64,000 bases of DNA from Novosphingobium sp. SG919 (GTDB taxonomy: Bacteria; Pseudomonadota; Alphaproteobacteria; Sphingomonadales; Sphingomonadaceae). A program made the position numbers and the translations under genes. Of the stretch, positions 1 to 64,000 are shown one piece after another. The DNA is taken from positions 1-64,000 of the forward strand of contig NZ_JABCNG010000007.1 of the NCBI RefSeq assembly GCF_012932495.1, read 5' to 3'. The number at the start of each line of letters is the position of its first letter. Positions within the stretch are counted from its first letter, which is position 1. A model generated the notes under the pieces. That model did no database searches and was not told where the DNA came from. It was given only the letters and a program-made list of their open reading frames with translations.

Positions 1-1169
1 CCAGCCGACTCCCACGCCTCGCGAGCCACGCCCAGCATCGCGCTCTTGCCGGTGCCGGCATAGCCGATGACACTGCTGATCCCGCGTGCATCGGTGACAT
101 GCTCCAACGCGCCGCGCTGTTCAGGCGAGAGCACCATGCCGCGTTGCTCGGCGTGGGTGAGCGCGCGTTCCAGGTGACGGTCATTGACGCCGTGGTGGCG
201 CCGCGCGTCCAGCGAGATGGTCGCACGCTCCAACCGCTGTTCGGTCTCCAGCATCGAGCGCGAGGTGAAACGGTCCTCGCCGCGCCCGTCAGGTCCCAGA
301 CGGACAAGATCGGGCGAGCCTCGCACCGCCGCCAGCACGGCGTCGAACTGGTCCTTGCCCTCGCTGTGGCGGTGCACGAACGTGGCAAGGTCGCGGTTGG
401 TGAACGTGGCCTGCTGGTGGGTAATGGCATCGAGCGCGATGCCGGGATTTTCGAGGATCTTCTCGCCATTGCTTCTGGCAATGGCAAAATGTTCTTCCAG
501 CCGCTCGCGCGCCAGGCCTTCCTGCGCCATGCGCGCAGCGGCTGGGCCGATCTTGTTCTGAGGCTCCAGGTCAATGCCCTGGGCCTCCAAGCTGCGGTGA
601 TCGATCCGTGCATCGATATCGAGCTGGGCCAGCCGTTCATTGACGTGCTCGGCCCAGGCTTCGCGCCAGTGGGTCAGGAGCTCGGTTCTGTTCCACTCGC
701 GCACTTTGGCGCCGAAGCCATCCGCTCCAACTTCGCGCATCCCCAGCATGACATGGGCATGGGGCTTGGCGAGGCCGTCCGGTCCCACATCCCAGTGCAC
801 ATTGAGATCGGCCACCATGCCTCGGTCGACGAATTCCTTTTGCACAAAGTCCCGCGCCAGTGCGATGCCATCGGCCTGGGTCATTTCGCGCGGAATGGCG
901 AACTCGATCTCGCGGGCCAGTTGCGCGTCCTTGCGCACTTCGACAGCTTCGACCTCGTTCCACAGCTTCGCCCGGTCGCACCATTCCTCCGGCGCGCCTT
1001 CGGGCAGCATGACTTCGCTGTGCACGACACCGGTCTTGTTGGAGAAATCGTGGTGCCGATCGAGCCGCTGATCATAGAGCCGATCGGCGGAGCGATAGGC
1101 AGCGGCGGCCACGGCGCTCGAGCCGGCACCGCGCGAAATGACTTTGGCCGAGAAATGGTAGATCGCCAT
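1..1169 (-). CDS. traA: Conjugative relaxase/helicase TraA (MOBQ family), 3' part missing at window edge
   Basis: Nicks oriT, stays covalently bound to the transferred strand and unwinds it during conjugation. The gene starts at 1169 on the minus strand and runs off the left edge, so 389 N-terminal residues are visible. They begin MAIYHFSAKVISRG, as in MobA/TraA relaxases. Tyr25 sits in AAAAYRSA, the position of the catalytic tyrosine of RSF1010/R1162 MobA. Metal-binding histidines appear as H125 and the PHAH motif around 137-139. A Walker A motif (GYAGTGKS, about residues 366-373) opens a RecD-like helicase domain that continues outside the window. The divergent traC/traD genes and the oriT just upstream match the Ti-plasmid layout. 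Short ORFs on the opposite strand here are shadows. Family assignment is firm; total length is unknown. Confidence 0.93.
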   Translation of the reverse strand, partial: MAIYHFSAKVISRGAGSSAVAAAAYRSADRLYDQRLDRHHDFSNKTGVVHSEVMLPEGAPEEWCDRAKLWNEVEAVEVRKDAQLAREIEFAIPREMTQADGIALARDFVQKEFVDRGMVADLNVHWDVGPDGLAKPHAHVMLGMREVGADGFGAKVREWNRTELLTHWREAWAEHVNERLAQLDIDARIDHRSLEAQGIDLEPQNKIGPAAARMAQEGLARERLEEHFAIARSNGEKILENPGIALDAITHQQATFTNRDLATFVHRHSEGKDQFDAVLAAVRGSPDLVRLGPDGRGEDRFTSRSMLETEQRLERATISLDARRHHGVNDRHLERALTHAEQRGMVLSPEQRGALEHVTDARGISSVIGYAGTGKSAMLGVAREAWESA

Positions 1170-1194
1170 GGCGACGCACCAGATACGCCTAAAA

Positions 1195-1230
1195 GCGCAC
1201 GTCGGCACGACGTATAAGCGCGCCCTCAAA
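1195..1230 (+). other. oriT: Origin of transfer (oriT), MOBQ type
   Basis: A 6-bp inverted repeat ACGTCG-GCA-CGACGT (1199-1213) is followed directly by ATAAGCGCGCCCTC (1214-1227). From memory, the Ti-plasmid oriT has the same plan: an inverted repeat ending CGACGTATAA, then TTGCGCCCT. RSF1010 has a repeat followed by AAATGCGCCCT. The nick is expected inside the GCGCCCT core, by analogy next to 1222/1223. It lies 30 bp upstream of traA and before traC, the usual place. The comparison is from memory, not from an alignment. Confidence 0.8.
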
Positions 1231-1351
1231 AGATTTCATCATTCTCGGGACGGCAGAATCCCATGAGGTTTCAGGCAATTGGCATTGATCGTCAAGGCCG
1301 ATAACTGGAAGGCCTCGCGGCCCAACAGACCGCCGTCACAGGACACCAGAC

Positions 1352-1684
1352 ATGCGCAAGCCCCGCAACTATGACGAGGACCTCAAGGCCCTCACCGCCA
1401 AGGCCAAGCAACTCAAGGCACGCAAGCAGAGCCAGCTTGGCGAACTGGTTGAAGCAACCGGCGCCGATGCGCTGCCCATCGAAGAACTGGCCGGCGCGCT
1501 GCTCTCGATCGCTGCCATCACCGATCCAACGCGACGGGAGGCATGGCGCAAACGCGGCGCCGCCTTCTTTTCTGGCGAGCGGACCGAACAGGCTTCTGGC
1601 CAACACGCTGGCGACAACGCGCAACCAGCAGCGCCGCACGACCAGCGCGCGCCATCGCCTGGCGCTGCAACGGGCGCGGCATGA
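1352..1684 (+). CDS. traC: Conjugal transfer protein TraC
   Basis: Small accessory protein of Ti-type DNA transfer, encoded divergently from traA across oriT. The 110 residues start MRKPRNYDEDLKAL. A basic, probably coiled-coil stretch follows (about 10-35), then LGELVEATGADALPIEELAGALL, and EAWRKRGAAFF around 63-73. This pattern is typical of TraC proteins near Ti-type relaxases. The C-terminal 35 residues are low complexity (Gly, Ala, Pro, Gln). In such systems TraC is thought to help the relaxase at oriT. The coding frame of traD begins immediately downstream or overlaps the 3' end. The identification rests on sequence pattern plus context. Confidence 0.75.
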   Translation: MRKPRNYDEDLKALTAKAKQLKARKQSQLGELVEATGADALPIEELAGALLSIAAITDPTRREAWRKRGAAFFSGERTEQASGQHAGDNAQPAAPHDQRAPSPGAATGAA

Positions 1685-1700
1685 CACAAGAGCCTGGCAG

Positions 1701-1916
1701 GTGAAGCGCCGCGAGCGCACGCGACAGCTCATCGAACTGGGTGGGCTGATCGCCAAGGCTGGCATTGTCGAACTGACCGACGATGATCGCGCCGCTATCT
1801 TCGGGTTGCTGGTCGAGGCAGCGGCAAAGCTGCGTTCTGACGACACCGGCAATCAACTGGCGCTGTGGAAGCGGAGAGGTCAGCGGGCATTCGCCGATGC
1901 CGACGACACAGACTGA
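1701..1916 (+). CDS. traD: Conjugal transfer protein TraD (small TraD family)
   Basis: Second small accessory protein of the relaxosome locus. The conserved core reads VKRRERTRQLIELGG, then IAKAGIVELTDDDRAAIFGLL, and ends with ALWKRRGQRAFADADD, the pattern of the short TraD family encoded after TraC. The start is uncertain. GTG 1701 gives 71 residues, but family-like sequence (RHDTRAWQ) continues upstream in the same frame without a good start codon, so translation may begin within traC (for example the in-frame ATG near 1464). The frame differs from traC, so this is a separate gene. It is not the VirD4-like TraD of F plasmids. Confidence 0.7.
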   Translation: MKRRERTRQLIELGGLIAKAGIVELTDDDRAAIFGLLVEAAAKLRSDDTGNQLALWKRRGQRAFADADDTD

Positions 1917-1991
1917 GCAGCCGGCACCGCACGTCCACAACCCGTCGCCAGCGCATTGCCCGCTGCCAGCCACGTCGCCATAGGGACATGC

Positions 1992-2159
1992 ATGGACGAT
2001 AAGACCAAGACCCGCATTCTCGGCGTGATCGAGCGCGCACCGCAGTGGCTTCGCAACGATCTCGCCGCCAAGGATGCATCGGCCCGCGCCCGCGCAGAAG
2101 AGGCGCTTGCCGCGATGCTGGCCGATATGCTCGATGAGGGCAACGAGGCAGCCGGTTGA
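1992..2159 (+). CDS. Small conserved hypothetical protein, paralogue 1
   Basis: A 55-residue protein starting MDDKTKTRILGVIERAPQ and continuing with WLRNDLAAKDASARARAEEALAA. It resembles small sphingomonad proteins I recall as DUF6771-like; that label is tentative. A clear paralogue is encoded at 9639-9839 (shared pattern VIERAPQW-R-DL-AKD-RAEE-LAAM), so the two copies bracket the 2.2-9.4 kb cargo. An ATG four bases upstream (1988) leads to an immediate stop, which fixes the start at 1992. It probably belongs to the backbone of the element. Function unknown. Confidence 0.6.
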   Translation: MDDKTKTRILGVIERAPQWLRNDLAAKDASARARAEEALAAMLADMLDEGNEAAG

Positions 2160-2238
2160 GAGCTGGCGGCAATACCAAGGGAACTGGCAAAACTTCACGG
2201 CATGGCCATCTCGAAAGGCGCAATTCTAAGTGCGAGGG

Positions 2239-2880
2239 ATGATGAACACCGAAGGCCTTGATCCGCATCTGCTGCATGCTTGGCTCGCCGCGCGATCGCT
2301 GGCGCGCGGGTTGCCCATGCCGGTGCCCGAGCATGGCGGTTTTCGCGTCGATACCGGATCGGAAATGGAAACTGTCCGCTGGGTGTTTCCGCAGATGTGT
2401 GATGGGCTCAAGGACGTCGCACGCAGAATCCATCAGTTGCGCCAGTTCGTGAAGGTCTGCGACACGGCAGAGGCCTTGCGTGCCGCGCTGCCCGCGCACT
2501 GGACCGTCCATGCGCCCAGCTATGTGATGCGCGCTAATGGCACAATGCCACGCCGACAACTCGCGGACGGATACTCTATCGCGGTCGAGCAGTCTGGCCC
2601 CGTGACGTCGGTCCGCATTGTCACAGACACCGGCATCTTGGTAGCCAGCGGCTACGGAGCCGAGACGCTTGGTGTCTTCGTCTACGACCGAATTGTGACC
2701 GAGCCAGAGCATCGCCGCAAAGGCTTGGGTAATGTCCTCATGCAGACCCTGCACGAGGCTAGGCGCGATCCCCACAGTTTCGAACTGCTAGTCGCCACCG
2801 ACGATGGCCGGGCACTCTATCAAACGCTGGGATGGGAGAAGATCGCGTCCTACGCTAGCGCTTCGATTATAATGGCGTAA
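2239..2880 (+). CDS. GNAT-family N-acetyltransferase
   Basis: Predicted acetyl-CoA-dependent acetyltransferase of 213 residues. The GNAT core is C-terminal: VYDRIVTEPEHRRKGLGNVLM carries the acetyl-CoA motif A (RRKGLG), and ALYQTLGWEK near the end is the typical final strand. The N-terminal half, with MEKTVRWVFPQMCDG-like sequence, has no domain I recognise. Tandem ATGs occur at 2239 and 2242, with an in-frame GTG at 2230; I chose 2239. No partner gene of a toxin-antitoxin pair is adjacent, so a TacT-like toxin is possible but unsupported. Substrate unknown. It lies between the transfer genes and the nuclease cassette. Confidence 0.75.
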   Translation: MMNTEGLDPHLLHAWLAARSLARGLPMPVPEHGGFRVDTGSEMETVRWVFPQMCDGLKDVARRIHQLRQFVKVCDTAEALRAALPAHWTVHAPSYVMRANGTMPRRQLADGYSIAVEQSGPVTSVRIVTDTGILVASGYGAETLGVFVYDRIVTEPEHRRKGLGNVLMQTLHEARRDPHSFELLVATDDGRALYQTLGWEKIASYASASIIMA

Positions 2881-3246
2881 TCGCCGTCAGCCGGGGGCAA
2901 CTCACGACCAAAAATACGCCGTTCCAATCCAGCGCTAGGGATGTCGAATCATGCTGACAGCTGCCGGTCAGTATACGCAAAACGGCGTGTCGGCTGGCGC
3001 GCGTCCCATCTTCGATCGCTCAGCTAGTTCCGTGCTGATCCTGAAAACCACCGTTTGCGATCGAACCGCCTAGCAGCGTGGTGAGGGTCGATTATGACTT
3101 GCCCGCTTTAAAGAGATGGTCGCCGAAGTCGAACTTTCATTCATGCGATTTGCGGGCCGGTGTCATTTCCTCCGCTTGTTCGGAGCGACCGATGCGAGGA
3201 TTTCCTGTTCTTCGCACGCGGTCAAAAACGAGATACAATCGACCGG
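2881..3246. other. Intergenic stretch without a supported gene
   Basis: This interval of 366 bp separates the acetyltransferase from the nuclease cassette. Short ORFs here (for example one beginning at 3078) show no family pattern and no good ribosome binding site. Base composition falls towards AT from about 3100 onward, which marks the start of DNA that looks foreign even to the rest of the element. I see no terminator or repeat in it. Confidence 0.5.
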
Positions 3247-3972
3247 ATGACAGCACCAAAGCCGCCCGCAACCTTGCGCGCCCGATTTGAGGCCTTCGTG
3301 AAAACACTCGAAGGTTTCGAGGACATCGACACGCTCTTAAAAAGTCGGGATGTTCCGGGGAAAAAGCGCGCGGACTATCTGTTCCAAAATCGCTCGATCA
3401 TCGTTGAGCAAAAATCGCTGGAAATTGATCCGGCGGACAAGCCCCAAAAATTCGTGGAGCAACTCATTAAGGAGGGGAAGCTCATGTTTTGGGGGGCTCT
3501 CTCGACGGAGGCCATTTTTCGCAGAATGCCCAATGGCGATGACTTGCGGGAACAGCTTGCTCTCAAGATCGGAAAAGTCGTCAGCGACAATGTGGAATAC
3601 GCGGACAAACAGTTCCGCGACACACGGGAGATTTTCAATATCCCCGGGGCTGGCAGCATCCTTGTCATTCTCAACGAGGATGCGACGACGCTCTATCCCG
3701 ACATCGTTACCTATGCTCTGACAAACACCTTTCAAAAGAAAGTCGAGGATGAATATCGGTATCGCAACGCAGACGGCGTACTTCTGATTTCTGAGGCGCA
3801 CCCGGTAGAAACCCCAGGGTTCCAGAAATCATTCCCGATCCAACCGTATGTGGCTCCCGCCACAGAAAACAGCAGCGACGTGAGCGCGTTCATGAAAATG
3901 ATGGCGACCCGCTGGGCGCAATTCAATGGCGCCGCGTTCATCCGTGCACGGGCGGGAGCGTCGAAGTCGTGA
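3247..3972 (+). CDS. Putative PD-(D/E)XK-like nuclease, first gene of a two-gene cassette
   Basis: A 241-residue protein I cannot assign to a named family. Residues about 35-55 read KKRADYLFQNRSIIVEQKSLE. An Asp on one strand, then hydrophobic IIV leading into E-Q-K, looks like the D...(D/E)XK core of restriction-endonuclease-fold enzymes; this is my inference. The remainder is mixed alpha/beta with no membrane segment or signal peptide. ATG 3247 is chosen because the upstream extension to 3160 is not protein-like. Its stop overlaps the GTG start of the HNH gene (GTGA, 3969-3972), so the two are translationally coupled. GC is lower than in the neighbours, which suggests separate acquisition. 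It could instead be a non-catalytic partner. Confidence 0.6.
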   Translation: MTAPKPPATLRARFEAFVKTLEGFEDIDTLLKSRDVPGKKRADYLFQNRSIIVEQKSLEIDPADKPQKFVEQLIKEGKLMFWGALSTEAIFRRMPNGDDLREQLALKIGKVVSDNVEYADKQFRDTREIFNIPGAGSILVILNEDATTLYPDIVTYALTNTFQKKVEDEYRYRNADGVLLISEAHPVETPGFQKSFPIQPYVAPATENSSDVSAFMKMMATRWAQFNGAAFIRARAGASKS

Positions 3973-5183
3973 GATATCACACAAACCCATCTACGCTTTG
4001 CATATTCTGCGACAACGCGCTGACACGAGAAACCGCGCCTGAACATATTTTGCTGGATGCTTTCGGCGGCCGCATGACCACAAAACGGGCGATTTGTACG
4101 GTTTGCAATAACCGGTTCGGCGGCTCAATCGACAAGGCTTTTGCGGAGCAGGCCGCGCATTTACGTAACATGTTTCAGATGCCTTCCGGCTCGGGGAAGA
4201 GGCCGCCGGGAATACGTAATGTCGACGTCATTGGCGGCGAGAAACTCGAACTTTTGCCGGACGGAACGCCGCAGCAGCGTTCGAAACCCTTTAGGGTCAC
4301 CAAGAATGATAGCGGCTCGTTCGACATCGCCATTTCCGTTCGCTCGCTCGACGAAGTGGCTCGGTTTGTCCCCGACATCGCGGCGCAGACCAGCAAGTCG
4401 GTCGATGAGATCTGGAAAGTCCTCGAAGGTACCGAGGCGACTGTTATTTCGAGGCCGGCGGGTGTGCTGAATTTTCAGCTGAGTTTCGGCGGCACTGACC
4501 CGATGCGTTCCATCGTCAAATCCTGCCTTGTGCTGTTGGCAACAGGCGTGGGCTCCGACGCGCTCAAGGGCGAGCCGTTCGCGGCGGCGCGTGCGTTCGT
4601 GATGAATGGCGGCGATGAATTTAATCTTGCGCGCTGCGTGATTGATGGCCGACCGATGCCTCAGGATGTGGCAGAGGCTCTCGCGGCGGACTTCGGGCCC
4701 ATCTTCAATCTCATCGTGGTGAAGAGCGACAATAGCGGCCGGATGGTTGGCTATTTCGTTCTGTACAACCTCTATGGTTGGGAAGTTTGCCTCGCTGAAT
4801 GCGGTGCGCCGCTCGATGTCAACTTCGCCCTGGCGTCCAATCCGTTGGCGCCACAAAGTTGGAGTGCGAACCCCGCTGCGGCGTTGGCACTCGATTTTGA
4901 ATGGTTGGCCGCCGCCAATGACGAAGGGATCGAAGAAGAGGCCCTTCGACGGATTTCGGCGGCAATGAAACATCAGTTTCCTGTCGCGCAGGCTCGGGCG
5001 CGGAAACGAGAGACGGGACGCATCGTTCATGAGGTGCTCTCCCGCCACGCCGTTGATGGGTTCATTCCTGACGAGACCGATGCCAAATTCCGTTTTTCAA
5101 GCGAACTGGCTCACCGAATGGCCCATTTCCTCTTGGGAATACCACTGGAGGAAAACGTTAAAGTGCAGCGCCCTGACGGATAG
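3969..5183 (+). CDS. HNH endonuclease (HNH_5-like) with large uncharacterised C-terminal region
   Basis: A 404-residue protein whose first 55 residues form a zinc-bound HNH fold: C11-x-x-C14, then E25-H26, a glycine pair at 33-34, and C43-x-x-C46-N-N-x-F-G. This is the HNH_5 pattern (CxxC...EHI...GG...CxxCN). The remaining 350 residues match nothing I know and may recognise DNA or sense infection. Start is GTG 3969 inside the stop of the preceding gene, so both products are probably made together. A plain restriction enzyme is less likely because no methyltransferase is nearby. I infer a phage- or plasmid-targeting nuclease pair; only the HNH fold is seen directly. Confidence 0.75.
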   Translation: MRYHTNPSTLCIFCDNALTRETAPEHILLDAFGGRMTTKRAICTVCNNRFGGSIDKAFAEQAAHLRNMFQMPSGSGKRPPGIRNVDVIGGEKLELLPDGTPQQRSKPFRVTKNDSGSFDIAISVRSLDEVARFVPDIAAQTSKSVDEIWKVLEGTEATVISRPAGVLNFQLSFGGTDPMRSIVKSCLVLLATGVGSDALKGEPFAAARAFVMNGGDEFNLARCVIDGRPMPQDVAEALAADFGPIFNLIVVKSDNSGRMVGYFVLYNLYGWEVCLAECGAPLDVNFALASNPLAPQSWSANPAAALALDFEWLAAANDEGIEEEALRRISAAMKHQFPVAQARARKRETGRIVHEVLSRHAVDGFIPDETDAKFRFSSELAHRMAHFLLGIPLEENVKVQRPDG

Positions 5184-5407
5184 CTTGACTCAACCTGCTG
5201 TTCGGCGGATCGCGCTCATATTACTGCTTCATCCCGCGCGCTTGCGGCAGCAGGCGACCTACTCAAAACATTCCGCGCTATTGATGTGAGCGGCGGCTCT
5301 TGCTGAAACCCGCCATTCTCGCCAACAAGCCGGTTGGCTTTGCGCCTCAGTATCGGTCATTCAAAGCGCCAGCTGCCCGACCTAAAAGCCGTCATCCATT
5401 CATCTGA

Positions 5408-5554
5408 ATGGCGATCTACACGATGGATGAAAACCTGTATAGCCGGTTGGAGCGGTGCCTCAAAGAAATCGAACATTTGTTGGGTTACGCCGAAGCGGCA
5501 GGGACACGCGGTAATGTCGGTTGTTTGCTCGAAACGATGTCCGACCTCGCTTAA
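5408..5554 (+). CDS. Small ORF (48 codons) between HNH and SIR2 genes
   Basis: Begins MAIYTMDENLYSRLERC and ends ETMSDLA. The composition (Glu, Leu, Lys, Arg in an amphipathic pattern over residues 6-32) fits one helical hairpin and looks like real protein. No recognisable ribosome binding site precedes it, and I know no family for it. It ends 40 bp before the SIR2 start codon and could be a regulator or antitoxin-like partner of either neighbour. The remaining sequence 5184-5407 shows no other gene. Confidence 0.4.
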   Translation: MAIYTMDENLYSRLERCLKEIEHLLGYAEAAGTRGNVGCLLETMSDLA

Positions 5555-5594
5555 AGAGGATGGACGGCACTTGGTTCTGAGCCGTAATGACTAG

Positions 5595-8500
5595 ATGCAG
5601 TTCATTCCCAACGGACCCTCGATCCCCGACGAGTTGCTTGTTGCCCGTGATGCGGGTGACGTCATCTTCTTTTGCGGCGCGGGCGTCTCCCAGCATGAGG
5701 CGGGCCTCCCCAATTTCGAAAGGCTCGGCCGCAACGTCATCGATATCCTCGGCGCCGCCGTGGACAGCCCGGCGCGCTCGCTTCTCACCAAGGCACTGGA
5801 GATGGGACGCATGGCCGGCGTCGGCGGGCTGCTCGCGACCGACCGCGTCTTCGGGCTGCTCGAGCGCGAGTTCGAGGTCGCCGATGTGCGCTCAGCGGTC
5901 GCCGAGGCCATTACGCCCAAGGCGGGCGCGGGACTTAGCGCCCACCGCACCCTCCTAACCCTCGCGACGTCACGGGCCGGCGTCACCCGATTGGTCACCA
6001 CCAATTTCGATCTGCTTTTCGAGGCCTGCGACCCGAGCCTCGCCTGCTCGGGCCCGCCGCGTTTACCCGATCCTCGGAGCGACCAAGACTTTCGCGGTAT
6101 CGTGCACCTCCATGGCCGCGTCACCCCTGATTATCGCCGGCCGGCCGATGAGGAATTCGTCGTCTCAAGCGCCGATTTCGGACGGGCCTATCTGTCCGAC
6201 GGCTGGGCGACCCGCTTTATCCAGTCGCTCCTTTCTCGCTTTCAGATCGTGTTCGTCGGCTACACTGCGGAAGACCCGCCGGTCCAATATCTGCTGGAAG
6301 CGCTAAACCTGCAGCCAGGCACCCGTAAGCGCCTCTACGCCTTCCAGGATGGCGAAAGCGAAGCCGCCAAGGCCCTATGGGAGCACAAGGGCGTCCAGGC
6401 GATCCCCTTCGACAGCAGCAAGGGCTTTGAGCCGCTCTGGGATACGCTGGCAGCATGGGCCGACCGTGCCAGCAATATCGAAGGTTGGTATGACGAACTA
6501 CTCGCCCATGCGCTGGCCGGACCGATGGCGCTCGATCCGCATACACGCGCTCAGGTCGCCGAGATTATGTCGACCAGCGAGGGCGCGCGGCGGTTCGCGA
6601 CCGCCGAGACGACGCTTGATGCGCGCTGGCTTCTCGTGTTCGACCCGGCGCACCGCTTTGCGAGCCCCGACCATATCGAGCCGCACCTCGACGAAACGCC
6701 CAAATTCGATCCGTTCAGCGCCCTCGGCCTTGCGACAGATCCCGTGCCCGATCCGGACACCGCCGACGACTATATGCGCAATCGCAAAGTGCCGAGCGAC
6801 GCGCTCGACATCTTCGCGGTTAGCCGCAGCGATGTCGATGACACGGCGGGAGCACTTGCCGGACTGCGCGGCAGTGCGGCCCTCGAACTAGCCGCGCTGC
6901 CGCCGCGCCTTAAAAGTCTGGGCATCTGGCTGCAACGTATCGCGCACCAGCCTATCACTCTTTGGTGGGCTGGGCACCAGGGCGCGCTTCACCCCGACGT
7001 CATGCACAGCATCGAATCCTGGCTTCGGCAGGAACCGAACCGATTTCCCGAGCATATCCGCCGGCAATGGCGGTGGTTCTTCGCCGCCCGGTCAGACGTA
7101 CGGCCCGATCCAGACCGGGTTCGCTACGATCTCGAGGCGCGAAGCCAGCAAGAGGGATGGTCGCCATCCATCGTCCGCACCTATGTCGATCTCTTCAAGC
7201 CGCAGATCACCGCGTCCAAGGCCTATGGCGTTCGCCACCCACTCTATTGGGAAGAGGAGGCGCCGGAGAAGCTGGTTCATCTTGATGTCGAGTATCCGCG
7301 TCCGCACGCGCCTCTACAGATACCCGACGAGCATCTGGCCTATGCGATCTCGATTCTGCGCGGGCATCTCGAACTGGCGGTTTCGCTGGAGCAAGAACTG
7401 ACGGGCAACGACTATCTGCATTTCGAACATACCCGGCCGGACGATGGAGGCCTCGCACTTGGGATCGGCGAATTTGGCATTCGCGGGCCGATTGCGATGT
7501 TCATCGAATGGATGGGGCGGTTGCAGGCGCTCAACCCGGTGGGGGCGCGCGCCGAGTTTCAGCGATGGTCGACCGATGACCCCTACGTCTTTGCCCGCTT
7601 GCGCATCTGGGCAGTGGCTAACCGGATCATCAATCCCGACGAGGGTGCGTCGGCCCTGCTATCCCTGTCGGACGTGTTGTTCTGGTCGAGCCATCACCAG
7701 CGCGACCTTCTTTACGCGATCCGCGACCTCTGGCCTGACCTGTCCGCGGCGTCGCGCACGGCCATTGAGCAGCGGCTGCTCACGACGACATACCCGTGGA
7801 CCAGTGAGGTGCGGGGCGGGCCGGACCGCGCAACAGCCCATTATCGGTTGAGCCGGCTGCACTGGCTTGTCTCTCAGGGCGTGACGTTCGGCTTCGATGT
7901 CGATGCTGAGCAGGCTAGGCTGCGGGCGTTCGATCCGGATTGGATGCCGGTCATTGGCGATCACGCCGCAGATTCCCACGCGCCGGAAGTCTATTCGATC
8001 GAAACCGACACCACACCTGATGCTATCCTCGAAACTCCGATCCCCGATATCCTGGCCGCCGCCCGGGAAGCGGGAGGCCGCGCCGACTTCTTCTCTCATA
8101 TCGAGCGGGACCCGTTTCGTGGTCTGGCCGACGCGCGGCCGCTCCGCGCTCTGGCTGCTTTGAACCATGTCGCGCGCTCGGGTGAGGCACCGCTTCACTC
8201 GTGGTCTGCGTTTCTCTACGCCGAAACGCGCCTAAAGGATTCGGTGCGGATGATCGCGCTGATCGCCGGTCGCTTGCGGCAGCTGCCGCCAGCGTTGCTG
8301 CTCGGCATTGCGTATCCGGTATCGGACTGGATGCAGCGCATCGGACACAGGTTCTACGGCGATGCCGCTGCTGTACTCCCGGCGTTATGGGACACGGTAG
8401 TTAGCGCACTCGCAATCTTCGGCGAAACCCGCCCGCATCCTCCCGATCAGAGCTGGGCCGACGATGCGCTGAAAGCACCGGTCGGCCGGCTCGCTCGGCT

Positions 8501-9392
8501 GCTGCTCGCCGATCCGATGAAGGACAACCGCGTCGTCGGAGGCGGTTTCCCTGAGTTATGGAAACAGCGCGCCGACCAGCTTCTGGCGCTTCCCGGCGAT
8601 CACCATCGCCATGCACTAGTCATGCTCGGCGCCCATTATGTCTGGCTCTTCAACGTCGATCCGAAATGGACACACTGCGCTATCCTGCCGGCGATCGCCA
8701 GTGGCGACGCCGATGGCGACGCTGTCTGGGATGGTATCTTCTGGACTGGTCGGCTGCCGTCGCGCGACACGTTTGCGCTTATCAAGCCAGGGCTGATCGC
8801 ACGCGCCCGACAAGGTGGCGCGCGGCGCAAGAGCAACAATGTCATTTCCGGCATGCTGCTCGGCGGCTGGGGTGGCGAGGCCGATGCCGCTGAACCCGAG
8901 CGGCTTTTGACCGATGCCGAGTTGCGGGAAGTGCTGATCCATGCCGATGACGAACTGCGCGGTAAGTTTCTCTGGCACCTCAGCCACTTCTCGAACAACA
9001 TACAGACGCGTTGGCCCGAGCGGCTCGTGCCGTTCCTGCGCACCGTCTGGCCTAAGCAGCGGGCGCTCCGAAATCCAAGCGTCTCTGCGCGCCTGGTCGA
9101 TCTGGCCCTAGGCAGCGGCGATCAGATGCCCGCTGTGGTCGAGGTAATCCTGCCTCGGCTCGTGCCCACCCGATCGACATCGATGCACATGATGCTGGTT
9201 ACCAGCGATGGTTCGTCGCACCCGGCCTATCGCTATCCAGCGGCATTGCTCGATCTCTTATGGGCCGTGCTCAGCGACGACGTGCAGCAATGGCCTTACA
9301 AGATCGAAGAGGCGCTCGACCGCCTGAGTGAAGATCCGGTAGTGGGATCAGACTCACGCCTTGCCGAGCTCAGGCGACGGCGCCAGCGCTGA
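5595..9392 (+). CDS. SIR2-domain protein, putative defence-associated NADase (DSR-like)
   Basis: A 1265-residue soluble protein with an N-terminal sirtuin-type NAD-binding domain. Visible motifs are FFCGAGVS (25-32) with GLPNF (37-41), TTNFD (135-139), the catalytic His in HLHGR (171-175) and VGYTAEDPP (221-229). The rest, about residues 300-1265, has no domain I can name and is probably a long helical sensor region. Size and layout match phage-defence sirtuins such as DSR1 and DSR2, which deplete NAD+ when they sense phage proteins. That role is inferred from family knowledge and the neighbouring nuclease genes. Start ATG 5595 has no strong Shine-Dalgarno sequence. No HerA or Argonaute partner is adjacent, so it may act alone. 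Confidence 0.82.
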   Translation: MQFIPNGPSIPDELLVARDAGDVIFFCGAGVSQHEAGLPNFERLGRNVIDILGAAVDSPARSLLTKALEMGRMAGVGGLLATDRVFGLLEREFEVADVRSAVAEAITPKAGAGLSAHRTLLTLATSRAGVTRLVTTNFDLLFEACDPSLACSGPPRLPDPRSDQDFRGIVHLHGRVTPDYRRPADEEFVVSSADFGRAYLSDGWATRFIQSLLSRFQIVFVGYTAEDPPVQYLLEALNLQPGTRKRLYAFQDGESEAAKALWEHKGVQAIPFDSSKGFEPLWDTLAAWADRASNIEGWYDELLAHALAGPMALDPHTRAQVAEIMSTSEGARRFATAETTLDARWLLVFDPAHRFASPDHIEPHLDETPKFDPFSALGLATDPVPDPDTADDYMRNRKVPSDALDIFAVSRSDVDDTAGALAGLRGSAALELAALPPRLKSLGIWLQRIAHQPITLWWAGHQGALHPDVMHSIESWLRQEPNRFPEHIRRQWRWFFAARSDVRPDPDRVRYDLEARSQQEGWSPSIVRTYVDLFKPQITASKAYGVRHPLYWEEEAPEKLVHLDVEYPRPHAPLQIPDEHLAYAISILRGHLELAVSLEQELTGNDYLHFEHTRPDDGGLALGIGEFGIRGPIAMFIEWMGRLQALNPVGARAEFQRWSTDDPYVFARLRIWAVANRIINPDEGASALLSLSDVLFWSSHHQRDLLYAIRDLWPDLSAASRTAIEQRLLTTTYPWTSEVRGGPDRATAHYRLSRLHWLVSQGVTFGFDVDAEQARLRAFDPDWMPVIGDHAADSHAPEVYSIETDTTPDAILETPIPDILAAAREAGGRADFFSHIERDPFRGLADARPLRALAALNHVARSGEAPLHSWSAFLYAETRLKDSVRMIALIAGRLRQLPPALLLGIAYPVSDWMQRIGHRFYGDAAAVLPALWDTVVSALAIFGETRPHPPDQSWADDALKAPVGRLARLLLADPMKDNRVVGGGFPELWKQRADQLLALPGDHHRHALVMLGAHYVWLFNVDPKWTHCAILPAIASGDADGDAVWDGIFWTGRLPSRDTFALIKPGLIARARQGGARRKSNNVISGMLLGGWGGEADAAEPERLLTDAELREVLIHADDELRGKFLWHLSHFSNNIQTRWPERLVPFLRTVWPKQRALRNPSVSARLVDLALGSGDQMPAVVEVILPRLVPTRSTSMHMMLVTSDGSSHPAYRYPAALLDLLWAVLSDDVQQWPYKIEEALDRLSEDPVVGSDSRLAELRRRRQR

Positions 9393-9638
9393 TCCACTGT
9401 AAGCGCAGCCGGTGAGGGAGGAAGCCTGACCCTGAGGACGAGCCCAGGGCGTCATCCTAAGCCTCCCCGCGCGAATAAGTGCTAAACGTCGGCTTCTGAC
9501 AAGAGCTGACGCTAAACCCGCGGCACGGGAACGATGGGGTTTGTCCCAGATTTGGACCATGCGGATGAAAAGCCGTTCAATGCGCGAAATCAACGCGCCG
9601 GCTATTCCTCACCCGGCCTGCCGCGCGGTCTCCTCCAG

Positions 9639-9839
9639 TTGGGCGATGCGTTCCGAACAGATGGCATAGATGACACCGCTTCCGCCGTCATCCTCTGCGT
9701 CATAGAGCGCGCGCCGCAATGGATCAGGCACGATCTGGATGCCAAGGACGAGGCCATTTGCACCCGTGCTGAAGAAACCCTGGCTGCGATGATTGCCAAT
9801 GCGCTGCGCGAAGAGTCGAGTGAGGCTGGCGCGGCCTAA
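9639..9839 (+). CDS. Small conserved hypothetical protein, paralogue 2
   Basis: In-frame sequence VIERAPQWIRHDLDAKDEAI followed by TRAEETLAAMIANAL is clearly homologous to the product at 1992-2159. The start is unresolved: TTG 9639 gives 66 residues; the ORF stays open to an ATG at 9534 but that extension looks non-coding. The two copies are diverged, so this is not a recent duplication. It may be a degraded or alternative-start copy. Function unknown. Confidence 0.5.
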   Translation: MGDAFRTDGIDDTASAVILCVIERAPQWIRHDLDAKDEAICTRAEETLAAMIANALREESSEAGAA

Positions 9840-10245
9840 AGCCGCCCGCCGCATCGGTACTCTCATGATGTATCTCCGGCGCTGGATCGGCCGCGCAGGA
9901 ACCTTTTGAGCATCCTCGCCCGAGAGCTGAAGGCGCGCGCGCCACTTTTCCATAAATCACGCAAAAACTTGGCGCGCGGATTGGCGTCTGGTATCGTGGG
10001 ACCGCGCTGCGCAAAGGGCAGCGCCGGGACTGGTAATCCCGCCTGTAACGCAAACTCGGAGAACACGGTTTTCCGGGGTGTCGCGGCGTATGTCCAGACC
10101 TTCGGGTTAAAGGCGGCGACGCATGTCACAGGCATGTTACCAGCTCCGGCGGCTCCCGCGCGCAAGCGTGCGGGAGCTCGGGGTCAGTCCGCGTGATGAC
10201 CTGAGACCTTCCGCTTCCCGCTTCTGACGCGGACCGGAGGTACAT
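9840..10245. other. Intergenic stretch with a stem-loop
   Basis: About 400 bp without a supported gene; overlapping ORFs on both strands (9906-10196 plus, 9863-10165 minus) look like GC-rich noise. At 10152-10177 there is a hairpin with arms GCTCCCGC and GCGGGAGC but no following T-run. A strong Shine-Dalgarno GGAGG at 10236-10240 belongs to the gene starting at 10246. Confidence 0.45.
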
Positions 10246-10830
10246 ATGGACACGATCGTTCCTGCTACTTCATCCCACCTTGGCGCCCCCGCGCTGGGCG
10301 CTGCCATCATCACGTTGCCGAGCGAGAATTCCGAACTAGGTGCGCTGTGGCGACGTTACGACGCGCGGCCCGTTCGGCTCCTGCGCACGCGCGAAGGCCG
10401 TGCACTCAGCCTGGATCGCTATCAGCGCGCCGGCGAGTTCATGAGTTCGCTGGTCTCACCCATGGCTGATGACACTGCCTATTTGTTCTATTCTGCCGGC
10501 ATCGTCGCGCAGCTGGCGATGTCGTCGCACCTACTCGACGTGGGTTTTCCCGATGCGTGGTGCGCCAAGTACATCGGCCTCCATGTCGATCGTTCCCTGG
10601 CCTACGCCAACGCCACGGCTTTCGGCTGCGACGATGCCGAGACCGAGCGGCTGATGGACGTGCTCTCGCCCTACTGGAAATGGAACGACCTTAGCCGCGC
10701 CCACGGCATCAAGCCTGACACGGGAGGCTTTGCCGCCGGGCAGGTTCGCGACATCATTACCGGGCTGGTAGACCATGTCGCCGAAGTGACCGGGCACGGC
10801 CGACGCAAGCAGCGCCAGGCGCCGTCCTGA
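10246..10830 (+). CDS. Conserved hypothetical protein of the mobile element
   Basis: A 194-residue soluble protein without a domain I recognise. The start is well supported: GGAGG five bases before ATG 10246. The sequence has an acidic and hydrophobic centre (YLFYSAGIVAQLAMSSHLLD around 85-104), then WCAKYIGLHVDRSLAYANATAFGCDDAE, and a basic tail (GRRKQRQAPS). Its codon use matches the transfer genes rather than the AT-richer cassette at 3.2-5 kb, so I take it as element backbone. No signal peptide or membrane segment. Function unknown. Confidence 0.65.
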   Translation: MDTIVPATSSHLGAPALGAAIITLPSENSELGALWRRYDARPVRLLRTREGRALSLDRYQRAGEFMSSLVSPMADDTAYLFYSAGIVAQLAMSSHLLDVGFPDAWCAKYIGLHVDRSLAYANATAFGCDDAETERLMDVLSPYWKWNDLSRAHGIKPDTGGFAAGQVRDIITGLVDHVAEVTGHGRRKQRQAPS

Positions 10831-11114
10831 TCGGTCTCGCCGCACCAGGCTGATTCGCGCGGTGATACCGATTGGCGGGCAATGGACTGCGCGACACGAT
10901 TGAATCTGGCTGTTATCCAGCTACGCAGCGCCTGCTCGCAAAATTTTTTTGGTGTTCGTGCGAGGTCGTGTCGGTGCGCTTCGGTATACCGGGCAGCCTG
11001 CTGGCGGCAGATGCCGCTTGCCCTGGATTCTCAGGTGGTTGCGCTTTTCCCGCAACGCCCCAATTCTACTCGTGGCCGGCCAATCCAACCCAGGAAACAG
11101 GAAGGATGTGCCAC

Positions 11115-11324
11115 ATGAATACCGCCTCTCCCAATTCCTTCGTGCGTCTGCCCCAGGTGCTCAAGGAAACCGGACTTTCGCGCGCGACGCTCTATCGCAA
11201 GGTCCATGACGGGACCTTCCCCAAACAGTCGCGCATCGCCACGCGCTGCGTGGGCTGGCGTCGCAGCGCGCTCGACCAGTGGCTGCAGAACCCCATGTTC
11301 TATTCCGTCGACGACTTTACCTGA
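11115..11324 (+). CDS. AlpA-family DNA-binding regulator
   Basis: A 69-residue helix-turn-helix protein. FVRLPQVLKETGLSRATLYR at residues 10-29 is the winged MerR/AlpA-type motif, followed by HDGTFPKQSRIATRCVGWR and ALDQWLQ, the usual AlpA end. ATG 11115 follows a purine-rich AGGAAACAGGAAGG leader; the longer frame from 10872 is not needed. AlpA proteins act as excisionase-like or regulatory factors for P4-type integrases, so this is the likely partner of the integrase at 19437-20687, although not adjacent to it. Confidence 0.85.
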   Translation: MNTASPNSFVRLPQVLKETGLSRATLYRKVHDGTFPKQSRIATRCVGWRRSALDQWLQNPMFYSVDDFT

Positions 11325-11379
11325 TGGGCCCCGCACAATGGTGCCGCCCGATGGCAAGTCATCGGGCGGCCTGAATTTT

Positions 11380-11655
11380 TCACCATGGCCACCAGCGCTG
11401 CCACCAGTGCCCATAGACGGCGCGGGCCAGGGTTGAGAGGGCCTTAGCCAGCTCGGCCTGCACCGCCTCGACACTGATGCCATGGCGCTGGGCCAGCTCG
11501 GCATAGCTGGCACCCTCGAAGCGCACGGCCCCAAAGATCGCGCGCTGCCGCCTGGTCATCCGACGTAAGCCGCGCTGACCCCGGCGCCAGAACGTGCGCG
11601 GCGAGATCGGCGGCAGGACGGGCGTGCCCCATTCGGGCGGAAGAGGCCGGCTCAT
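11380..11655 (-). CDS. Small sigma-70 region 4-like DNA-binding protein
   Basis: A 91-residue protein whose C-terminal half MTRRQRAIFGAVRFEGASYA, then ELAQRHGISVEAVQAELAKA, is a region-4-type helix-turn-helix as in RNA polymerase sigma factors. No region 2 is present, so it cannot be a complete sigma factor; it is more likely a transcriptional regulator of the element. The tail is rich in tryptophan (HWWQRWWPW), which is unusual. Its start codon at 11655 overlaps the ardC stop by four bases (ATGA), so it is translated from the ardC message. Confidence 0.7.
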   Translation of the reverse strand: MSRPLPPEWGTPVLPPISPRTFWRRGQRGLRRMTRRQRAIFGAVRFEGASYAELAQRHGISVEAVQAELAKALSTLARAVYGHWWQRWWPW

Positions 11656-12557
11656 GGCCGGTCCTCCCCCCAGGCCAGCAGGAAATCGGCAGCCTTGCTG
11701 GCCGCACTGGCAGCGCGGAAGATCGCCTTCTCGTCGGCACACAACACTTCCAGCCACGCGCCGACGTAATCAGAGTGCCGCACCGTCGGCACAATGCCCA
11801 GCGCGGCACAGGCAAAGGCACTGGCCATTTCCGCAACAAGTTCCTCTTTTGCGTAGGACGCAGAACCAAACTTGCCGGTCTGGTCCCGGTCCAGCCGGCT
11901 CTTGTGGCCGGAGGCATGCCCTAGTTCGTGCAGCGCTGTGCGGAACCAGTTGATCGGCTCGGGGAAGGCAGCCTGGGGCGGCACCTGCACCACGTCATGG
12001 GTGGGGGAATAGAACGCTTCCCCGCCCCCGATGCGGAAGGTCACCCCGCTGTTCTGGATCACGCGGTCCGCACCAGCAATCGCCAGTTCGGGCGCAATCG
12101 GTGCCACAGGCTGCACCATGTCGTCAGGCAGGTCCTCGCACTGGTCGAGATTGAACACGGTAAAGCGCTTCAGAAATGCCACCGTGCGCGCTTCGCGGTC
12201 TTCGTCTCGGGCCTTGGCAGCTTCCTCGCGCGGGGTGAAGCGATCAGCATAGCAGACCACCGTGCCCTTCTCGCCGCGCCGGACATGGCCCCCGGCTGCT
12301 TCGGCCTGACGATAGGTCAGCCAGCGCTGCGAGGAAAAGCCCTGCTCGATGGCAGAGGTCCACAGAATGAGAATATTTATGCCTGAGTAGGTCCGGCCAG
12401 AGCCGGCATTGTGGGGCAACGTGCAGGGACAGCGACTGGCGTCCCAGGGCTGCACCCAGGGCAGACGCCCGGCTTCGAGTTCGGCAATGATGCGGGACGT
12501 CACCTCGGCATAGAGGGACTGGCGTTCACGCGTATTCACGGTGCTCATGATCTTCAA
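11652..12557 (-). CDS. ardC: Antirestriction protein ArdC
   Basis: Single-stranded-DNA-binding antirestriction protein that shields incoming plasmid or ICE DNA. The 301 residues show the ArdC plan: an N-terminal DUF1738 domain (LYAEVTSRIIAELEAGRLPW, 15-34; NAGSGRTYSGIN, 50-61) and a C-terminal metallopeptidase-like domain with HELGH at 210-214 followed by the third ligand region KEELVAEMASAFACAALGI. A second possible start, M4, lies at 12548. It is encoded away from the GC-rich leader 12558-12892 and is coupled to the downstream sigma-like gene. Fits a conjugative element entering restriction-proficient hosts. Confidence 0.92.
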   Translation of the reverse strand: MKIMSTVNTRERQSLYAEVTSRIIAELEAGRLPWVQPWDASRCPCTLPHNAGSGRTYSGINILILWTSAIEQGFSSQRWLTYRQAEAAGGHVRRGEKGTVVCYADRFTPREEAAKARDEDREARTVAFLKRFTVFNLDQCEDLPDDMVQPVAPIAPELAIAGADRVIQNSGVTFRIGGGEAFYSPTHDVVQVPPQAAFPEPINWFRTALHELGHASGHKSRLDRDQTGKFGSASYAKEELVAEMASAFACAALGIVPTVRHSDYVGAWLEVLCADEKAIFRAASAASKAADFLLAWGEDRP

Positions 12558-13117
12558 GCTCCTTAAACCGCCATGGCCCGGCGCCGGGGTGGCGGGGGGC
12601 GGCAGGAGCGGACCGACAGCCCCGCATCAGGCGGCGGGGTGCATCCGAAGGAGCGCAACAGCGTGGAGCACCCGGAGCCGCGCAGCGGGCCGGGTTGCGC
12701 CCCGTCGCGGCGGGGCTACAGGGCCGTGACGCCCCCCGTCACCTCGGAGCCGAGGCAAACGCCGCCGCGCACCCACAGCGCGGCGACAACCGGACAGGAG
12801 CCAAAGGCGGACCGACGGGGCCGGCCAACAGGGCCGGGCCAAGTGTCAGCGATCGTACCGGCCATGACTAACTAGACGGGAGAGTTGGCTCGGTGGGAGC
12901 ACAACGGAACGAGGACGTGACGCGATCGCGCGCGATGATCGAAAGTTATCTTTTATGCTATGGCGTCAACTGGCGTGAAGTTAGCGCAATGAGACCGTTT
13001 CCGGCGGGCGGTTCTCTATGGCTTCTCCGGCTGACAAAGGAAGGCTTTCCCCAAAGACTTGCGCCGATCTGTTCTTCTTATGTTTGCGATTGCAGGCCGA
13101 TCGTCTATGCTCGAACA
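12558..13117. other. GC-rich leader and intergenic region upstream of ardC
   Basis: 560 bp with no convincing gene. The first 300 bp are very GC-rich with short CGGGGC/GCCCCG runs that could fold extensively; an ORF at 12573-12875 consists mainly of Gly, Arg and Pro and is probably artefactual. From about 12890 the composition becomes AT-richer, and this part probably holds the promoter of the rightward operon starting at 13118. Confidence 0.45.
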
Positions 13118-13432
13118 ATGGAAAATCGGCGCAACCTTATTTTGTCATTCGACGAAATACGCACAAGTTATCAGGCACGGGCAGTTCTAGACGTTCTAGC
13201 CAAGGAGCGGAGTGCCAACAGCTGCCTGCTCGATAAATGGCTTGCAGCAATCGGGCTGTCTGCATCGAGGCAGGCGATTTCCGATTTGCTCGATCGGCTG
13301 GAAAAGGAGGGATTAGTTCGACTGGAAACGGTCGATGATTTCCAGGTCGTCCATCTGCGGCGCCTCGGCGGCGACGTGGCATCTGGGCGTGAGATCCGGG
13401 ACTGGATCGCTAGGCCCGAACTTCCGGAGTGA
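13118..13432 (+). CDS. Winged-helix protein (VpaChn25_0724-like), first gene of a three-gene operon
   Basis: A 104-residue protein starting MENRRNLILSFDEIR. Residues 20-70 (ARAVLDVLAKERSANSCLLD, IGLSASRQAISDLLDRLEKE, GLVRLETVDD) form a winged helix-turn-helix like MarR or the phage-associated VpaChn25_0724 family, with the typical tail HLRRLGGDVASGREI. ATG 13118 is preferred to the longer frame from 12893, whose extension is not protein-like. The DUF6035 gene starts seven bases after its stop. I infer a transcriptional regulator or phage sensor for the operon. Confidence 0.65.
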   Translation: MENRRNLILSFDEIRTSYQARAVLDVLAKERSANSCLLDKWLAAIGLSASRQAISDLLDRLEKEGLVRLETVDDFQVVHLRRLGGDVASGREIRDWIARPELPE

Positions 13433-13439
13433 GCTGATC

Positions 13440-14870
13440 TTGGGCCGGCATCAACGCACCATCCTCATTGCAGATTTCGAATTGCCGCGCGGAGCCGTCA
13501 CGATCGAACAGTTGATGGCAATGCCCCGTGCCGGCTGGGAGCATTTGCGGACCCAGATCAATATGCGCCGCCGCGAGGATAAGGGCAGACCTTTAGCGAA
13601 GTGCCGGCTTTGCGAAGGTGGAATCTTCATCAGGGCGCAAGCTGATCGGGGCGACCATATCCCGATATACGCGCATTACCCCGAAGCAAGCAGAAATTGC
13701 CCTTGGTACGAAGGCAATAATCTGCGTGAGGACGATGCTCGCGCCGCTCAATACCAAGGGCATCAGGAGTCTGCGCTGCACCGGCGACTGTGCTCGACGA
13801 TTGAGCAATTGGTCAAAGCCGACCCTCGCTGTTCGCACAGCGCGGTGAACACCTATCTGCGACCAGAAATCCACAAGCGCGGTCGTTGGCCCGACGTCTT
13901 CGCGGACTTGAGCGGCCTGGGTCGCTTCGCGCTGGAAGTGCAGTTGTCTAAGCCGTTCGCTCCAGAAGTCGCTGCCCGCCACGTGCATTATGATGATGAG
14001 GGCATCGCATTGGTATGGATCTTCAGCACTCTTGAAGAACCGATGCCGCAGGGATTTCATGATGTCGTTGCCATGCAGCGAGGCAATGCCTTCGTATTCG
14101 ATGATGAGGCTGAGGCCGCTTCGATCGAGCGCGGCACCCTAGTTCTGAAATGCTTCATAGAAAATGGCCATGGCGGCTGGAGTGAACCGAGTCTGGTCTC
14201 GCTGGACGATCTGCAGACTGGCGCCGGTCGATCGGCATTTGTGGAAGATTGTCGATCCAAGGCACTGAAACAGCGGAGCAAGCAGGAGCGGGCGCGCTGG
14301 TGGGATGCTATGAAACTGGCCCGGGAAGAGCGACCGAACTCACCGGAATACAGCAACCACTACGAAGACCCGTGGTCAGATATGAAGTCGGGCGTTCCCG
14401 GTGTGTGGGAATGGGAGCGGGATTTCTGGATCGAGCGGTCCAACCGCGCCCGTGCTCACACGGCCGTGCTTTACGCGATCTTGTGTTCAGTGGCGCATAG
14501 CGCAGCCGCCCATCGCCCGATTCTCCACATCACCAAGTTTTCCGGCGAGAGTGCGGTATTATCCATGCTCAACAGCAAGCTGAGCGGATCCGACTTCATG
14601 CATTGCGCCAGCCTGATCGAGACCTTTGTGGGTTCGACTTCCCTATCTTACCTGCTCGAGAAGAATTCGCTCCGCCGGATCATTGCCGAAGCCAAGCAGA
14701 GCGAGGCTCAGGTGGATCAAGATCATGCCCTTTGGCGGATCATGGCCCGGCTTTTCCCGGAAGTGCTCGACGGTCTCGTGAGAGCAGAGTTGGCAGACCT
14801 CGGACAATTGCCCGACTGGGCGTCCCCACTATCGGCTGGGCCGGAAACTGAACTGGCGGTCGCGGGATGA
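13440..14870 (+). CDS. DUF6035 family CoiA-like putative nuclease
   Basis: A 476-residue protein combining a zinc motif and a nuclease-like core. CRLCEGGIFIRA and, 25 residues on, ASRNCPWYEG resemble the CoiA zinc ribbon. Then RGRWPDVFADLSG and RFALEVQLSK give the D...E-x-Q core of CoiA-type PD-(D/E)XK nucleases. The C-terminal 250 residues are unassigned. The start is TTG 13440, preceded by CCGGAG and seven bases after the regulator; no ATG fits. It overlaps the TIGR02391 gene by four bases (ATGA). Family name is from memory; the nuclease-like core is visible. Confidence 0.75.
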   Translation: MGRHQRTILIADFELPRGAVTIEQLMAMPRAGWEHLRTQINMRRREDKGRPLAKCRLCEGGIFIRAQADRGDHIPIYAHYPEASRNCPWYEGNNLREDDARAAQYQGHQESALHRRLCSTIEQLVKADPRCSHSAVNTYLRPEIHKRGRWPDVFADLSGLGRFALEVQLSKPFAPEVAARHVHYDDEGIALVWIFSTLEEPMPQGFHDVVAMQRGNAFVFDDEAEAASIERGTLVLKCFIENGHGGWSEPSLVSLDDLQTGAGRSAFVEDCRSKALKQRSKQERARWWDAMKLAREERPNSPEYSNHYEDPWSDMKSGVPGVWEWERDFWIERSNRARAHTAVLYAILCSVAHSAAAHRPILHITKFSGESAVLSMLNSKLSGSDFMHCASLIETFVGSTSLSYLLEKNSLRRIIAEAKQSEAQVDQDHALWRIMARLFPEVLDGLVRAELADLGQLPDWASPLSAGPETELAVAG

Positions 14871-15667
14871 AGAAGCTGTTTTCGCAAGCCGAACTCGAGG
14901 CGATCGCCGGAGCACTTGGCGATACCAATGTGGGTTTGCAGGGCGCCGAGATCGAAATGCTGATCGCCAGGTGCGAAATGACCGATCCTGGCCCGATCAC
15001 GAAGCGTGTCAGGATTTATAATGCGTTCGCCGAGAGCCAGAACCGGTGCGGTGATCGGACCCGCGTGCTCGGCTTCATTCGGAATGCGATGAAGCCGGCC
15101 CGCTATGTACGCGACCCGGATCGCTTCGAACCCATGCGGACGAGCCTGAATTTCGCGCTGGCCTTCGCCGGGCTGGTAGTCACAGAAGCCGGTGAAATCG
15201 AGGCGGTGACCGTCGCCACGACGTTGCCTGAGGCCCAACGACGCGCGAACGAATTGCGCTGCGACCTCGAAACGCGAGGCGTTCATAGGGACGTGCTGGC
15301 CTTTTGCCGGGCAGAGCTGGTCGCCGACGACTATTTCCATGCGGTGCAGGAAGCGGTGAAGAGCGTCGCTGCGAAAATGAGGGCTAAGACAGGATTGACC
15401 GATGATGGCTCGACACTTGTCGATCGTGCTCTGGGTGGAACGCCGCCGATGATCGCGATCAACCCGCTTTCAAGCGAAAGCGAACGGGGTGAGCAGCGGG
15501 GATTTGCAAATCTCGTCCGTGGAACTTTCGGGATGTTCCGCAACCCAACGGCGCATGAGCCTCGCATCCACTGGCCGATGTCGAACGGTGATGCCCAGGA
15601 TCTTTTGACGCTGGTCTCGTTGATACATCGCCGCCTCGATGCCAGCCATATGCCAGCCCGCGGATAG
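14867..15667 (+). CDS. TIGR02391 (Ymh) family protein
   Basis: A 266-residue protein whose C-terminal domain fits TIGR02391: YFHAVQEAVKSVAAKMRAKTGL (about 153-174), then DGSTLVDRALGG, PPMIAINPLSSESERGEQRG and GTFGMFRNPTAHEPRIHW. R-N-x-x-x-H here resembles the RNA-cleaving Rx4-6H motif of HEPN proteins, so an RNase-type effector role is plausible but inferred. The N-terminal 140 residues are unassigned. ATG 14867 overlaps the stop of the DUF6035 gene. Family members often sit in defence islands near restriction systems. Confidence 0.8.
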   Translation: MKKLFSQAELEAIAGALGDTNVGLQGAEIEMLIARCEMTDPGPITKRVRIYNAFAESQNRCGDRTRVLGFIRNAMKPARYVRDPDRFEPMRTSLNFALAFAGLVVTEAGEIEAVTVATTLPEAQRRANELRCDLETRGVHRDVLAFCRAELVADDYFHAVQEAVKSVAAKMRAKTGLTDDGSTLVDRALGGTPPMIAINPLSSESERGEQRGFANLVRGTFGMFRNPTAHEPRIHWPMSNGDAQDLLTLVSLIHRRLDASHMPARG

Positions 15668-15735
15668 TGGTCCAGGCAGGGCCAGCGTAACATTGGCCGT
15701 TGCCACTCTGCCATAACCACGGCTATCGATTCGGT

Positions 15736-16332
15736 ATGGCTTCGAGACCGCTTCGGGACAGTGATGTACGGCAAGCCGCCTATCGGCGGTTGCTCACGCA
15801 CGCCCAAGCTTGTCCTGACACCCTGGTCATTGACGAACTCGGCCTCGATCATGGCAGTTGTCGAATCGATATTGCGGTGATCAACGGCCACATTCGTGGC
15901 GTTGAAATCAAGGCGGAAGCCGACACCTTGGAGCGCCTGCCGAGGCAAGTGGCCGCCTACGGAGAGGTAGTCGACAAGGCCCTGTTGATCGTCGATCCCA
16001 AACATCTTGCGTCGGCCTTGACGATGGTGCCCGATTGGTGGGGCATCATGGTCGCAGAGCGCGGCACGACTCAAGGGGTGCGGTTCCGTCGCGTTCGACC
16101 GGAACGAGTAAACAAGGGCATCGATCCGCTCGTTCTGGCTCGTCTGCTGTGGCGGCCTGAAGCGCAGGCGATCCTCCGAAGCCTTGGCGTTTCGGAGCGA
16201 GAACTCCGCGCTCCACGCGCGACGCTCTACAAGATGTTGGTGGATAGGCTGCCGCTGCGTCGTCTCTCGAAGACTGTCCGCGAAACTCTCAAGGTCCGAA
16301 CATCGTGGCGAGATCGGCCACCACTTTTGTGA
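15736..16332 (+). CDS. sce7726 family protein, PD-(D/E)XK nuclease-like
   Basis: A 198-residue protein starting MASRPLRDSDVRQAAYRRLL. Residues 30-85 carry a complete PD-(D/E)XK signature: E in VIDELGL, D in SCRIDIAVI, E-x-K in RGVEIKAEAD and Q in RLPRQVAAYGEVVDK. This matches sce7726 proteins, which occur with sce7725 or beta-family proteins in phage-defence contexts. ATG 15736 is preferred over an earlier alternative start at 15700. It lies 68 bp after the TIGR02391 gene on the same strand, and its last 44 bp overlap the end of the convergent beta-family gene. Confidence 0.85.
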   Translation: MASRPLRDSDVRQAAYRRLLTHAQACPDTLVIDELGLDHGSCRIDIAVINGHIRGVEIKAEADTLERLPRQVAAYGEVVDKALLIVDPKHLASALTMVPDWWGIMVAERGTTQGVRFRRVRPERVNKGIDPLVLARLLWRPEAQAILRSLGVSERELRAPRATLYKMLVDRLPLRRLSKTVRETLKVRTSWRDRPPLL

Positions 16333-17374
16333 TGTGATGGTTCGAGCCGACCCACCGCCATGTGGAAAGGCTCCCGGTGCCGGCAATCCCGTCGCGACAT
16401 TGCTCGATGTAGTCGCTGCCGGGCGAGAAGCCCGAGCCCAGAAAATGGGCCGAGCCTGTGACGGTGCCGCTGCATCCCCGATACTGCCCGAAGCCGTTGT
16501 CACGCACATTGACACCCTTGGCAATAATCCAGCCATCGTCGCAGGCATAACGGATCGTCGCCGAAGGCTTCACTTTCCTCATGTCCATTTGTGAGTACCC
16601 ATTGGCGGCAATGGCATAGTCAGCAAATGTCGGTTTGCGGACGGTCTCGCCCAGAGCAGCCAGGAGCGCCCGGAAAAACGTCCATTCCCGCCGAGGCCAG
16701 AATTGGATCGGACCAGTGACCTCGGCCATGGATGCGGGAAAAGATGTACCCGCGAGAATGAGACTGCGTGCAGCCGCCATCACATTCGATGCCTGGATCG
16801 CGGCAGTGACGATGTTGATTAGCACGTCCTGTGGATCCCATGCTGGTGCTTCGAGATCGAGGACGACATCGCAGTCGGCAATGGTCACACCGAGTTGCTG
16901 CAGCATTGTAACGACATTGGCGTCAAAGGCGGGATCCAGGGCTTCATCCAGAGAACAACGTAGTGCAACTCCGGTCTGCATCATCGCGTTCGCGGTCCTA
17001 ACGGCCGAGCGATAGGCTGTGTTGTTGTCGAGCCTGATGACGGGGATAAGCGTCGCCCCCCGTGCGGACGCCTCCTCGCACAGGAATTGCATTGGATGCT
17101 TACCGTCCTGCATTACCTCAGCCGGATCCAGCAGGCCGCAGTCGAGCAGCGCAAGGCGTGTTCCCCATTTCGCACGAAAACGAGCGGCAAACTTTGCGAG
17201 GTGGTCGTCGATCGACTTCGAAGGAGTCCAAGTCTCGAAATCGAAATCGGGGGGTGTAACCTCGATAAGAGGAATGGTCCTGTCCTTCACGGCGTCCGGC
17301 AAGCGCAAGAGCGCCTGGTATTCACCCTGCCGCCATTTGAGGATCGGAACGTAGTCAGTGTGCGTGATCGGCAT
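16289..17374 (-). CDS. Beta-family protein (Pfam Beta_protein-like)
   Basis: A 361-residue protein starting MPITHTDYVPILKWRQGEYQ, the hallmark opening of the beta family, followed by TIPLIEVTPPDFDF, LALLDCGLLDP and TLIPVIRLDNN, a repeating strand-helix pattern that suggests a TIM-barrel-like fold. ATG 17374 follows GAGGGGCGACGAA; a TTG at 17389 is an alternative. It is the last gene of the leftward operon, 11 bp after the XRE-ImmA/IrrE gene. Biochemical activity of the family is unknown to me. Its pairing with sce7726 is recurrent, so I take it as a functional partner despite opposite strands. Confidence 0.78.
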   Translation of the reverse strand: MPITHTDYVPILKWRQGEYQALLRLPDAVKDRTIPLIEVTPPDFDFETWTPSKSIDDHLAKFAARFRAKWGTRLALLDCGLLDPAEVMQDGKHPMQFLCEEASARGATLIPVIRLDNNTAYRSAVRTANAMMQTGVALRCSLDEALDPAFDANVVTMLQQLGVTIADCDVVLDLEAPAWDPQDVLINIVTAAIQASNVMAAARSLILAGTSFPASMAEVTGPIQFWPRREWTFFRALLAALGETVRKPTFADYAIAANGYSQMDMRKVKPSATIRYACDDGWIIAKGVNVRDNGFGQYRGCSGTVTGSAHFLGSGFSPGSDYIEQCRDGIAGTGSLSTWRWVGSNHHITKVVADLATMFGP

Positions 17375-17385
17375 TTCGTCGCCCC

Positions 17386-18651
17386 TCAAAGTCCGAACTG
17401 GCGGCGAACTTCGCCATTGCCAACGAGCGTGCGAAACAGGGTGTAGTCATTCGCATCTCGCCGGATCCGGCCGGCGATCACTGCAGGTGCCACACCGAAG
17501 CGCTTGGCGTCGGCCACGACCGCCTTGTCGTTGCGGGTGAAGCGCGACACCGCAAGGTTCCAGTTAGCCTCCGGGATCAAGGCCTCTTGCGCAAAATAGT
17601 CGGCATCGTGCTCAACCTTGTCAGATGCCGGCGAATCGTTGTCGTCAAAGATCGCCGAAAATTCACCCAACCGGATGTGCAGCTTCAGATGGCCGATCTC
17701 ATGGAGCAGCGTGAACCAGAAGTTGTCGAGCCGGTCGTGACGCAGGGTCATCGCGACGATGGCATGATGATCGGCTGACGCCAGCGCAGCGCCGTCAAGC
17801 AATGTGCCTGGCAAGTGGCGTTCGATCACCAGCGATATGCCTGCATCGCGCAAGTAGTCTGCTGCGAGGCGCGGACCATTGTCTTCCAGACTGAGCCCGA
17901 CGAGGCCGCGCACCCAGTCCGCGGTGAGACGGTCCCGATCAAACGCCCGGTCCGGGGGATTGCGATCGGCGAGTGTCCGAACCCGCGCTTCCCAAGCGGC
18001 AATAGCAGCCTCATGGACTTGTCCGCTCGACCGCACCGACTTGCGGTGCAGGGCCATCGGCAAAAACTGCGAGTGAGCACCCTGCAGGAATGCCGGGATC
18101 AACTCGCCAGCAGCTTTCTTGGCCTGCGGCAGCGTGCCCGAGAAGTCCTCGAACCAGCCACGCTTGAACATTTCGGCGAACGGGAATGCCTGCCAGACGG
18201 ACGGATCGACGCTATCGAGCTTTGGGCTGCCGAGCAGTTGGGCGCGCTCGACGATGCGCACGTTCAGCGCGTCGGCCACCTCGGTGAGGCGGTCGAGACT
18301 TGCCATCCGGTAGCGGTCGGATTCGTAGCGCTGGATCTGCTGTTCAGCGACGCCGAGAAAATCACCAAGATCCTTCTGGCTCATGCCGCGCGCGATGCGG
18401 GCCTGAATGAGGATATCGGGCAGATCGTGCAAGCTGTCCGCCGAGAATTCAGAGATTTTCCCCGCGCGGAGGTCCTCGTAGAAGCGCACTTCCTCCTCGA
18501 GTTCGTCGATCTGGCTGCGCAGCGCAGAGCGCTGCGCAGCCGCAAACGCTTCAGGGAAGTTGCTGCTCGGCGCCTCAAGCGCGGCAGCGGCTGCCGCCAG
18601 CTTCTCGACCGATGCCTTGGTCGACCTGTACTGCTTTTCGTTGGTGATCAT
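17386..18651 (-). CDS. XRE helix-turn-helix / ImmA-IrrE metallopeptidase fusion
   Basis: A 421-residue two-domain regulator. Residues 80-135 are a Cro/CI-type helix-turn-helix (ILIQARIARGMSQKDLGDFL, then VAEQQIQRYESDRYRMASLD). Residues about 260-400 are an ImmA/IrrE zinc peptidase with HEIGH at 317-321 and a downstream glutamate in HDADYFAQEALIPE. ImmA-type enzymes cleave or inactivate partner repressors after stress or phage entry. The N-terminal 60 residues are probably coiled coil. Its ATG overlaps the DUF6932 stop (ATGA), so they are co-translated. The likely operator is the palindrome at 19118-19137. Confidence 0.88.
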   Translation of the reverse strand: MITNEKQYRSTKASVEKLAAAAAALEAPSSNFPEAFAAAQRSALRSQIDELEEEVRFYEDLRAGKISEFSADSLHDLPDILIQARIARGMSQKDLGDFLGVAEQQIQRYESDRYRMASLDRLTEVADALNVRIVERAQLLGSPKLDSVDPSVWQAFPFAEMFKRGWFEDFSGTLPQAKKAAGELIPAFLQGAHSQFLPMALHRKSVRSSGQVHEAAIAAWEARVRTLADRNPPDRAFDRDRLTADWVRGLVGLSLEDNGPRLAADYLRDAGISLVIERHLPGTLLDGAALASADHHAIVAMTLRHDRLDNFWFTLLHEIGHLKLHIRLGEFSAIFDDNDSPASDKVEHDADYFAQEALIPEANWNLAVSRFTRNDKAVVADAKRFGVAPAVIAGRIRRDANDYTLFRTLVGNGEVRRQFGL

Positions 18652-19115
18652 GGCGTCGCTCCTTTCAGCGGCGCGAGCGGGATGCGGAGAATGCCCTTGG
18701 CCAGGCCCGACGACTTCTCGACCTGAAAAAAGTCGAGGAAGGGGGCGCCCGGTCCGTTGGGCATTCCGGCAATGAACATCTCACCGAGGTATTTTGCTTT
18801 TTGCGCTGCTCGCTTGTTGTCGAAATCGAGAAGGACTGGATCAAGCTTGGCCGGGTCGACCCCGTGATGCTCCCAGCAGCCATCGTAGTCGCCGGGGTGC
18901 GGCTTTGCGGTCACGAAGCTCCCATCAAGGTAGACGTAGCTGCATCCGGCAATAGCCAGGGCTTGGGCCATACGGACAAAGCCATCGAATAGCCACTTGC
19001 GATGCGGTGTGGTCGCGAAGCGTGCCTCAACCTCATCAAGGGTCGTATCGTGGATGCCGGGTGGCAGCACAGCCCAAGGGCAGGGGGAGCCCAACTCGAT
19101 CAAGTCCGGTATCAT
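18648..19115 (-). CDS. DUF6932 family protein, nucleotidyltransferase-like
   Basis: A 155-residue protein with AVLPPGIHDTTLDEVEARF (15-33) and LDGSFVTAKPHPGDYDGCW (63-81). G65-S66 followed by D76-x-D78 is the GS...DxD signature of minimal nucleotidyltransferases, as found in AbiEii/MNT-type toxins. First gene of the leftward operon. Start ATG 19115 has almost no leader: the predicted promoter lies inside a palindrome that ends three bases upstream. It may be the toxin of a three-gene module controlled by the XRE-ImmA/IrrE protein; that role is inferred. Confidence 0.75.
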   Translation of the reverse strand: MIPDLIELGSPCPWAVLPPGIHDTTLDEVEARFATTPHRKWLFDGFVRMAQALAIAGCSYVYLDGSFVTAKPHPGDYDGCWEHHGVDPAKLDPVLLDFDNKRAAQKAKYLGEMFIAGMPNGPGAPFLDFFQVEKSSGLAKGILRIPLAPLKGATP

Positions 19116-19436
19116 GCACACAACAATATAGTTGTGTTGAACTCTTGTCGAGTCTGATTTTGCTTCTCCCGGGATGCGCGGGCGGCCCCGAAATCCCCCT
19201 AGGTCGCCGAACGAAGGAGGAGCGATCCACGTCCGCTGATACCACCCCTGACAAATCCGAAATTCAATGGCTGCAACGTTGTTGAGGAGCTGCCCAGCAC
19301 GTCCAACAATAGATCGCGTTGGCGATCTTTCACTGCCCACCGTCTTATCGTTGCTTTTGTCCGCAGAAGAGGACCACGGAGGCTGCTGTGAGCGACCGAC
19401 GCTAGTTTACGTCAACCGTGGCTCAACTGTATGCCA
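19116..19436. other. Intergenic region between integrase and DUF6932 operon
   Basis: No supported gene. Apart from the operator at 19118-19137 it contains a hairpin AGATCGC-GTTG-GCGATCT at 19311-19328, which may help end integrase transcription although the T-run is short. A longer reading frame upstream of 19115 on the minus strand is not protein-like. Confidence 0.4.
19118..19137 (-). promoter_or_regulatory. Palindromic operator/promoter of the DUF6932 operon
   Basis: Perfect inverted repeat ACACAAC-AATATA-GTTGTGT, ending three bases before the start codon at 19115. Read on the minus strand the centre is TATATT, a good -10 hexamer; a weak -35 candidate TCGACA lies 15 bp upstream. If this is the promoter, the mRNA is leaderless or nearly so, and a dimer of the XRE protein bound here would block RNA polymerase. 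Palindrome seen directly; function inferred. Confidence 0.6.
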
Positions 19437-20687
19437 TCAGCCGAGCGCTGTTTGCCCGAAGTTCGGTCGCAGCACCTTGGCGCCGTCGCGCAAGCCATCG
19501 AGATAATTCGACCAGTGCTGCATCATGCGCACGCGTTCATCCCAATATTGCCCGCGCGTGTAGGCGCGGCGCACGGCATTGGCTTCGACGTGGGCAAGCT
19601 GGCGCTCGATAGCATCGGCGTTCCAAAGCCCCATCTCGTTGAGCAGTGTTGCCGCCATGGCGCGAAAGCCGTGGGCGGTCATCTCGTCCTTGCCGTATCC
19701 CATGCGGCGTAACGCTGCATTGATGGTGTTGTCCGACATCGGACGATTGGCTGAGCGCAATGAAGGGAAGAGGTAAGGGCTATAGGCGGCGTCGTGCTCG
19801 ATTTCGCGAATGATCACGATGGCCTGCCTGGAAAGCGGCACGGCATGCGGCCGGCGCATTTTCATCTTGTGTTCGGGGATCGTCCAGACTTTGCGGTCGA
19901 AATCGAACTCCTTCCATTCGGCATGGCGAAGCTCGCCGGGGCGAACAAAGACATGCGGCAATAGGCGCATGGCGATGCGCGTCTGCAGGTCGCCTTCGTA
20001 GTCCTCGATCGACCGCAACAGGGCGCCGGCTTCCTTGGGCGTCGTAATGGCAGCACGATGCACGACCTTGGGCGTGACCAGCGCGCCGCGCAGGTCGGCG
20101 CAGACGTCGCGCTCGGCGCGCGCGGTCGCAATGGCAAAGCGGAACACCTGGCTGCAGGTCGTGCGCACGCTGGTGGTGGTGTAGAACTTTTTGGTGCGTT
20201 CGATCTTCTTGAGCGCAAGCAACACCTCGTGCGCTGAGATCTTGGAAATCGGCCGCCTGCCGATCGCCGGCATGACCAACCCCAATTGCCATTCGTACTT
20301 CTTGATCGAAGCGGCAGCGCGCTCCTCGAGCCGCACCTTCTCCAGCCATTCGTCGGCAACGGCCTTGAAGGTGTTTGACGCCGCTACCGAATCTGCAATC
20401 TTGTTGAGCTTTGCCTGGTCGACCGGATCGATCCCATCGGCCAGCAGGCGGCGGGCTTGCAGCAGACGCTCCCGCGCATCTGCCAGCAGCACCTCGGGAT
20501 AACGGCCGAAGGTGATCGTGCGCTGGAAGTCGTGGAAGCGGTAGTTCATCCGCCAATAGCGGGTTCCACTCGGCTTCACGAGGAGGTACAATCCGTCCCG
20601 GTCAGACAGCTTGTACGGCTTGTCCTTGGGCTTGGCGCGCGCGACAGATGCCGCCGTAAGCCCTGATTTTCCTGCTTTTTCGGCCAT
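19437..20687 (-). CDS. P4-type tyrosine integrase
   Basis: Site-specific recombinase of the element, 416 residues. The N-terminal arm-binding domain (DUF4102 type) reads KPYKLSDRDGLYLLVKPSGT and RTITFGRYPEVLLADAR. The core-binding domain follows, then the catalytic domain with Arg in VRPGELRHAEW, HGFRAMAATLL, LAHVEANAVRRAY and the nucleophilic tyrosine in RRAYTRGQY, ending MMQHWSNYLDGL as in P4 integrases. ATG 20687 is preferred over an extension to 20711. It starts 167 bp from the 3' end of tRNA-Gly, the usual target of this family, and marks the right end of the island. Confidence 0.95.
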   Translation of the reverse strand: MAEKAGKSGLTAASVARAKPKDKPYKLSDRDGLYLLVKPSGTRYWRMNYRFHDFQRTITFGRYPEVLLADARERLLQARRLLADGIDPVDQAKLNKIADSVAASNTFKAVADEWLEKVRLEERAAASIKKYEWQLGLVMPAIGRRPISKISAHEVLLALKKIERTKKFYTTTSVRTTCSQVFRFAIATARAERDVCADLRGALVTPKVVHRAAITTPKEAGALLRSIEDYEGDLQTRIAMRLLPHVFVRPGELRHAEWKEFDFDRKVWTIPEHKMKMRRPHAVPLSRQAIVIIREIEHDAAYSPYLFPSLRSANRPMSDNTINAALRRMGYGKDEMTAHGFRAMAATLLNEMGLWNADAIERQLAHVEANAVRRAYTRGQYWDERVRMMQHWSNYLDGLRDGAKVLRPNFGQTALG

Positions 20688-20854
20688 GTTGATGGACCTC
20701 CGACAGCGCAAATTGGCCGCAGGTCCATCAAGTGATCCATCATTCGTCTGAGATTGAGTGGAACATGTCCGGAACTGCCCGGAAATTATACCACCGAAAA
20801 ACCGCAGAAAACAGCCACTTATGAGCCGCTTTGGTACCCCCTGAGAGGAGGCTC

Positions 20855-20890
20855 TGGAGCGGGTGAAGGGAATCGAACCCTCGTATTCAG
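20855..20890. other. Predicted attachment site (att) at the tRNA-Gly 3' end
   Basis: P4-type integrases recombine within the 3' part of a tRNA gene and restore it. Position, orientation and the adjacent integrase point to the acceptor/T-arm segment of tRNA-Gly as the att core. The second copy should be off the left edge, so exact limits cannot be set. Confidence 0.45.
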
Positions 20891-20928
20891 CTTGGGAAGC
20901 TGCTGCTCTACCATTGAGCTACACCCGC
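20855..20928 (-). tRNA. tRNA-Gly (anticodon CCC)
   Basis: 74 nt with encoded CCA. On the minus strand: acceptor GCGGGTG paired with ACCCGC, D-arm GCTC-AATGGTA-GAGC, anticodon loop TTCCCAA (CCC reads GGG codons), T-arm AGGGTTCGATTCCCT. Very like E. coli tRNA-Gly(CCC), except that positions 27 and 43 are G and A, an unpaired top of the anticodon stem. It lies 37 bp downstream of dsbD on the same strand and serves as the integration target. Confidence 0.97.
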
Positions 20929-20965
20929 TCGGGTGGGGCGCGATTGCCACAGGGGGGCGGGGTGG

Positions 20966-23068
20966 TCAACCGTCTTGTTGGGTCTTGGCCGCCAGGTCCG
21001 GCAGGGTCTGCGGGGTGAGCACTTGTGGCAGTTTGGCAGGGCTTGCCGCGCCGGGGGCATACCACAGGTACAGCGGCACGCCGGCCGCGCCTTGCGTGGT
21101 CAGGAACGTGGTGATGGCTGGATCGGCGCGGGTCCAGTCGCCCACGATCACTTGCACGCCGGCCCTGGCAAAGGCCTTGGCCGTGGCCTCGCGGTCGATC
21201 GCGACGCTTTCGTTGACCTTGCACGACAGGCACCAGTCTGCGGTGAAATAAAGGAACACCGGCTTGCCGCTGGCGCGCGCGCGGTCGAGCGTGGCCTGGC
21301 TGAACGGTTGTGCGCCAGGCAGGGCGTCGCTTTCAGTCGCAGGTCGCGCGGCCAGGCGCGGCGCGGCGAACAGCGCGACGGCGACCAGGGCGAGAGCCAG
21401 CGGTGCGACCCAAGCCGTCACGCGTCGGCCTTGGCGACGCTGGCGCTCGGCCAGGGCCAGCATGGCCAGCAACACGATCGCCAGGATGGCGGCGGCGGCG
21501 AACAGGCCCCAGCCACCCTGGCGCCAGGCCAGCCACAGCAGCGCCGCGACGGTGAGCCCCATCGGCACGGCCATGGCGCGGCGGAAGCGGTCCATCCATG
21601 GCCCTGGGCGCGGCAGGATGCGGCGCAGCGGCGGGACAAAGCCGATCAGCAGGAACGGCAGCGCCAGGCCCAGGCCGAGCGCGGCAAACACGGCCATGCC
21701 CGCCAGCGGCGGCAGCACCAGCGCCACGCCCATCGCCGCGGCCATGAACGGCCCGGTGCAGGGCGTCGCCACGAAAGCGGCGAGCAGCCCGGTGCCGAAG
21801 GCGCCGCCCACGGTGCCCGCACTGGCGCCGCTGCGCGACACCGAAAGCCCTGGCAGTTCGTAAAGCCCGGCAAAGTTGGCGGTAATTGCGGTGGCCAGCA
21901 GCACCAGCACGGCCACGACGCCAGGGTTCTGGAGCTGGAACGCCCAGCCCACTTGCGCGCCGCCCGCGCGCAGTGCCAGCAGCACCGCGCCCAGCAGCAG
22001 GCAGGCGAGGATCACGCCGGCGCTATAGGCCAGCCCTTCGGCCCGCGCGTGGCGGCTGTTGCCGCGTGCCAGGGCCATGGCCTTGAGGCTGAGGATCGGA
22101 AAGACGCAAGGCATGACGTTGAGGATCAGGCCCCCCGCCAGCGCGCCAAGCATGGCCAGGGCCAAGGTGCCCCATGAAAACGCAGCCTTGGCACTGCCGC
22201 CGATAGGGGTACCGCCCTTGGGCACCGCACCAGGCGTGGCGGTGATCGCCAGGCCGCCGGCGCCGGGCCCCAGCGCCAGGACGCCCGAAACGCTTTGCGG
22301 ATGTTCGGGCAAGGCGCCCTTGGCCCGCGCCAGGTCGACGATCAGCCAGTCACCCTGGCGGCGGAACGCCTGGGGCGCGGCATAATCGACCATGCCCTGC
22401 GCGCCGATGAAGAAGTGGGGATCATCCACCGCCGCGCTGGCGGGAAACGGCACGGCAAGCGACAGCCCGGCCGGTGTCGCTTCGAACCGGGCGGGTTGGT
22501 CCAGCCGCGCGGGCAGGGCGGCGCGCCAGGCGGCAAAGCGCCCATCCTTGGCGCCACTGCCCACGGTGATCGTGCCCATCAGGCTGGCGCGCTCGGGCAC
22601 GCAGATCTGGTTCGTGCAGGCCAGCCATTGCGCTTTCGCGCTGAGTGCCAGGGTGCTGCCCACGCGCGCATCGGCCGGCAGCGTTACCGGCACCAAGACG
22701 GCATAGGCCTGTTCGTAGACATGGTTCATCAGCCCCTGCACCACCAGCGTCCGCGGCACGGGGAATTGCAGATCCCCCGCCTTGGCGCCCGCCGGCAGGG
22801 TCCAATCCAGCGACAGCGGCAGCCCGGCATCGCCCGGGTTGCTCCAATAGCCATGCCAGCCGGCCTCAGGCTCCATCAGCACGGCCATGGTGACGGTTTG
22901 GCCAGGCAGGGCAGGGCCCTCGGCCAGCAGCGTGGCGCGAATATGCGCGGCTTGCTGGGCATGCACCCCAGGCCCGCCCATCAGCGCGAACGGCAGCAGC
23001 CACACGGCTGCAACAATCGCGCGCAATGGCAGGTTCAAGCGCGCTATCTGGCGCTCTGGGGCGCACAT
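20966..23068 (-). CDS. dsbD: Thiol:disulfide interchange protein DsbD
   Basis: Carries electrons from cytoplasmic thioredoxin across the inner membrane to keep periplasmic disulfide isomerases and cytochrome c maturation factors reduced. 700 residues in three parts: signal peptide and periplasmic domain with a Cys pair in WLACTNQICVPE; a membrane domain of about eight helices with cysteines in NVMPCVFPILS and VATPCTGPF; and a C-terminal thioredoxin domain with the WCLSC active site in YFTADWCLSCKVNE. ATG 23068 (MCAPERQ) is chosen because a signal peptide follows; the frame stays open further upstream, overlapping the divergent phosphatase gene. First chromosomal gene beside the island. Confidence 0.93.
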   Translation of the reverse strand: MCAPERQIARLNLPLRAIVAAVWLLPFALMGGPGVHAQQAAHIRATLLAEGPALPGQTVTMAVLMEPEAGWHGYWSNPGDAGLPLSLDWTLPAGAKAGDLQFPVPRTLVVQGLMNHVYEQAYAVLVPVTLPADARVGSTLALSAKAQWLACTNQICVPERASLMGTITVGSGAKDGRFAAWRAALPARLDQPARFEATPAGLSLAVPFPASAAVDDPHFFIGAQGMVDYAAPQAFRRQGDWLIVDLARAKGALPEHPQSVSGVLALGPGAGGLAITATPGAVPKGGTPIGGSAKAAFSWGTLALAMLGALAGGLILNVMPCVFPILSLKAMALARGNSRHARAEGLAYSAGVILACLLLGAVLLALRAGGAQVGWAFQLQNPGVVAVLVLLATAITANFAGLYELPGLSVSRSGASAGTVGGAFGTGLLAAFVATPCTGPFMAAAMGVALVLPPLAGMAVFAALGLGLALPFLLIGFVPPLRRILPRPGPWMDRFRRAMAVPMGLTVAALLWLAWRQGGWGLFAAAAILAIVLLAMLALAERQRRQGRRVTAWVAPLALALVAVALFAAPRLAARPATESDALPGAQPFSQATLDRARASGKPVFLYFTADWCLSCKVNESVAIDREATAKAFARAGVQVIVGDWTRADPAITTFLTTQGAAGVPLYLWYAPGAASPAKLPQVLTPQTLPDLAAKTQQDG

Positions 23069-23243
23069 CAGGCTGGTCCACAACCGCTGCAACAGGGGCA
23101 CAGGTTCTCCGTCTCCGGCGCGAAGGATCGGTCGTTCGCCCGCGCGATGTACGGCACATGGCCCGCCTCGTCCAGAACGCCCCTTGGTGAATACCCCAAG
23201 GGCGGGATAGACATCGGCGGCGGCATCCCCTTGAGGTGACTTC

Positions 23244-24929
23244 ATGCACAAGACCCGGTTCCTGACTTCCGCCCTTGCCGCCATTGCGGCCGCCACGATC
23301 GCCGCTGCGCCGGCATCGGCGGCGCCGGCACCCACACCTGCCACGGCCCCTGCGACATCGGCTGCCGCGACCCCGCCGCGCCTGCTGATCGCACTGGCGA
23401 TGGACCAGTTCTCGGCCGACCTGTTTGCCGAATATCGCAGCCATTTCACCGGCGGCCTGGCGCGTCTGGCGAGCGGCGCGGTGTTCCCGGCCGGCTATCA
23501 AAGTCACGCCGCCACCGAAACCTGCCCTGGCCATTCCACCCTGCTCACCGGCAATCGCCCGGCGCACACCGGCATCATCGCCAACACCTGGATCGACCAG
23601 TCTGCCGCACGGCCCAAGAAAGAGGTCTATTGCGCCGAGGACGAGACCAAGTCGGCCGCCGATCCCAAGGATTATGTGGCGAGTGTTGGCCACCTGCTGG
23701 TGCCCACCCTGGGCGAGCGGATGAAGCAGCAGTGGCCCGCCGCGCGCAACGTGGCGGTTTCGGGCAAGGATCGCGCCGCGCTGATGATGGGCGGCCATGT
23801 GATCGACCAGGTGTGGTGGTGGAAGAACAATGCCTTCGTCACGCTGGATGGCCGCCCCGCCATTCCGGCCGCCAGCCAGGAAAACGCCGCCGTGGCCAAG
23901 CTGCTGGCCAAGGGTGCCCCGGCCCTGCCGCTGCCCGCGTTCTGCGCCCCGCGCGAAGGCGCGATCCAGGCCGGCAGCGCGACAGTGGGCACTGGCCACT
24001 TTGCCCTGGCGGCAGGTGATGCCACGGCGTTCCGCGCCTCGCCCCGGCTGGACCAGGCGACGCTCGATCTGGCGCTCAAGCTGGTCGATGCGATGAAGCT
24101 GGGCCAAGGGCCGGCGCCCGACATGCTGGCCGTCAGCCTTTCGGCCACGGACTACGTCGGGCACAGCACCGGCACGCAGGGGCCGGAAATGTGCATCCAG
24201 CTGGCCACGGTCGACCAGGCGCTGGGGGCGTTCTTTGCAGCGCTCGATGCGCGCCACATCGATTACGGCGTGGTGCTCTCGGCCGACCACGGCGGGTTCG
24301 ACATGCCCGAGCGGCAGAACCGCGAAGCGCTGCCCCAGGCCGCCCGCGCCGATGTGGCGCTGCTGCCCAAGGCGCTGAGCGAGCAAGTCGCCGCGCGGCT
24401 GCAACTGCCGGCAAAGGGGCTGATCCTGGGCGATGGCGCGGCCGGTGATTTCTGGGTCAAGGCCGATCTGCCCGCGGCGCAAAAGACCGCCGTGGTGGAA
24501 GCCGCGCGCGCCATCCTGGTGGCCAATCCGCAAGTCGCGGGCGTGTTCACCGCCGCTGAAATCGCGGCCACGCCGATGCCGTCCGGATCGCCTGAAACCT
24601 GGAGCCTGATCCAGCGCGCGCGCGCTTCGTTCTATGCCCCGCGCTCGGGCGATTTCGTGGTCATGCTGCGGCGCGGCGTCATGGCGCTGCCCCAGCCGGG
24701 GCCGGGCTATGTCGCCACCCACGGTTCGCCCTGGGACTATGACCGGCGCGTGCCGATCCTGTTCTGGCGCAAGGGGATGACCGGCTTTGAACAGCCATCG
24801 CCCGTTGAAACAGTGGACATTGCCCCCACCCTTTCGGCATGGATCAATTTGCCGGCGCCGCCAGGCGCCTATGACGGTCGCTGCCTCGATCTCGATTCCG
24901 GGCCGGGCAGCACCTGCGGAGTGAAGTGA
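23244..24929 (+). CDS. Secreted alkaline phosphatase family protein (SPAP/PafA-like)
   Basis: Periplasmic metal-dependent phosphomonoesterase of 561 residues with a signal peptide (LTSALAAIAAATIAAAPASA, 8-27). Motifs of the alkaline phosphatase superfamily: metal-binding Asp in LLIALAMDQF, nucleophilic Thr in HAATETCPGHSTLLTGNRP, D and H in SLSATDYVGHSTG, DH in VLSADHGGFD and a late His in VATHGSPWDYD. This fits Sphingomonas SPAP, which has Thr as nucleophile. The stop overlaps the start of the Ubi hydroxylase by one base (TGATG), so the two are co-transcribed although functionally unrelated. Substrate range is inferred from the family. Confidence 0.85.
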   Translation: MHKTRFLTSALAAIAAATIAAAPASAAPAPTPATAPATSAAATPPRLLIALAMDQFSADLFAEYRSHFTGGLARLASGAVFPAGYQSHAATETCPGHSTLLTGNRPAHTGIIANTWIDQSAARPKKEVYCAEDETKSAADPKDYVASVGHLLVPTLGERMKQQWPAARNVAVSGKDRAALMMGGHVIDQVWWWKNNAFVTLDGRPAIPAASQENAAVAKLLAKGAPALPLPAFCAPREGAIQAGSATVGTGHFALAAGDATAFRASPRLDQATLDLALKLVDAMKLGQGPAPDMLAVSLSATDYVGHSTGTQGPEMCIQLATVDQALGAFFAALDARHIDYGVVLSADHGGFDMPERQNREALPQAARADVALLPKALSEQVAARLQLPAKGLILGDGAAGDFWVKADLPAAQKTAVVEAARAILVANPQVAGVFTAAEIAATPMPSGSPETWSLIQRARASFYAPRSGDFVVMLRRGVMALPQPGPGYVATHGSPWDYDRRVPILFWRKGMTGFEQPSPVETVDIAPTLSAWINLPAPPGAYDGRCLDLDSGPGSTCGVK

Positions 24930-26176
24930 TGAGCGAGTTGGCGGTGGAACAGGCTGGGGAACAGGCGCTCTCGGGCGACGTGGTGATCCTGGGCGGCGGC
25001 CTGGTCGGCATGACGCTGGCGATTGGCCTCGCCAAGCAGGGCCTGTCGAGCGTGGTGGTCGATTCCTCCGATCCGGCAGCACAGACCGCCGCCGGGTTCG
25101 ATGGTCGCGCCTCGGCGATTTCCACCGCCAGCTGGAATCTCTACACCAACCTGGGCATGGCCGAGGCACTGGCGCCCAAGGGCTGCCCGATCGACGCCAT
25201 CGCCGTGACCGACAGCATGAAGCCCGGCCGCATCGATTTCCGCCCCGGCGCCGACGAGGGCTCGCTCGGCCGCATGTATGCCAACCGCGATCTGCGGCTG
25301 GTGATGTACGAGGCCGCCGCGCGCGAAAGCCTGATCACGTTCCTGCCCAACGCCCAGGTCGCCACGCGCGAGCGCGGCGAACATGGCGTCACCGTGACGC
25401 TGGCCGATGGCCGTGTGCTGAAAGGCAGCCTGCTCGTCGCTGCCGAAGGCCGTCGCAGCCCCACGCGCGACGAGGCGGGTTTTACCCCGGCGCGCTGGGA
25501 CTATGGTCATCGCGCGATCATTGCGGGCCTCACCCACGAAAAGCCGCACGAGAACACCGCCTGGGAAATCTTCTATCCGGCTGGTCCCTTCGCCCTGCTG
25601 CCCTTGCTGGACGAGGCGGACGGCACGCACCGTAGCGCGCTGGTGTGGACCGTGGCGGAAAAGGATGCCGCGGGCGTGCTCGCCATGGGCGAAAAGGCAT
25701 TCCTGGCCGAAGTGGAAAAGCGCATGGGCGGCGTGTTCGGCACAATCGCGCTCAATGGCCCGCGCTCGTCCTATCCGCTCAATTTCCATCACACCGCCAA
25801 GGTCGTCGATCATCGCCTGGCGCTGGTGGGCGATGCCGCGCACGGGATGCACCCGATTGCGGGGCAGGGCCTCAACGTGGGCCTGCGCGATGTGGCCGCG
25901 CTGGTCGAAGTCCTGGCCGAAGGCGCGCGGCTGGGGCTGGAGCCGGGCGAAGCGCAATTGCTTGCCCGCTATGAACGCTGGCGCGCGGCCGATACTTTCA
26001 TGGTGGCGGCGGCCACCGACGTGCTGACCCGCCTGTTCGGCCTGCCGGGCCGCGTGCCCAGCCTGGTCCGCCGCTTCGGCATGGCTGGGGTGCAGCGCCT
26101 GCCCGCGCTCAAGCGCTGGTTCATGGACGAGGCACGGGGCATGAGCGGGAAGCTGCCGGAGCTGCTCAAGGCGTAA
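24929..26176 (+). CDS. UbiH/UbiF/UbiL-type FAD-dependent ubiquinone hydroxylase
   Basis: Flavin monooxygenase hydroxylating a ubiquinone precursor ring. 415 residues: FAD-binding GGGLVGMTLAIGLAKQG near residues 22-38, the second motif in GSLLVAAEGRRSPTRD, and the signature GDAAHGMHPIAGQGLNVGLR, which is diagnostic for the UbiH/COQ6 family. Which ring position it modifies cannot be told from sequence; alphaproteobacteria often use one broad enzyme (UbiL or UbiM). ATG 24929 overlaps the phosphatase stop; an in-frame GTG lies three bases earlier. Converges with the small gene at 26196. Confidence 0.88.
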   Translation: MSELAVEQAGEQALSGDVVILGGGLVGMTLAIGLAKQGLSSVVVDSSDPAAQTAAGFDGRASAISTASWNLYTNLGMAEALAPKGCPIDAIAVTDSMKPGRIDFRPGADEGSLGRMYANRDLRLVMYEAAARESLITFLPNAQVATRERGEHGVTVTLADGRVLKGSLLVAAEGRRSPTRDEAGFTPARWDYGHRAIIAGLTHEKPHENTAWEIFYPAGPFALLPLLDEADGTHRSALVWTVAEKDAAGVLAMGEKAFLAEVEKRMGGVFGTIALNGPRSSYPLNFHHTAKVVDHRLALVGDAAHGMHPIAGQGLNVGLRDVAALVEVLAEGARLGLEPGEAQLLARYERWRAADTFMVAAATDVLTRLFGLPGRVPSLVRRFGMAGVQRLPALKRWFMDEARGMSGKLPELLKA

Positions 26177-26195
26177 GCAGATCGGCCCGCAGGCG

Positions 26196-26444
26196 TTATT
26201 GCGTCTCGCGGGCCAGGCGCTCGGCCAGTTCGGCGATTTCCGGCGGGTCGAGCAGCCAGGTGCGCGTCTTGCGCCCTTCGCGATGGATCGGCACTGTCAA
26301 CAGCACGCGCGCATTTTCGCGCGCATGCGGCTTGTAGAGCGAGAAGTGCAAAGCACAGTCGCGGATCGTGCCGATGATCGGCGTGCGGCCTTCCAGGTCG
26401 ATCATCGTCGCCGCCTGGTCCCAGGGGATGGTCTGCGTGCTCAT
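26196..26444 (-). CDS. Small conserved protein downstream of gyrB
   Basis: An 82-residue basic protein starting MSTQTIPWDQAATMIDLEG and ending EIAELAERLARETQ. It begins five bases after the gyrB stop, so it is probably co-transcribed with gyrB. No domain that I recognise; the sequence looks like a compact beta sheet with one C-terminal helix and no membrane segment. Coordination with gyrase is only suggested by position. Confidence 0.7.
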   Translation of the reverse strand: MSTQTIPWDQAATMIDLEGRTPIIGTIRDCALHFSLYKPHARENARVLLTVPIHREGRKTRTWLLDPPEIAELAERLARETQ

Positions 26445-26449
26445 CGCGC

Positions 26450-30561
<4,112 letters not shown>

Positions 30562-30745
30562 CGCCAAGCGGCGTGCCAAGCTGTGGATAAAGCCCGGCTG
30601 CCCTTTTGGCGGGGCAGTCGGGTCTTGACCGAAAAGGCGCAAAGGTGTTCGTTGTGCGCATGCGTCATGAAGCGGTCATGCCTGTCCTTCATGCCTCGCC
30701 CCGAGCGAGGCTGAAGCCGATTTGGCACAGGAGCGCAAGCGGAGC

Positions 30746-31381
30746 ATGCTTCACCAGGCGCTGATCGAGCGGGCGGCTGCGGCCAGGCCCCATAGCGGCG
30801 ATGCCGCCGCCACACCCCGTTTGCTGGCATCCAATCGCCATCTCGACAATTGCCCGGCACTGGTTCTGAACGCGGATTACACGCCGCTCAGCTATTACCC
30901 GCTCAGCCTGTGGCCCTGGCAGACCGCGATCAAGGCGGTGTTCCTCGAACGGGTGGACATCATCGCGACGTATGATCGCGCGGTGCACAGCCCCTCGCTC
31001 GACATGAAGATCCCGTCGGTGATCGCGCTGCGCCAATATGTGAAGCCCAGCGAGTTTCCGGCCTTCACCCGCTTCAACCTGTTCCTGCGCGATCGCTTCG
31101 TATGCCAGTACTGCGGCAGCGGCGAACACCTCACGTTCGATCACGTCGTGCCGCGCCGGCTGGGCGGGCGCACCACCTGGGAAAACGTCACCACCGCCTG
31201 CGCGCCGTGCAACATGGCCAAGGGCGGCCGCACCCCGGCCCAGGCGCACATGCGCCTGATGGAAGAGCCGATCCGCCCCACCACCTGGCAATTGCAGGAA
31301 AAGGGCCGCGCCTTTCCGCCCAATCACTTGCACGAAAGCTGGCGCGACTGGCTCTATTGGGACGTCGAACTGGAAAGCTGA
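30746..31381 (+). CDS. HNH endonuclease (chromosomal housekeeping type)
   Basis: A 211-residue protein with a C-terminal HNH domain: FVCQYCGSGEHLTFDHVVPR, then GGRTTWENVTTACAPCNMAKGG, giving CxxC...DH...N...CxxCN. The N-terminal part LVLNADYTPLSYYPLSLWPW is typical of the HNH protein widespread in alphaproteobacteria and cyanobacteria, which is not part of a restriction cassette. Start uncertain: ATG 30746, or TTG 30722 with nine more residues. Converges with the MFS gene 20 bp on, across a short GC hairpin. Confidence 0.88.
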   Translation: MLHQALIERAAAARPHSGDAAATPRLLASNRHLDNCPALVLNADYTPLSYYPLSLWPWQTAIKAVFLERVDIIATYDRAVHSPSLDMKIPSVIALRQYVKPSEFPAFTRFNLFLRDRFVCQYCGSGEHLTFDHVVPRRLGGRTTWENVTTACAPCNMAKGGRTPAQAHMRLMEEPIRPTTWQLQEKGRAFPPNHLHESWRDWLYWDVELES

Positions 31382-31401
31382 CGCCGCCGCGCCGGCGGTG
31401 T

Positions 31402-32622
31402 TCAGGCCGGCTGTTCACCGGCGCGCCCTGCGCCTTTCAAGAATAGCGCCAGGGCTGCCAGGGCAATCGCCGTGGCCACCAGCATCGGCATCGTCGGCAG
31501 GTCGATCAGTGCATTGGGCCCGCTGAACCGCGCCAAGGTCTGGGCATAAAGCGGCGGCCCGATGATCTGGGCGATCGATCCGATCGACTGCACCGCCCCC
31601 TGCAATTCGCCCTGGCTGCGCGCATCGACCGCGCGGCTGTTCATGGCCGATATCGCTGGCTGCACTGCGCCCTGGAACGAACCGATGCCGATGGCGATAT
31701 AGACCTGCCACGCCTCGCGCGCGAGGCAATAGGCCACCGCCGACAGCGCCAGCGACACCACGCCCATGATAACGGCGCGCCGTTCCCCCAGCCGCGGCAG
31801 CAGCAGGCGCATGCCAAATCCCTGGAACAATGCGGCCGTCAGGCCGACCACCGCCAGCGCCAGCCCCACCGCCTTGGTCGAAAAGCCATAGGCAGCGATC
31901 GCCATGTAGGTCCAGATCGCGGGATAGACCACGTTGGCCAGTTGCCACGCGCCCAGCGCCGCCACGAACCACAACACCCGCGCGCTCTGCCCTTTCAGTG
32001 CCAGCAGGCTCGACAGCGCGTTGGCGCGGCGCCAGTCGAACGGGCGGCGATGATCGGCATCGAGCGATTCGCGCAAGGTGAAGAAGCCGAACACGAAATT
32101 GGCCAGGCTCAGCCCGGCGGCGGCCATGAACGGCACGCGCGGCCCCAGCGTGCCGAGCAGCCCGCCCAGCGCCGGGCCGACCACGAAGCCGATGCCAAAG
32201 GCCATGCCCATCAGGCCGAAACTGGCCGCGCGCTTTTCGGGCGGGGTCACGTCAGCGATATAGGCATAGGCGGCCGAAAAGCTGGCGCCGGTGATCCCGG
32301 CGATGATCCGCCCGGCAACCAGCCAGCTCATCGCCGGGGCAAAGGCCTGCAGCAGATAGTCCAGGCCCAGCGCGAACACCGCGGCCAGCAGCACCGGCCG
32401 CCGGCCATAGCGATCTGACAGGTTGCCGATCACCGGGGCGAACACGAACTGCATGACGGCATAGCCGGCGCCCAGCCAGCCGGCATATTCGGCTGCCTGC
32501 GTGATCGAAACCTTGGCCAGATGCATGATCAGCCCCGGAAACACCGGGATTACGATGCCAAAGCCGAGCATGTCGATCAGCACGATGGCAAAGACGAAGC
32601 TCAGCGATGCCCGATGCGTCAT
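31402..32622 (-). CDS. TetA-like MFS efflux transporter
   Basis: Inner-membrane drug:proton antiporter of 406 residues with about 12 hydrophobic helices. Helix 1 reads IVLIDMLGFGIVIPVFPGL, and motif A (GNLSDRYGRRPVLL, 66-79) lies between helices 2 and 3. The antiporter motif C region (GMAFGIGFVVGPALGGLLG) is in helix 5. The order matches the TCR/Tet family (Gly-rich helix 5, G-G-x-x-G). Such genes are common on sphingomonad chromosomes and need not confer tetracycline resistance. The nitronate monooxygenase gene is 47 bp upstream on the same strand, so they may share a transcript. Confidence 0.88.
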   Translation of the reverse strand: MTHRASLSFVFAIVLIDMLGFGIVIPVFPGLIMHLAKVSITQAAEYAGWLGAGYAVMQFVFAPVIGNLSDRYGRRPVLLAAVFALGLDYLLQAFAPAMSWLVAGRIIAGITGASFSAAYAYIADVTPPEKRAASFGLMGMAFGIGFVVGPALGGLLGTLGPRVPFMAAAGLSLANFVFGFFTLRESLDADHRRPFDWRRANALSSLLALKGQSARVLWFVAALGAWQLANVVYPAIWTYMAIAAYGFSTKAVGLALAVVGLTAALFQGFGMRLLLPRLGERRAVIMGVVSLALSAVAYCLAREAWQVYIAIGIGSFQGAVQPAISAMNSRAVDARSQGELQGAVQSIGSIAQIIGPPLYAQTLARFSGPNALIDLPTMPMLVATAIALAALALFLKGAGRAGEQPA

Positions 32623-32669
32623 GAAATGCCCCCTCCCGCGCGCTGGCCCGATTCAGCGCGGCTTGTGTG

Positions 32670-36097
<3,428 letters not shown>

Positions 36098-36165
36098 TCC
36101 CCAGGACTGACAAAGTCGGCAAGAAAGACGCAGATCCCCTTCTCGTGCGCCTTTCTGGCTTACCA

Positions 36166-36210
36166 CCCCGCCTTTTTCCGGTATCCCCAACGGAAGAAGG
36201 CGGGGTTTTT
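36166..36210 (+). terminator. Rho-independent terminator after katG
   Basis: A 15-bp stem (CCCCGCCTTTTTCCG with CGGAAGAAGGCGGGG, one mismatch), 10-nt loop, then TTTTT. Confidence 0.88.
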
Positions 36211-36275
36211 CACGTTTGCATGGCACAAGGGGTGCCGTTCCCCCGTTGCAACCGGATGCCGCGCCGCCCCCGCCC

Positions 36276-36416
36276 ATGCTGAAAGCCACCCTGGAAATCG
36301 TGCTGTTCCTGCTGTCGGGCATAGCCATGGCCGCGGCCAAGGTCGCGGCGCTGGCAGCGCTGGGTCTGGCGGTGCCGGTGGCGGGGGTGCTGCTGTGGCG
36401 CAAGCGGCGGAAGTAG
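36276..36416 (+). CDS. Small single-pass membrane protein
   Basis: 46 residues starting MLKATLEIVLFLLSGIAMAA: one long hydrophobic stretch of 28-30 residues with a basic tail LLWRKRRK, which places the C terminus in the cytoplasm. A longer in-frame start at 36216 adds a Pro-rich N terminus that overlaps the end of the terminator region and is unlikely. Function unknown; similar tiny proteins exist but I cannot name the family. Confidence 0.5.
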   Translation: MLKATLEIVLFLLSGIAMAAAKVAALAALGLAVPVAGVLLWRKRRK

Positions 36417-36560
36417 GCGGCGGATGGCATAACCTTTAGAGGCTAGCTGTTGATAGTTCAGGCGCAGCGGCGGTTTAGTTTCTGCAATTCCTGCGGTGGA
36501 CACGGAGCCGAACCTGCGCGACATTCTCCGTCGTAGATTCACAACGGTGTTTCTGACTCA

Positions 36561-37550
36561 ATGGCGCCTGGCTATCGGTTATTCTTTTTCACGGCTTTCT
36601 TAAGCCTGGTCATCGCTGTTGCGTTGGGATCGCTTTTGCAACCCGAACGACCAAATCTTGTCGGTAGCATTGGCCAACGTGAGCAACCCAATTTCTATCG
36701 CGCTGTTGGGAGTGACTGCCAACCGGCTAGGATTAGCGTGCTACCCGTCAAGTTGCGCACACGGAAGGCTGATGCATGCGCAAAAGCGGAAGAACAGTAT
36801 CGTGAAGCCAATGACAGCCTGGTACAAGCCAGGCGCGCAGCGGACGCGGCAGACGCAAGTGCCATTGTAGCGTATGAGCAGACGCGAATTGCTGCGTGGG
36901 GCTTTAGTGCAGGAATTCTCACATTGCTTGCCGCTTTCGCAGCCGCTTTTTTTGCTGAACGTGCGGCGCACCACACGAAAAGGAGTGCGGATGCTGCCGA
37001 ACAGGCGCTTCGGCCGTGGATAACCATGGAAATTGAGCCGGAGAGTTCCGTGCGGTGGGACGATGACGGCGCTTGGTTCAACGTTCTCGTTAAAGTATAT
37101 AACCACGGCAGCGTGCCAGCAGTGAATTTTCTGATCGATTTTGCTAACGTTCCAATGGAAGCGATTGCTATCTTGCAAGGCAATTTCCGAAAAGAAATCG
37201 AGGGGAAGATTGATTCTATAACAGCTCCAGACGGGTTTGGAGAAATAATAACGCCCGGTAAATATGCTGAGTTCCGTTTCCAAGCCGAGGTAAATCAAGA
37301 GTGGTTCCTGCCAGATACCACGGGTAAAATTTGTTGTGCGCCCCTCGTTGCCGTCTTCTGTCGGTACCAGTCAGCCAACGATCTCAAACTCAACGGAAAG
37401 CTCGGGCAATGTTACATGTTTGGTGTTCGTCCACCACTAGCAAGGAAAGCACAGCCGGCAGCGAACCTCGTTCTATATCCTGATCAGGGTGAAATTGAAC
37501 CAAGCAAAATTAAGGTTCGGCTGCTCCCACTGAGTAGTGTTGCAAAATAA
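36561..37550 (+). CDS. Hypothetical membrane-anchored protein, horizontally acquired look
   Basis: 329 residues: a first transmembrane segment (LFFFTAFLSLVIAVALGSLL, 7-26), a periplasmic or linker part with a coiled coil (AEEQYREANDSLVQARRAAD), a second membrane segment (GFSAGILTLLAAFAAAFFAE), then ADAAEQALRPWITMEI and a beta-rich C-terminal domain. The A-A-E-x-A-L-R-P-W pattern with a sandwich domain after a membrane hairpin recurs in hypothetical proteins near mobile DNA. Base composition is clearly AT-richer than flanking genes, and a REP-like palindrome follows, so recent acquisition is likely. Function unknown. Confidence 0.7.
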   Translation: MAPGYRLFFFTAFLSLVIAVALGSLLQPERPNLVGSIGQREQPNFYRAVGSDCQPARISVLPVKLRTRKADACAKAEEQYREANDSLVQARRAADAADASAIVAYEQTRIAAWGFSAGILTLLAAFAAAFFAERAAHHTKRSADAAEQALRPWITMEIEPESSVRWDDDGAWFNVLVKVYNHGSVPAVNFLIDFANVPMEAIAILQGNFRKEIEGKIDSITAPDGFGEIITPGKYAEFRFQAEVNQEWFLPDTTGKICCAPLVAVFCRYQSANDLKLNGKLGQCYMFGVRPPLARKAQPAANLVLYPDQGEIEPSKIKVRLLPLSSVAK

Positions 37551-37616
37551 GCCAAGACGTTCCAGGTTCGACTTGGCCCGAGTGTCGTTCCAGCCGCGAG
37601 CGCCGCGCGCGGAGCC

Positions 37617-37691
37617 CTTCGACAAGCTCAGGGCGAATGGGAGGTACGTATGGAGTTCCCTGAGATTCCGTTCGGGCTGAGCTTGTCGAAG
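37617..37691. repeat. REP-like imperfect palindrome
   Basis: Arms of 21 bp at 37617-37637 (CTTCGACAAGCTCAGGGCGAA) and 37671-37691 pair with two mismatches around a 33-bp loop. The CTTCGACAAGCTCAG unit is a common repetitive extragenic palindrome in sphingomonads and xanthomonads, as I remember it. It lies between the hypothetical gene and wecB, which converge here. Confidence 0.8.
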
Positions 37692-37748
37692 CCACTTGCC
37701 CGCAGGCCCTCTGCCGGTGCCAATTGAAAAGTTAGGGGCTAAGTTCTT

Positions 37749-38876
37749 CTAACCCGACAGCAAATCCGCAATCCGCGCGGCCGAATGCCCATCGCCGAAA
37801 GGATTGTGCGCCCGTGCCATGGCGGCATAGGCGGCGGGATCGTCCAGCAGCACGGTCGCCTCTGCCACGATGCGCGCCGCATCGGTGCCGACCAGCTTGG
37901 CGGTGCCGGCTTCCACGCCTTCGGGGCGCTCGGTGGTTTCGCGCATGACGAGCACGGGCTTTCCCAGCGCGGGGGCTTCTTCCTGCACGCCGCCGCTGTC
38001 GGTCAGCATGATCTCGCTGATGGCGAGGAGGCGGGCGAAGTGGGGATAGTCGAGCGGTTCGATCAGGGCCACGTTGGGCAGGTCGGCAAGGGCCGCGTCC
38101 ATTACCGCACGCACGTTGGGGTTGGGGTGGACCGGGAAGATCAGCGCCACATCCGGCCGCGCGGCCAGGGTGCGGATCGCCTGGGCGATGGCTTCCAGCC
38201 CGCCGCCGAAGTTTTCGCGGCGGTGGCTGGTAACGCCGATCAGGCGCTTGCCGGCAAAGCGGGCTTCGAGCGGCGCCAGGCCACTGGCGAGCGTGGGCTC
38301 TGCGGCGATCTTGTCGGTCACCCAGTGCAGCGCGTCGATCACGGTGTTGCCGGTCACGTGGATCGCGGCCGGGTCCACGTTTTCGGCGCGCAGCGCGGCG
38401 GCGGCGGTTTCGGTGGGCGCGAAATGCAGCGCGGCGATGGTGCCGATGATCTTGCGGTTCACCTCCTCGGGCCAAGGGTGATAGATATTGTGGCTGCGCA
38501 GCCCCGCTTCCACGTGGGCCACGGCGATCTTGCGGTAATAGGCGGCCAGCGCGCCGGCCATGGCCGTGGCGGTATCGCCCTGGACCACCACCCAATCGGG
38601 CTTTTCCGCGTCCATCACTTTGCCGATTTCGGTGAGCAGCGCGGCGGTCAACCCGTCGAGCGTCTGGTTGGGGCGCATCAGGTCAAGGTCGTGATCGGGC
38701 ACGATCCCCGCGATGGCCAGGACCTGGTCGAGCATGCCGCGATGCTGCGCGGTGACGCAGGTGACCACGCGAAAGCGCCCATCGGCGCGCAGGGCGTGGA
38801 CCACGGGAAACATCTTGATCGCCTCGGGCCGGGTGCCGAACACGAGGAGGACGGTCTTGGGTGCGGGCTGGGTCAT
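37749..38876 (-). CDS. wecB: UDP-N-acetylglucosamine 2-epimerase (non-hydrolysing)
   Basis: Interconverts UDP-GlcNAc and UDP-ManNAc for surface polysaccharide. 375 residues with GT-B fold motifs: VFGTRPEAIKMFPVVHAL at the N terminus, VQGDTATAMAGALAAYY, HVEAGLRSHNIYHPWPEEVN, SHRRENFGGG and TDSGGVQEEAPALGKPVLV, all diagnostic of the family. No partner wecC is adjacent. The start ATG 38876 lies 57 bp from the palindromic repeat region. Converges with the hypothetical gene at 36561. Confidence 0.95.
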   Translation of the reverse strand: MTQPAPKTVLLVFGTRPEAIKMFPVVHALRADGRFRVVTCVTAQHRGMLDQVLAIAGIVPDHDLDLMRPNQTLDGLTAALLTEIGKVMDAEKPDWVVVQGDTATAMAGALAAYYRKIAVAHVEAGLRSHNIYHPWPEEVNRKIIGTIAALHFAPTETAAAALRAENVDPAAIHVTGNTVIDALHWVTDKIAAEPTLASGLAPLEARFAGKRLIGVTSHRRENFGGGLEAIAQAIRTLAARPDVALIFPVHPNPNVRAVMDAALADLPNVALIEPLDYPHFARLLAISEIMLTDSGGVQEEAPALGKPVLVMRETTERPEGVEAGTAKLVGTDAARIVAEATVLLDDPAAYAAMARAHNPFGDGHSAARIADLLSG

Positions 38877-38961
38877 GGGCCCGCCTTATAGGGCGAATCT
38901 TAAGCGCCGGATAAGGGCTTGCGCTTAAGGGAAACATCGGATGTGGAGCGGTAGTGCTCTG

Positions 38962-38989
38962 TCAAAATTCGCGGAAGGGCGAATTTTGA
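38962..38989. repeat. Perfect 11-bp-arm hairpin
   Basis: TCAAAATTCGC and GCGAATTTTGA separated by GGAAGG. Located directly beside the larger palindrome 38994-39073, upstream of wecB and downstream of the agmatine deiminase gene, both on the minus strand. Confidence 0.85.
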
Positions 38990-38993
38990 ATTC

Positions 38994-39073
38994 CGGCACC
39001 GGCCCGCTCCCCCACCCGGCCCCCCATAGGGTACTATCGTCGGGAGGCCGGGTGGGGGAGCGGGCCGGTGCCG
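38994..39073. repeat. Perfect 28-bp-arm palindrome
   Basis: Arms 38994-39021 and 39046-39073 are exact reverse complements (left arm begins CGGCACCGGCCCGCTCCCCC) around a 24-bp loop. There is no T-run on either side, so it is not a simple terminator, though it would form a very strong RNA or cruciform hairpin in the intergenic region between two minus-strand genes. Confidence 0.9.
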
Positions 39074-39082
39074 AAATCTCGC

Positions 39083-40081
39083 TTAAACTCGCGGCATCTG
39101 CTGGCTGGCGCAGTGGAATCCGCCGCCGCCCACCAGCACGGCATCGCCCATCACGCCCACGGTGGCGCGGCCGGGGAACAGCGCGCCGATCGCTTCCACG
39201 CCGGCCGCATCGTGCACCGAGCCGAACACCGGCACGATCACCATATGCGTGGTGATCACGAAGTTCATATAGCTGGCCGGCTGCACCGTGCCGCCCCATT
39301 CGATGCGGCCGGGGGAGGGCACCTCCACCACCTCGACGCCGAAATCGCGCGCACGGGCGGCAGCATCGGCATAGATCGCCGCGTTGGGATCGTCCGGCCC
39401 GGTGGCGCGGGGCAGGGCCAGGCGATTGGCGCCGACGAAGCGTGCCAAATTGTCCACGTGACCATCAGTGTGGTCGTTGATCAGCCCATCGCCCAGCCAC
39501 AAGACGCGGTCATAGCCCAGATCGCGGTGCAGCCGCATCTCCAGGTCGGCGCGCGCAAGGTGCGGGTTGCGGTTGGGGTTGAGCAGGCATTGCTCGGTCG
39601 TGGCGACAAGGCCGGTGCCATCGCCATCGAGCGCGCCGCCTTCCAGCACCCAATCGGCCTTGCTGGCGGAAAGGCCCGCATCGGCCGCCAGCCTGGCGCC
39701 GATCTCCTGGTCCCCCGGCATCAGGTACTTGCCGCCCCAGCCGTTGAACCCGAACAACTGCGCGCGGCGCCCGCCGGCACCATCCGACACCACCAGCGGC
39801 CCGGTGTCGCGCAGCCACACGTCGCCATAGATGCGCTCTTCGATGGTCACGGCGGCGCTGGTCAGCCGCTCGGCCCGCATGCGGTTGGCCGCATCGCGCA
39901 CGATCAGCTTCACCGGCTGGCCGCTCTCGGCCACGGTGCTGGCAAATTGGGCGATCTGTTCCTGCGCGCGGTCGATCACGCCCGACCATTCTTCGGCCAG
40001 GTGGGGAAAGCCCACCCACAGCCAGTCCTGCGGGGCGAATTCGGGCGGCATCAAACCGCCCGTGAAGGTGTTTTCGCTCAT
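39083..40081 (-). CDS. Agmatine deiminase family protein
   Basis: Hydrolyses agmatine to N-carbamoylputrescine in polyamine synthesis. 332 residues of the guanidino-group-modifying (PAD) fold: GDVWLRDTGPLVV, VLEGGALDGDGTG, NDHTDGHVDNLARF with catalytic His and Asp, and the catalytic Cys near the C terminus in GGFHCASQQMP (families usually end GGIHCITQQ). Nine bases separate it from the M28 peptidase gene upstream, so they are likely co-transcribed. Members also include peptidyl-arginine deiminases of Porphyromonas type, but there is no signal peptide here. Confidence 0.9.
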   Translation of the reverse strand: MSENTFTGGLMPPEFAPQDWLWVGFPHLAEEWSGVIDRAQEQIAQFASTVAESGQPVKLIVRDAANRMRAERLTSAAVTIEERIYGDVWLRDTGPLVVSDGAGGRRAQLFGFNGWGGKYLMPGDQEIGARLAADAGLSASKADWVLEGGALDGDGTGLVATTEQCLLNPNRNPHLARADLEMRLHRDLGYDRVLWLGDGLINDHTDGHVDNLARFVGANRLALPRATGPDDPNAAIYADAAARARDFGVEVVEVPSPGRIEWGGTVQPASYMNFVITTHMVIVPVFGSVHDAAGVEAIGALFPGRATVGVMGDAVLVGGGGFHCASQQMPRV

Positions 40082-40090
40082 CAGGTTTGC

Positions 40091-41749
40091 TTACTTGCCC
40101 TGCGTGACGGTTGCGCGGCTGGCATCGCGAACGGCGCGGAATTCATCGCCCTGGTGCCAGTTGGGCCAGGTCGTGCCGGTGGCCAGCGCGCGGCCCAGGC
40201 GGTAATAGAGTTCCACTTCCTGGGCCATGCCGGTCATGTCCCAGCTATCGGAATATTCGTCCGAAGGCTGGTGATAGTGATGCTCGACATAGTCTTCGGT
40301 GGCCGCTTCGCCTGCTTTGGTGCCGCCATTGACCAGGTCGGTGCCGCGGCCCACGGCAAACATCGGCACGCCGCGCTTGGCCAGGCTGAAATGGTCAGAC
40401 CGGTAATAGTGCCCGCGCTCGGGGTGATCCTCGGGGGTTTCGGTCAGGTGCATCTGGCCTTCCACCTGGCGCAGGATGGCGGTGAGATCGGACTTGTCGC
40501 CCCCGGTCACCTGCACGTCACGCGTCGGGCCGATCAGCGAAAGCGCATCCATGTTGACCCCGCCCACCGTGCGGGCCAGCGGATAGACCGGATGCTGGGC
40601 ATAGTATTCCGAACCCAGGAGGCCGGATTCCTCCAGCGTCCAGGCGGCGAACACCTGGGTGCGCGGCGTGGGGCCGGCGCGGCGGTTCATCTGCGCCAGC
40701 GCGACCAGTGCGCCCACGCCGCTGGCATTGTCGATCGCGCCGTTGCAGATATCGTCGCCGGTGGCATCGGGCTTGCAGTGGCCCAGGTGGTCCCAATGGC
40801 CGGAATAGAGCACATATTCATTGGCGCGACTGGTGCCGGGGATCACCCCGATCACGTTGTGCGAGGTGCTGTGCGTCACCGTGTTGTCGAACGACAGGCT
40901 GGCCGTGGCGCCCAATGACACCGCGTGGAAGCCCTTCTGCTTGGCGGCGGCCGACAGCGCGGCAAAGTCCTTGCCGGCGGCCTGGAAGATCGCCTCGGCC
41001 ACGGGGCGGCGGATCCAGCCGTTGGCCTCGGTCTGGTCCATCCCCTTGTTGGCGCTGGCCACGAAATTGCCGGTGCCGCCGCTCGATTCCAGCACGTTCC
41101 AGCCATAGGCGGCGGGGAAGGTATCGTGCACGATCAGCGCAGCCTTGGCGCCGTGCCGCGCGGCTTCGGCATACTTGTAGGGCCAGCGGCCGTACCAGGT
41201 CATCCGGCGGCCCTTGAACAGGCCCTGTTCGTCGGCGTTTTCATAGTCCGGGTCGTTGACCAGGATCACCGCGATCTTGCCCTTCATGTCCACGCCGGCA
41301 TAATCGTCCCAGCCCAGCTCGGGCGCGGTGATGCCATAGCCAACGAAGACCAGTTCGCTGGCGTCGATCGTGGTGTGATCGGCTTCGCGATAGGAACCCA
41401 CCACGAAATCGGCGCCCGGCTTGAACGACAGGCTGCCCACGGTCAGCGGGCTGATGTTCTTGGCCGCGATCGTCACCATCGGCACGGGTTGCAGCCACTG
41501 CCCCTTGTTGCCGGGCTTGAGGCCGGCGGCTTTGAAGCGGGTTATGATCGCATCCAGCACCGCCTGTTCCTTGGGCCCGCTGGGCGCGCGGCCTTCCAGT
41601 TCGTCAGACGCGAGGGTCTTGATCGTTTCGCGCATCAGCGGAACCGGCACGGAGGGCACCGGGGCGGTCGCGGCAAAGATGGGCGCGGGGGCGGCCAGCG
41701 CCGTGGCCAGCAGGAAGGCAGCCGCGCGGGCGCCAAAGGAAACACGCAT
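40091..41749 (-). CDS. Secreted M28-family metallopeptidase
   Basis: Zinc aminopeptidase of 552 residues with a signal peptide (RAAAFLLATALAAPAPIFAA, 8-27). A protease-associated insert (VGYGITAPELGWDDYAGVDM) precedes the catalytic domain, whose zinc ligands appear in LYSGHWDHLG (His), GAIDNASGVGAL (bridging Asp), EESGLLGSEYYA (catalytic Glu) and VNMDALSLIG, with a final His in EHHYHQPSDEY. Probably acts in the periplasm on peptides. First gene of a two-gene unit with agmatine deiminase; divergent from glnE. Confidence 0.93.
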   Translation of the reverse strand: MRVSFGARAAAFLLATALAAPAPIFAATAPVPSVPVPLMRETIKTLASDELEGRAPSGPKEQAVLDAIITRFKAAGLKPGNKGQWLQPVPMVTIAAKNISPLTVGSLSFKPGADFVVGSYREADHTTIDASELVFVGYGITAPELGWDDYAGVDMKGKIAVILVNDPDYENADEQGLFKGRRMTWYGRWPYKYAEAARHGAKAALIVHDTFPAAYGWNVLESSGGTGNFVASANKGMDQTEANGWIRRPVAEAIFQAAGKDFAALSAAAKQKGFHAVSLGATASLSFDNTVTHSTSHNVIGVIPGTSRANEYVLYSGHWDHLGHCKPDATGDDICNGAIDNASGVGALVALAQMNRRAGPTPRTQVFAAWTLEESGLLGSEYYAQHPVYPLARTVGGVNMDALSLIGPTRDVQVTGGDKSDLTAILRQVEGQMHLTETPEDHPERGHYYRSDHFSLAKRGVPMFAVGRGTDLVNGGTKAGEAATEDYVEHHYHQPSDEYSDSWDMTGMAQEVELYYRLGRALATGTTWPNWHQGDEFRAVRDASRATVTQGK

Positions 41750-41890
41750 GGGGCAAATCCCTTTTTACAAACAATCCCGCGCCATGGGGGGAACGCGCGG
41801 GCCTCATGCCGGCTACTTGGCAGAGGCGGCCCGCTGCGGCAAGACGGCCTGCCGTGGCCGCGCGAACGGCCAGCTAGAGAGGAAGCCCGC

Positions 41891-44599
41891 GTGCCGCACG
41901 GAATCGATTGGGAACAAGGGTTGGTCCTGGCGCGCGCGCATACCACGTTCCTGGCCCGCGCGCTCGATCGCCAGCCCGATCTGGCTGCCTTGCTGGCACA
42001 GGGCAAGATCGAGGCCGCGCTGGCCCATGCGCGCCGCGCGGGGGAGGGGTGCGACGATGTGGGCATCGCCTTGCGGCGCGAGCGGTTGGCCCTGGCGCTG
42101 GCCCTCGCGGTGGGTGATATCGCCGGCGCGCTGCCGCTTGGCCGGGTCATGCAGGAATTGTCCGATTTTGCCGATCGCGCACTCGATGCGGCGATTGCCG
42201 CCGCGATCGCGCGGCGCGTGCCCGATGCGCCTTCGGTGGGCTTTTCCGCGATTGGCCTGGGCAAGCATGGCGCGCAGGAACTGAACTATTCTTCGGACAT
42301 CGATCCCATCCTGCTCTACGATCCCGATGCCCTGCCGCGCCGCGCGCGTGACGAACCGGGGGAGGCGGCGCAACGCGTGGCGCGCGGGGTGGTGGAACTG
42401 CTCTCCACCATCACCGACGAAGGCTATGTCTTCCGCATCGACTTGCGCCTGCGCCCCGCTTCGGAAGTCAGCCCCCTGGCGATCCCGTTCGAAGGGGCGA
42501 TCACGCATTATGAATCGAGCGCGCTGGCGTGGGAACGTGCCGCCTATATCCGCGCGCGAGCCGCTTCGGGCGATGTGGCGCGCGGCCAGGCGTTCCTCGA
42601 CACGATCCGCCCCTTCGTGTGGCGGCGCAGCCTGGATTTCGGCGCGATTGCCGAAATCGGCCGGCTGACCGCGCGGATACGCGATCACTATGCCGCCGGG
42701 CAGCAGGTTGGGCCGGGCTATGACTTGAAGCGCGGGCGCGGCGGCATCCGCGAAGTGGAATTCTTTGCCCAGACCCACCAGTTGATCCACGGCGGGCGCA
42801 ATCCGGCGCTGCGCCTGCGCGGCACGCGGCCCGCGCTCGATGCCCTGGCAGAGGCCGGGATCATCACCGATGGCGATGCCGTGATCATGGGCGAAAGCTA
42901 TGACCGGCTGCGCGTGCTCGAACACCGACTGCAGATGGTGGCAGATCAGCAGACCCACGCCCTGCCGCAAAACCAGGCCGCACTCGATAGTGTCGCGCAA
43001 CTGTCCGGCCATGCCGATGGCGCCGCGCTGATCGCCGAGATCCAGAGCATTTCCGAGGCGGTCGCCCGGCGCTTCGACGCGCTGCTGGCGATCATTTCCC
43101 CCGCTGGCGCGGTGGCGGTGGACAACCGCAGCCTGGCCCAGGATCTGGCCGACCTGGGCTTTGCCGATGCCAACGGCCTCGCCCGCCGCGTGGAAGCGTG
43201 GGACAGCGGCGCCTTTCGCGCGCTGCGCAGCGACGAGGCGCGCGCCGCCTTTTCGCGCGTGCGCCCGCAATTGCTCCAGGCCCTGGCAGAGGCGCCAGAC
43301 CCCGATCATGCCCTGGCGCGGTGGGAGCGGCTCCTGGCCGCGCTGCCTTCGGCAATCAACGTGTTCCGTTTGCTTGAGGCGCGGCCGGGCCTGATGGCCG
43401 TGGTCATGCGCGTGCTGGCCCATGCGCCAACCCTGGCCGACGACCTGGCGCGGCGGGCCGACCTGCTCGATACCCTGATCGATCATTCCGCCTTCGCGCT
43501 GCCGGGCGGCGTGGCAGAGATCATGGCCGATCTGGCGCGCGGCGAAGTGGGCGACGATTACCAGCGCCTGCTCGATGCCGTGCGGCGCAAGGTGGGCGAA
43601 CTGCGCTTTGCCCTGGGCGTGCAACTGGTCGAAGGCCTGCACCCGCCGCTGGCCGTGGCCGCCGCGCTCAGCCGCGTGGCAGAGGCGGCACTGGCGGTGC
43701 TGGGCACGGCGGCGGAGGAGGAATTTGCCCGCGTCCATGGCCAGGTGCCTGATGCGCGCATGGTCGTGCTCGGCCTGGGGCGGCTGGGCGGGGGCGCGCT
43801 GACCCATGCCTCGGATCTCGATCTGGTGTTCCTGTTCGGCGGGCCGGCCGATGCTTTCGCCCGCGAATCCGATGGCGCGCGGCCGATCGGCGGCACGCTC
43901 TATTTCAACCGGCTGGCCCAGCGCATGATTGCCGCATTATCCGTGCCCACGGCGGCCGGCGCGCTTTATGACGTCGATACGCGCCTGCGTCCTTCGGGCG
44001 CGCAAGGGCCTATCGCGGTCAGCCTCGACAGTTTCGAGCGCTATCAGCGCGAGGATGCGTGGACGTGGGAGCACATGGCGCTGTGCCGCGCGCGCCCGCT
44101 GTTCGGCACCGCCGCCGATCGCGCCGCCTTGGCCGAAATCGTTGGCCGCGTGCTGTGCCGTCCCCGAGATGGCACGGCGCTGCGCGATGATGTGCTGGCC
44201 ATGCGCAGCGAAATGGCACGGCACAAGCCCGCGAAAGGCCCGCTCGATGTCAAGCTTGCGCGCGGTGGCCTGGTCGATCTGGAATTCCTCGCACACTACC
44301 TGCAATTGCGCGATCATGTCGCACTCGAACCTGATCTGGGCGCGGCGGTTTCCGCGCTGGAGCAGTCGGGCCTGCTGCCGGCGGGCCTGCGTGGCGCGCA
44401 CGATCTGCTGGCGGGGCTTCTGGTCGTAGTGCGCCTGGTTGCCCCTGATGGCATGTTCCCGCCGCCCGCCAGCCGTGCCATCGTCGCCACCGCCTGCGGC
44501 CAGGAAAGCTGGGATGCCCTGCTTGACGCGGTCGCCCGGGCAAGACACCGCATCGCCCACGCCTGGGGCCAGGTCTTCGGGCAACCATTGGAGATATAA
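41891..44599 (+). CDS. glnE: Bifunctional glutamine synthetase adenylyltransferase/adenylyl-removing enzyme
   Basis: Controls nitrogen assimilation by adenylylating glutamine synthetase and removing the AMP. 902 residues with two nucleotidyltransferase domains: the N-terminal removing domain has GLGKHGAQELNYSSDIDPIL, the C-terminal transferase domain GLGRLGGGALTHASDLDLVF. GlnE linker helices (KRGRGGIREVEFFAQTHQL and KLARGGLVDLEFLAHYLQL) follow each. GTG 41891 preceded by GAGAGGAAGC is the start; the frame stays open far upstream, but that sequence is antisense to the M28 gene. bcp starts three bases after the stop. Confidence 0.95.
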   Translation: MPHGIDWEQGLVLARAHTTFLARALDRQPDLAALLAQGKIEAALAHARRAGEGCDDVGIALRRERLALALALAVGDIAGALPLGRVMQELSDFADRALDAAIAAAIARRVPDAPSVGFSAIGLGKHGAQELNYSSDIDPILLYDPDALPRRARDEPGEAAQRVARGVVELLSTITDEGYVFRIDLRLRPASEVSPLAIPFEGAITHYESSALAWERAAYIRARAASGDVARGQAFLDTIRPFVWRRSLDFGAIAEIGRLTARIRDHYAAGQQVGPGYDLKRGRGGIREVEFFAQTHQLIHGGRNPALRLRGTRPALDALAEAGIITDGDAVIMGESYDRLRVLEHRLQMVADQQTHALPQNQAALDSVAQLSGHADGAALIAEIQSISEAVARRFDALLAIISPAGAVAVDNRSLAQDLADLGFADANGLARRVEAWDSGAFRALRSDEARAAFSRVRPQLLQALAEAPDPDHALARWERLLAALPSAINVFRLLEARPGLMAVVMRVLAHAPTLADDLARRADLLDTLIDHSAFALPGGVAEIMADLARGEVGDDYQRLLDAVRRKVGELRFALGVQLVEGLHPPLAVAAALSRVAEAALAVLGTAAEEEFARVHGQVPDARMVVLGLGRLGGGALTHASDLDLVFLFGGPADAFARESDGARPIGGTLYFNRLAQRMIAALSVPTAAGALYDVDTRLRPSGAQGPIAVSLDSFERYQREDAWTWEHMALCRARPLFGTAADRAALAEIVGRVLCRPRDGTALRDDVLAMRSEMARHKPAKGPLDVKLARGGLVDLEFLAHYLQLRDHVALEPDLGAAVSALEQSGLLPAGLRGAHDLLAGLLVVVRLVAPDGMFPPPASRAIVATACGQESWDALLDAVARARHRIAHAWGQVFGQPLEI

Positions 44600-44602
44600 C
44601 GC

Positions 44603-45076
44603 ATGAGCACTTTTCCCGGCGTGGGCGATCCGCTGCCCGATCTGCCGCTGACCGCGCCCGATGGCAGCCCGGTGAAGCCTTCTGATTTTGCCGGGCGCAA
44701 GCTGGTCGTGTTCTTCTATCCCAAGGATGATACGCCCGGCTGCACCACGGAAAACAAGGACTTCTCCGCCCTGGCAGAAGACTTTGCCGCCGCCGGCACC
44801 GCGCTGCTGGGGGTGAGCAAGGATCCGCCCAAACGCCACGAGAAGTTCATTGCCAAGCATGGCCTGGCCGCGCCGCTCGCCAGCGATGCAGAAGAAGGCG
44901 GCCTGTCCGATGCGCTCGGCATCTGGACCGAAAAGTCCATGTATGGCCGCACCTACATGGGCATGGAGCGCACCACCTACCTAGTCGGCACCGATGGCAG
45001 GATCGCGCAAGTGTGGAACAAGGTGAAAGTGAAGGACCACGCCGCGCAGGTTCTCGCGGCGGCCAAGGCGCTGTAA
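44603..45076 (+). CDS. bcp: Thioredoxin-dependent peroxiredoxin Bcp (1-Cys type)
   Basis: Reduces peroxides. 157 residues of the Bcp/PrxQ family: VFFYPKDDTPGCTTENKDFS (36-55) holds the peroxidatic Cys; the resolving Cys five residues on in E. coli Bcp is replaced by Lys, so this is a 1-Cys form that must be reduced by another thiol. RTTYLVGTDGRIAQVWNKVK is the conserved end. Tightly spaced after glnE (three bases) and followed by the DUF455-like gene after ten bases, so one operon is likely. Confidence 0.93.
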   Translation: MSTFPGVGDPLPDLPLTAPDGSPVKPSDFAGRKLVVFFYPKDDTPGCTTENKDFSALAEDFAAAGTALLGVSKDPPKRHEKFIAKHGLAAPLASDAEEGGLSDALGIWTEKSMYGRTYMGMERTTYLVGTDGRIAQVWNKVKVKDHAAQVLAAAKAL

Positions 45077-45086
45077 CGCGCGCGGC

Positions 45087-45887
45087 ATGACTCCATCGCT
45101 TCCTACCGTGGCGGCGGCGATTCGCGCCGCCATGCTGACCGCCGATCCGCGTGACAAGGTCATGGCCACGCGGTCCGTGGCGCGTGACTGGGCTGCCGGG
45201 CAGCTTGCCTTCGCCTTTGACGTGACCATGCCCGATGTGCCGGCGCGGCCCGCACAACCCGAACTGCTGCCGCCGAGCCAGATGCCCAAGCGCGGGCGCG
45301 GCGGTTCGGAACGGGGGCGTCTCGCGCTGATCCATGCCTTGTGCCACATCGAATTCGTGGCGATCGACCTGGCGCTCGATGCCGCAGGCCGCTTTGGCGC
45401 CGAACGCGGACGCGATTTCGTGTCGGACTGGTTGGGCGTGGCCGCAGACGAAGCGATGCATTTTGCCCTGCTGGCACGCCGCCTGCGCACGCTGGGCAGC
45501 CACTATGGCGCCATGCCGGCCCACGATGGGCTGTGGGATGCGGCGCGCGAAACGGCGCACGATGTGGCCGCGCGCCTGGCCGTCGTGCCGATGGTGCTCG
45601 AAGCCCGCGGGCTGGATGTGACACCGCAGACCATCGCCCGCTTCCAGGCGGCAGACGATCACACCACCGCGCGAATCCTGCAGCGAATCGTTGACGACGA
45701 AGTTCGGCATGTCCGTTTTGGTACAAGCCATTTCGCCAAAGTGTGCGCAGAGCGTGGTAAACAGGCACCGCAGCTTTGGAAAACGCTGGTTACGCAACAC
45801 TTCCGAGGCAGCGTTAAGCCACCGTTCAACGACTCGGCGCGTCGTTCAGCCGGTTTGTCGTGTGAAATGATGGCGGCTCTTGCGTGA
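45087..45887 (+). CDS. Ferritin-like DUF455 family protein
   Basis: 266 residues, mostly helical. LALIHALCHIEFVAIDLALD (79-98), DWLGVAADEAMHFALLARRL, VVPMVLEARGLDVTP and ILQRIVDDEVRHVRFG supply the E...E-x-x-H ligands twice, a ferritin-like di-iron centre related to MiaE. Biochemical role unknown; an oxygenase or oxidase is plausible. In many sphingomonads it follows bcp, as here, where the gap is ten bases. Confidence 0.88.
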   Translation: MTPSLPTVAAAIRAAMLTADPRDKVMATRSVARDWAAGQLAFAFDVTMPDVPARPAQPELLPPSQMPKRGRGGSERGRLALIHALCHIEFVAIDLALDAAGRFGAERGRDFVSDWLGVAADEAMHFALLARRLRTLGSHYGAMPAHDGLWDAARETAHDVAARLAVVPMVLEARGLDVTPQTIARFQAADDHTTARILQRIVDDEVRHVRFGTSHFAKVCAERGKQAPQLWKTLVTQHFRGSVKPPFNDSARRSAGLSCEMMAALA

Positions 45888-46096
45888 GAGGCGCACCCGC
45901 CGCTACCCCACCGTCACGAGATCGGCGGGGGGTTACCACCAATCTCTGAACAACGCCCGGCCGGGCACGCGGTTCCACCGCGATCGTCTGGCAGGCGCGG
46001 TTCGCTGGGGGTCAGCACAAAGCGGGTGCCGATGGCGCAAGGCCCGATGGGCAGGGCGCGCGGCATACCAGCCGAAAAGAGGTTGTACGGGTCGCA

Positions 46097-46837
46097 ATGA
46101 AAAAAACCTTGTCTACCGGTCTGGCTGCCCTTGGCACCATTCTCACTCTTGGGCTTGCCACGCCGGCTCTGGCCAACAACGCCGCTTCCGCCGATATTGC
46201 CGCCCCGCTGCGCAACGCCGAAGCCGCCAAGGCCGGTCTGACCGCGCCGGCCGGCGATGAAGAATTCTCCAAGCTGTTCGCCAGCTGGGAAGCACTCGAT
46301 GGTGGCAACGCCGCCTCGGCCCAGGCTCCCCTGGTTCGTTCCAGCTCGGTTTCCATCCCCACCCTGATGCCGATCACCAGCAGCCGCGCGATGAGCAGCG
46401 CCTTTGGCCTGCGCACCCACCCGATCTACGGTGGCCTGCGCGCGCACAAGGGTGTCGATCTGCCCGCGCCCACCGGCACGCCGATCCGCGCCAGCGCCGA
46501 TGGCCTGGTGGGCAAGGCCGAACGCTTTGGTGGGTATGGCCTTTATGTTCAGCTCGAACATGGCGGCAATCTCGAAACCCGTTATGGCCACATGTCGCGC
46601 ATCGCCGTTGCCGAAGGGCAGCGCGTGCACAAGGGCGACGTGATCGGCTACGTCGGTTCGACCGGCCATTCGACCGGCCCGCACTTGCACTATGAAGTTC
46701 GCGTTGCTGGCGAAGCGGTCAATCCGCTGCCCTACATGCAGCGTGACGCCAATCTTGCCCAGCTGGCCAGCGCCGCCGACGCGTCGCAGATCCGCGCGTT
46801 CAACGCCACCGACGCCGAAGGCGAGGGCGAAGAATAA
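46097..46837 (+). CDS. Secreted M23-family peptidase (LytM domain)
   Basis: Murein endopeptidase or activator of amidases at division, 246 residues. Signal peptide LAALGTILTLGLATPALA (9-26). LytM domain 110-220: FGLRTHPIYGGLRAHKGVD with zinc His and Asp, GYGLYVQLEHGG, RYGHMSRI and the HxH motif in TGPHLHYEVR. All four zinc ligands are present, so it should be catalytically active. The tail is acidic (DAEGEGEE). A terminator follows at 46876-46907. The 209 bp upstream show no gene. Confidence 0.93.
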   Translation: MKKTLSTGLAALGTILTLGLATPALANNAASADIAAPLRNAEAAKAGLTAPAGDEEFSKLFASWEALDGGNAASAQAPLVRSSSVSIPTLMPITSSRAMSSAFGLRTHPIYGGLRAHKGVDLPAPTGTPIRASADGLVGKAERFGGYGLYVQLEHGGNLETRYGHMSRIAVAEGQRVHKGDVIGYVGSTGHSTGPHLHYEVRVAGEAVNPLPYMQRDANLAQLASAADASQIRAFNATDAEGEGEE

Positions 46838-46875
46838 GCGCCAGCTTTCCCGGATAAAGCATCGGAGAGGATGCG

Positions 46876-46907
46876 GAAAAAGGCGGTCGGCAACGGCCGC
46901 CTTTTTC
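46876..46907 (+). terminator. Rho-independent terminator after M23 peptidase gene
   Basis: AAAAAGGCGG pairs with CCGCCTTTTT around a small loop (wobble pairs extend the stem), followed by a C and T-rich sequence. Confidence 0.8.
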
Positions 46908-46944
46908 TATGCCGGTGCCGCGCGCGGTGGCGGCTCTGGCCCGC

Positions 46945-46982
46945 AAAAAAGGGCGGCAAAGCGCAAGTTCGCTTCGCCGCCC
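46945..46982 (-). terminator. Rho-independent terminator of galU
   Basis: GGGCGGCAAAGCG (46951-46963) pairs with CGCTTCGCCGCCC (46970-46982), one mismatch. On the minus strand the stem is followed by six T residues (46950-46945), 30 bp beyond the galU stop. Confidence 0.82.
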
Positions 46983-47012
46983 TGTTTGCCTTGCTGGCAA
47001 GGCGTGCGGGGT

Positions 47013-47903
47013 TCAGCCCACCAGTTTCTTGATCACGGCGCGCACATCGTCGGCCAGGTCGGGACGCTCCAGCGCCAAGGCGATCGTCGCTTCCACGAAA
47101 CCGGCCTTGCTGCCGCAGTCGAACCGGCGCCCGGCAAAGGTCACCGCATGGAACGGCTGGGTGCCGATCATCTTGGCCATCGCGTCGGTCAGCTGAATTT
47201 CGCCGCCGGCGCCCTTTTCCTGGTTTTCCAGCGTGCGCATCACTTCGGGCTGAAGGATATAGCGGCCCGAGATGATCAGGTTGGACGGCGCATCTTCGCG
47301 CTTGGGCTTTTCGACCAGCCCGGTCACTTCGGTCAGGCTGCCGGAAATCTTCGCGCCCGGTGCGATCACGCCATAGCTCGACACTTCTTCCTCGGGCACT
47401 TCCAGCACCGAGATCAGGTTGCCGCCCACTTCGTTATAAGCGTCGACCATCTGCTTCATGCAGCCGGGCGCGCCCACCATCAGTTCGTCGGGCAGGAAAA
47501 TGGCAAAGGGTTCATCGCCCACCACTTCGCGCGCGCACCACACTGCGTGGCCCAGGCCCATGGCCACCTGCTGGCGTACGGTGACCAGGTTGCCCGGCTT
47601 GATGCGGGTATCGTCGAGCACGGAAAGATCCTTGCCGCGGCTGGCCATCGTGGTTTCCAGCTCGAACGCGGTGTCGAAATGCTCCACGATCGCGGTCTTG
47701 CCGCGGCCGGTCACGAAAATCAGTTCCTCGATCCCTGCTTCGCGCGCTTCGTCCACGGCGTACTGGATCAGCGGGCGGTCGACGATCGGCAGCATCTCCT
47801 TGGGCACGGCCTTGGTGGCCGGCAGGAAGCGGGTGCCAAGGCCGGCAACGGGAAACACGGCCTTGCGGATCGGTTTGCGGGGACTTGCGGTGGTTTCGCT
47901 CAT
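47013..47903 (-). CDS. galU: UTP-glucose-1-phosphate uridylyltransferase
   Basis: Makes UDP-glucose for polysaccharides and lipids. 296 residues: nucleotide-binding GLGTRFLPATKAVPKEMLPI (21-40), then IDRPLIQYAVDEAREAG-like helix, FVTGRGKTAIVEHFD, GLGHAVWCAREVVGDEPFAI with FLPDELM, and SYGVIAPG, EVTGLVEKP and FDCGSKAGFVEA, as in bacterial GalU. Divergent from murA; the 173-bp spacer should hold both promoters. A terminator lies downstream. Confidence 0.96.
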   Translation of the reverse strand: MSETTASPRKPIRKAVFPVAGLGTRFLPATKAVPKEMLPIVDRPLIQYAVDEAREAGIEELIFVTGRGKTAIVEHFDTAFELETTMASRGKDLSVLDDTRIKPGNLVTVRQQVAMGLGHAVWCAREVVGDEPFAIFLPDELMVGAPGCMKQMVDAYNEVGGNLISVLEVPEEEVSSYGVIAPGAKISGSLTEVTGLVEKPKREDAPSNLIISGRYILQPEVMRTLENQEKGAGGEIQLTDAMAKMIGTQPFHAVTFAGRRFDCGSKAGFVEATIALALERPDLADDVRAVIKKLVG

Positions 47904-48076
47904 GACGTTGTCTTTCCCATTGTCCTGTTACACGATAGTTAAGCAGCCTGCCTTTGCGATGACAAGTTCCGCAACGGGCAGGGCGTGCAAAAAATGCTGC
48001 AACGCAATATTCACCATGTTGCCTGCAATGCTGCCTAGCCCCTTGCCCTGCATCGCAAACCGGCTAAACCGCCGCG

Positions 48077-49360
48077 ATGGACAAGATCATCATTCGCGGC
48101 GGCAAGCGTCTTTCTGGTACGGTCCCGGTCTCGGGGGCAAAGAATGCGGCGCTCACGTTGCTGCCCTGCGCGCTGCTGACCGATGAAGCGGTAACGCTGC
48201 GCAACCTGCCGCGCCTGGCCGATATCGACGGCTTCCAGCACCTGATGAACCAGTTCGGCGTGTCCACTGCCATCGCCGGCGCGCGCCCCGAGGATTTCGG
48301 CCGCGTGATGACGCTGCAGGCCACGCGGCTCACCTCGACCGTCGCGCCCTATGACCTCGTGCGCAAGATGCGCGCCTCGATCCTCGTGCTCGGCCCGCTG
48401 CTCGCGCGTGCCGGCGAAGCGACCGTGTCGCTGCCCGGCGGCTGCGCCATCGGCAACCGCCCGATCGACCTGCACTTGAAGGCCCTCGAAGCGTTCGGCG
48501 CGCATATCGAGCTGGCCGCCGGCTATGTCCGCGCGATCGCGCCCGATGGCGGGCTGCCCGGCGGGCGCTACAGCTTCCCGGTGGTGTCGGTCGGCGCCAC
48601 TGAAAACGCGCTGATGGCCGCGGTGCTGGCCAAGGGCAAGTCCACCCTGCACAACGCCGCGCGCGAGCCGGAAATCGTCGACCTGTGCAACCTGCTGGTG
48701 GCGATGGGCGCGGATATCGAAGGGATCGGCACCTCGGACCTGACGATCCATGGCGTGGAGCGCCTGCACGGCGCCACCTACATGGTCATGCCCGATCGTA
48801 TCGAGGCTGGGTCCTATGCCTGCGCAGCGGCGATCACCGGCGGCGAAGTCACGCTCCAGGGCGCCAAGATCGAAGACATGGAAACCACCGTCCAGGCGCT
48901 GCGCGATGCCGGCGTTTCGGTAGAGCCGGTGCGCGGTGGCCTGCACATTGCCGCCGATGGGGATCTGCGGCCCGTGACCATTTCCACCGCACCCTATCCC
49001 GGCTTTGCCACCGACATGCAGGCCCAGCTCATGGCCATGCTGTGCCTGGCCAAGGGCTCCAGCGTGCTGACCGAAACAATCTTCGAAAACCGCTACATGC
49101 ACGTGCCCGAATTGAACCGCATGGGCGCGCGCATCGAAACCTCGGGCCGCACCGCCGTGGTCCACGGCGTGGACAAGCTGTCGGGCGCCGAAGTCATGGC
49201 CACCGACTTGCGCGCCTCGATGAGCTTGGTGATCGCCGGCCTTGCCGCCGAGGGCGAAACCCAGGTCCATCGCCTCTATCACCTCGATCGCGGGTACGAG
49301 CGGCTGGAAGAAAAGCTCGCCCTGCTCGGCGCCGATGTGGAGCGTGTCGGCAGCGATTGA
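48077..49360 (+). CDS. murA: UDP-N-acetylglucosamine 1-carboxyvinyltransferase MurA
   Basis: First committed step of peptidoglycan synthesis. 427 residues starting [20 protein letters not shown] with the K-N region [13 protein letters not shown]. Catalytic Cys, the fosfomycin target, is present in [14 protein letters not shown], so the enzyme should be fosfomycin-sensitive. Further signatures: [65 protein letters not shown] 48077 gives the normal length. A bidirectional terminator follows at 49384-49421. Confidence 0.97.
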
Positions 49361-49383
49361 GCCGGCCCGCGTGTAGGGCATGC

Positions 49384-49421
49384 AAAAAGGGCCGCGCAGC
49401 ATGGCTGGCGCGGCCCTTTTT
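49384..49421. terminator. Bidirectional terminator between murA and the PEP-CTERM gene
   Basis: AAAAAGGGCCGCGC pairs perfectly with GCGCGGCCCTTTTT around a 10-nt loop. T-runs exist on both strands, so it serves the converging murA and 49442-50539 genes. Confidence 0.88.
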
Positions 49422-49441
49422 CTGTCTGCGCTTCGCCCGGT

Positions 49442-50539
49442 TCAGGCGGCGGCGTCGTCGCGCCGCTTGCGGCCCAATATCAGCCCGCCCAGGCCCAGTG
49501 CCAGCAGGGCCAGCATGCCCGGCTCGGGCACGTCGGTGCCGCCCGTGCTGCTGCTGCTCGTGCTGGACGAAGACGGCACTTGCGGATCGCTCGGCACGAC
49601 ATAGCTGCCGCTATACGTGCCGATGTGCATTTCGCCGTCCTGGACCAGGCTGCCGAACACCGCCGAACCCTGGATATAGTTATAGGTGTGCGCGGCCGCC
49701 TTGGGCGCCAGCACCGAACCGCCCCACGCGGTCGTCAGTGTCAGGTCCGTCGCGTCCACGAAGTTCCAGATCACGTGTTCGCCCAGGTTGGCCGTGCCAC
49801 CCAGGAAATTGTCGTTCAGGTTGATCGTGCTGCCGGTCACGTTCACGATCACCGTATCGGCGCCGTTGGTGTTGAACTGGATCTCGCCGATCTTGTCGAG
49901 ATCGGCTGCCGTGATCGAAAACACCGCCACGCCGTTGCTGCCCGGCTGCGCGTTGAACGTGCCGCGATTGCCGCTGATCGACAGGGTGCTGTTCGCGCCC
50001 TGCTGGGAAAGCTGGTAGGACAGCCCGGTCATGCTGGTCGACATCAGGCTGCCGTCCTGCTGCAGGCTGCTGACGAAGCCCGGATTGGTCGTGCCCAGGT
50101 TCGCCTGGACGGTGTTGGAATTGACGTTGGTGTTGGCGATCGCGCCACCCACCTGCACGGTCTGCGTGGCGCCGTTGAGGTTGAACCCGCTCGAAACGTT
50201 GCCCCCCACGATCGCGCCCGACCCGTTGTTGAGGTTATTGATCCCGCCCGTCACGTCGCCCACCACGACCAGGCCGGGGCCGGTATAGCTCGACGCAGGC
50301 AGGGTTGAGATGAGATAGTTGGACGAATTGCCCGTCAGGTTCCCGCCCACGAACGTGCGCCCTTCCACTTCCGATGAAGAGGTAAGGTTGCCCAGCACGA
50401 TGAGGTTGTAGACCTTGAGCGCATCGATCCCCACCGGGGTGGATGCGGCAATGGCCTGGAACGGCAGCGCCAGCGCAGCCAGCGTGGCAACGGCAGCGGT
50501 CAGGCGGGTACGGGCGGGCAGCCGATAAGGGGCGGGCAT
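49442..50539 (-). CDS. Choice-of-anchor A family protein with PEP-CTERM sorting signal
   Basis: Secreted surface protein of 365 residues. Signal peptide LTAAVATLAALALPFQAIA after MPAPYRLPART. The body is Asn/Gly/Ser/Thr-rich beta-helix-like sequence (GNLTSSSEVEGRTFVGGNLT near the start) typical of choice-of-anchor A domains with LxxWGGSVLAPKAA-type ending. A Ser/Thr spacer precedes VPEPGMLALLALGLGGLILG and RKRR, a PEP-CTERM tail processed by exosortase. ATG 50539 is chosen because the signal peptide follows; the frame is open to 50665. No exosortase is in this window. Probably an exopolysaccharide-associated protein. Confidence 0.9.
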   Translation of the reverse strand: MPAPYRLPARTRLTAAVATLAALALPFQAIAASTPVGIDALKVYNLIVLGNLTSSSEVEGRTFVGGNLTGNSSNYLISTLPASSYTGPGLVVVGDVTGGINNLNNGSGAIVGGNVSSGFNLNGATQTVQVGGAIANTNVNSNTVQANLGTTNPGFVSSLQQDGSLMSTSMTGLSYQLSQQGANSTLSISGNRGTFNAQPGSNGVAVFSITAADLDKIGEIQFNTNGADTVIVNVTGSTINLNDNFLGGTANLGEHVIWNFVDATDLTLTTAWGGSVLAPKAAAHTYNYIQGSAVFGSLVQDGEMHIGTYSGSYVVPSDPQVPSSSSTSSSSTGGTDVPEPGMLALLALGLGGLILGRKRRDDAAA

Positions 50540-50735
50540 GGGAAAGTGATGTCCTGTCGCAGCGCGCGCCCGAGCGTCAGGCGCGCGAAAAACCCTGGCC
50601 ACGCTTGGCGATACAACGCAACACAGTTTTGCGTCGGGTCTCACGATGGCACAGTGTTTTGACAATCCTTAACGCTTGAGGCCCGGTTTGGCGGCCGCTG
50701 GCACGCGCCAGGCGGCCTTCCGGTGCGCGGTCGCG

Positions 50736-51179
50736 TTAACCTTGCGCGCGGGCGCTCAGGATATCCACCTGGGCGCGGATCGGCCCGATGTCATAGCCGA
50801 CCGCGCCCGCCTTGGCCGCGATCTCGAACGGATTGCCGCCGTTGGCCGCCTGGGCCAGCGCCCACAGCAGCGTGGACCGCGTGCCCGACCGGCAATAGGC
50901 GAGCACCGGCGCATCCCCGATCTGGGCCAGCGCCTGCTTGAGAGCTTCCACCTGCGGCATGGAAAAGCCCGCGTGCGTGACCGGAATGGCCACATAGGCA
51001 ATACCGGCGGCGTCGGCAGCCGCGGCGATTTCCGCGCCGGGGGTCTGGTCGTCGGATTCGCCCTCGGGGCGGTTGTTGACGATCAGCTTCACCCCCAGTT
51101 GCTGGGCTTCGGCCACGTCGGCCACGGTGATCTGCGGGCTGGCCAGGAACTGGCTGTCGACTTGGCGAAACTGGGACAT
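50736..51179 (-). CDS. TIGR01244/DUF442 family phosphatase-like protein
   Basis: 147 residues starting MSQFRQVDSQFLASPQITV. The active-site loop YCRSGTRS (C-x5-R) and the preceding IPVTHAGFSMPQVEALKQAL fit DUF442, a dual-specificity-phosphatase fold also found in Blh/rhodanese-like hydrolases linked to sulfide metabolism. Catalytic Cys and Arg are intact. Upstream TerC gene is 30 bp away on the same strand; an operon is plausible. Substrate unknown. Confidence 0.88.
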   Translation of the reverse strand: MSQFRQVDSQFLASPQITVADVAEAQQLGVKLIVNNRPEGESDDQTPGAEIAAAADAAGIAYVAIPVTHAGFSMPQVEALKQALAQIGDAPVLAYCRSGTRSTLLWALAQAANGGNPFEIAAKAGAVGYDIGPIRAQVDILSARAQG

Positions 51180-51209
51180 GGCAATACCTTGCGTGCGAAA
51201 GGAGAAATT

Positions 51210-52022
51210 TCAGGAGGCCTGGCGCGTGGCGGTGCGCCGGCGGCGGCCGGCAATGTTGAGCAGTTCGACAAACACCGAAAAGCCCATCGCGGCATAGATA
51301 TAGCCCTTGGGAATGTGAACGCCAAAGCCATCGGCCAGCAGCACCAGCCCGATCATCACCAGAAACGCCAGCGCCAGCATGACCAGCGTGGGATTGTGCT
51401 CGATGAACTTGGCCAGCGGATCGGCCGCCAGCATCATCAGCGAAACCGTGGTGATGACCGCCGCGATCATGATCGGCACTTGGTCGGTCATGCCCACGGC
51501 GGTCAGGATCGAATCGATCGAGAACACCAGGTCCAGCGCGATGATCTGGGCAATCGTCGCGCCGAAGTTGGCGACGACGGCCTGGCCCAGGCCGCCTTTT
51601 TCCCCGTGTCCCTTCTGGTCGAGCAGTTCGCCGCTGGGTTCGGGGTCAAGCGTGTGGTGGATTTCCTTGGTCGCTTTCCACAGCAGGAACAGCCCGCCGG
51701 CCACCAGGATCAGGTCGCGCCCGGAAAACGCGGTTTCGAACGTGGGCTCGCCATGGGCGCCGGGGGCGCCAGCCAGACCCAGGTCGAACAGCGGAGCCTG
51801 CAATGTCACGATCCAGCCGATCAGGGACAGCAAAGCCAGGCGCAGCACCAGCGCCAGCGCCAGGCCGATGCGCCGCGCGCGTGCCTGCTGGTGGGCTGGC
51901 AACTTGTTGGACAGAATCGCGATGAACACCAGGTTGTCGATACCCAGCACGATTTCCAGCAGCACCAGGGTGACGAACGCGGCCCAGGCCTGCGGGTCGG
52001 ATAGAAGAGCGACAAGGTCCAT
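51210..52022 (-). CDS. TerC family integral membrane protein
   Basis: 270 residues with seven or so membrane helices. [20 protein letters not shown] (19-38) and [20 protein letters not shown] hold the paired acidic motifs (GIDN and SIDS) characteristic of TerC, thought to bind and export metal ions; many members are manganese exporters that help metalate secreted enzymes. Loop region [20 protein letters not shown] is cytoplasmic. No tellurite genes accompany it, so resistance to tellurite is not implied. Confidence 0.92.
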
Positions 52023-52305
52023 GGGCCGCTTGTGCCGTATCGTTCAGGCTGCGGCAAGGCGCCAAGCGGCACTAAAGCGCGGCACTTTTGTCACGAATTG
52101 TGGCTGAGAATGATATTTTGCGATTGAATCGCGTATGCGCGTCGATTCCGTTCGCGCATCGGCTTTTTATTCGTTATAGTCTTCCGCGCAATGGAGAGGG
52201 CCGGCCCATAAAGCCCGGCACGTCGTCCTTGTCGTGCCCCTGGTCTCCGCGTCCGGCCAGTGGCGCCGGGAAAATTGGGGCGGATTGTAAGGTTTATTGG
52301 GTTTT
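52023..52305 (+). promoter_or_regulatory. Long leader of the cold-shock-domain gene
   Basis: About 280 bp without a gene upstream of a cold-shock protein. Likely long 5' UTR as usual for csp genes: contains GATTGAATC, a GCCGG...CCGGC hairpin near 52201-52222 and a possible -10 TATAGT near 52176. Structure-dependent cold control is inferred, not shown. Confidence 0.4.
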
Positions 52306-53088
52306 ATGGGTTTTGACAGAGGGCGGCGTGGTCGCGGACGCGACAAGCGCGACGGTTTCGGCGACGACGGCGGTTTCGATCCCTACGGCGGTGGCGGCGG
52401 TTTTGGCGGTGGCTACGATCGCGGCGGCTTCGGCGGCGGTGACCGTGGCGGCTTTGGCGGCGGCAACCGCGGCGGCGGCTTCGGCGGTGGTGACCGCGGC
52501 GGCTTCGGCGGCGGCGATCGCGGCGGCTTTGGCGGCGGCAATCGCGGCGGCGGCGGTGGTGGCGGCTTCGGCGGCGCTCCCCGTGGTGGCGGCATGCCTG
52601 CCCAGGTGGTTGGCACCGGTAAGGGCGTCGTCAAGTTCTTCAACGGCCAGAAGGGCTTCGGCTTCATTCAGCGTGAAGACGGCGGCGAAGACGTGTTCGT
52701 GCACATCAGCGCCGTGGAACGTGCCGGCCTTGAAGGCCTGGCCGAAGGTCAGACCCTGGAATTCAACCTCGTCGATCGCGGTGGCAAGATTTCTGCCGCC
52801 GACCTTCAGGTTGTGGGCGACGTGATCCCCGTGGCGGCCAAGCCGGCTGCCCCGCAGCGTCAGCTGACCGGCGAAAAGGCCACTGGCACCGTCAAGTTCT
52901 TCAACAGCATGAAGGGCTTCGGCTTCATTACCCGTGACGATGGCCAGCCCGATGCATTCGTGCACATCAGCGCTGTCGAACGCTCCGGCCTGCGCGAGCT
53001 CAACGAAGGCGACAAGCTGGAGTTCGACCTCGAAGTTGATCGACGAGGCAAGCACTCGGCGGTCAACCTGGTGCCGCGCCAGGATTGA
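52306..53088 (+). CDS. Double cold-shock-domain protein with Gly/Arg-rich N terminus
   Basis: RNA/DNA-binding chaperone of 260 residues. Residues 1-95 are almost entirely Gly, Arg, Phe and Asp in repeats such as [10 protein letters not shown] and GGNRGG, an RGG-like disordered region. Two cold-shock domains follow: [18 protein letters not shown] with DVFVHIS, and [20 protein letters not shown] with DAFVHIS, each with RNP1 and RNP2 motifs. ATG 52306 chosen; a TTG at 52297 (product MGFMGF...) lies closer to the AAGG ribosome site (52289-52292), so it may be the real start. Two-domain forms are typical of alphaproteobacteria; the Gly/Arg tail is less usual. Confidence 0.9.
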
Positions 53089-53151
53089 TCCCGGCCGCAT
53101 TGCCCCTTGGGTCTGATGGACCTGGGGGCCTTGCATCACCACATACGCGTG

Positions 53152-53180
53152 CAAATGGCGGTCCGCTGGGCCGCCATTTG
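53152..53180 (+). terminator. Probable terminator after the cold-shock gene
   Basis: CAAATGGCGG pairs exactly with CCGCCATTTG around TCCGCTGGG, followed by GTCGTTTTA; only a moderate T-run. Confidence 0.45.
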
Positions 53181-53239
53181 TCGTTTTACAGCCATTTCCG
53201 ATCCATACACCGTCCTTGGAATTTACAGGAGCATACCCC

Positions 53240-54436
53240 ATGTCGATCACCCCGCTCATGCCCGTCTATCCCCGGTGCGGCGTGCGTCCGGTGCGAGGCG
53301 AACACTGCCACCTGATTTCCGAAGACGGCACGCGCTATCTCGATTTCGCCAGCGGCATCGCGGTCAACCTGCTGGGCCATTCGCATCCTCACCTGATCGG
53401 CGCGTTGCAGCGCCAGGTCGAAACGCTGATGCACGTGTCCAACCTCTATGGCAGCCCGCAGGGCGAGCATCTGGCGCAGCGCCTGGTCGACATGACCTTT
53501 GCCGATACGGTGTTCTTCACCAATTCCGGCGCGGAAGCGGTGGAATGCGCGATCAAGACCGCGCGCGCCTATCACCAGTATCACGGCCAGAGCCCGGAAC
53601 GGTTCGAGATCATCACGTTCCGCAATGCCTTCCACGGCCGCACGCTGGGCACGATCAGCGCGTCGGACCAGGAAAAGATGCACAAGGGCTTCCTGCCCAT
53701 CCTGCCGGGCTTCCACTATGTCGATTTCAATGACCTGGAAGCGACCAAGGCACTGATCGGCCCGCACACGGCCGGCATCCTGGTCGAACCGATCCAGGGC
53801 GAAGGCGGCATCAAGGAAGGCACCGAGGAATTCATCAAGGGCCTGCGCGCGCTGTGCGACGAACATGGCCTGATGCTGATCTTCGACGAAGTGCAGTGCG
53901 GCGTGGCGCGCACCGGCACGATGTTCGCCTATGAACAGTATGGCGTGACGCCCGATATCATGTCGATCGCCAAGGGCATCGGCGGCGGCTTCCCGCTCGG
54001 CGCTTGCCTGGCCACCGAGCAGGCGGCGCGCGGCATGGTGTTCGGCACGCATGGCAGCACTTATGGCGGCAATCCCCTGGCCATGGCCGCGGGCGAGGCC
54101 GTGCTCGACGTGGTCGCCAATCCCGAATTCCTGGCCCAGGTGCGCGCCACCGGTGATCGCCTCAAGGCGCGGCTCGAACAGTTCATCGGCAACTATCCCG
54201 ACTTGTTCGAACTGGTGCGCGGGCGTGGCCTGATGCTGGGCGTCAAGTGCAAGATGGAGCCGCGCCCGTTCGTCGCCCACATGCGCGACAACCACCAGCT
54301 CCTGGCGGTTTCGGCTGGCGACATGACGTTCCGCGTCCTGCCGCCGCTGGTGATCGACGACAGCCACATCGATGAATTCATGGACAAGCTTTCGGCCGCC
54401 GCGGCCAGCTATGTTCCTCCGGCTCCCGCGGCGTGA
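53240..54436 (+). CDS. argD: Acetylornithine aminotransferase
   Basis: PLP enzyme of arginine synthesis; the family often also serves succinyldiaminopimelate in lysine synthesis. 398 residues with class-III aminotransferase motifs: [62 protein letters not shown] and the PLP-binding Lys in [21 protein letters not shown] precedes ATG 53240. The argF gene follows immediately; its ATG at 54448 lies 12 bases after the stop. hslO comes next, an arrangement common in sphingomonads. Confidence 0.95.
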
Positions 54437-54447
54437 GACGAGCAGAC

Positions 54448-55374
54448 ATGATCAGGCACTTCCTCAACCTTTCCGATGCCGGCGGTGATGCGGTGGCGGC
54501 GATGCTGGCCGATGCGCTGGATCGCAAGGCGGCGCGTGCCGCGCTGCCCAAGGGGCGGGCCGATGCCGATGCGCCCTTGGCCGGGCATGTGCTGGCCATG
54601 GTGTTCGAAAAGAATTCCACCCGCACGCGCGTATCGTTCGACGTGGCGATGCGCCAGTTGGGCGGATCGGCGCTAGTGCTCGATGCCGGCACCACGCAAC
54701 TGGGCCGCGGCGAAACCATCGCCGACACGGCTCGCGTGCTCAGCCGCATGGCCGACGCCATCATGCTGCGCACCGACGACCATGCCAAGGTCGAGGAACT
54801 CGCGCATTATGCCAGCGTTCCTGTCATCAATGGCCTTACCGACCTTTCCCATCCGTGCCAGATCATGGCCGACCTGCTGACCGTGATCGAGCATGGCAAG
54901 GCGCTGCCCGGGCTCGAAGTGGCTTGGCTGGGCGATGGCAACAACGTGCTCAACTCGATCGTCGAGGCCGCCGGCCTGATGAAGTTCAACGTGCGCATCG
55001 GCGTACCCGAAGGCTATGATTGCGACGCCGGGTTCGTCGCGCGCGCGCAGGCCCAGGGCGCCAAAGTCACGGTCTATCGCGATGCGGCGCAGGCCGTGGC
55101 CGGGGCGGACGTGGTGGTGACCGACACCTGGATTTCCATGGGCCAGGCCCATGCAGAGGCCAAGCTGGCGGCCATGGCACCATTCCAGGTGAACGAGGCC
55201 CTGATGGCCCAGGCCAAGGGCGATGCGCTGTTCCTGCATTGCCTGCCTGCTCACCGCAACGAAGAGGTGACCGACGCGGTGATCGATGGCCCGCGCTCGG
55301 TGGTGTGGGACGAGGCTGAAAACCGTATTCACGCGCAGAAATCGGTGCTGCGCTGGGCGTTCGGCCAGATCTGA
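54448..55374 (+). CDS. argF: Ornithine carbamoyltransferase
   Basis: Forms citrulline from ornithine and carbamoyl phosphate. 308 residues: [13 protein letters not shown] start, carbamoyl phosphate site [35 protein letters not shown], and ornithine site [18 protein letters not shown] 54448 is preferred to the in-frame GTG 54433 that overlaps the argD stop. Same operon as argD and probably hslO. Confidence 0.96.
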
Positions 55375-55401
55375 CCGCGCTGCTAACCAACGAAAGTTTC
55401 C

Positions 55402-56298
55402 ATGACTGACCAAGCCGAAACCGGATTTGACCAAGTGCTGCAATTCACCGTCCCCGCGCGCGACGCGCGGGGGCGCGTGGTGCGGCTGGGGCCGGTGCTC
55501 GATACCGTGCTCTCGGCCCATGCCTATCCGGCGCCGATCCGCAACCTGCTGGCCGAAGCGCTGGCGCTGACCGCGCTGCTGGGCGCCCTGCTCAAGGACG
55601 ATGATGGCCAACTGACCATGCAGGCCCAGACCCAGGATGGGGTGGTGGACTTGCTGGTATGCGATTATCGCGGGGGCGAATTGCGTGGTTATGTTCGCCA
55701 CGATCGCGCGCGGCTTGATGAACTCGGGCCGCACCCTTCGCTTCATGCCCTGTTCGGGGATGGCTATCTGGCGATCACCTTCGATCTGTCCAGCAGCGAT
55801 CAGCGTTACCAGGGTATCGTGCCGCTGGAAGGCGACAGCCTGGCGCGCGCCTGCGAAAGCTATTTCTTCCAGTCCGAACAAGTGCCTACGCTGATCCGCG
55901 TGGGCGTGCACAGCGAAGGCGGCCGCACGGTGGCGGGTGCCCTGCTGGTGCAGCACCTGCCCGATGGCGAGGAAGGGCGCGAGCGGTTGCATGCCCGGCT
56001 CGACCATCCCGAATGGGAGCACGTGGCGGCGCTGGCCGGTTCGCTCACGCCTGCCGAACTGACCGATCCGCAACTCGGCCTCGAAAACCTGGTGTGGCGC
56101 CTGTTCCACGAGGAAAGCGAAGTGCGCGTGGCGCGCGGCCTGCCGCTCACCCGCGGATGCCGCTGCTCGGCAGAGCACTACCGCGAATTGCTGGCCCGGT
56201 TTGGCGAAGCCCAACGCGCCGAAATGGCCAATGACGATGGGCTTATCGTGGTGGATTGCGCGTTCTGCTCGAAAGAGTTTCCGCTTCGTTTCGATTGA
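55402..56298 (+). CDS. hslO: Redox-regulated chaperone Hsp33
   Basis: Zinc-held holdase activated by oxidation. 298 residues; the C-terminal redox switch has both cysteine pairs: GCRCSAEHYRELL (C-x-C) and DCAFCSKEF (C-x-x-C). The N-terminal domain includes LNLLAEALALTALLGALLKD-type helix and YVRHDRARLDEL. Starts 27 bp after argF; probably same transcript. Confidence 0.94.
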   Translation: MTDQAETGFDQVLQFTVPARDARGRVVRLGPVLDTVLSAHAYPAPIRNLLAEALALTALLGALLKDDDGQLTMQAQTQDGVVDLLVCDYRGGELRGYVRHDRARLDELGPHPSLHALFGDGYLAITFDLSSSDQRYQGIVPLEGDSLARACESYFFQSEQVPTLIRVGVHSEGGRTVAGALLVQHLPDGEEGRERLHARLDHPEWEHVAALAGSLTPAELTDPQLGLENLVWRLFHEESEVRVARGLPLTRGCRCSAEHYRELLARFGEAQRAEMANDDGLIVVDCAFCSKEFPLRFD

Positions 56299-56391
56299 GG
56301 CGGGCAAAACGCGCAGGCCTTCAATTGCGGCGCCGTTGCTCTATATTGCAAACACCTGTTGCGCGCGTCGGGCAGGGATGGAGGGTGGTTG

Positions 56392-56817
56392 ATGACGTAC
56401 CGTGCTGCGTTGCGCCGCGCTTGCGCTGCGGCGATCCTTGCTTCTGCCCTCGCCTGGGTGGCGCCGGCGGATGCCGAGCGGGGTGACGCGAGCCTTGCCA
56501 TGCTCGATCGGATCCTGCCTGGACAATGGCAGGTGCGCGCGCGGGAAACGGGTGGTTTCGAAAGCCGGCTTTGCCTGGCCGAAGGGCGCCCACTGATCCA
56601 GCTGCGCCATCCCGGCCAAGCCTGCCGCCGGTTCGTGGTGCAGGACGAGGCCAACGCCGTGTCGGTCAGCTATGCCTGTGGCCCAGCCGGTTCGGGGCTC
56701 ACCCGCATCCGCTTCGAAAACGAGCAACTGCTGCAGATCGAAGCCCAGGGCATCGCCCAGGGGTTGCCTTTCGCCTTCAATGCCGAGGCACGCCGGCTGG
56801 GCGCCTGCACCCGCTGA
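56392..56817 (+). CDS. Secreted DUF3617-like protein
   Basis: 141 residues with a signal peptide (LRRACAAAILASALAWVAPA, 7-26). The mature part ILPGQWQVRARETGG, SRLCLAEGRPLIQLRHPGQA, VSVSYACGPAGSGLTRIRFE resembles DUF3617 proteins (W near the start, paired Cys, beta strands), with four cysteines that could form disulfides. GGAGGG precedes ATG 56392. It lies between hslO and queC on the same strand. Function unknown. Confidence 0.7.
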   Translation: MTYRAALRRACAAAILASALAWVAPADAERGDASLAMLDRILPGQWQVRARETGGFESRLCLAEGRPLIQLRHPGQACRRFVVQDEANAVSVSYACGPAGSGLTRIRFENEQLLQIEAQGIAQGLPFAFNAEARRLGACTR

Positions 56818-56890
56818 CCGGCACCAGGCCAAAAATCGGCGGGTGCCGGGGGCTTGCCTGCGCTGGGCGAGAGGGCTAGCCCCTTGGCCC

Positions 56891-57604
56891 ATGACCGATA
56901 CCGACTTGTCTTCATCTTCCCCCGCGGCACAGGCGCCGCTTGCCGTTGTCCTGCTGTCCGGCGGGCTGGACTCGATGGTCTGCGCGGCCCTGGCCCAGGA
57001 GCAGGGCTTTCGCGTCCTGGCCTTGACCATCGACTACAACCAGCGTCATCGCGTGGAACTTGATGCGGCGCGCGTGATTGCCGCACGCTTGGGGGTTGAA
57101 CGCCACGTCATCCTGCCGCTCGATCTGCGCCAGTTCGGCGGCTCGGCGTTGACCGCTGCGATCGACGTACCCAAGGATGGCCTGACCGACGACATCCCGA
57201 TCACGTATGTGCCCGCCCGCAATCTGGTGTTCCTGTCGCTTGCCCTGGCGTGGGCCGAAGCGGCCGGGGCCAAGGATCTCTATATCGGCGTGAATGCGCT
57301 GGACTATTCGGGCTACCCCGATTGCCGGCCCGAATTCATCCATGGCTTCGAAGGCCTGGCGCGCGTCGCCACCAAGGTCGGCAGTCAGGGTGGCACCGTG
57401 GCCGTGCATGCCCCGCTCCAGCACCTCAAGAAATCGGAAATCGCGCAAGAGGCCGCGCGCCTTGGCCTCGACGCCGGGGAAAGCTGGTCGTGCTATGATC
57501 CGCTGCCCGATGGCCGCGCCTGCGGCGAATGCGACAGTTGCCGCCTGCGCAAGGCGGGCTTTGCCGAAGCGGGCCTGACCGACGGCACGCGCTACGGCGC
57601 CTGA
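56891..57604 (+). CDS. queC: 7-cyano-7-deazaguanine synthase QueC
   Basis: Makes preQ0 for queuosine tRNA modification. 237 residues: PP-loop LSGGLDSMVCAALAQEQG (20-37), then DYNQRHRVELDAARVIA, VPARNLVFLSLALAWAE, GVNALDYSGYPDCRPEFI and zinc-binding cysteines in WSCYDPLPDGRACGECDSCR. ATG 56891 gives the usual length; an earlier in-frame ATG is inside the preceding gene. No other que genes are adjacent. A bidirectional terminator follows. Confidence 0.95.
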   Translation: MTDTDLSSSSPAAQAPLAVVLLSGGLDSMVCAALAQEQGFRVLALTIDYNQRHRVELDAARVIAARLGVERHVILPLDLRQFGGSALTAAIDVPKDGLTDDIPITYVPARNLVFLSLALAWAEAAGAKDLYIGVNALDYSGYPDCRPEFIHGFEGLARVATKVGSQGGTVAVHAPLQHLKKSEIAQEAARLGLDAGESWSCYDPLPDGRACGECDSCRLRKAGFAEAGLTDGTRYGA

Positions 57605-57624
57605 TACCGCCAACCCGTTGCAAC

Positions 57625-57665
57625 AAAAAAAGGGGATGAGCAGCCAGCCTGCCCATCCCCTTTTT
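57625..57665. terminator. Bidirectional terminator between queC and sodC
   Basis: AAAAAAAGGGGATGAGCA pairs with TGCCCATCCCCTTTTT (one mismatch); T-runs on both strands. Confidence 0.87.
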
Positions 57666-57679
57666 GCGTCAGCGCGCGG

Positions 57680-58270
57680 TCACTGCCGCACGAAGACCCC
57701 GCAGGCCAGGCGAGCGCCGCTGTTGCCGCTGGGATCGGTCTTGTAGTCGTCGGGCGCGGCATGGATCACCAAGGCGGTGCCATCGGCGTCGAACAGGGCC
57801 GGCCCGGTCATGTCGGCGCCGCCACGCAGGCTGAAATCGAGCGCGCCGGTGCCGTCGGCGCCCACCGTCAGGTTGGTGAGGTCACCCAGGTGCGATCCGG
57901 CCGGATTTTCCGCGCCGTGCTGGTGCCCATCGGGATTGAGATGTCCGCCGGCCGTGGTGAAGCCGGGCGCCTCGCACTTGCCCACGGTGTGCAGGTGAAT
58001 GCCGTGCACGCCGGGCGGCAGGCCCTTGGCATCGACATGCACGCGGAAGCCATCGGGGCCCTGCAACAGTTCGGCCGTGCCGGCACTGGCACCGCTGGCC
58101 AGCATGAGCGTGGCATTGGCCACGACCTGCGCCTTGGGCGTGGGGGTGCTGTGCATGCCCCCCATGCTGCCATCACCGCACGCGGCCAGGGTTAGCGGCA
58201 GGGCCAGACCCGCCAGGATGGGGAGGGGACGCAGAGCGCGCAGTCGGCGGAAAAGAAGCGATGAAGGCAT
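57680..58270 (-). CDS. sodC: Superoxide dismutase [Cu-Zn], lipoprotein
   Basis: Periplasmic superoxide scavenger, 196 residues. A lipobox LTLAAC marks it as a membrane-anchored lipoprotein. Metal ligands: HGIHLHTVGKCEAP (copper His pair), GGHLNPDGHQHG and the late VIHAAPDDYKTDPSGN with His and Asp. The disulfide cysteines are in GKC and RLACG. ATG 58270 has GGAGATCC upstream; an extension to 58288 is possible. Converges with queC. Confidence 0.93.
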   Translation of the reverse strand: MPSSLLFRRLRALRPLPILAGLALPLTLAACGDGSMGGMHSTPTPKAQVVANATLMLASGASAGTAELLQGPDGFRVHVDAKGLPPGVHGIHLHTVGKCEAPGFTTAGGHLNPDGHQHGAENPAGSHLGDLTNLTVGADGTGALDFSLRGGADMTGPALFDADGTALVIHAAPDDYKTDPSGNSGARLACGVFVRQ

Positions 58271-58341
58271 CCGGGATCTCCTTGGCATATTGCCGCTGTG
58301 CCGTGGCGCTAGTCGATGTGCCGGGCATTGCTGCAGCGGAC

Positions 58342-58386
58342 AACGAAAAAGGGGCCGGATTGCTCCGACCCCTCTTCGTTTTTTTG
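58342..58386 (-). terminator. Probable terminator of ompA-like gene
   Basis: GGGGCCGGA pairs with TCCGACCCC (one wobble); on the minus strand the stem is followed by TTTTT. A T-run exists on the plus strand too. Confidence 0.6.
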
Positions 58387-58432
58387 CGTTCGGCTTGGGT
58401 AACCCGGCCCCGTTTTACCGGGGCCGAGGAAC

Positions 58433-59539
58433 TTAGTTGCCCGAACCCGGACCGTAGGTGATTTCCACGCGACGGTTCTGGAGTTCACGCACGCCGTCGG
58501 CGGTCGGAACGCGCGGGTTGGCTTCACCGAAGGCCTGGCTGGTGATCGTCGAGGCCGGGATGCCGTGCGACGTCAGGTAAGCCTGGACCGAGTCGTTACG
58601 ACGCTTGGACAGGCCAAGGTTGTACTTCGGCGAGCCCGAGCGGTCGGTGTAGCCGGCCAGCATGATCGGAACGGTCTGGCAGTTGCCATACTGGGTGATG
58701 GCGTTGTCCAGGATGGTGGCCGCTTCAGGCGTGATGTCCGACTTGTTCCAGTCGAAGAACACGATGTACGGGCCCTTGTTGCACACCGGCGGCGGCGGAG
58801 GCGGCGGCGGAGGCGGGGGCGGCGGCGGAGGCGGCGGGGGCGGCGGCGGCGGGGGCGGCGGCGGAGCCGGCTCTTCACCACCGAAGTTGTAGGTCAGCGT
58901 GCCCAGGATCGAGTGCGAACGGAAGCGGGTCGAGAAGTCCGCACCGGCATAGGCGCCGTTGGTGCCGACCAGGTTGACGTCGCTGACGTTGAAGAAGCGA
59001 TACTTCAGGCCCACGTCGACATGCTTGGTGAGCGGCGCGCGAACGCCGGCCAGAACCTGCCAGGCGAACTTGGTCTGCGAGTCGTCAAGAAGGCCGACCG
59101 GGGTGGCGACGTAGTACTTCGCCTTGGCAACACCGGCACCACCGCCGATGAAGCCCTGGAGGCCATCGTCGGGACCGAAGTCGAGCAGGCCGTTGACCAT
59201 GAAGCTCAGCGCGCTGGTGCTGCCGCCGATCTGGCCAGCGTCACGGGTGTATTCCACGCCGCTGACGTTGTTGCGAACCTTGTCGTTACGAGCGCGGCGA
59301 TAGCTGGCTTCGGTTTCGAGGCGGAAGCCACCGAAATCGTAACCGACGACTGCACCGAAGTCATAACCGGTCTTGGCGTCGACCGTTACGGCATCCGTGG
59401 TGCCGTTCACATCGTGGTTGGCGTCTTCAAGCAGCATCGCGCCGCCATCGCCTTCCACATACCAGCTCTTGCTCTTGGCAAGCGCGGGCGTCGCCAGTGC
59501 GCTTGATGCCAAGGCAACGCCCAGGATCAGTTTCCGCAT
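58433..59539 (-). CDS. OmpA family outer-membrane protein with polyproline linker
   Basis: 368 residues. Signal peptide LILGVALASSALATPALA. An eight-strand beta-barrel (KSWYVEGDGGAMLLEDANHD to LGTLTYNFGGEEP) is joined by an uninterrupted run of 26 prolines (then one Ala and a final Pro) to a peptidoglycan-binding OmpA domain: YIVFFDWNKSDITPEAATIL, AGYTDRSGSPKYNLGLSKRR and VRELQNRRVEITYGPG. Anchors outer membrane to murein. GGGGAAAC precedes ATG 59539. Poly-Pro translation will need elongation factor P. Glycine-rich ORFs on the other strand are shadows. Confidence 0.95.
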   Translation of the reverse strand: MRKLILGVALASSALATPALAKSKSWYVEGDGGAMLLEDANHDVNGTTDAVTVDAKTGYDFGAVVGYDFGGFRLETEASYRRARNDKVRNNVSGVEYTRDAGQIGGSTSALSFMVNGLLDFGPDDGLQGFIGGGAGVAKAKYYVATPVGLLDDSQTKFAWQVLAGVRAPLTKHVDVGLKYRFFNVSDVNLVGTNGAYAGADFSTRFRSHSILGTLTYNFGGEEPAPPPPPPPPPPPPPPPPPPPPPPPPPPVCNKGPYIVFFDWNKSDITPEAATILDNAITQYGNCQTVPIMLAGYTDRSGSPKYNLGLSKRRNDSVQAYLTSHGIPASTITSQAFGEANPRVPTADGVRELQNRRVEITYGPGSGN

Positions 59540-59961
59540 TACGTTTCCCCTTTTTAGCGAGATCATGCCACGTCGTGGCAGTTGTCTACCGGTTCTGTTA
59601 TGTTCATGCAAGCGGACACACGCGTGAACTGTTGCCGAAAAGCAACTGTATCAGTCACCATCGCAGCAATTTCCCGGTTGAAACCACCCTCATGTGCCCC
59701 CTCCAATGCTGCAGGTGAAAAGCGGTTCCCGAATTTCGCGCAAAAAATGCCGATGAGCTGCATTTGGTCCGCGATAGGCGGAGATCGGGCCTTGCCATCC
59801 CGCATGCGCGCGGGGTGCCAATCTGGCGCGAGCGTGCCGGGGGCAAAGCGGCAACACCGGGCTTCACATGGCTGGCGCAATCTTGTGCACTGCACTAGGA
59901 ACGGGCGGTGCGGCCTGCCCGCACGCCATTGCCGCCACTGACCCGGGGACACGACAACACC
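59540..59961. other. Intergenic region upstream of ompA-like gene and YqaA gene
   Basis: 420 bp between divergent genes with no supported ORF. TGCCAC-GTC-GTGGCA at 59566-59580 is a short palindrome near the expected ompA promoter. Nothing else recognised. Confidence 0.45.
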
Positions 59962-60603
59962 ATGCTGCGCCGCCTTTACGATTGGACCATGGCCAAGGCC
60001 GCCCATCCGCAGGCCAGCTGGTGGCTGTTCCTCTTCGCCTTCATGGAAGCCAGTTTCTTTCCGATCCCGCCCCACCCGCTCCTGGGTTTGATGTGCCTGG
60101 CAGAGCCGCGCAAGGCCGTCCGCTATGCCGCATTTGCCACGGCGGGATCGGTGCTGGGCGGGATGCTGGGCTATGCGATCGGGCATTTCCTGTACGACAG
60201 CGTGGGCACGCAACTGCTTGCCCTGCTGCATCTGACGGAAAGTTTCCCCAAGGCAGCCTGCTACTTGCGCGAATATGGCGTGGAGATCATCGTGCTCAAG
60301 GGGGCAACGCCGATCCCCTTCAAGCTGCTGACCATCACCGCCGGCTTCATCGGCATGCCGCTGGTGCCGTTCCTGCTGGCCAGCGTGGTTTCGCGTTCGA
60401 TCAGCTTCATGATCGTGGGCGTGCTGTTCCGCCTGTTCGGGGCACCGATCAAGCGGTTCATCGACAAGTACCTGGGCCTGGTCACCGCCGGGTTCGTGAT
60501 CCTGGTGGTGGCCGGCTTCGCAGCCGCAACCTTGCTGGGCGGTGGCGGTGGCAAGACCGCGGCGATGGAGCGCTGCGAAAAGGCGATTCTCACCCAAGGG
60601 TAA
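59962..60603 (+). CDS. YqaA family (VTT/DedA-like) membrane protein
   Basis: 213 residues, four to five membrane helices. FAFMEASFFPIPPHPLLGLM carries the family motif with charged E and PIPP; GSVLGGMLGYAIGHFLYDSV holds the paired glycines, and KGATPIPFKLLTITAGFIG is the second half. These SNARE-associated-domain proteins are thought to flip lipids. Starts at ATG 59962; upstream frames do not fit. Ends 135 bp before usg. Confidence 0.9.
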   Translation: MLRRLYDWTMAKAAHPQASWWLFLFAFMEASFFPIPPHPLLGLMCLAEPRKAVRYAAFATAGSVLGGMLGYAIGHFLYDSVGTQLLALLHLTESFPKAACYLREYGVEIIVLKGATPIPFKLLTITAGFIGMPLVPFLLASVVSRSISFMIVGVLFRLFGAPIKRFIDKYLGLVTAGFVILVVAGFAAATLLGGGGGKTAAMERCEKAILTQG

Positions 60604-60737
60604 ACGCCGCTGCGGTTAATGCCGCGGCTTGACTGTGCAGCGCAACGTGCCAAGCTTGGCCCCTCAAGTCTTCAGGCTTTCACGGGGCCTGACCGCTTTG
60701 CGTCGGGCCGGGCCCCTTTCTCGCACGGAGGGAAGGC

Positions 60738-61034
60738 ATGGTGCGTGGCGGAGCGAATACTGGACGAATTGATAGCGATTTCTTGAGCCAACTTGCCGGC
60801 TATGGCCTGACCACGATCGAGGTGCATTATTACATGCCCGATCACCCGGCGCTGTTGCAGATGTTTGCCTTTCAGCAATACGATCTTGCGCCGCGGTTCC
60901 CCCGCCTGGGCGGATTCCTCGATCATTGGCGGCGCGAAATCGATGCTGCACTCCATTCCGTGCGCATCGCCCATCGCCACCTGATCGGCCCGCAGGAATA
61001 CCGCGCGGTCAATGGGGTGATCACCATCAACTGA
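60738..61034 (+). CDS. usg: Usg family protein
   Basis: 98 residues: FLSQLAGYGLTTIEVHYYMP, DHPALLQMFAFQQYDLAPRF and WRREIDAALHSVRIAHRHLI match Usg, a small conserved protein of alphaproteobacteria of unknown function. Preceded by AGGGAAGGC before ATG 60738. Only 25 bp separate it from a MITE-like element. Confidence 0.9.
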   Translation: MVRGGANTGRIDSDFLSQLAGYGLTTIEVHYYMPDHPALLQMFAFQQYDLAPRFPRLGGFLDHWRREIDAALHSVRIAHRHLIGPQEYRAVNGVITIN

Positions 61035-61059
61035 GCGCGGCGGAAGAGAGCCGGCGCTT

Positions 61060-61328
61060 TAGGTCGTGAACTCGTAAATGGCGCCCCCGAGGCGCCAAAA
61101 TGGCGAACATATCGGGCCAAAGTGCGCGCCGCGAAGGCCGGTAGCCTTTGCAAGGGCACTTTGGGCTGAGATGGAAGCCATTTTGGCGTCCCTTCGGGAT
61201 TTGACCCAAAGGCCCCCTCGCAGCGTCGAAAGCACTTGAAATATGTAAGATATTCCTGCGCGCTTTCTCCTCGCGACGGGGCCTTTGGCCTCAAACCTCG
61301 GGGGCGCCATTTATGAGTTCACGACCTA
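61060..61328. mobile_element. MITE-like element with 33-bp terminal inverted repeats and TA ends
   Basis: Arms 61060-61092 (starts TAGGTCGTGAACTCGTAAAT) and 61296-61328 are reverse complements except one base; both begin with TA, as for Tc1/IS630-type targets. Inside are nested inverted repeats (GCGCCAAAATGGC with GCCATTTTGGCG; GCCAAAGTGC with GCACTTTGG; CCCAAAGGCCCC with GGGGCCTTTGG), no ORF of substance. Non-autonomous; its right end reaches the stop codon of the next gene. Confidence 0.75.
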
Positions 61329-63065
61329 GTAGCGCCAGCTCTTCAGGTCGGCGCCGGGTGGGGCGGTTTCCTCGATCCGCTTGAGGATCTGGGGCAGGTA
61401 GAACGTGTGATAGCGCAGCCGCGCAATGGCGTTGGGATGGGCATGATCCCCGTTCCAGCAATGCTCTGCGCGGTCGCCGTAATCGACCACGCCGCGATAG
61501 GGCGGATCGCTCTTCTTTAGGAAATCCTCCATCAGGTAGACGGCGTTGTTGAGGAAGAAATTGTCCATCGTGCCGACATAGATGTGTAGCTTGCCCTGCA
61601 GCTTGGGCGCCAGCTTGGGCCAGTCACGCTCCAGCGTATAGCGCAGGTCATAGTTTTCGCGCCAATAGGCCGCCACCTTGGGATCGATCACCCCGGTGCG
61701 CTTGTCCCACAGCCGCTGGGGATAGCCATCGGCACCCATCGGCGAAAACACCGCTTCCCAGATGTCCCATTGCCCGCCCGAGCGGTTCTTGTCGCCCAGC
61801 ACCAGCTCCAGGCGGTTTTCCATCTCCATCGTATAGGGCACGTGGTCCAGCCAGTCGCGCTTGCCGGGATGCTCCACCCGCCCGAATGGCCCCTCATAGG
61901 CATAGGCGTTCTTGTCGGCATAGATGTCGGTCAGCATGAACTGGCGAAAATCGATGGGATCGGGGCAGGCGGCAAAGGCGCCGTTGTAATCGTCGGGATA
62001 CTTGATCTGCACGCCCAGCGATTCCCACCCGCCGGTCGATCCGCCATAGAGGAACCGCGCCCAGCCCTGGCCCAGGCCGCGGAACTGCTTTTCGATGGCC
62101 GGCACCAGTTCGTGCGTGATGGCATCGCCATAAGGGCCGAGGTTGGCCGAGTTCACCGCATAGGAATCGTCGTAATAGGGGTTGGAGTGGTCGATCTCCA
62201 CCGCCAGGAAGCGGGGGAATTTGTCGCCGATCCATTGCTGGTAGAACGCATAGGCTTCTTCCTGCTCGGTGCGGTTGTAGCAGGGCAGGTTGAAGCGTTC
62301 GCTGGGCTGGCACTTCAGGTTGGGATCGGGTGGGCTCGTGCGGAAGCCGCCGAAGTCGGCCGGGAAGTGGCCGTGGAAGATCATCAGCGGAAAGTGCGCT
62401 TCTGGATGCTTGTCGAAATCGCGCGGCACCAGCACGTGCGCCGTCAGGAAGATGTCGCGCCCCCAGAACTTGGAGAGCAGCGCGCTGCGCATCTTGAAAT
62501 GGCGCACGAAGGGCGTGTCGGCCGGCGGGGTGATCGGCGGGTTCACCTGGTCGAGCGTGAGGGCGATCGTGCCCGGCCGCGCGGGATCGAAATCGATCTG
62601 CTGCGGCGTGCTGAACAGATTGCCCGGCTCTGCGCGCCAGTTCTGCCCGGCGCCGCGCGGGGCGGGCAGCTTGACAGTCTTGCCGTTGCCCAGGTGATAG
62701 GTGTCATAGCGATGCAGCACCGCCTGCACCGTGTAGTGCCCTGCCGGCACGGACTTGAGATCGAGCGTCGGGAAGCCGAGCACGCCGCTGCCCACCGTCG
62801 TGCTCTCGCCGGGCTTGAGGCCATCGACCGTCACGCCGAAGACCTGCGCGCCATCATAGTCGGGCTTTACCTGCTCGCGCGGTTCGGGATCAGGCTTGGC
62901 GGCCAGGATCACCAGCACGCGCCCATCGATGGGGCCGTCCTTGGCCGTGGCGGGCACGGTGACCCGGAAATCTTCGGCGCTGGCCGGCGCTGTGGCCATG
63001 ATCATGGCGAGCGCGGCAAGGCCCAGCCCTTGCGCGAAACGACGATGACGCGTGTTGCGATTCAT
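61326..63065 (-). CDS. Secreted alpha/beta-hydrolase-type (esterase-like) protein
   Basis: 579 residues with a signal peptide (LGLAALAMIMATAPASA). N-terminal domain (FRVTVPATAKDGPIDGRVLV to about 200) is beta-rich; the C-terminal region resembles an esterase-D fold: LMIFHGHFPADF, FLYGGSTGGWESLG with the probable nucleophilic Ser (GxSxGG), and a His in CWNGDHAHPNA. GCGGGGGC precedes ATG 63065. The stop codon TAG overlaps the end of the MITE-like element. Substrate unknown; similar proteins are hypothetical in sphingomonads and xanthomonads. Confidence 0.75.
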   Translation of the reverse strand: MNRNTRHRRFAQGLGLAALAMIMATAPASAEDFRVTVPATAKDGPIDGRVLVILAAKPDPEPREQVKPDYDGAQVFGVTVDGLKPGESTTVGSGVLGFPTLDLKSVPAGHYTVQAVLHRYDTYHLGNGKTVKLPAPRGAGQNWRAEPGNLFSTPQQIDFDPARPGTIALTLDQVNPPITPPADTPFVRHFKMRSALLSKFWGRDIFLTAHVLVPRDFDKHPEAHFPLMIFHGHFPADFGGFRTSPPDPNLKCQPSERFNLPCYNRTEQEEAYAFYQQWIGDKFPRFLAVEIDHSNPYYDDSYAVNSANLGPYGDAITHELVPAIEKQFRGLGQGWARFLYGGSTGGWESLGVQIKYPDDYNGAFAACPDPIDFRQFMLTDIYADKNAYAYEGPFGRVEHPGKRDWLDHVPYTMEMENRLELVLGDKNRSGGQWDIWEAVFSPMGADGYPQRLWDKRTGVIDPKVAAYWRENYDLRYTLERDWPKLAPKLQGKLHIYVGTMDNFFLNNAVYLMEDFLKKSDPPYRGVVDYGDRAEHCWNGDHAHPNAIARLRYHTFYLPQILKRIEETAPPGADLKSWRY

Positions 63066-63128
63066 GAATTTTGCCCCCGCCTGGTGATCGTGGCGAAGGC
63101 CGCACTATTCCCGCAAAATCATCGCTTG

Positions 63129-64000
63129 TCAGCCATTTCCCGCAGCGGCATCGATCCGCGGCAAGTGCTGCTGTTCCAGCGCGGCATAGAAGTGGGCCAC
63201 GCTGCGCTGCAGCTCGTAACGGGTCAGTTTCATGGATGCGAAGCGTTCGGGAATGGGAAGCGCGCCCGCCTCGGTCATGTCCAGGCCCCGCGCCACGGCC
63301 TGTTGCAGCGCCGGTTCCAGCCAATCGAGCCAGTCGCGGGTCTGCGCGATGGCGGCCTGGCCGGTGGGATCGAGCGGGCCGTGGCCCGGTACCAGTTGGC
63401 GATGGGGCAGGGCCGCCAACTTGGCGAGGCTGTTGCGCCAGGCGGCCAGGTCGGCATCGGGCGTCGCTGGCGCGCGGTCGTGGAACACCAGGTCTCCGGC
63501 GAGGACGGTGCCACTCGCCTCGTCCACCAGCACGAGGTCACCGGCGGAATGGCCGGCGAGCGACAAAGCCGTCAGCTTGCGCCCGCCCACTTCGATCGGG
63601 CCGGGCACGACGCTGGCGCCGGGCAGGATGACGGCGGTGCCGCGCATCCAATCGGCGAGGATGCGATACATCGCATCGGCAAAGCCATTTCCGTCGCGCT
63701 CCAGTTCGGCGCGGGTGGTGGGCAGCGCGGCCACGATGGCCGGATCGAACGCGGCGGTGCCCAGGGCATGGTCGGGGTGCAGGTGGCTGAGGAACACGCG
63801 GCGCACCGGCCCGCCGGCCAGCTTCCGGGCCAGGGCGGCCAGCCCCTGAGCATAGCGCAGCGAAGGGCCGCAATCGAACAGGATCGCCCCGCCCTGCGGA
63901 CAGGCCAGGATCACCGCGTTGGCAATCGCCCCGCCATTGCCGAAAACGATCGCTTCATCCGCGCCGCGCACCAGCCAGATGCCCGGCCCGATCGCTTGCG
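63129..64000 (-). CDS. Quinoprotein relay system zinc metallohydrolase (MBL fold), 5' end off window
   Basis: Visible 290 residues continue past the right edge (reading QAIGPGIWLVRGADEAIVFG upstream of the first possible start). Metallo-beta-lactamase ligands: FLSHLHPDHALG (HxHxDH), a late His in LAGHSAGDL, Asp in GDLVFHDRAP and VPGHGPLDPTG. Sequence and length fit the TIGR04558-type hydrolases linked to PQQ-dependent quinoprotein relay systems, as I recall them. A quinoprotein dehydrogenase would be expected beyond the edge. GTG 63971 is not the real start. Confidence 0.8.
   Translation of the reverse strand, partial: QAIGPGIWLVRGADEAIVFGNGGAIANAVILACPQGGAILFDCGPSLRYAQGLAALARKLAGGPVRRVFLSHLHPDHALGTAAFDPAIVAALPTTRAELERDGNGFADAMYRILADWMRGTAVILPGASVVPGPIEVGGRKLTALSLAGHSAGDLVLVDEASGTVLAGDLVFHDRAPATPDADLAAWRNSLAKLAALPHRQLVPGHGPLDPTGQAAIAQTRDWLDWLEPALQQAVARGLDMTEAGALPIPERFASMKLTRYELQRSVAHFYAALEQQHLPRIDAAAGNG

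Follow-up and report, generated by a model that had tools for sequence, protein, structure and literature searches.

Two overlapping genes near the left end of a 64,000-nucleotide stretch from Novosphingobium sp. SG919 (the window) encode putative nucleases of different fold types, and in the relatives that we examined the two genes live apart. The reading that we prefer, and whose chances of being right we rate as about even, is that genes 1 and 2 are nuclease-type genes independent of each other and stacked in mobile cargo, where they probably restrict foreign DNA. The features of the locus are as follows.

99..1217, minus strand: MobA/MobL relaxase, TraA-like, in the left element backbone
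2230..2880, plus strand: GNAT acetyltransferase, first cargo gene; left cargo border at about 2243
2244..9542, no strand: approximate cargo slot, about 7.3 kb, with GNAT, gene 1, gene 2, and SIR2
3247..3972, plus strand: gene 1, 241 amino acids, ATG start, PD-(D/E)XK-like, PHROG 20483 family (D43, E54-x-K56, Q122)
3969..3972, plus strand: GTGA shared by the gene 1 stop and gene 2 start, read directly
3969..5183, plus strand: gene 2, 404 amino acids, GTG start, HNH_5 domain at residues 11 to 61 and a C-terminal part common to relatives
5595..9392, plus strand: SIR2 protein, 1265 amino acids, Dsr1-like in the first ~360 residues
19440..20711, minus strand: integrase-like protein (PHROG 1 'integrase', 6.2e-59), beside tRNA-Gly
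20855..20928, minus strand: tRNA-Gly (CCC), possible attachment site

The gene pair in the cargo slot of a mobile element

According to the original prediction, two genes overlapping by GTGA form a coupled pair and possibly a new defense cassette, one that has no methyltransferase and differs from its neighbors in base composition. The overlap was confirmed, and no methyltransferase was found in the seven genes scanned at 1 to 9.4 kb. The frame of gene 1 stays open upstream of its ATG, and the match to a Skermanella protein, which at 42% identity is the best gene-1 relative found, begins at residue 9. The G+C contents of gene 1 (0.539) and gene 2 (0.573) are below those of the surrounding pieces (0.613 to 0.65) and of the stretch at 21 to 64 kb (0.659). 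Thus, the predicted difference holds against the direct neighbors, but other parts of the window are equally low, for example at 13 to 15 kb (0.57 to 0.58) and at 36 to 38 kb (0.56 to 0.59). GC3 is 0.649 in both genes, compared to 0.736 in SIR2 and 0.71 in GNAT. Promoter and terminator scans yielded numbers close to the shuffle level (2 versus 1.3 and 6 versus 3.8, respectively).

The window begins at the contig end, and TraD and DUF6771 genes lie to the left of the pair along with the relaxase gene. To the right, the tRNA-Gly gene is possibly the attachment site of the element. By blastn, the left backbone (1 to 1826 and 1992 to 2123) and the right backbone from 9957 are present in a related genome (G1045), in which 443 bases separate 2123 from 9957, versus 7.8 kb in the window, and ~0.9 kb separates 1826 from 1992, versus 165 bases; the cargo at 2244 to 9542 had no DNA match there. 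A sister copy on contig C12 of the window's own genome matched 1620 to 2243 and 9910 to 12892, the two matches being separated by 2.7 kb that holds other genes, and a further copy on contig C7 matched 9543 to 12913. The borders of these three sets of matches place the cargo at approximately 2244 to 9542. Read by eye, the sister-copy cargo consists of a membrane protein, cytochrome b561-like, and efflux genes and looks non-defense; location in the slot is thus by itself no proof of defense. An Rfam search of 1 to 21500 returned no intron family. DUF6771-like frames at 1956 to 2159 and ~9660 to 9839 (the second read by eye) flank the slot and may mark recombination borders. A second low-G+C cargo stretch at 13335 to 19340 is possibly another defense block; its contents are a weak CoiA-nuclease/DUF7830, Hypoth_ymh, Beta_protein (PF14350), an HTH plus an M78 peptidase (ImmA-like), and DUF6932.

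The SIR2 gene starts 411 bases after gene 2 on the same strand. Against the Dsr1 equivalog model NF041818, its product scored 349.3 bits, below the cutoff of 1400, with the best stretch at residues 1 to 359, which suggests a diverged Dsr1-type gene. A relative on the Fuscovulum plasmid pRsa is 53% identical over the full length, and neither gene 1 nor gene 2 lies beside it in the annotated stretch.

Conserved cores of two putative nucleases

Gene 1 had no credible match in Pfam, NCBIfam, or PADLOC, and among nine family members scanned, none matched Pfam credibly or PADLOC at all. All of the first nine aligned members (9/9) match PHROG 20483, a group whose function is not assigned, and a literature search found no paper naming PHROG 20483 or the gene-1 protein accessions. 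To our knowledge, no activity has been described for the gene-1 or the gene-2 family.

A42, D43, E54, K56, A119, and Q122 are invariant in the first nine aligned members. When the alignment is widened to 22 rows, D43 (21/21), E54 (21/21), K56 (19/21), and Q122 (20/21) are retained, counted over rows with a letter and with the window included; these rows are not independent, as they hold three near-identical P2 copies and a G164 sequence that is split in two rows and nearly equal to that of G132. Both rows without K56 come from one genus (G460 and G556). A PD-(D/E)XK core has the look seen here, D-x10-E-x-K and then a Q-bearing helix. The D...E-Q-K core that had been proposed for gene 1 is kept in its relatives, in the form of the D...(D/E)xK catalytic core expected of a PD-(D/E)XK member, and the near invariance of D43, E54-x-K56, and Q122 favors membership in these enzymes.

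In the structure of gene 1 predicted from a four-row alignment (pLDDT 71.7, pTM 0.72), a strand carries ExK and a long helix carries Q122, and the order of elements is compatible with alpha-beta-beta-beta-alpha-beta. A Foldseek search with this model returned nothing at an E value of ≤0.001. With VIA-align, two acetyl-CoA carboxylases ranked at the top (Z 7.3 and 6.6), and all rows stayed below Z 8. PD-(D/E)XK enzymes make up about 16 of the 50 listed rows, at Z 6.4 or less and below the unrelated top rows; these include CdiA-CT (6.4), NucC (5.8), and BsaWI and Bse634I (both 4.9). A PDB sequence search gave two rows, none below E 0.6, and nuclease models had no match to gene 1. From the conservation pattern, the most likely product of gene 1 is a metal-dependent PD-(D/E)XK nuclease with D43, E54, and K56 as its catalytic core.

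The HNH_5 domain foreseen in gene 2 was recovered at residues 11 to 61 (PF14279; 39.7 bits against a cutoff of 27.5; E 4.6e-10), and the remaining ~340 residues had no credible model match. Counted over rows with a letter, window included, the HNH residues are retained as follows: C11, 9/9; C14, 8/9; E25, 7/9; H26, 9/9; C43, 7/9; C46, 8/9; and N47, 9/9. The closest relative found is a protein of Acetobacter sp. AC2005 plas1, 39% identical over 97% of the length. Fourteen plasmid records matched gene 2, and phage records did not; pattern scans of viral contigs with gene 2 and two relatives were also negative, a result of little weight for so diverged a family. Relatives extending beyond the HNH domain are few: among the 296 order genomes, G020 alone besides the window's own genome. 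The gene-2 profile matched in 81 of 289 class genomes, where nearly all of the matches listed cover only the ~45 HNH residues, and G401 and G337 were accepted as class-level relatives along with the own genome. A PDB sequence search produced weak rows only, three of them on the HNH domain (best 0.0061) and one a designed protein; RPB4 rows (0.0076 to 0.059) were taken for chance matches. A single-sequence structure model of gene 2 was discarded at a pLDDT of 40. The product of gene 2 is most likely an HNH nuclease whose large C-terminal part would serve substrate recognition. A profile-profile comparison detected no relation between genes 1 and 2. These results support the view that two predicted nucleases of different fold types form one overlapping unit with a defense-type neighbor.

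Examined relatives of the two genes live apart

Relatives of gene 1 are rare. With a single-protein query, they were found in 6 of 296 order genomes; with a profile, in 3 of 385 class, 4 of 398 phylum, and 6 of 229 family genomes, the window's own genome being counted each time and the four samples overlapping. Outside these samples, two plasmid records and two phage records carry relatives, two viral scans added seven viral contigs (six P2-like loci and one other), and the P2-like version occurs as a near DNA match in 27 of 5426 Escherichia coli genomes. Searches of genome contigs with gene-1 patterns found no relative, which carries little weight given that the family is too diverged for short patterns; two gene-1 queries used in the same way on viral contigs found none, a result of equally little weight.

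Using profiles of both families, we detected gene 2 at none of the 26 gene-1 loci outside the window (14 + 5 + 7; 16 distinct) and gene 1 at none of eight gene-2 loci. For the distinct count, nine P2-like copies, G132/G164 (97% identical over 8.5 kb), and the syntenic G460/G556 were each counted once, and the flanks examined spanned ~9 kb at best and 1 to 6 kb in shorter records. The side-by-side arrangement of a conserved two-gene system is thus not found in the relatives examined, and the proposal of a coupled new cassette is not supported. That homologues should never occur together had been named in the original prediction as an outcome that would refute it, and this is what was seen in a small, distant sample. 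Possibly, an obligate pair is confined to the window's lineage, as the sample is small and even the best gene-1 relative is distant. Literature searches for an HNH plus PD-(D/E)XK pair, HNH_5 in defense, and the P2-EC67 frame found no title or abstract on this pair. Overall, the original prediction was right about the genes and guessed their folds well, and it is partly supported as a whole.

HNH proteins of other kinds do occur next to gene-1 relatives. An HNH-motif open reading frame (ORF) adjoins gene 1 or its relative at 3 of 19 loci (17 distinct), namely, the window, G047, and Catenovulum; with the window removed, this becomes 2 of 18. The gene-1 flanks, 193 kb with the window, hold four HNH-motif ORFs, versus none in 380 kb of control stretches, which came from other parts of the contig in 11 of these genomes and are not mobile DNA. 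One such ORF of G047 is 27 bases upstream of the gene-1 relative and another is two genes downstream, while that of Catenovulum is ~340 to 380 bases upstream. The adjoining G047 protein resembles gene 2 in the HNH domain only (hhalign E 3.2e-5), and BLAST gave no match between the two. Since the excess rests on three loci, one of which was the starting point, it is only a hint, and a weak one, that gene-1 relatives tend to sit beside unrelated HNH proteins.

Several gene-1 relatives are found in defense-type settings, as counted without a matched control over the part of the neighbors that was scanned. Two full P2-like records carry the relative between gpA and gpQ, and a third, short record has the same gene order with the flanks absent; the gpA-gpQ region is described as a hotspot of anti-phage systems beside other functions (PMC9122126, section 10). 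In G047, a tight operon joins the relative to a TrlF-family ATPase (509.9 bits; cutoff, 350) and an HNH protein. This operon (L024, 3543 to 12252) comprises the TrlF ATPase, a 658-amino-acid protein, the HNH protein, the gene-1 relative, an AIG2-like protein, and a 498-amino-acid protein with an HNH-like motif. The G132 relative adjoins a 950-amino-acid protein that has a SEC-C motif and matches Cap4 nuclease and AAA weakly. G164, of a different genus, carries the same 8.5-kb block (L026, 1077 to 9611; L096, 9096 to 17626), which points to recent transfer; the gene-1 relative is split over two frames in L096. A TIR protein lies close to the gene-1 relative of G295, and a 306-amino-acid ORF of G860 weakly resembles that TIR protein (26% over 133 residues); both neighbors (L028, 7480 to 8745; L031, 5644 to 6561) accompany gene-1 relatives of one subfamily. 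Neighbors without a defense label include an aldo/keto reductase (L029) and an integrase with a MauJ-like protein (L025). At L097 (1565 to 9097), a 2511-amino-acid protein with a DnaG zinc ribbon, a weak Toprim match, and a weak reverse transcriptase match lies upstream of the gene-1 relative, and nearby ORFs were read by eye as conjugation ATPases. As for gene 2, three of the five plasmid loci read have restriction-modification, toxin-antitoxin, or Abi genes near the relative.

Competing explanations and known systems

Two nuclease genes can overlap neatly without forming a single system. We consider it unlikely that the two genes form an obligate two-nuclease defense system, cooperating, for example, as a sensor-nicker and a second-strand cutter. 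The GTGA overlap, the equally low GC3, the absence of both genes from G1045 (a relative without the cargo), and the excess of other HNH-motif ORFs at G047 and Catenovulum would fit such a system, and the first two of these also count against our preferred reading, as they are equally what a real unit would show. It is opposed by the complete separation of the two families at the 26 and 8 loci, by the restriction of the G047 likeness to the HNH domain, and by an HNH excess that shrinks to two loci once the window is excluded and was gauged against non-mobile DNA. A looser version, in which the gene-1 family would be a previously undescribed PD-(D/E)XK module teaming with varied HNH proteins (HNH_5 in the window, the HNH of the G047 TrlF operon, and that of Catenovulum) into interchangeable dual-nuclease defense units, we hold to be quite improbable.

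We are similarly disinclined to a non-defense role, with a homing-like HNH and a toxin-like PD-(D/E)XK protein serving the mobile element as selfish or maintenance nucleases. The apparent mobile element around the window genes, the plasmids and P2-like prophages that hold several relatives, the CdiA-CT toxin/immunity entries among the VIA-align rows for gene 1 (Z 6.4 and 5.5), and the non-defense look of the sister-copy cargo are consistent with it; the lack of an intron family in the Rfam search of 1 to 21500 and the defense-type genes adjoining several gene-1 relatives argue against it. A three-gene system, in which SIR2 would be an NAD-depleting effector and the two nucleases would play accessory roles, appears highly improbable: the genes share strand and cargo, and SIR2 follows closely on gene 2, but neither gene 1 nor gene 2 accompanies the full-length SIR2 relative in the annotated part of pRsa, and the GC3 of SIR2 departs from theirs.

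Under the preferred reading of independent genes, two separately evolved nuclease-type accessory genes would have ended up in one transcription unit, presumably cotranscribed, within the cargo of a mobilizable element of the integrative kind. Gene 1 would cleave as a metal-dependent PD-(D/E)XK nuclease through D43, E54, and K56, with Q122 on the following helix, and gene 2 as an HNH nuclease, with its large C-terminal part recognizing the substrate. The probable target of each protein is foreign DNA, attacked with no methyltransferase partner in the way of type IV or solitary restriction nucleases, and the two may add to protection provided by the neighboring SIR2 gene. Besides the overlap and the common GC3, this reading has against it the lack of a described activity in either family, of a significant fold match, and of a nuclease-model match for gene 1, the non-defense look of the sister cargo, and the unlabeled neighbors of several gene-1 relatives. 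Gene 1 is a testable candidate from a rare nuclease-like family. Nine members scanned gave no match in Pfam or PADLOC, and members are present in the P2 defense hotspot as well as beside defense-type genes in some alphaproteobacterial genomes. If the protein is active, PHROG 20483 would gain a function, as would a gene of P2-like E. coli prophages.

Among known systems, ORF226 of the P2-like coliphage P2-EC67 shares the protein family of gene 1 (PHROG 20483), but it is only ~22% identical and has no HNH gene annotated next to it. Gene 2 is akin to the solitary HNH_5 (PF14279) plasmid endonucleases represented by the Acetobacter sp. AC2005 plas1 protein, whose gene differs in having no gene 1 beside it. 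The cognate methyltransferase of a restriction-modification system was missing from the seven genes scanned at 1 to 9.4 kb. Septu pairs an ATPase (PtuA) with an HNH protein (PtuB). G047 resembles Septu and TrlF operons in that its gene-1 relative lies with the TrlF-family ATPase and with an HNH protein weakly similar to PtuB; in contrast, no ATPase match was found in genes 1 and 2, GNAT, or SIR2 of the window, no PtuA-type ATPase adjoins a PtuB-type HNH protein, and genes 1 and 2 have no PADLOC match. The SIR2 neighbor stays far below the cutoff for the anti-phage sirtuin Dsr1 (349 versus 1400 bits) and has diverged in its remainder, but it matches Dsr1 over the first ~360 residues and is of nearly the same length (1265 versus 1263 amino acids).
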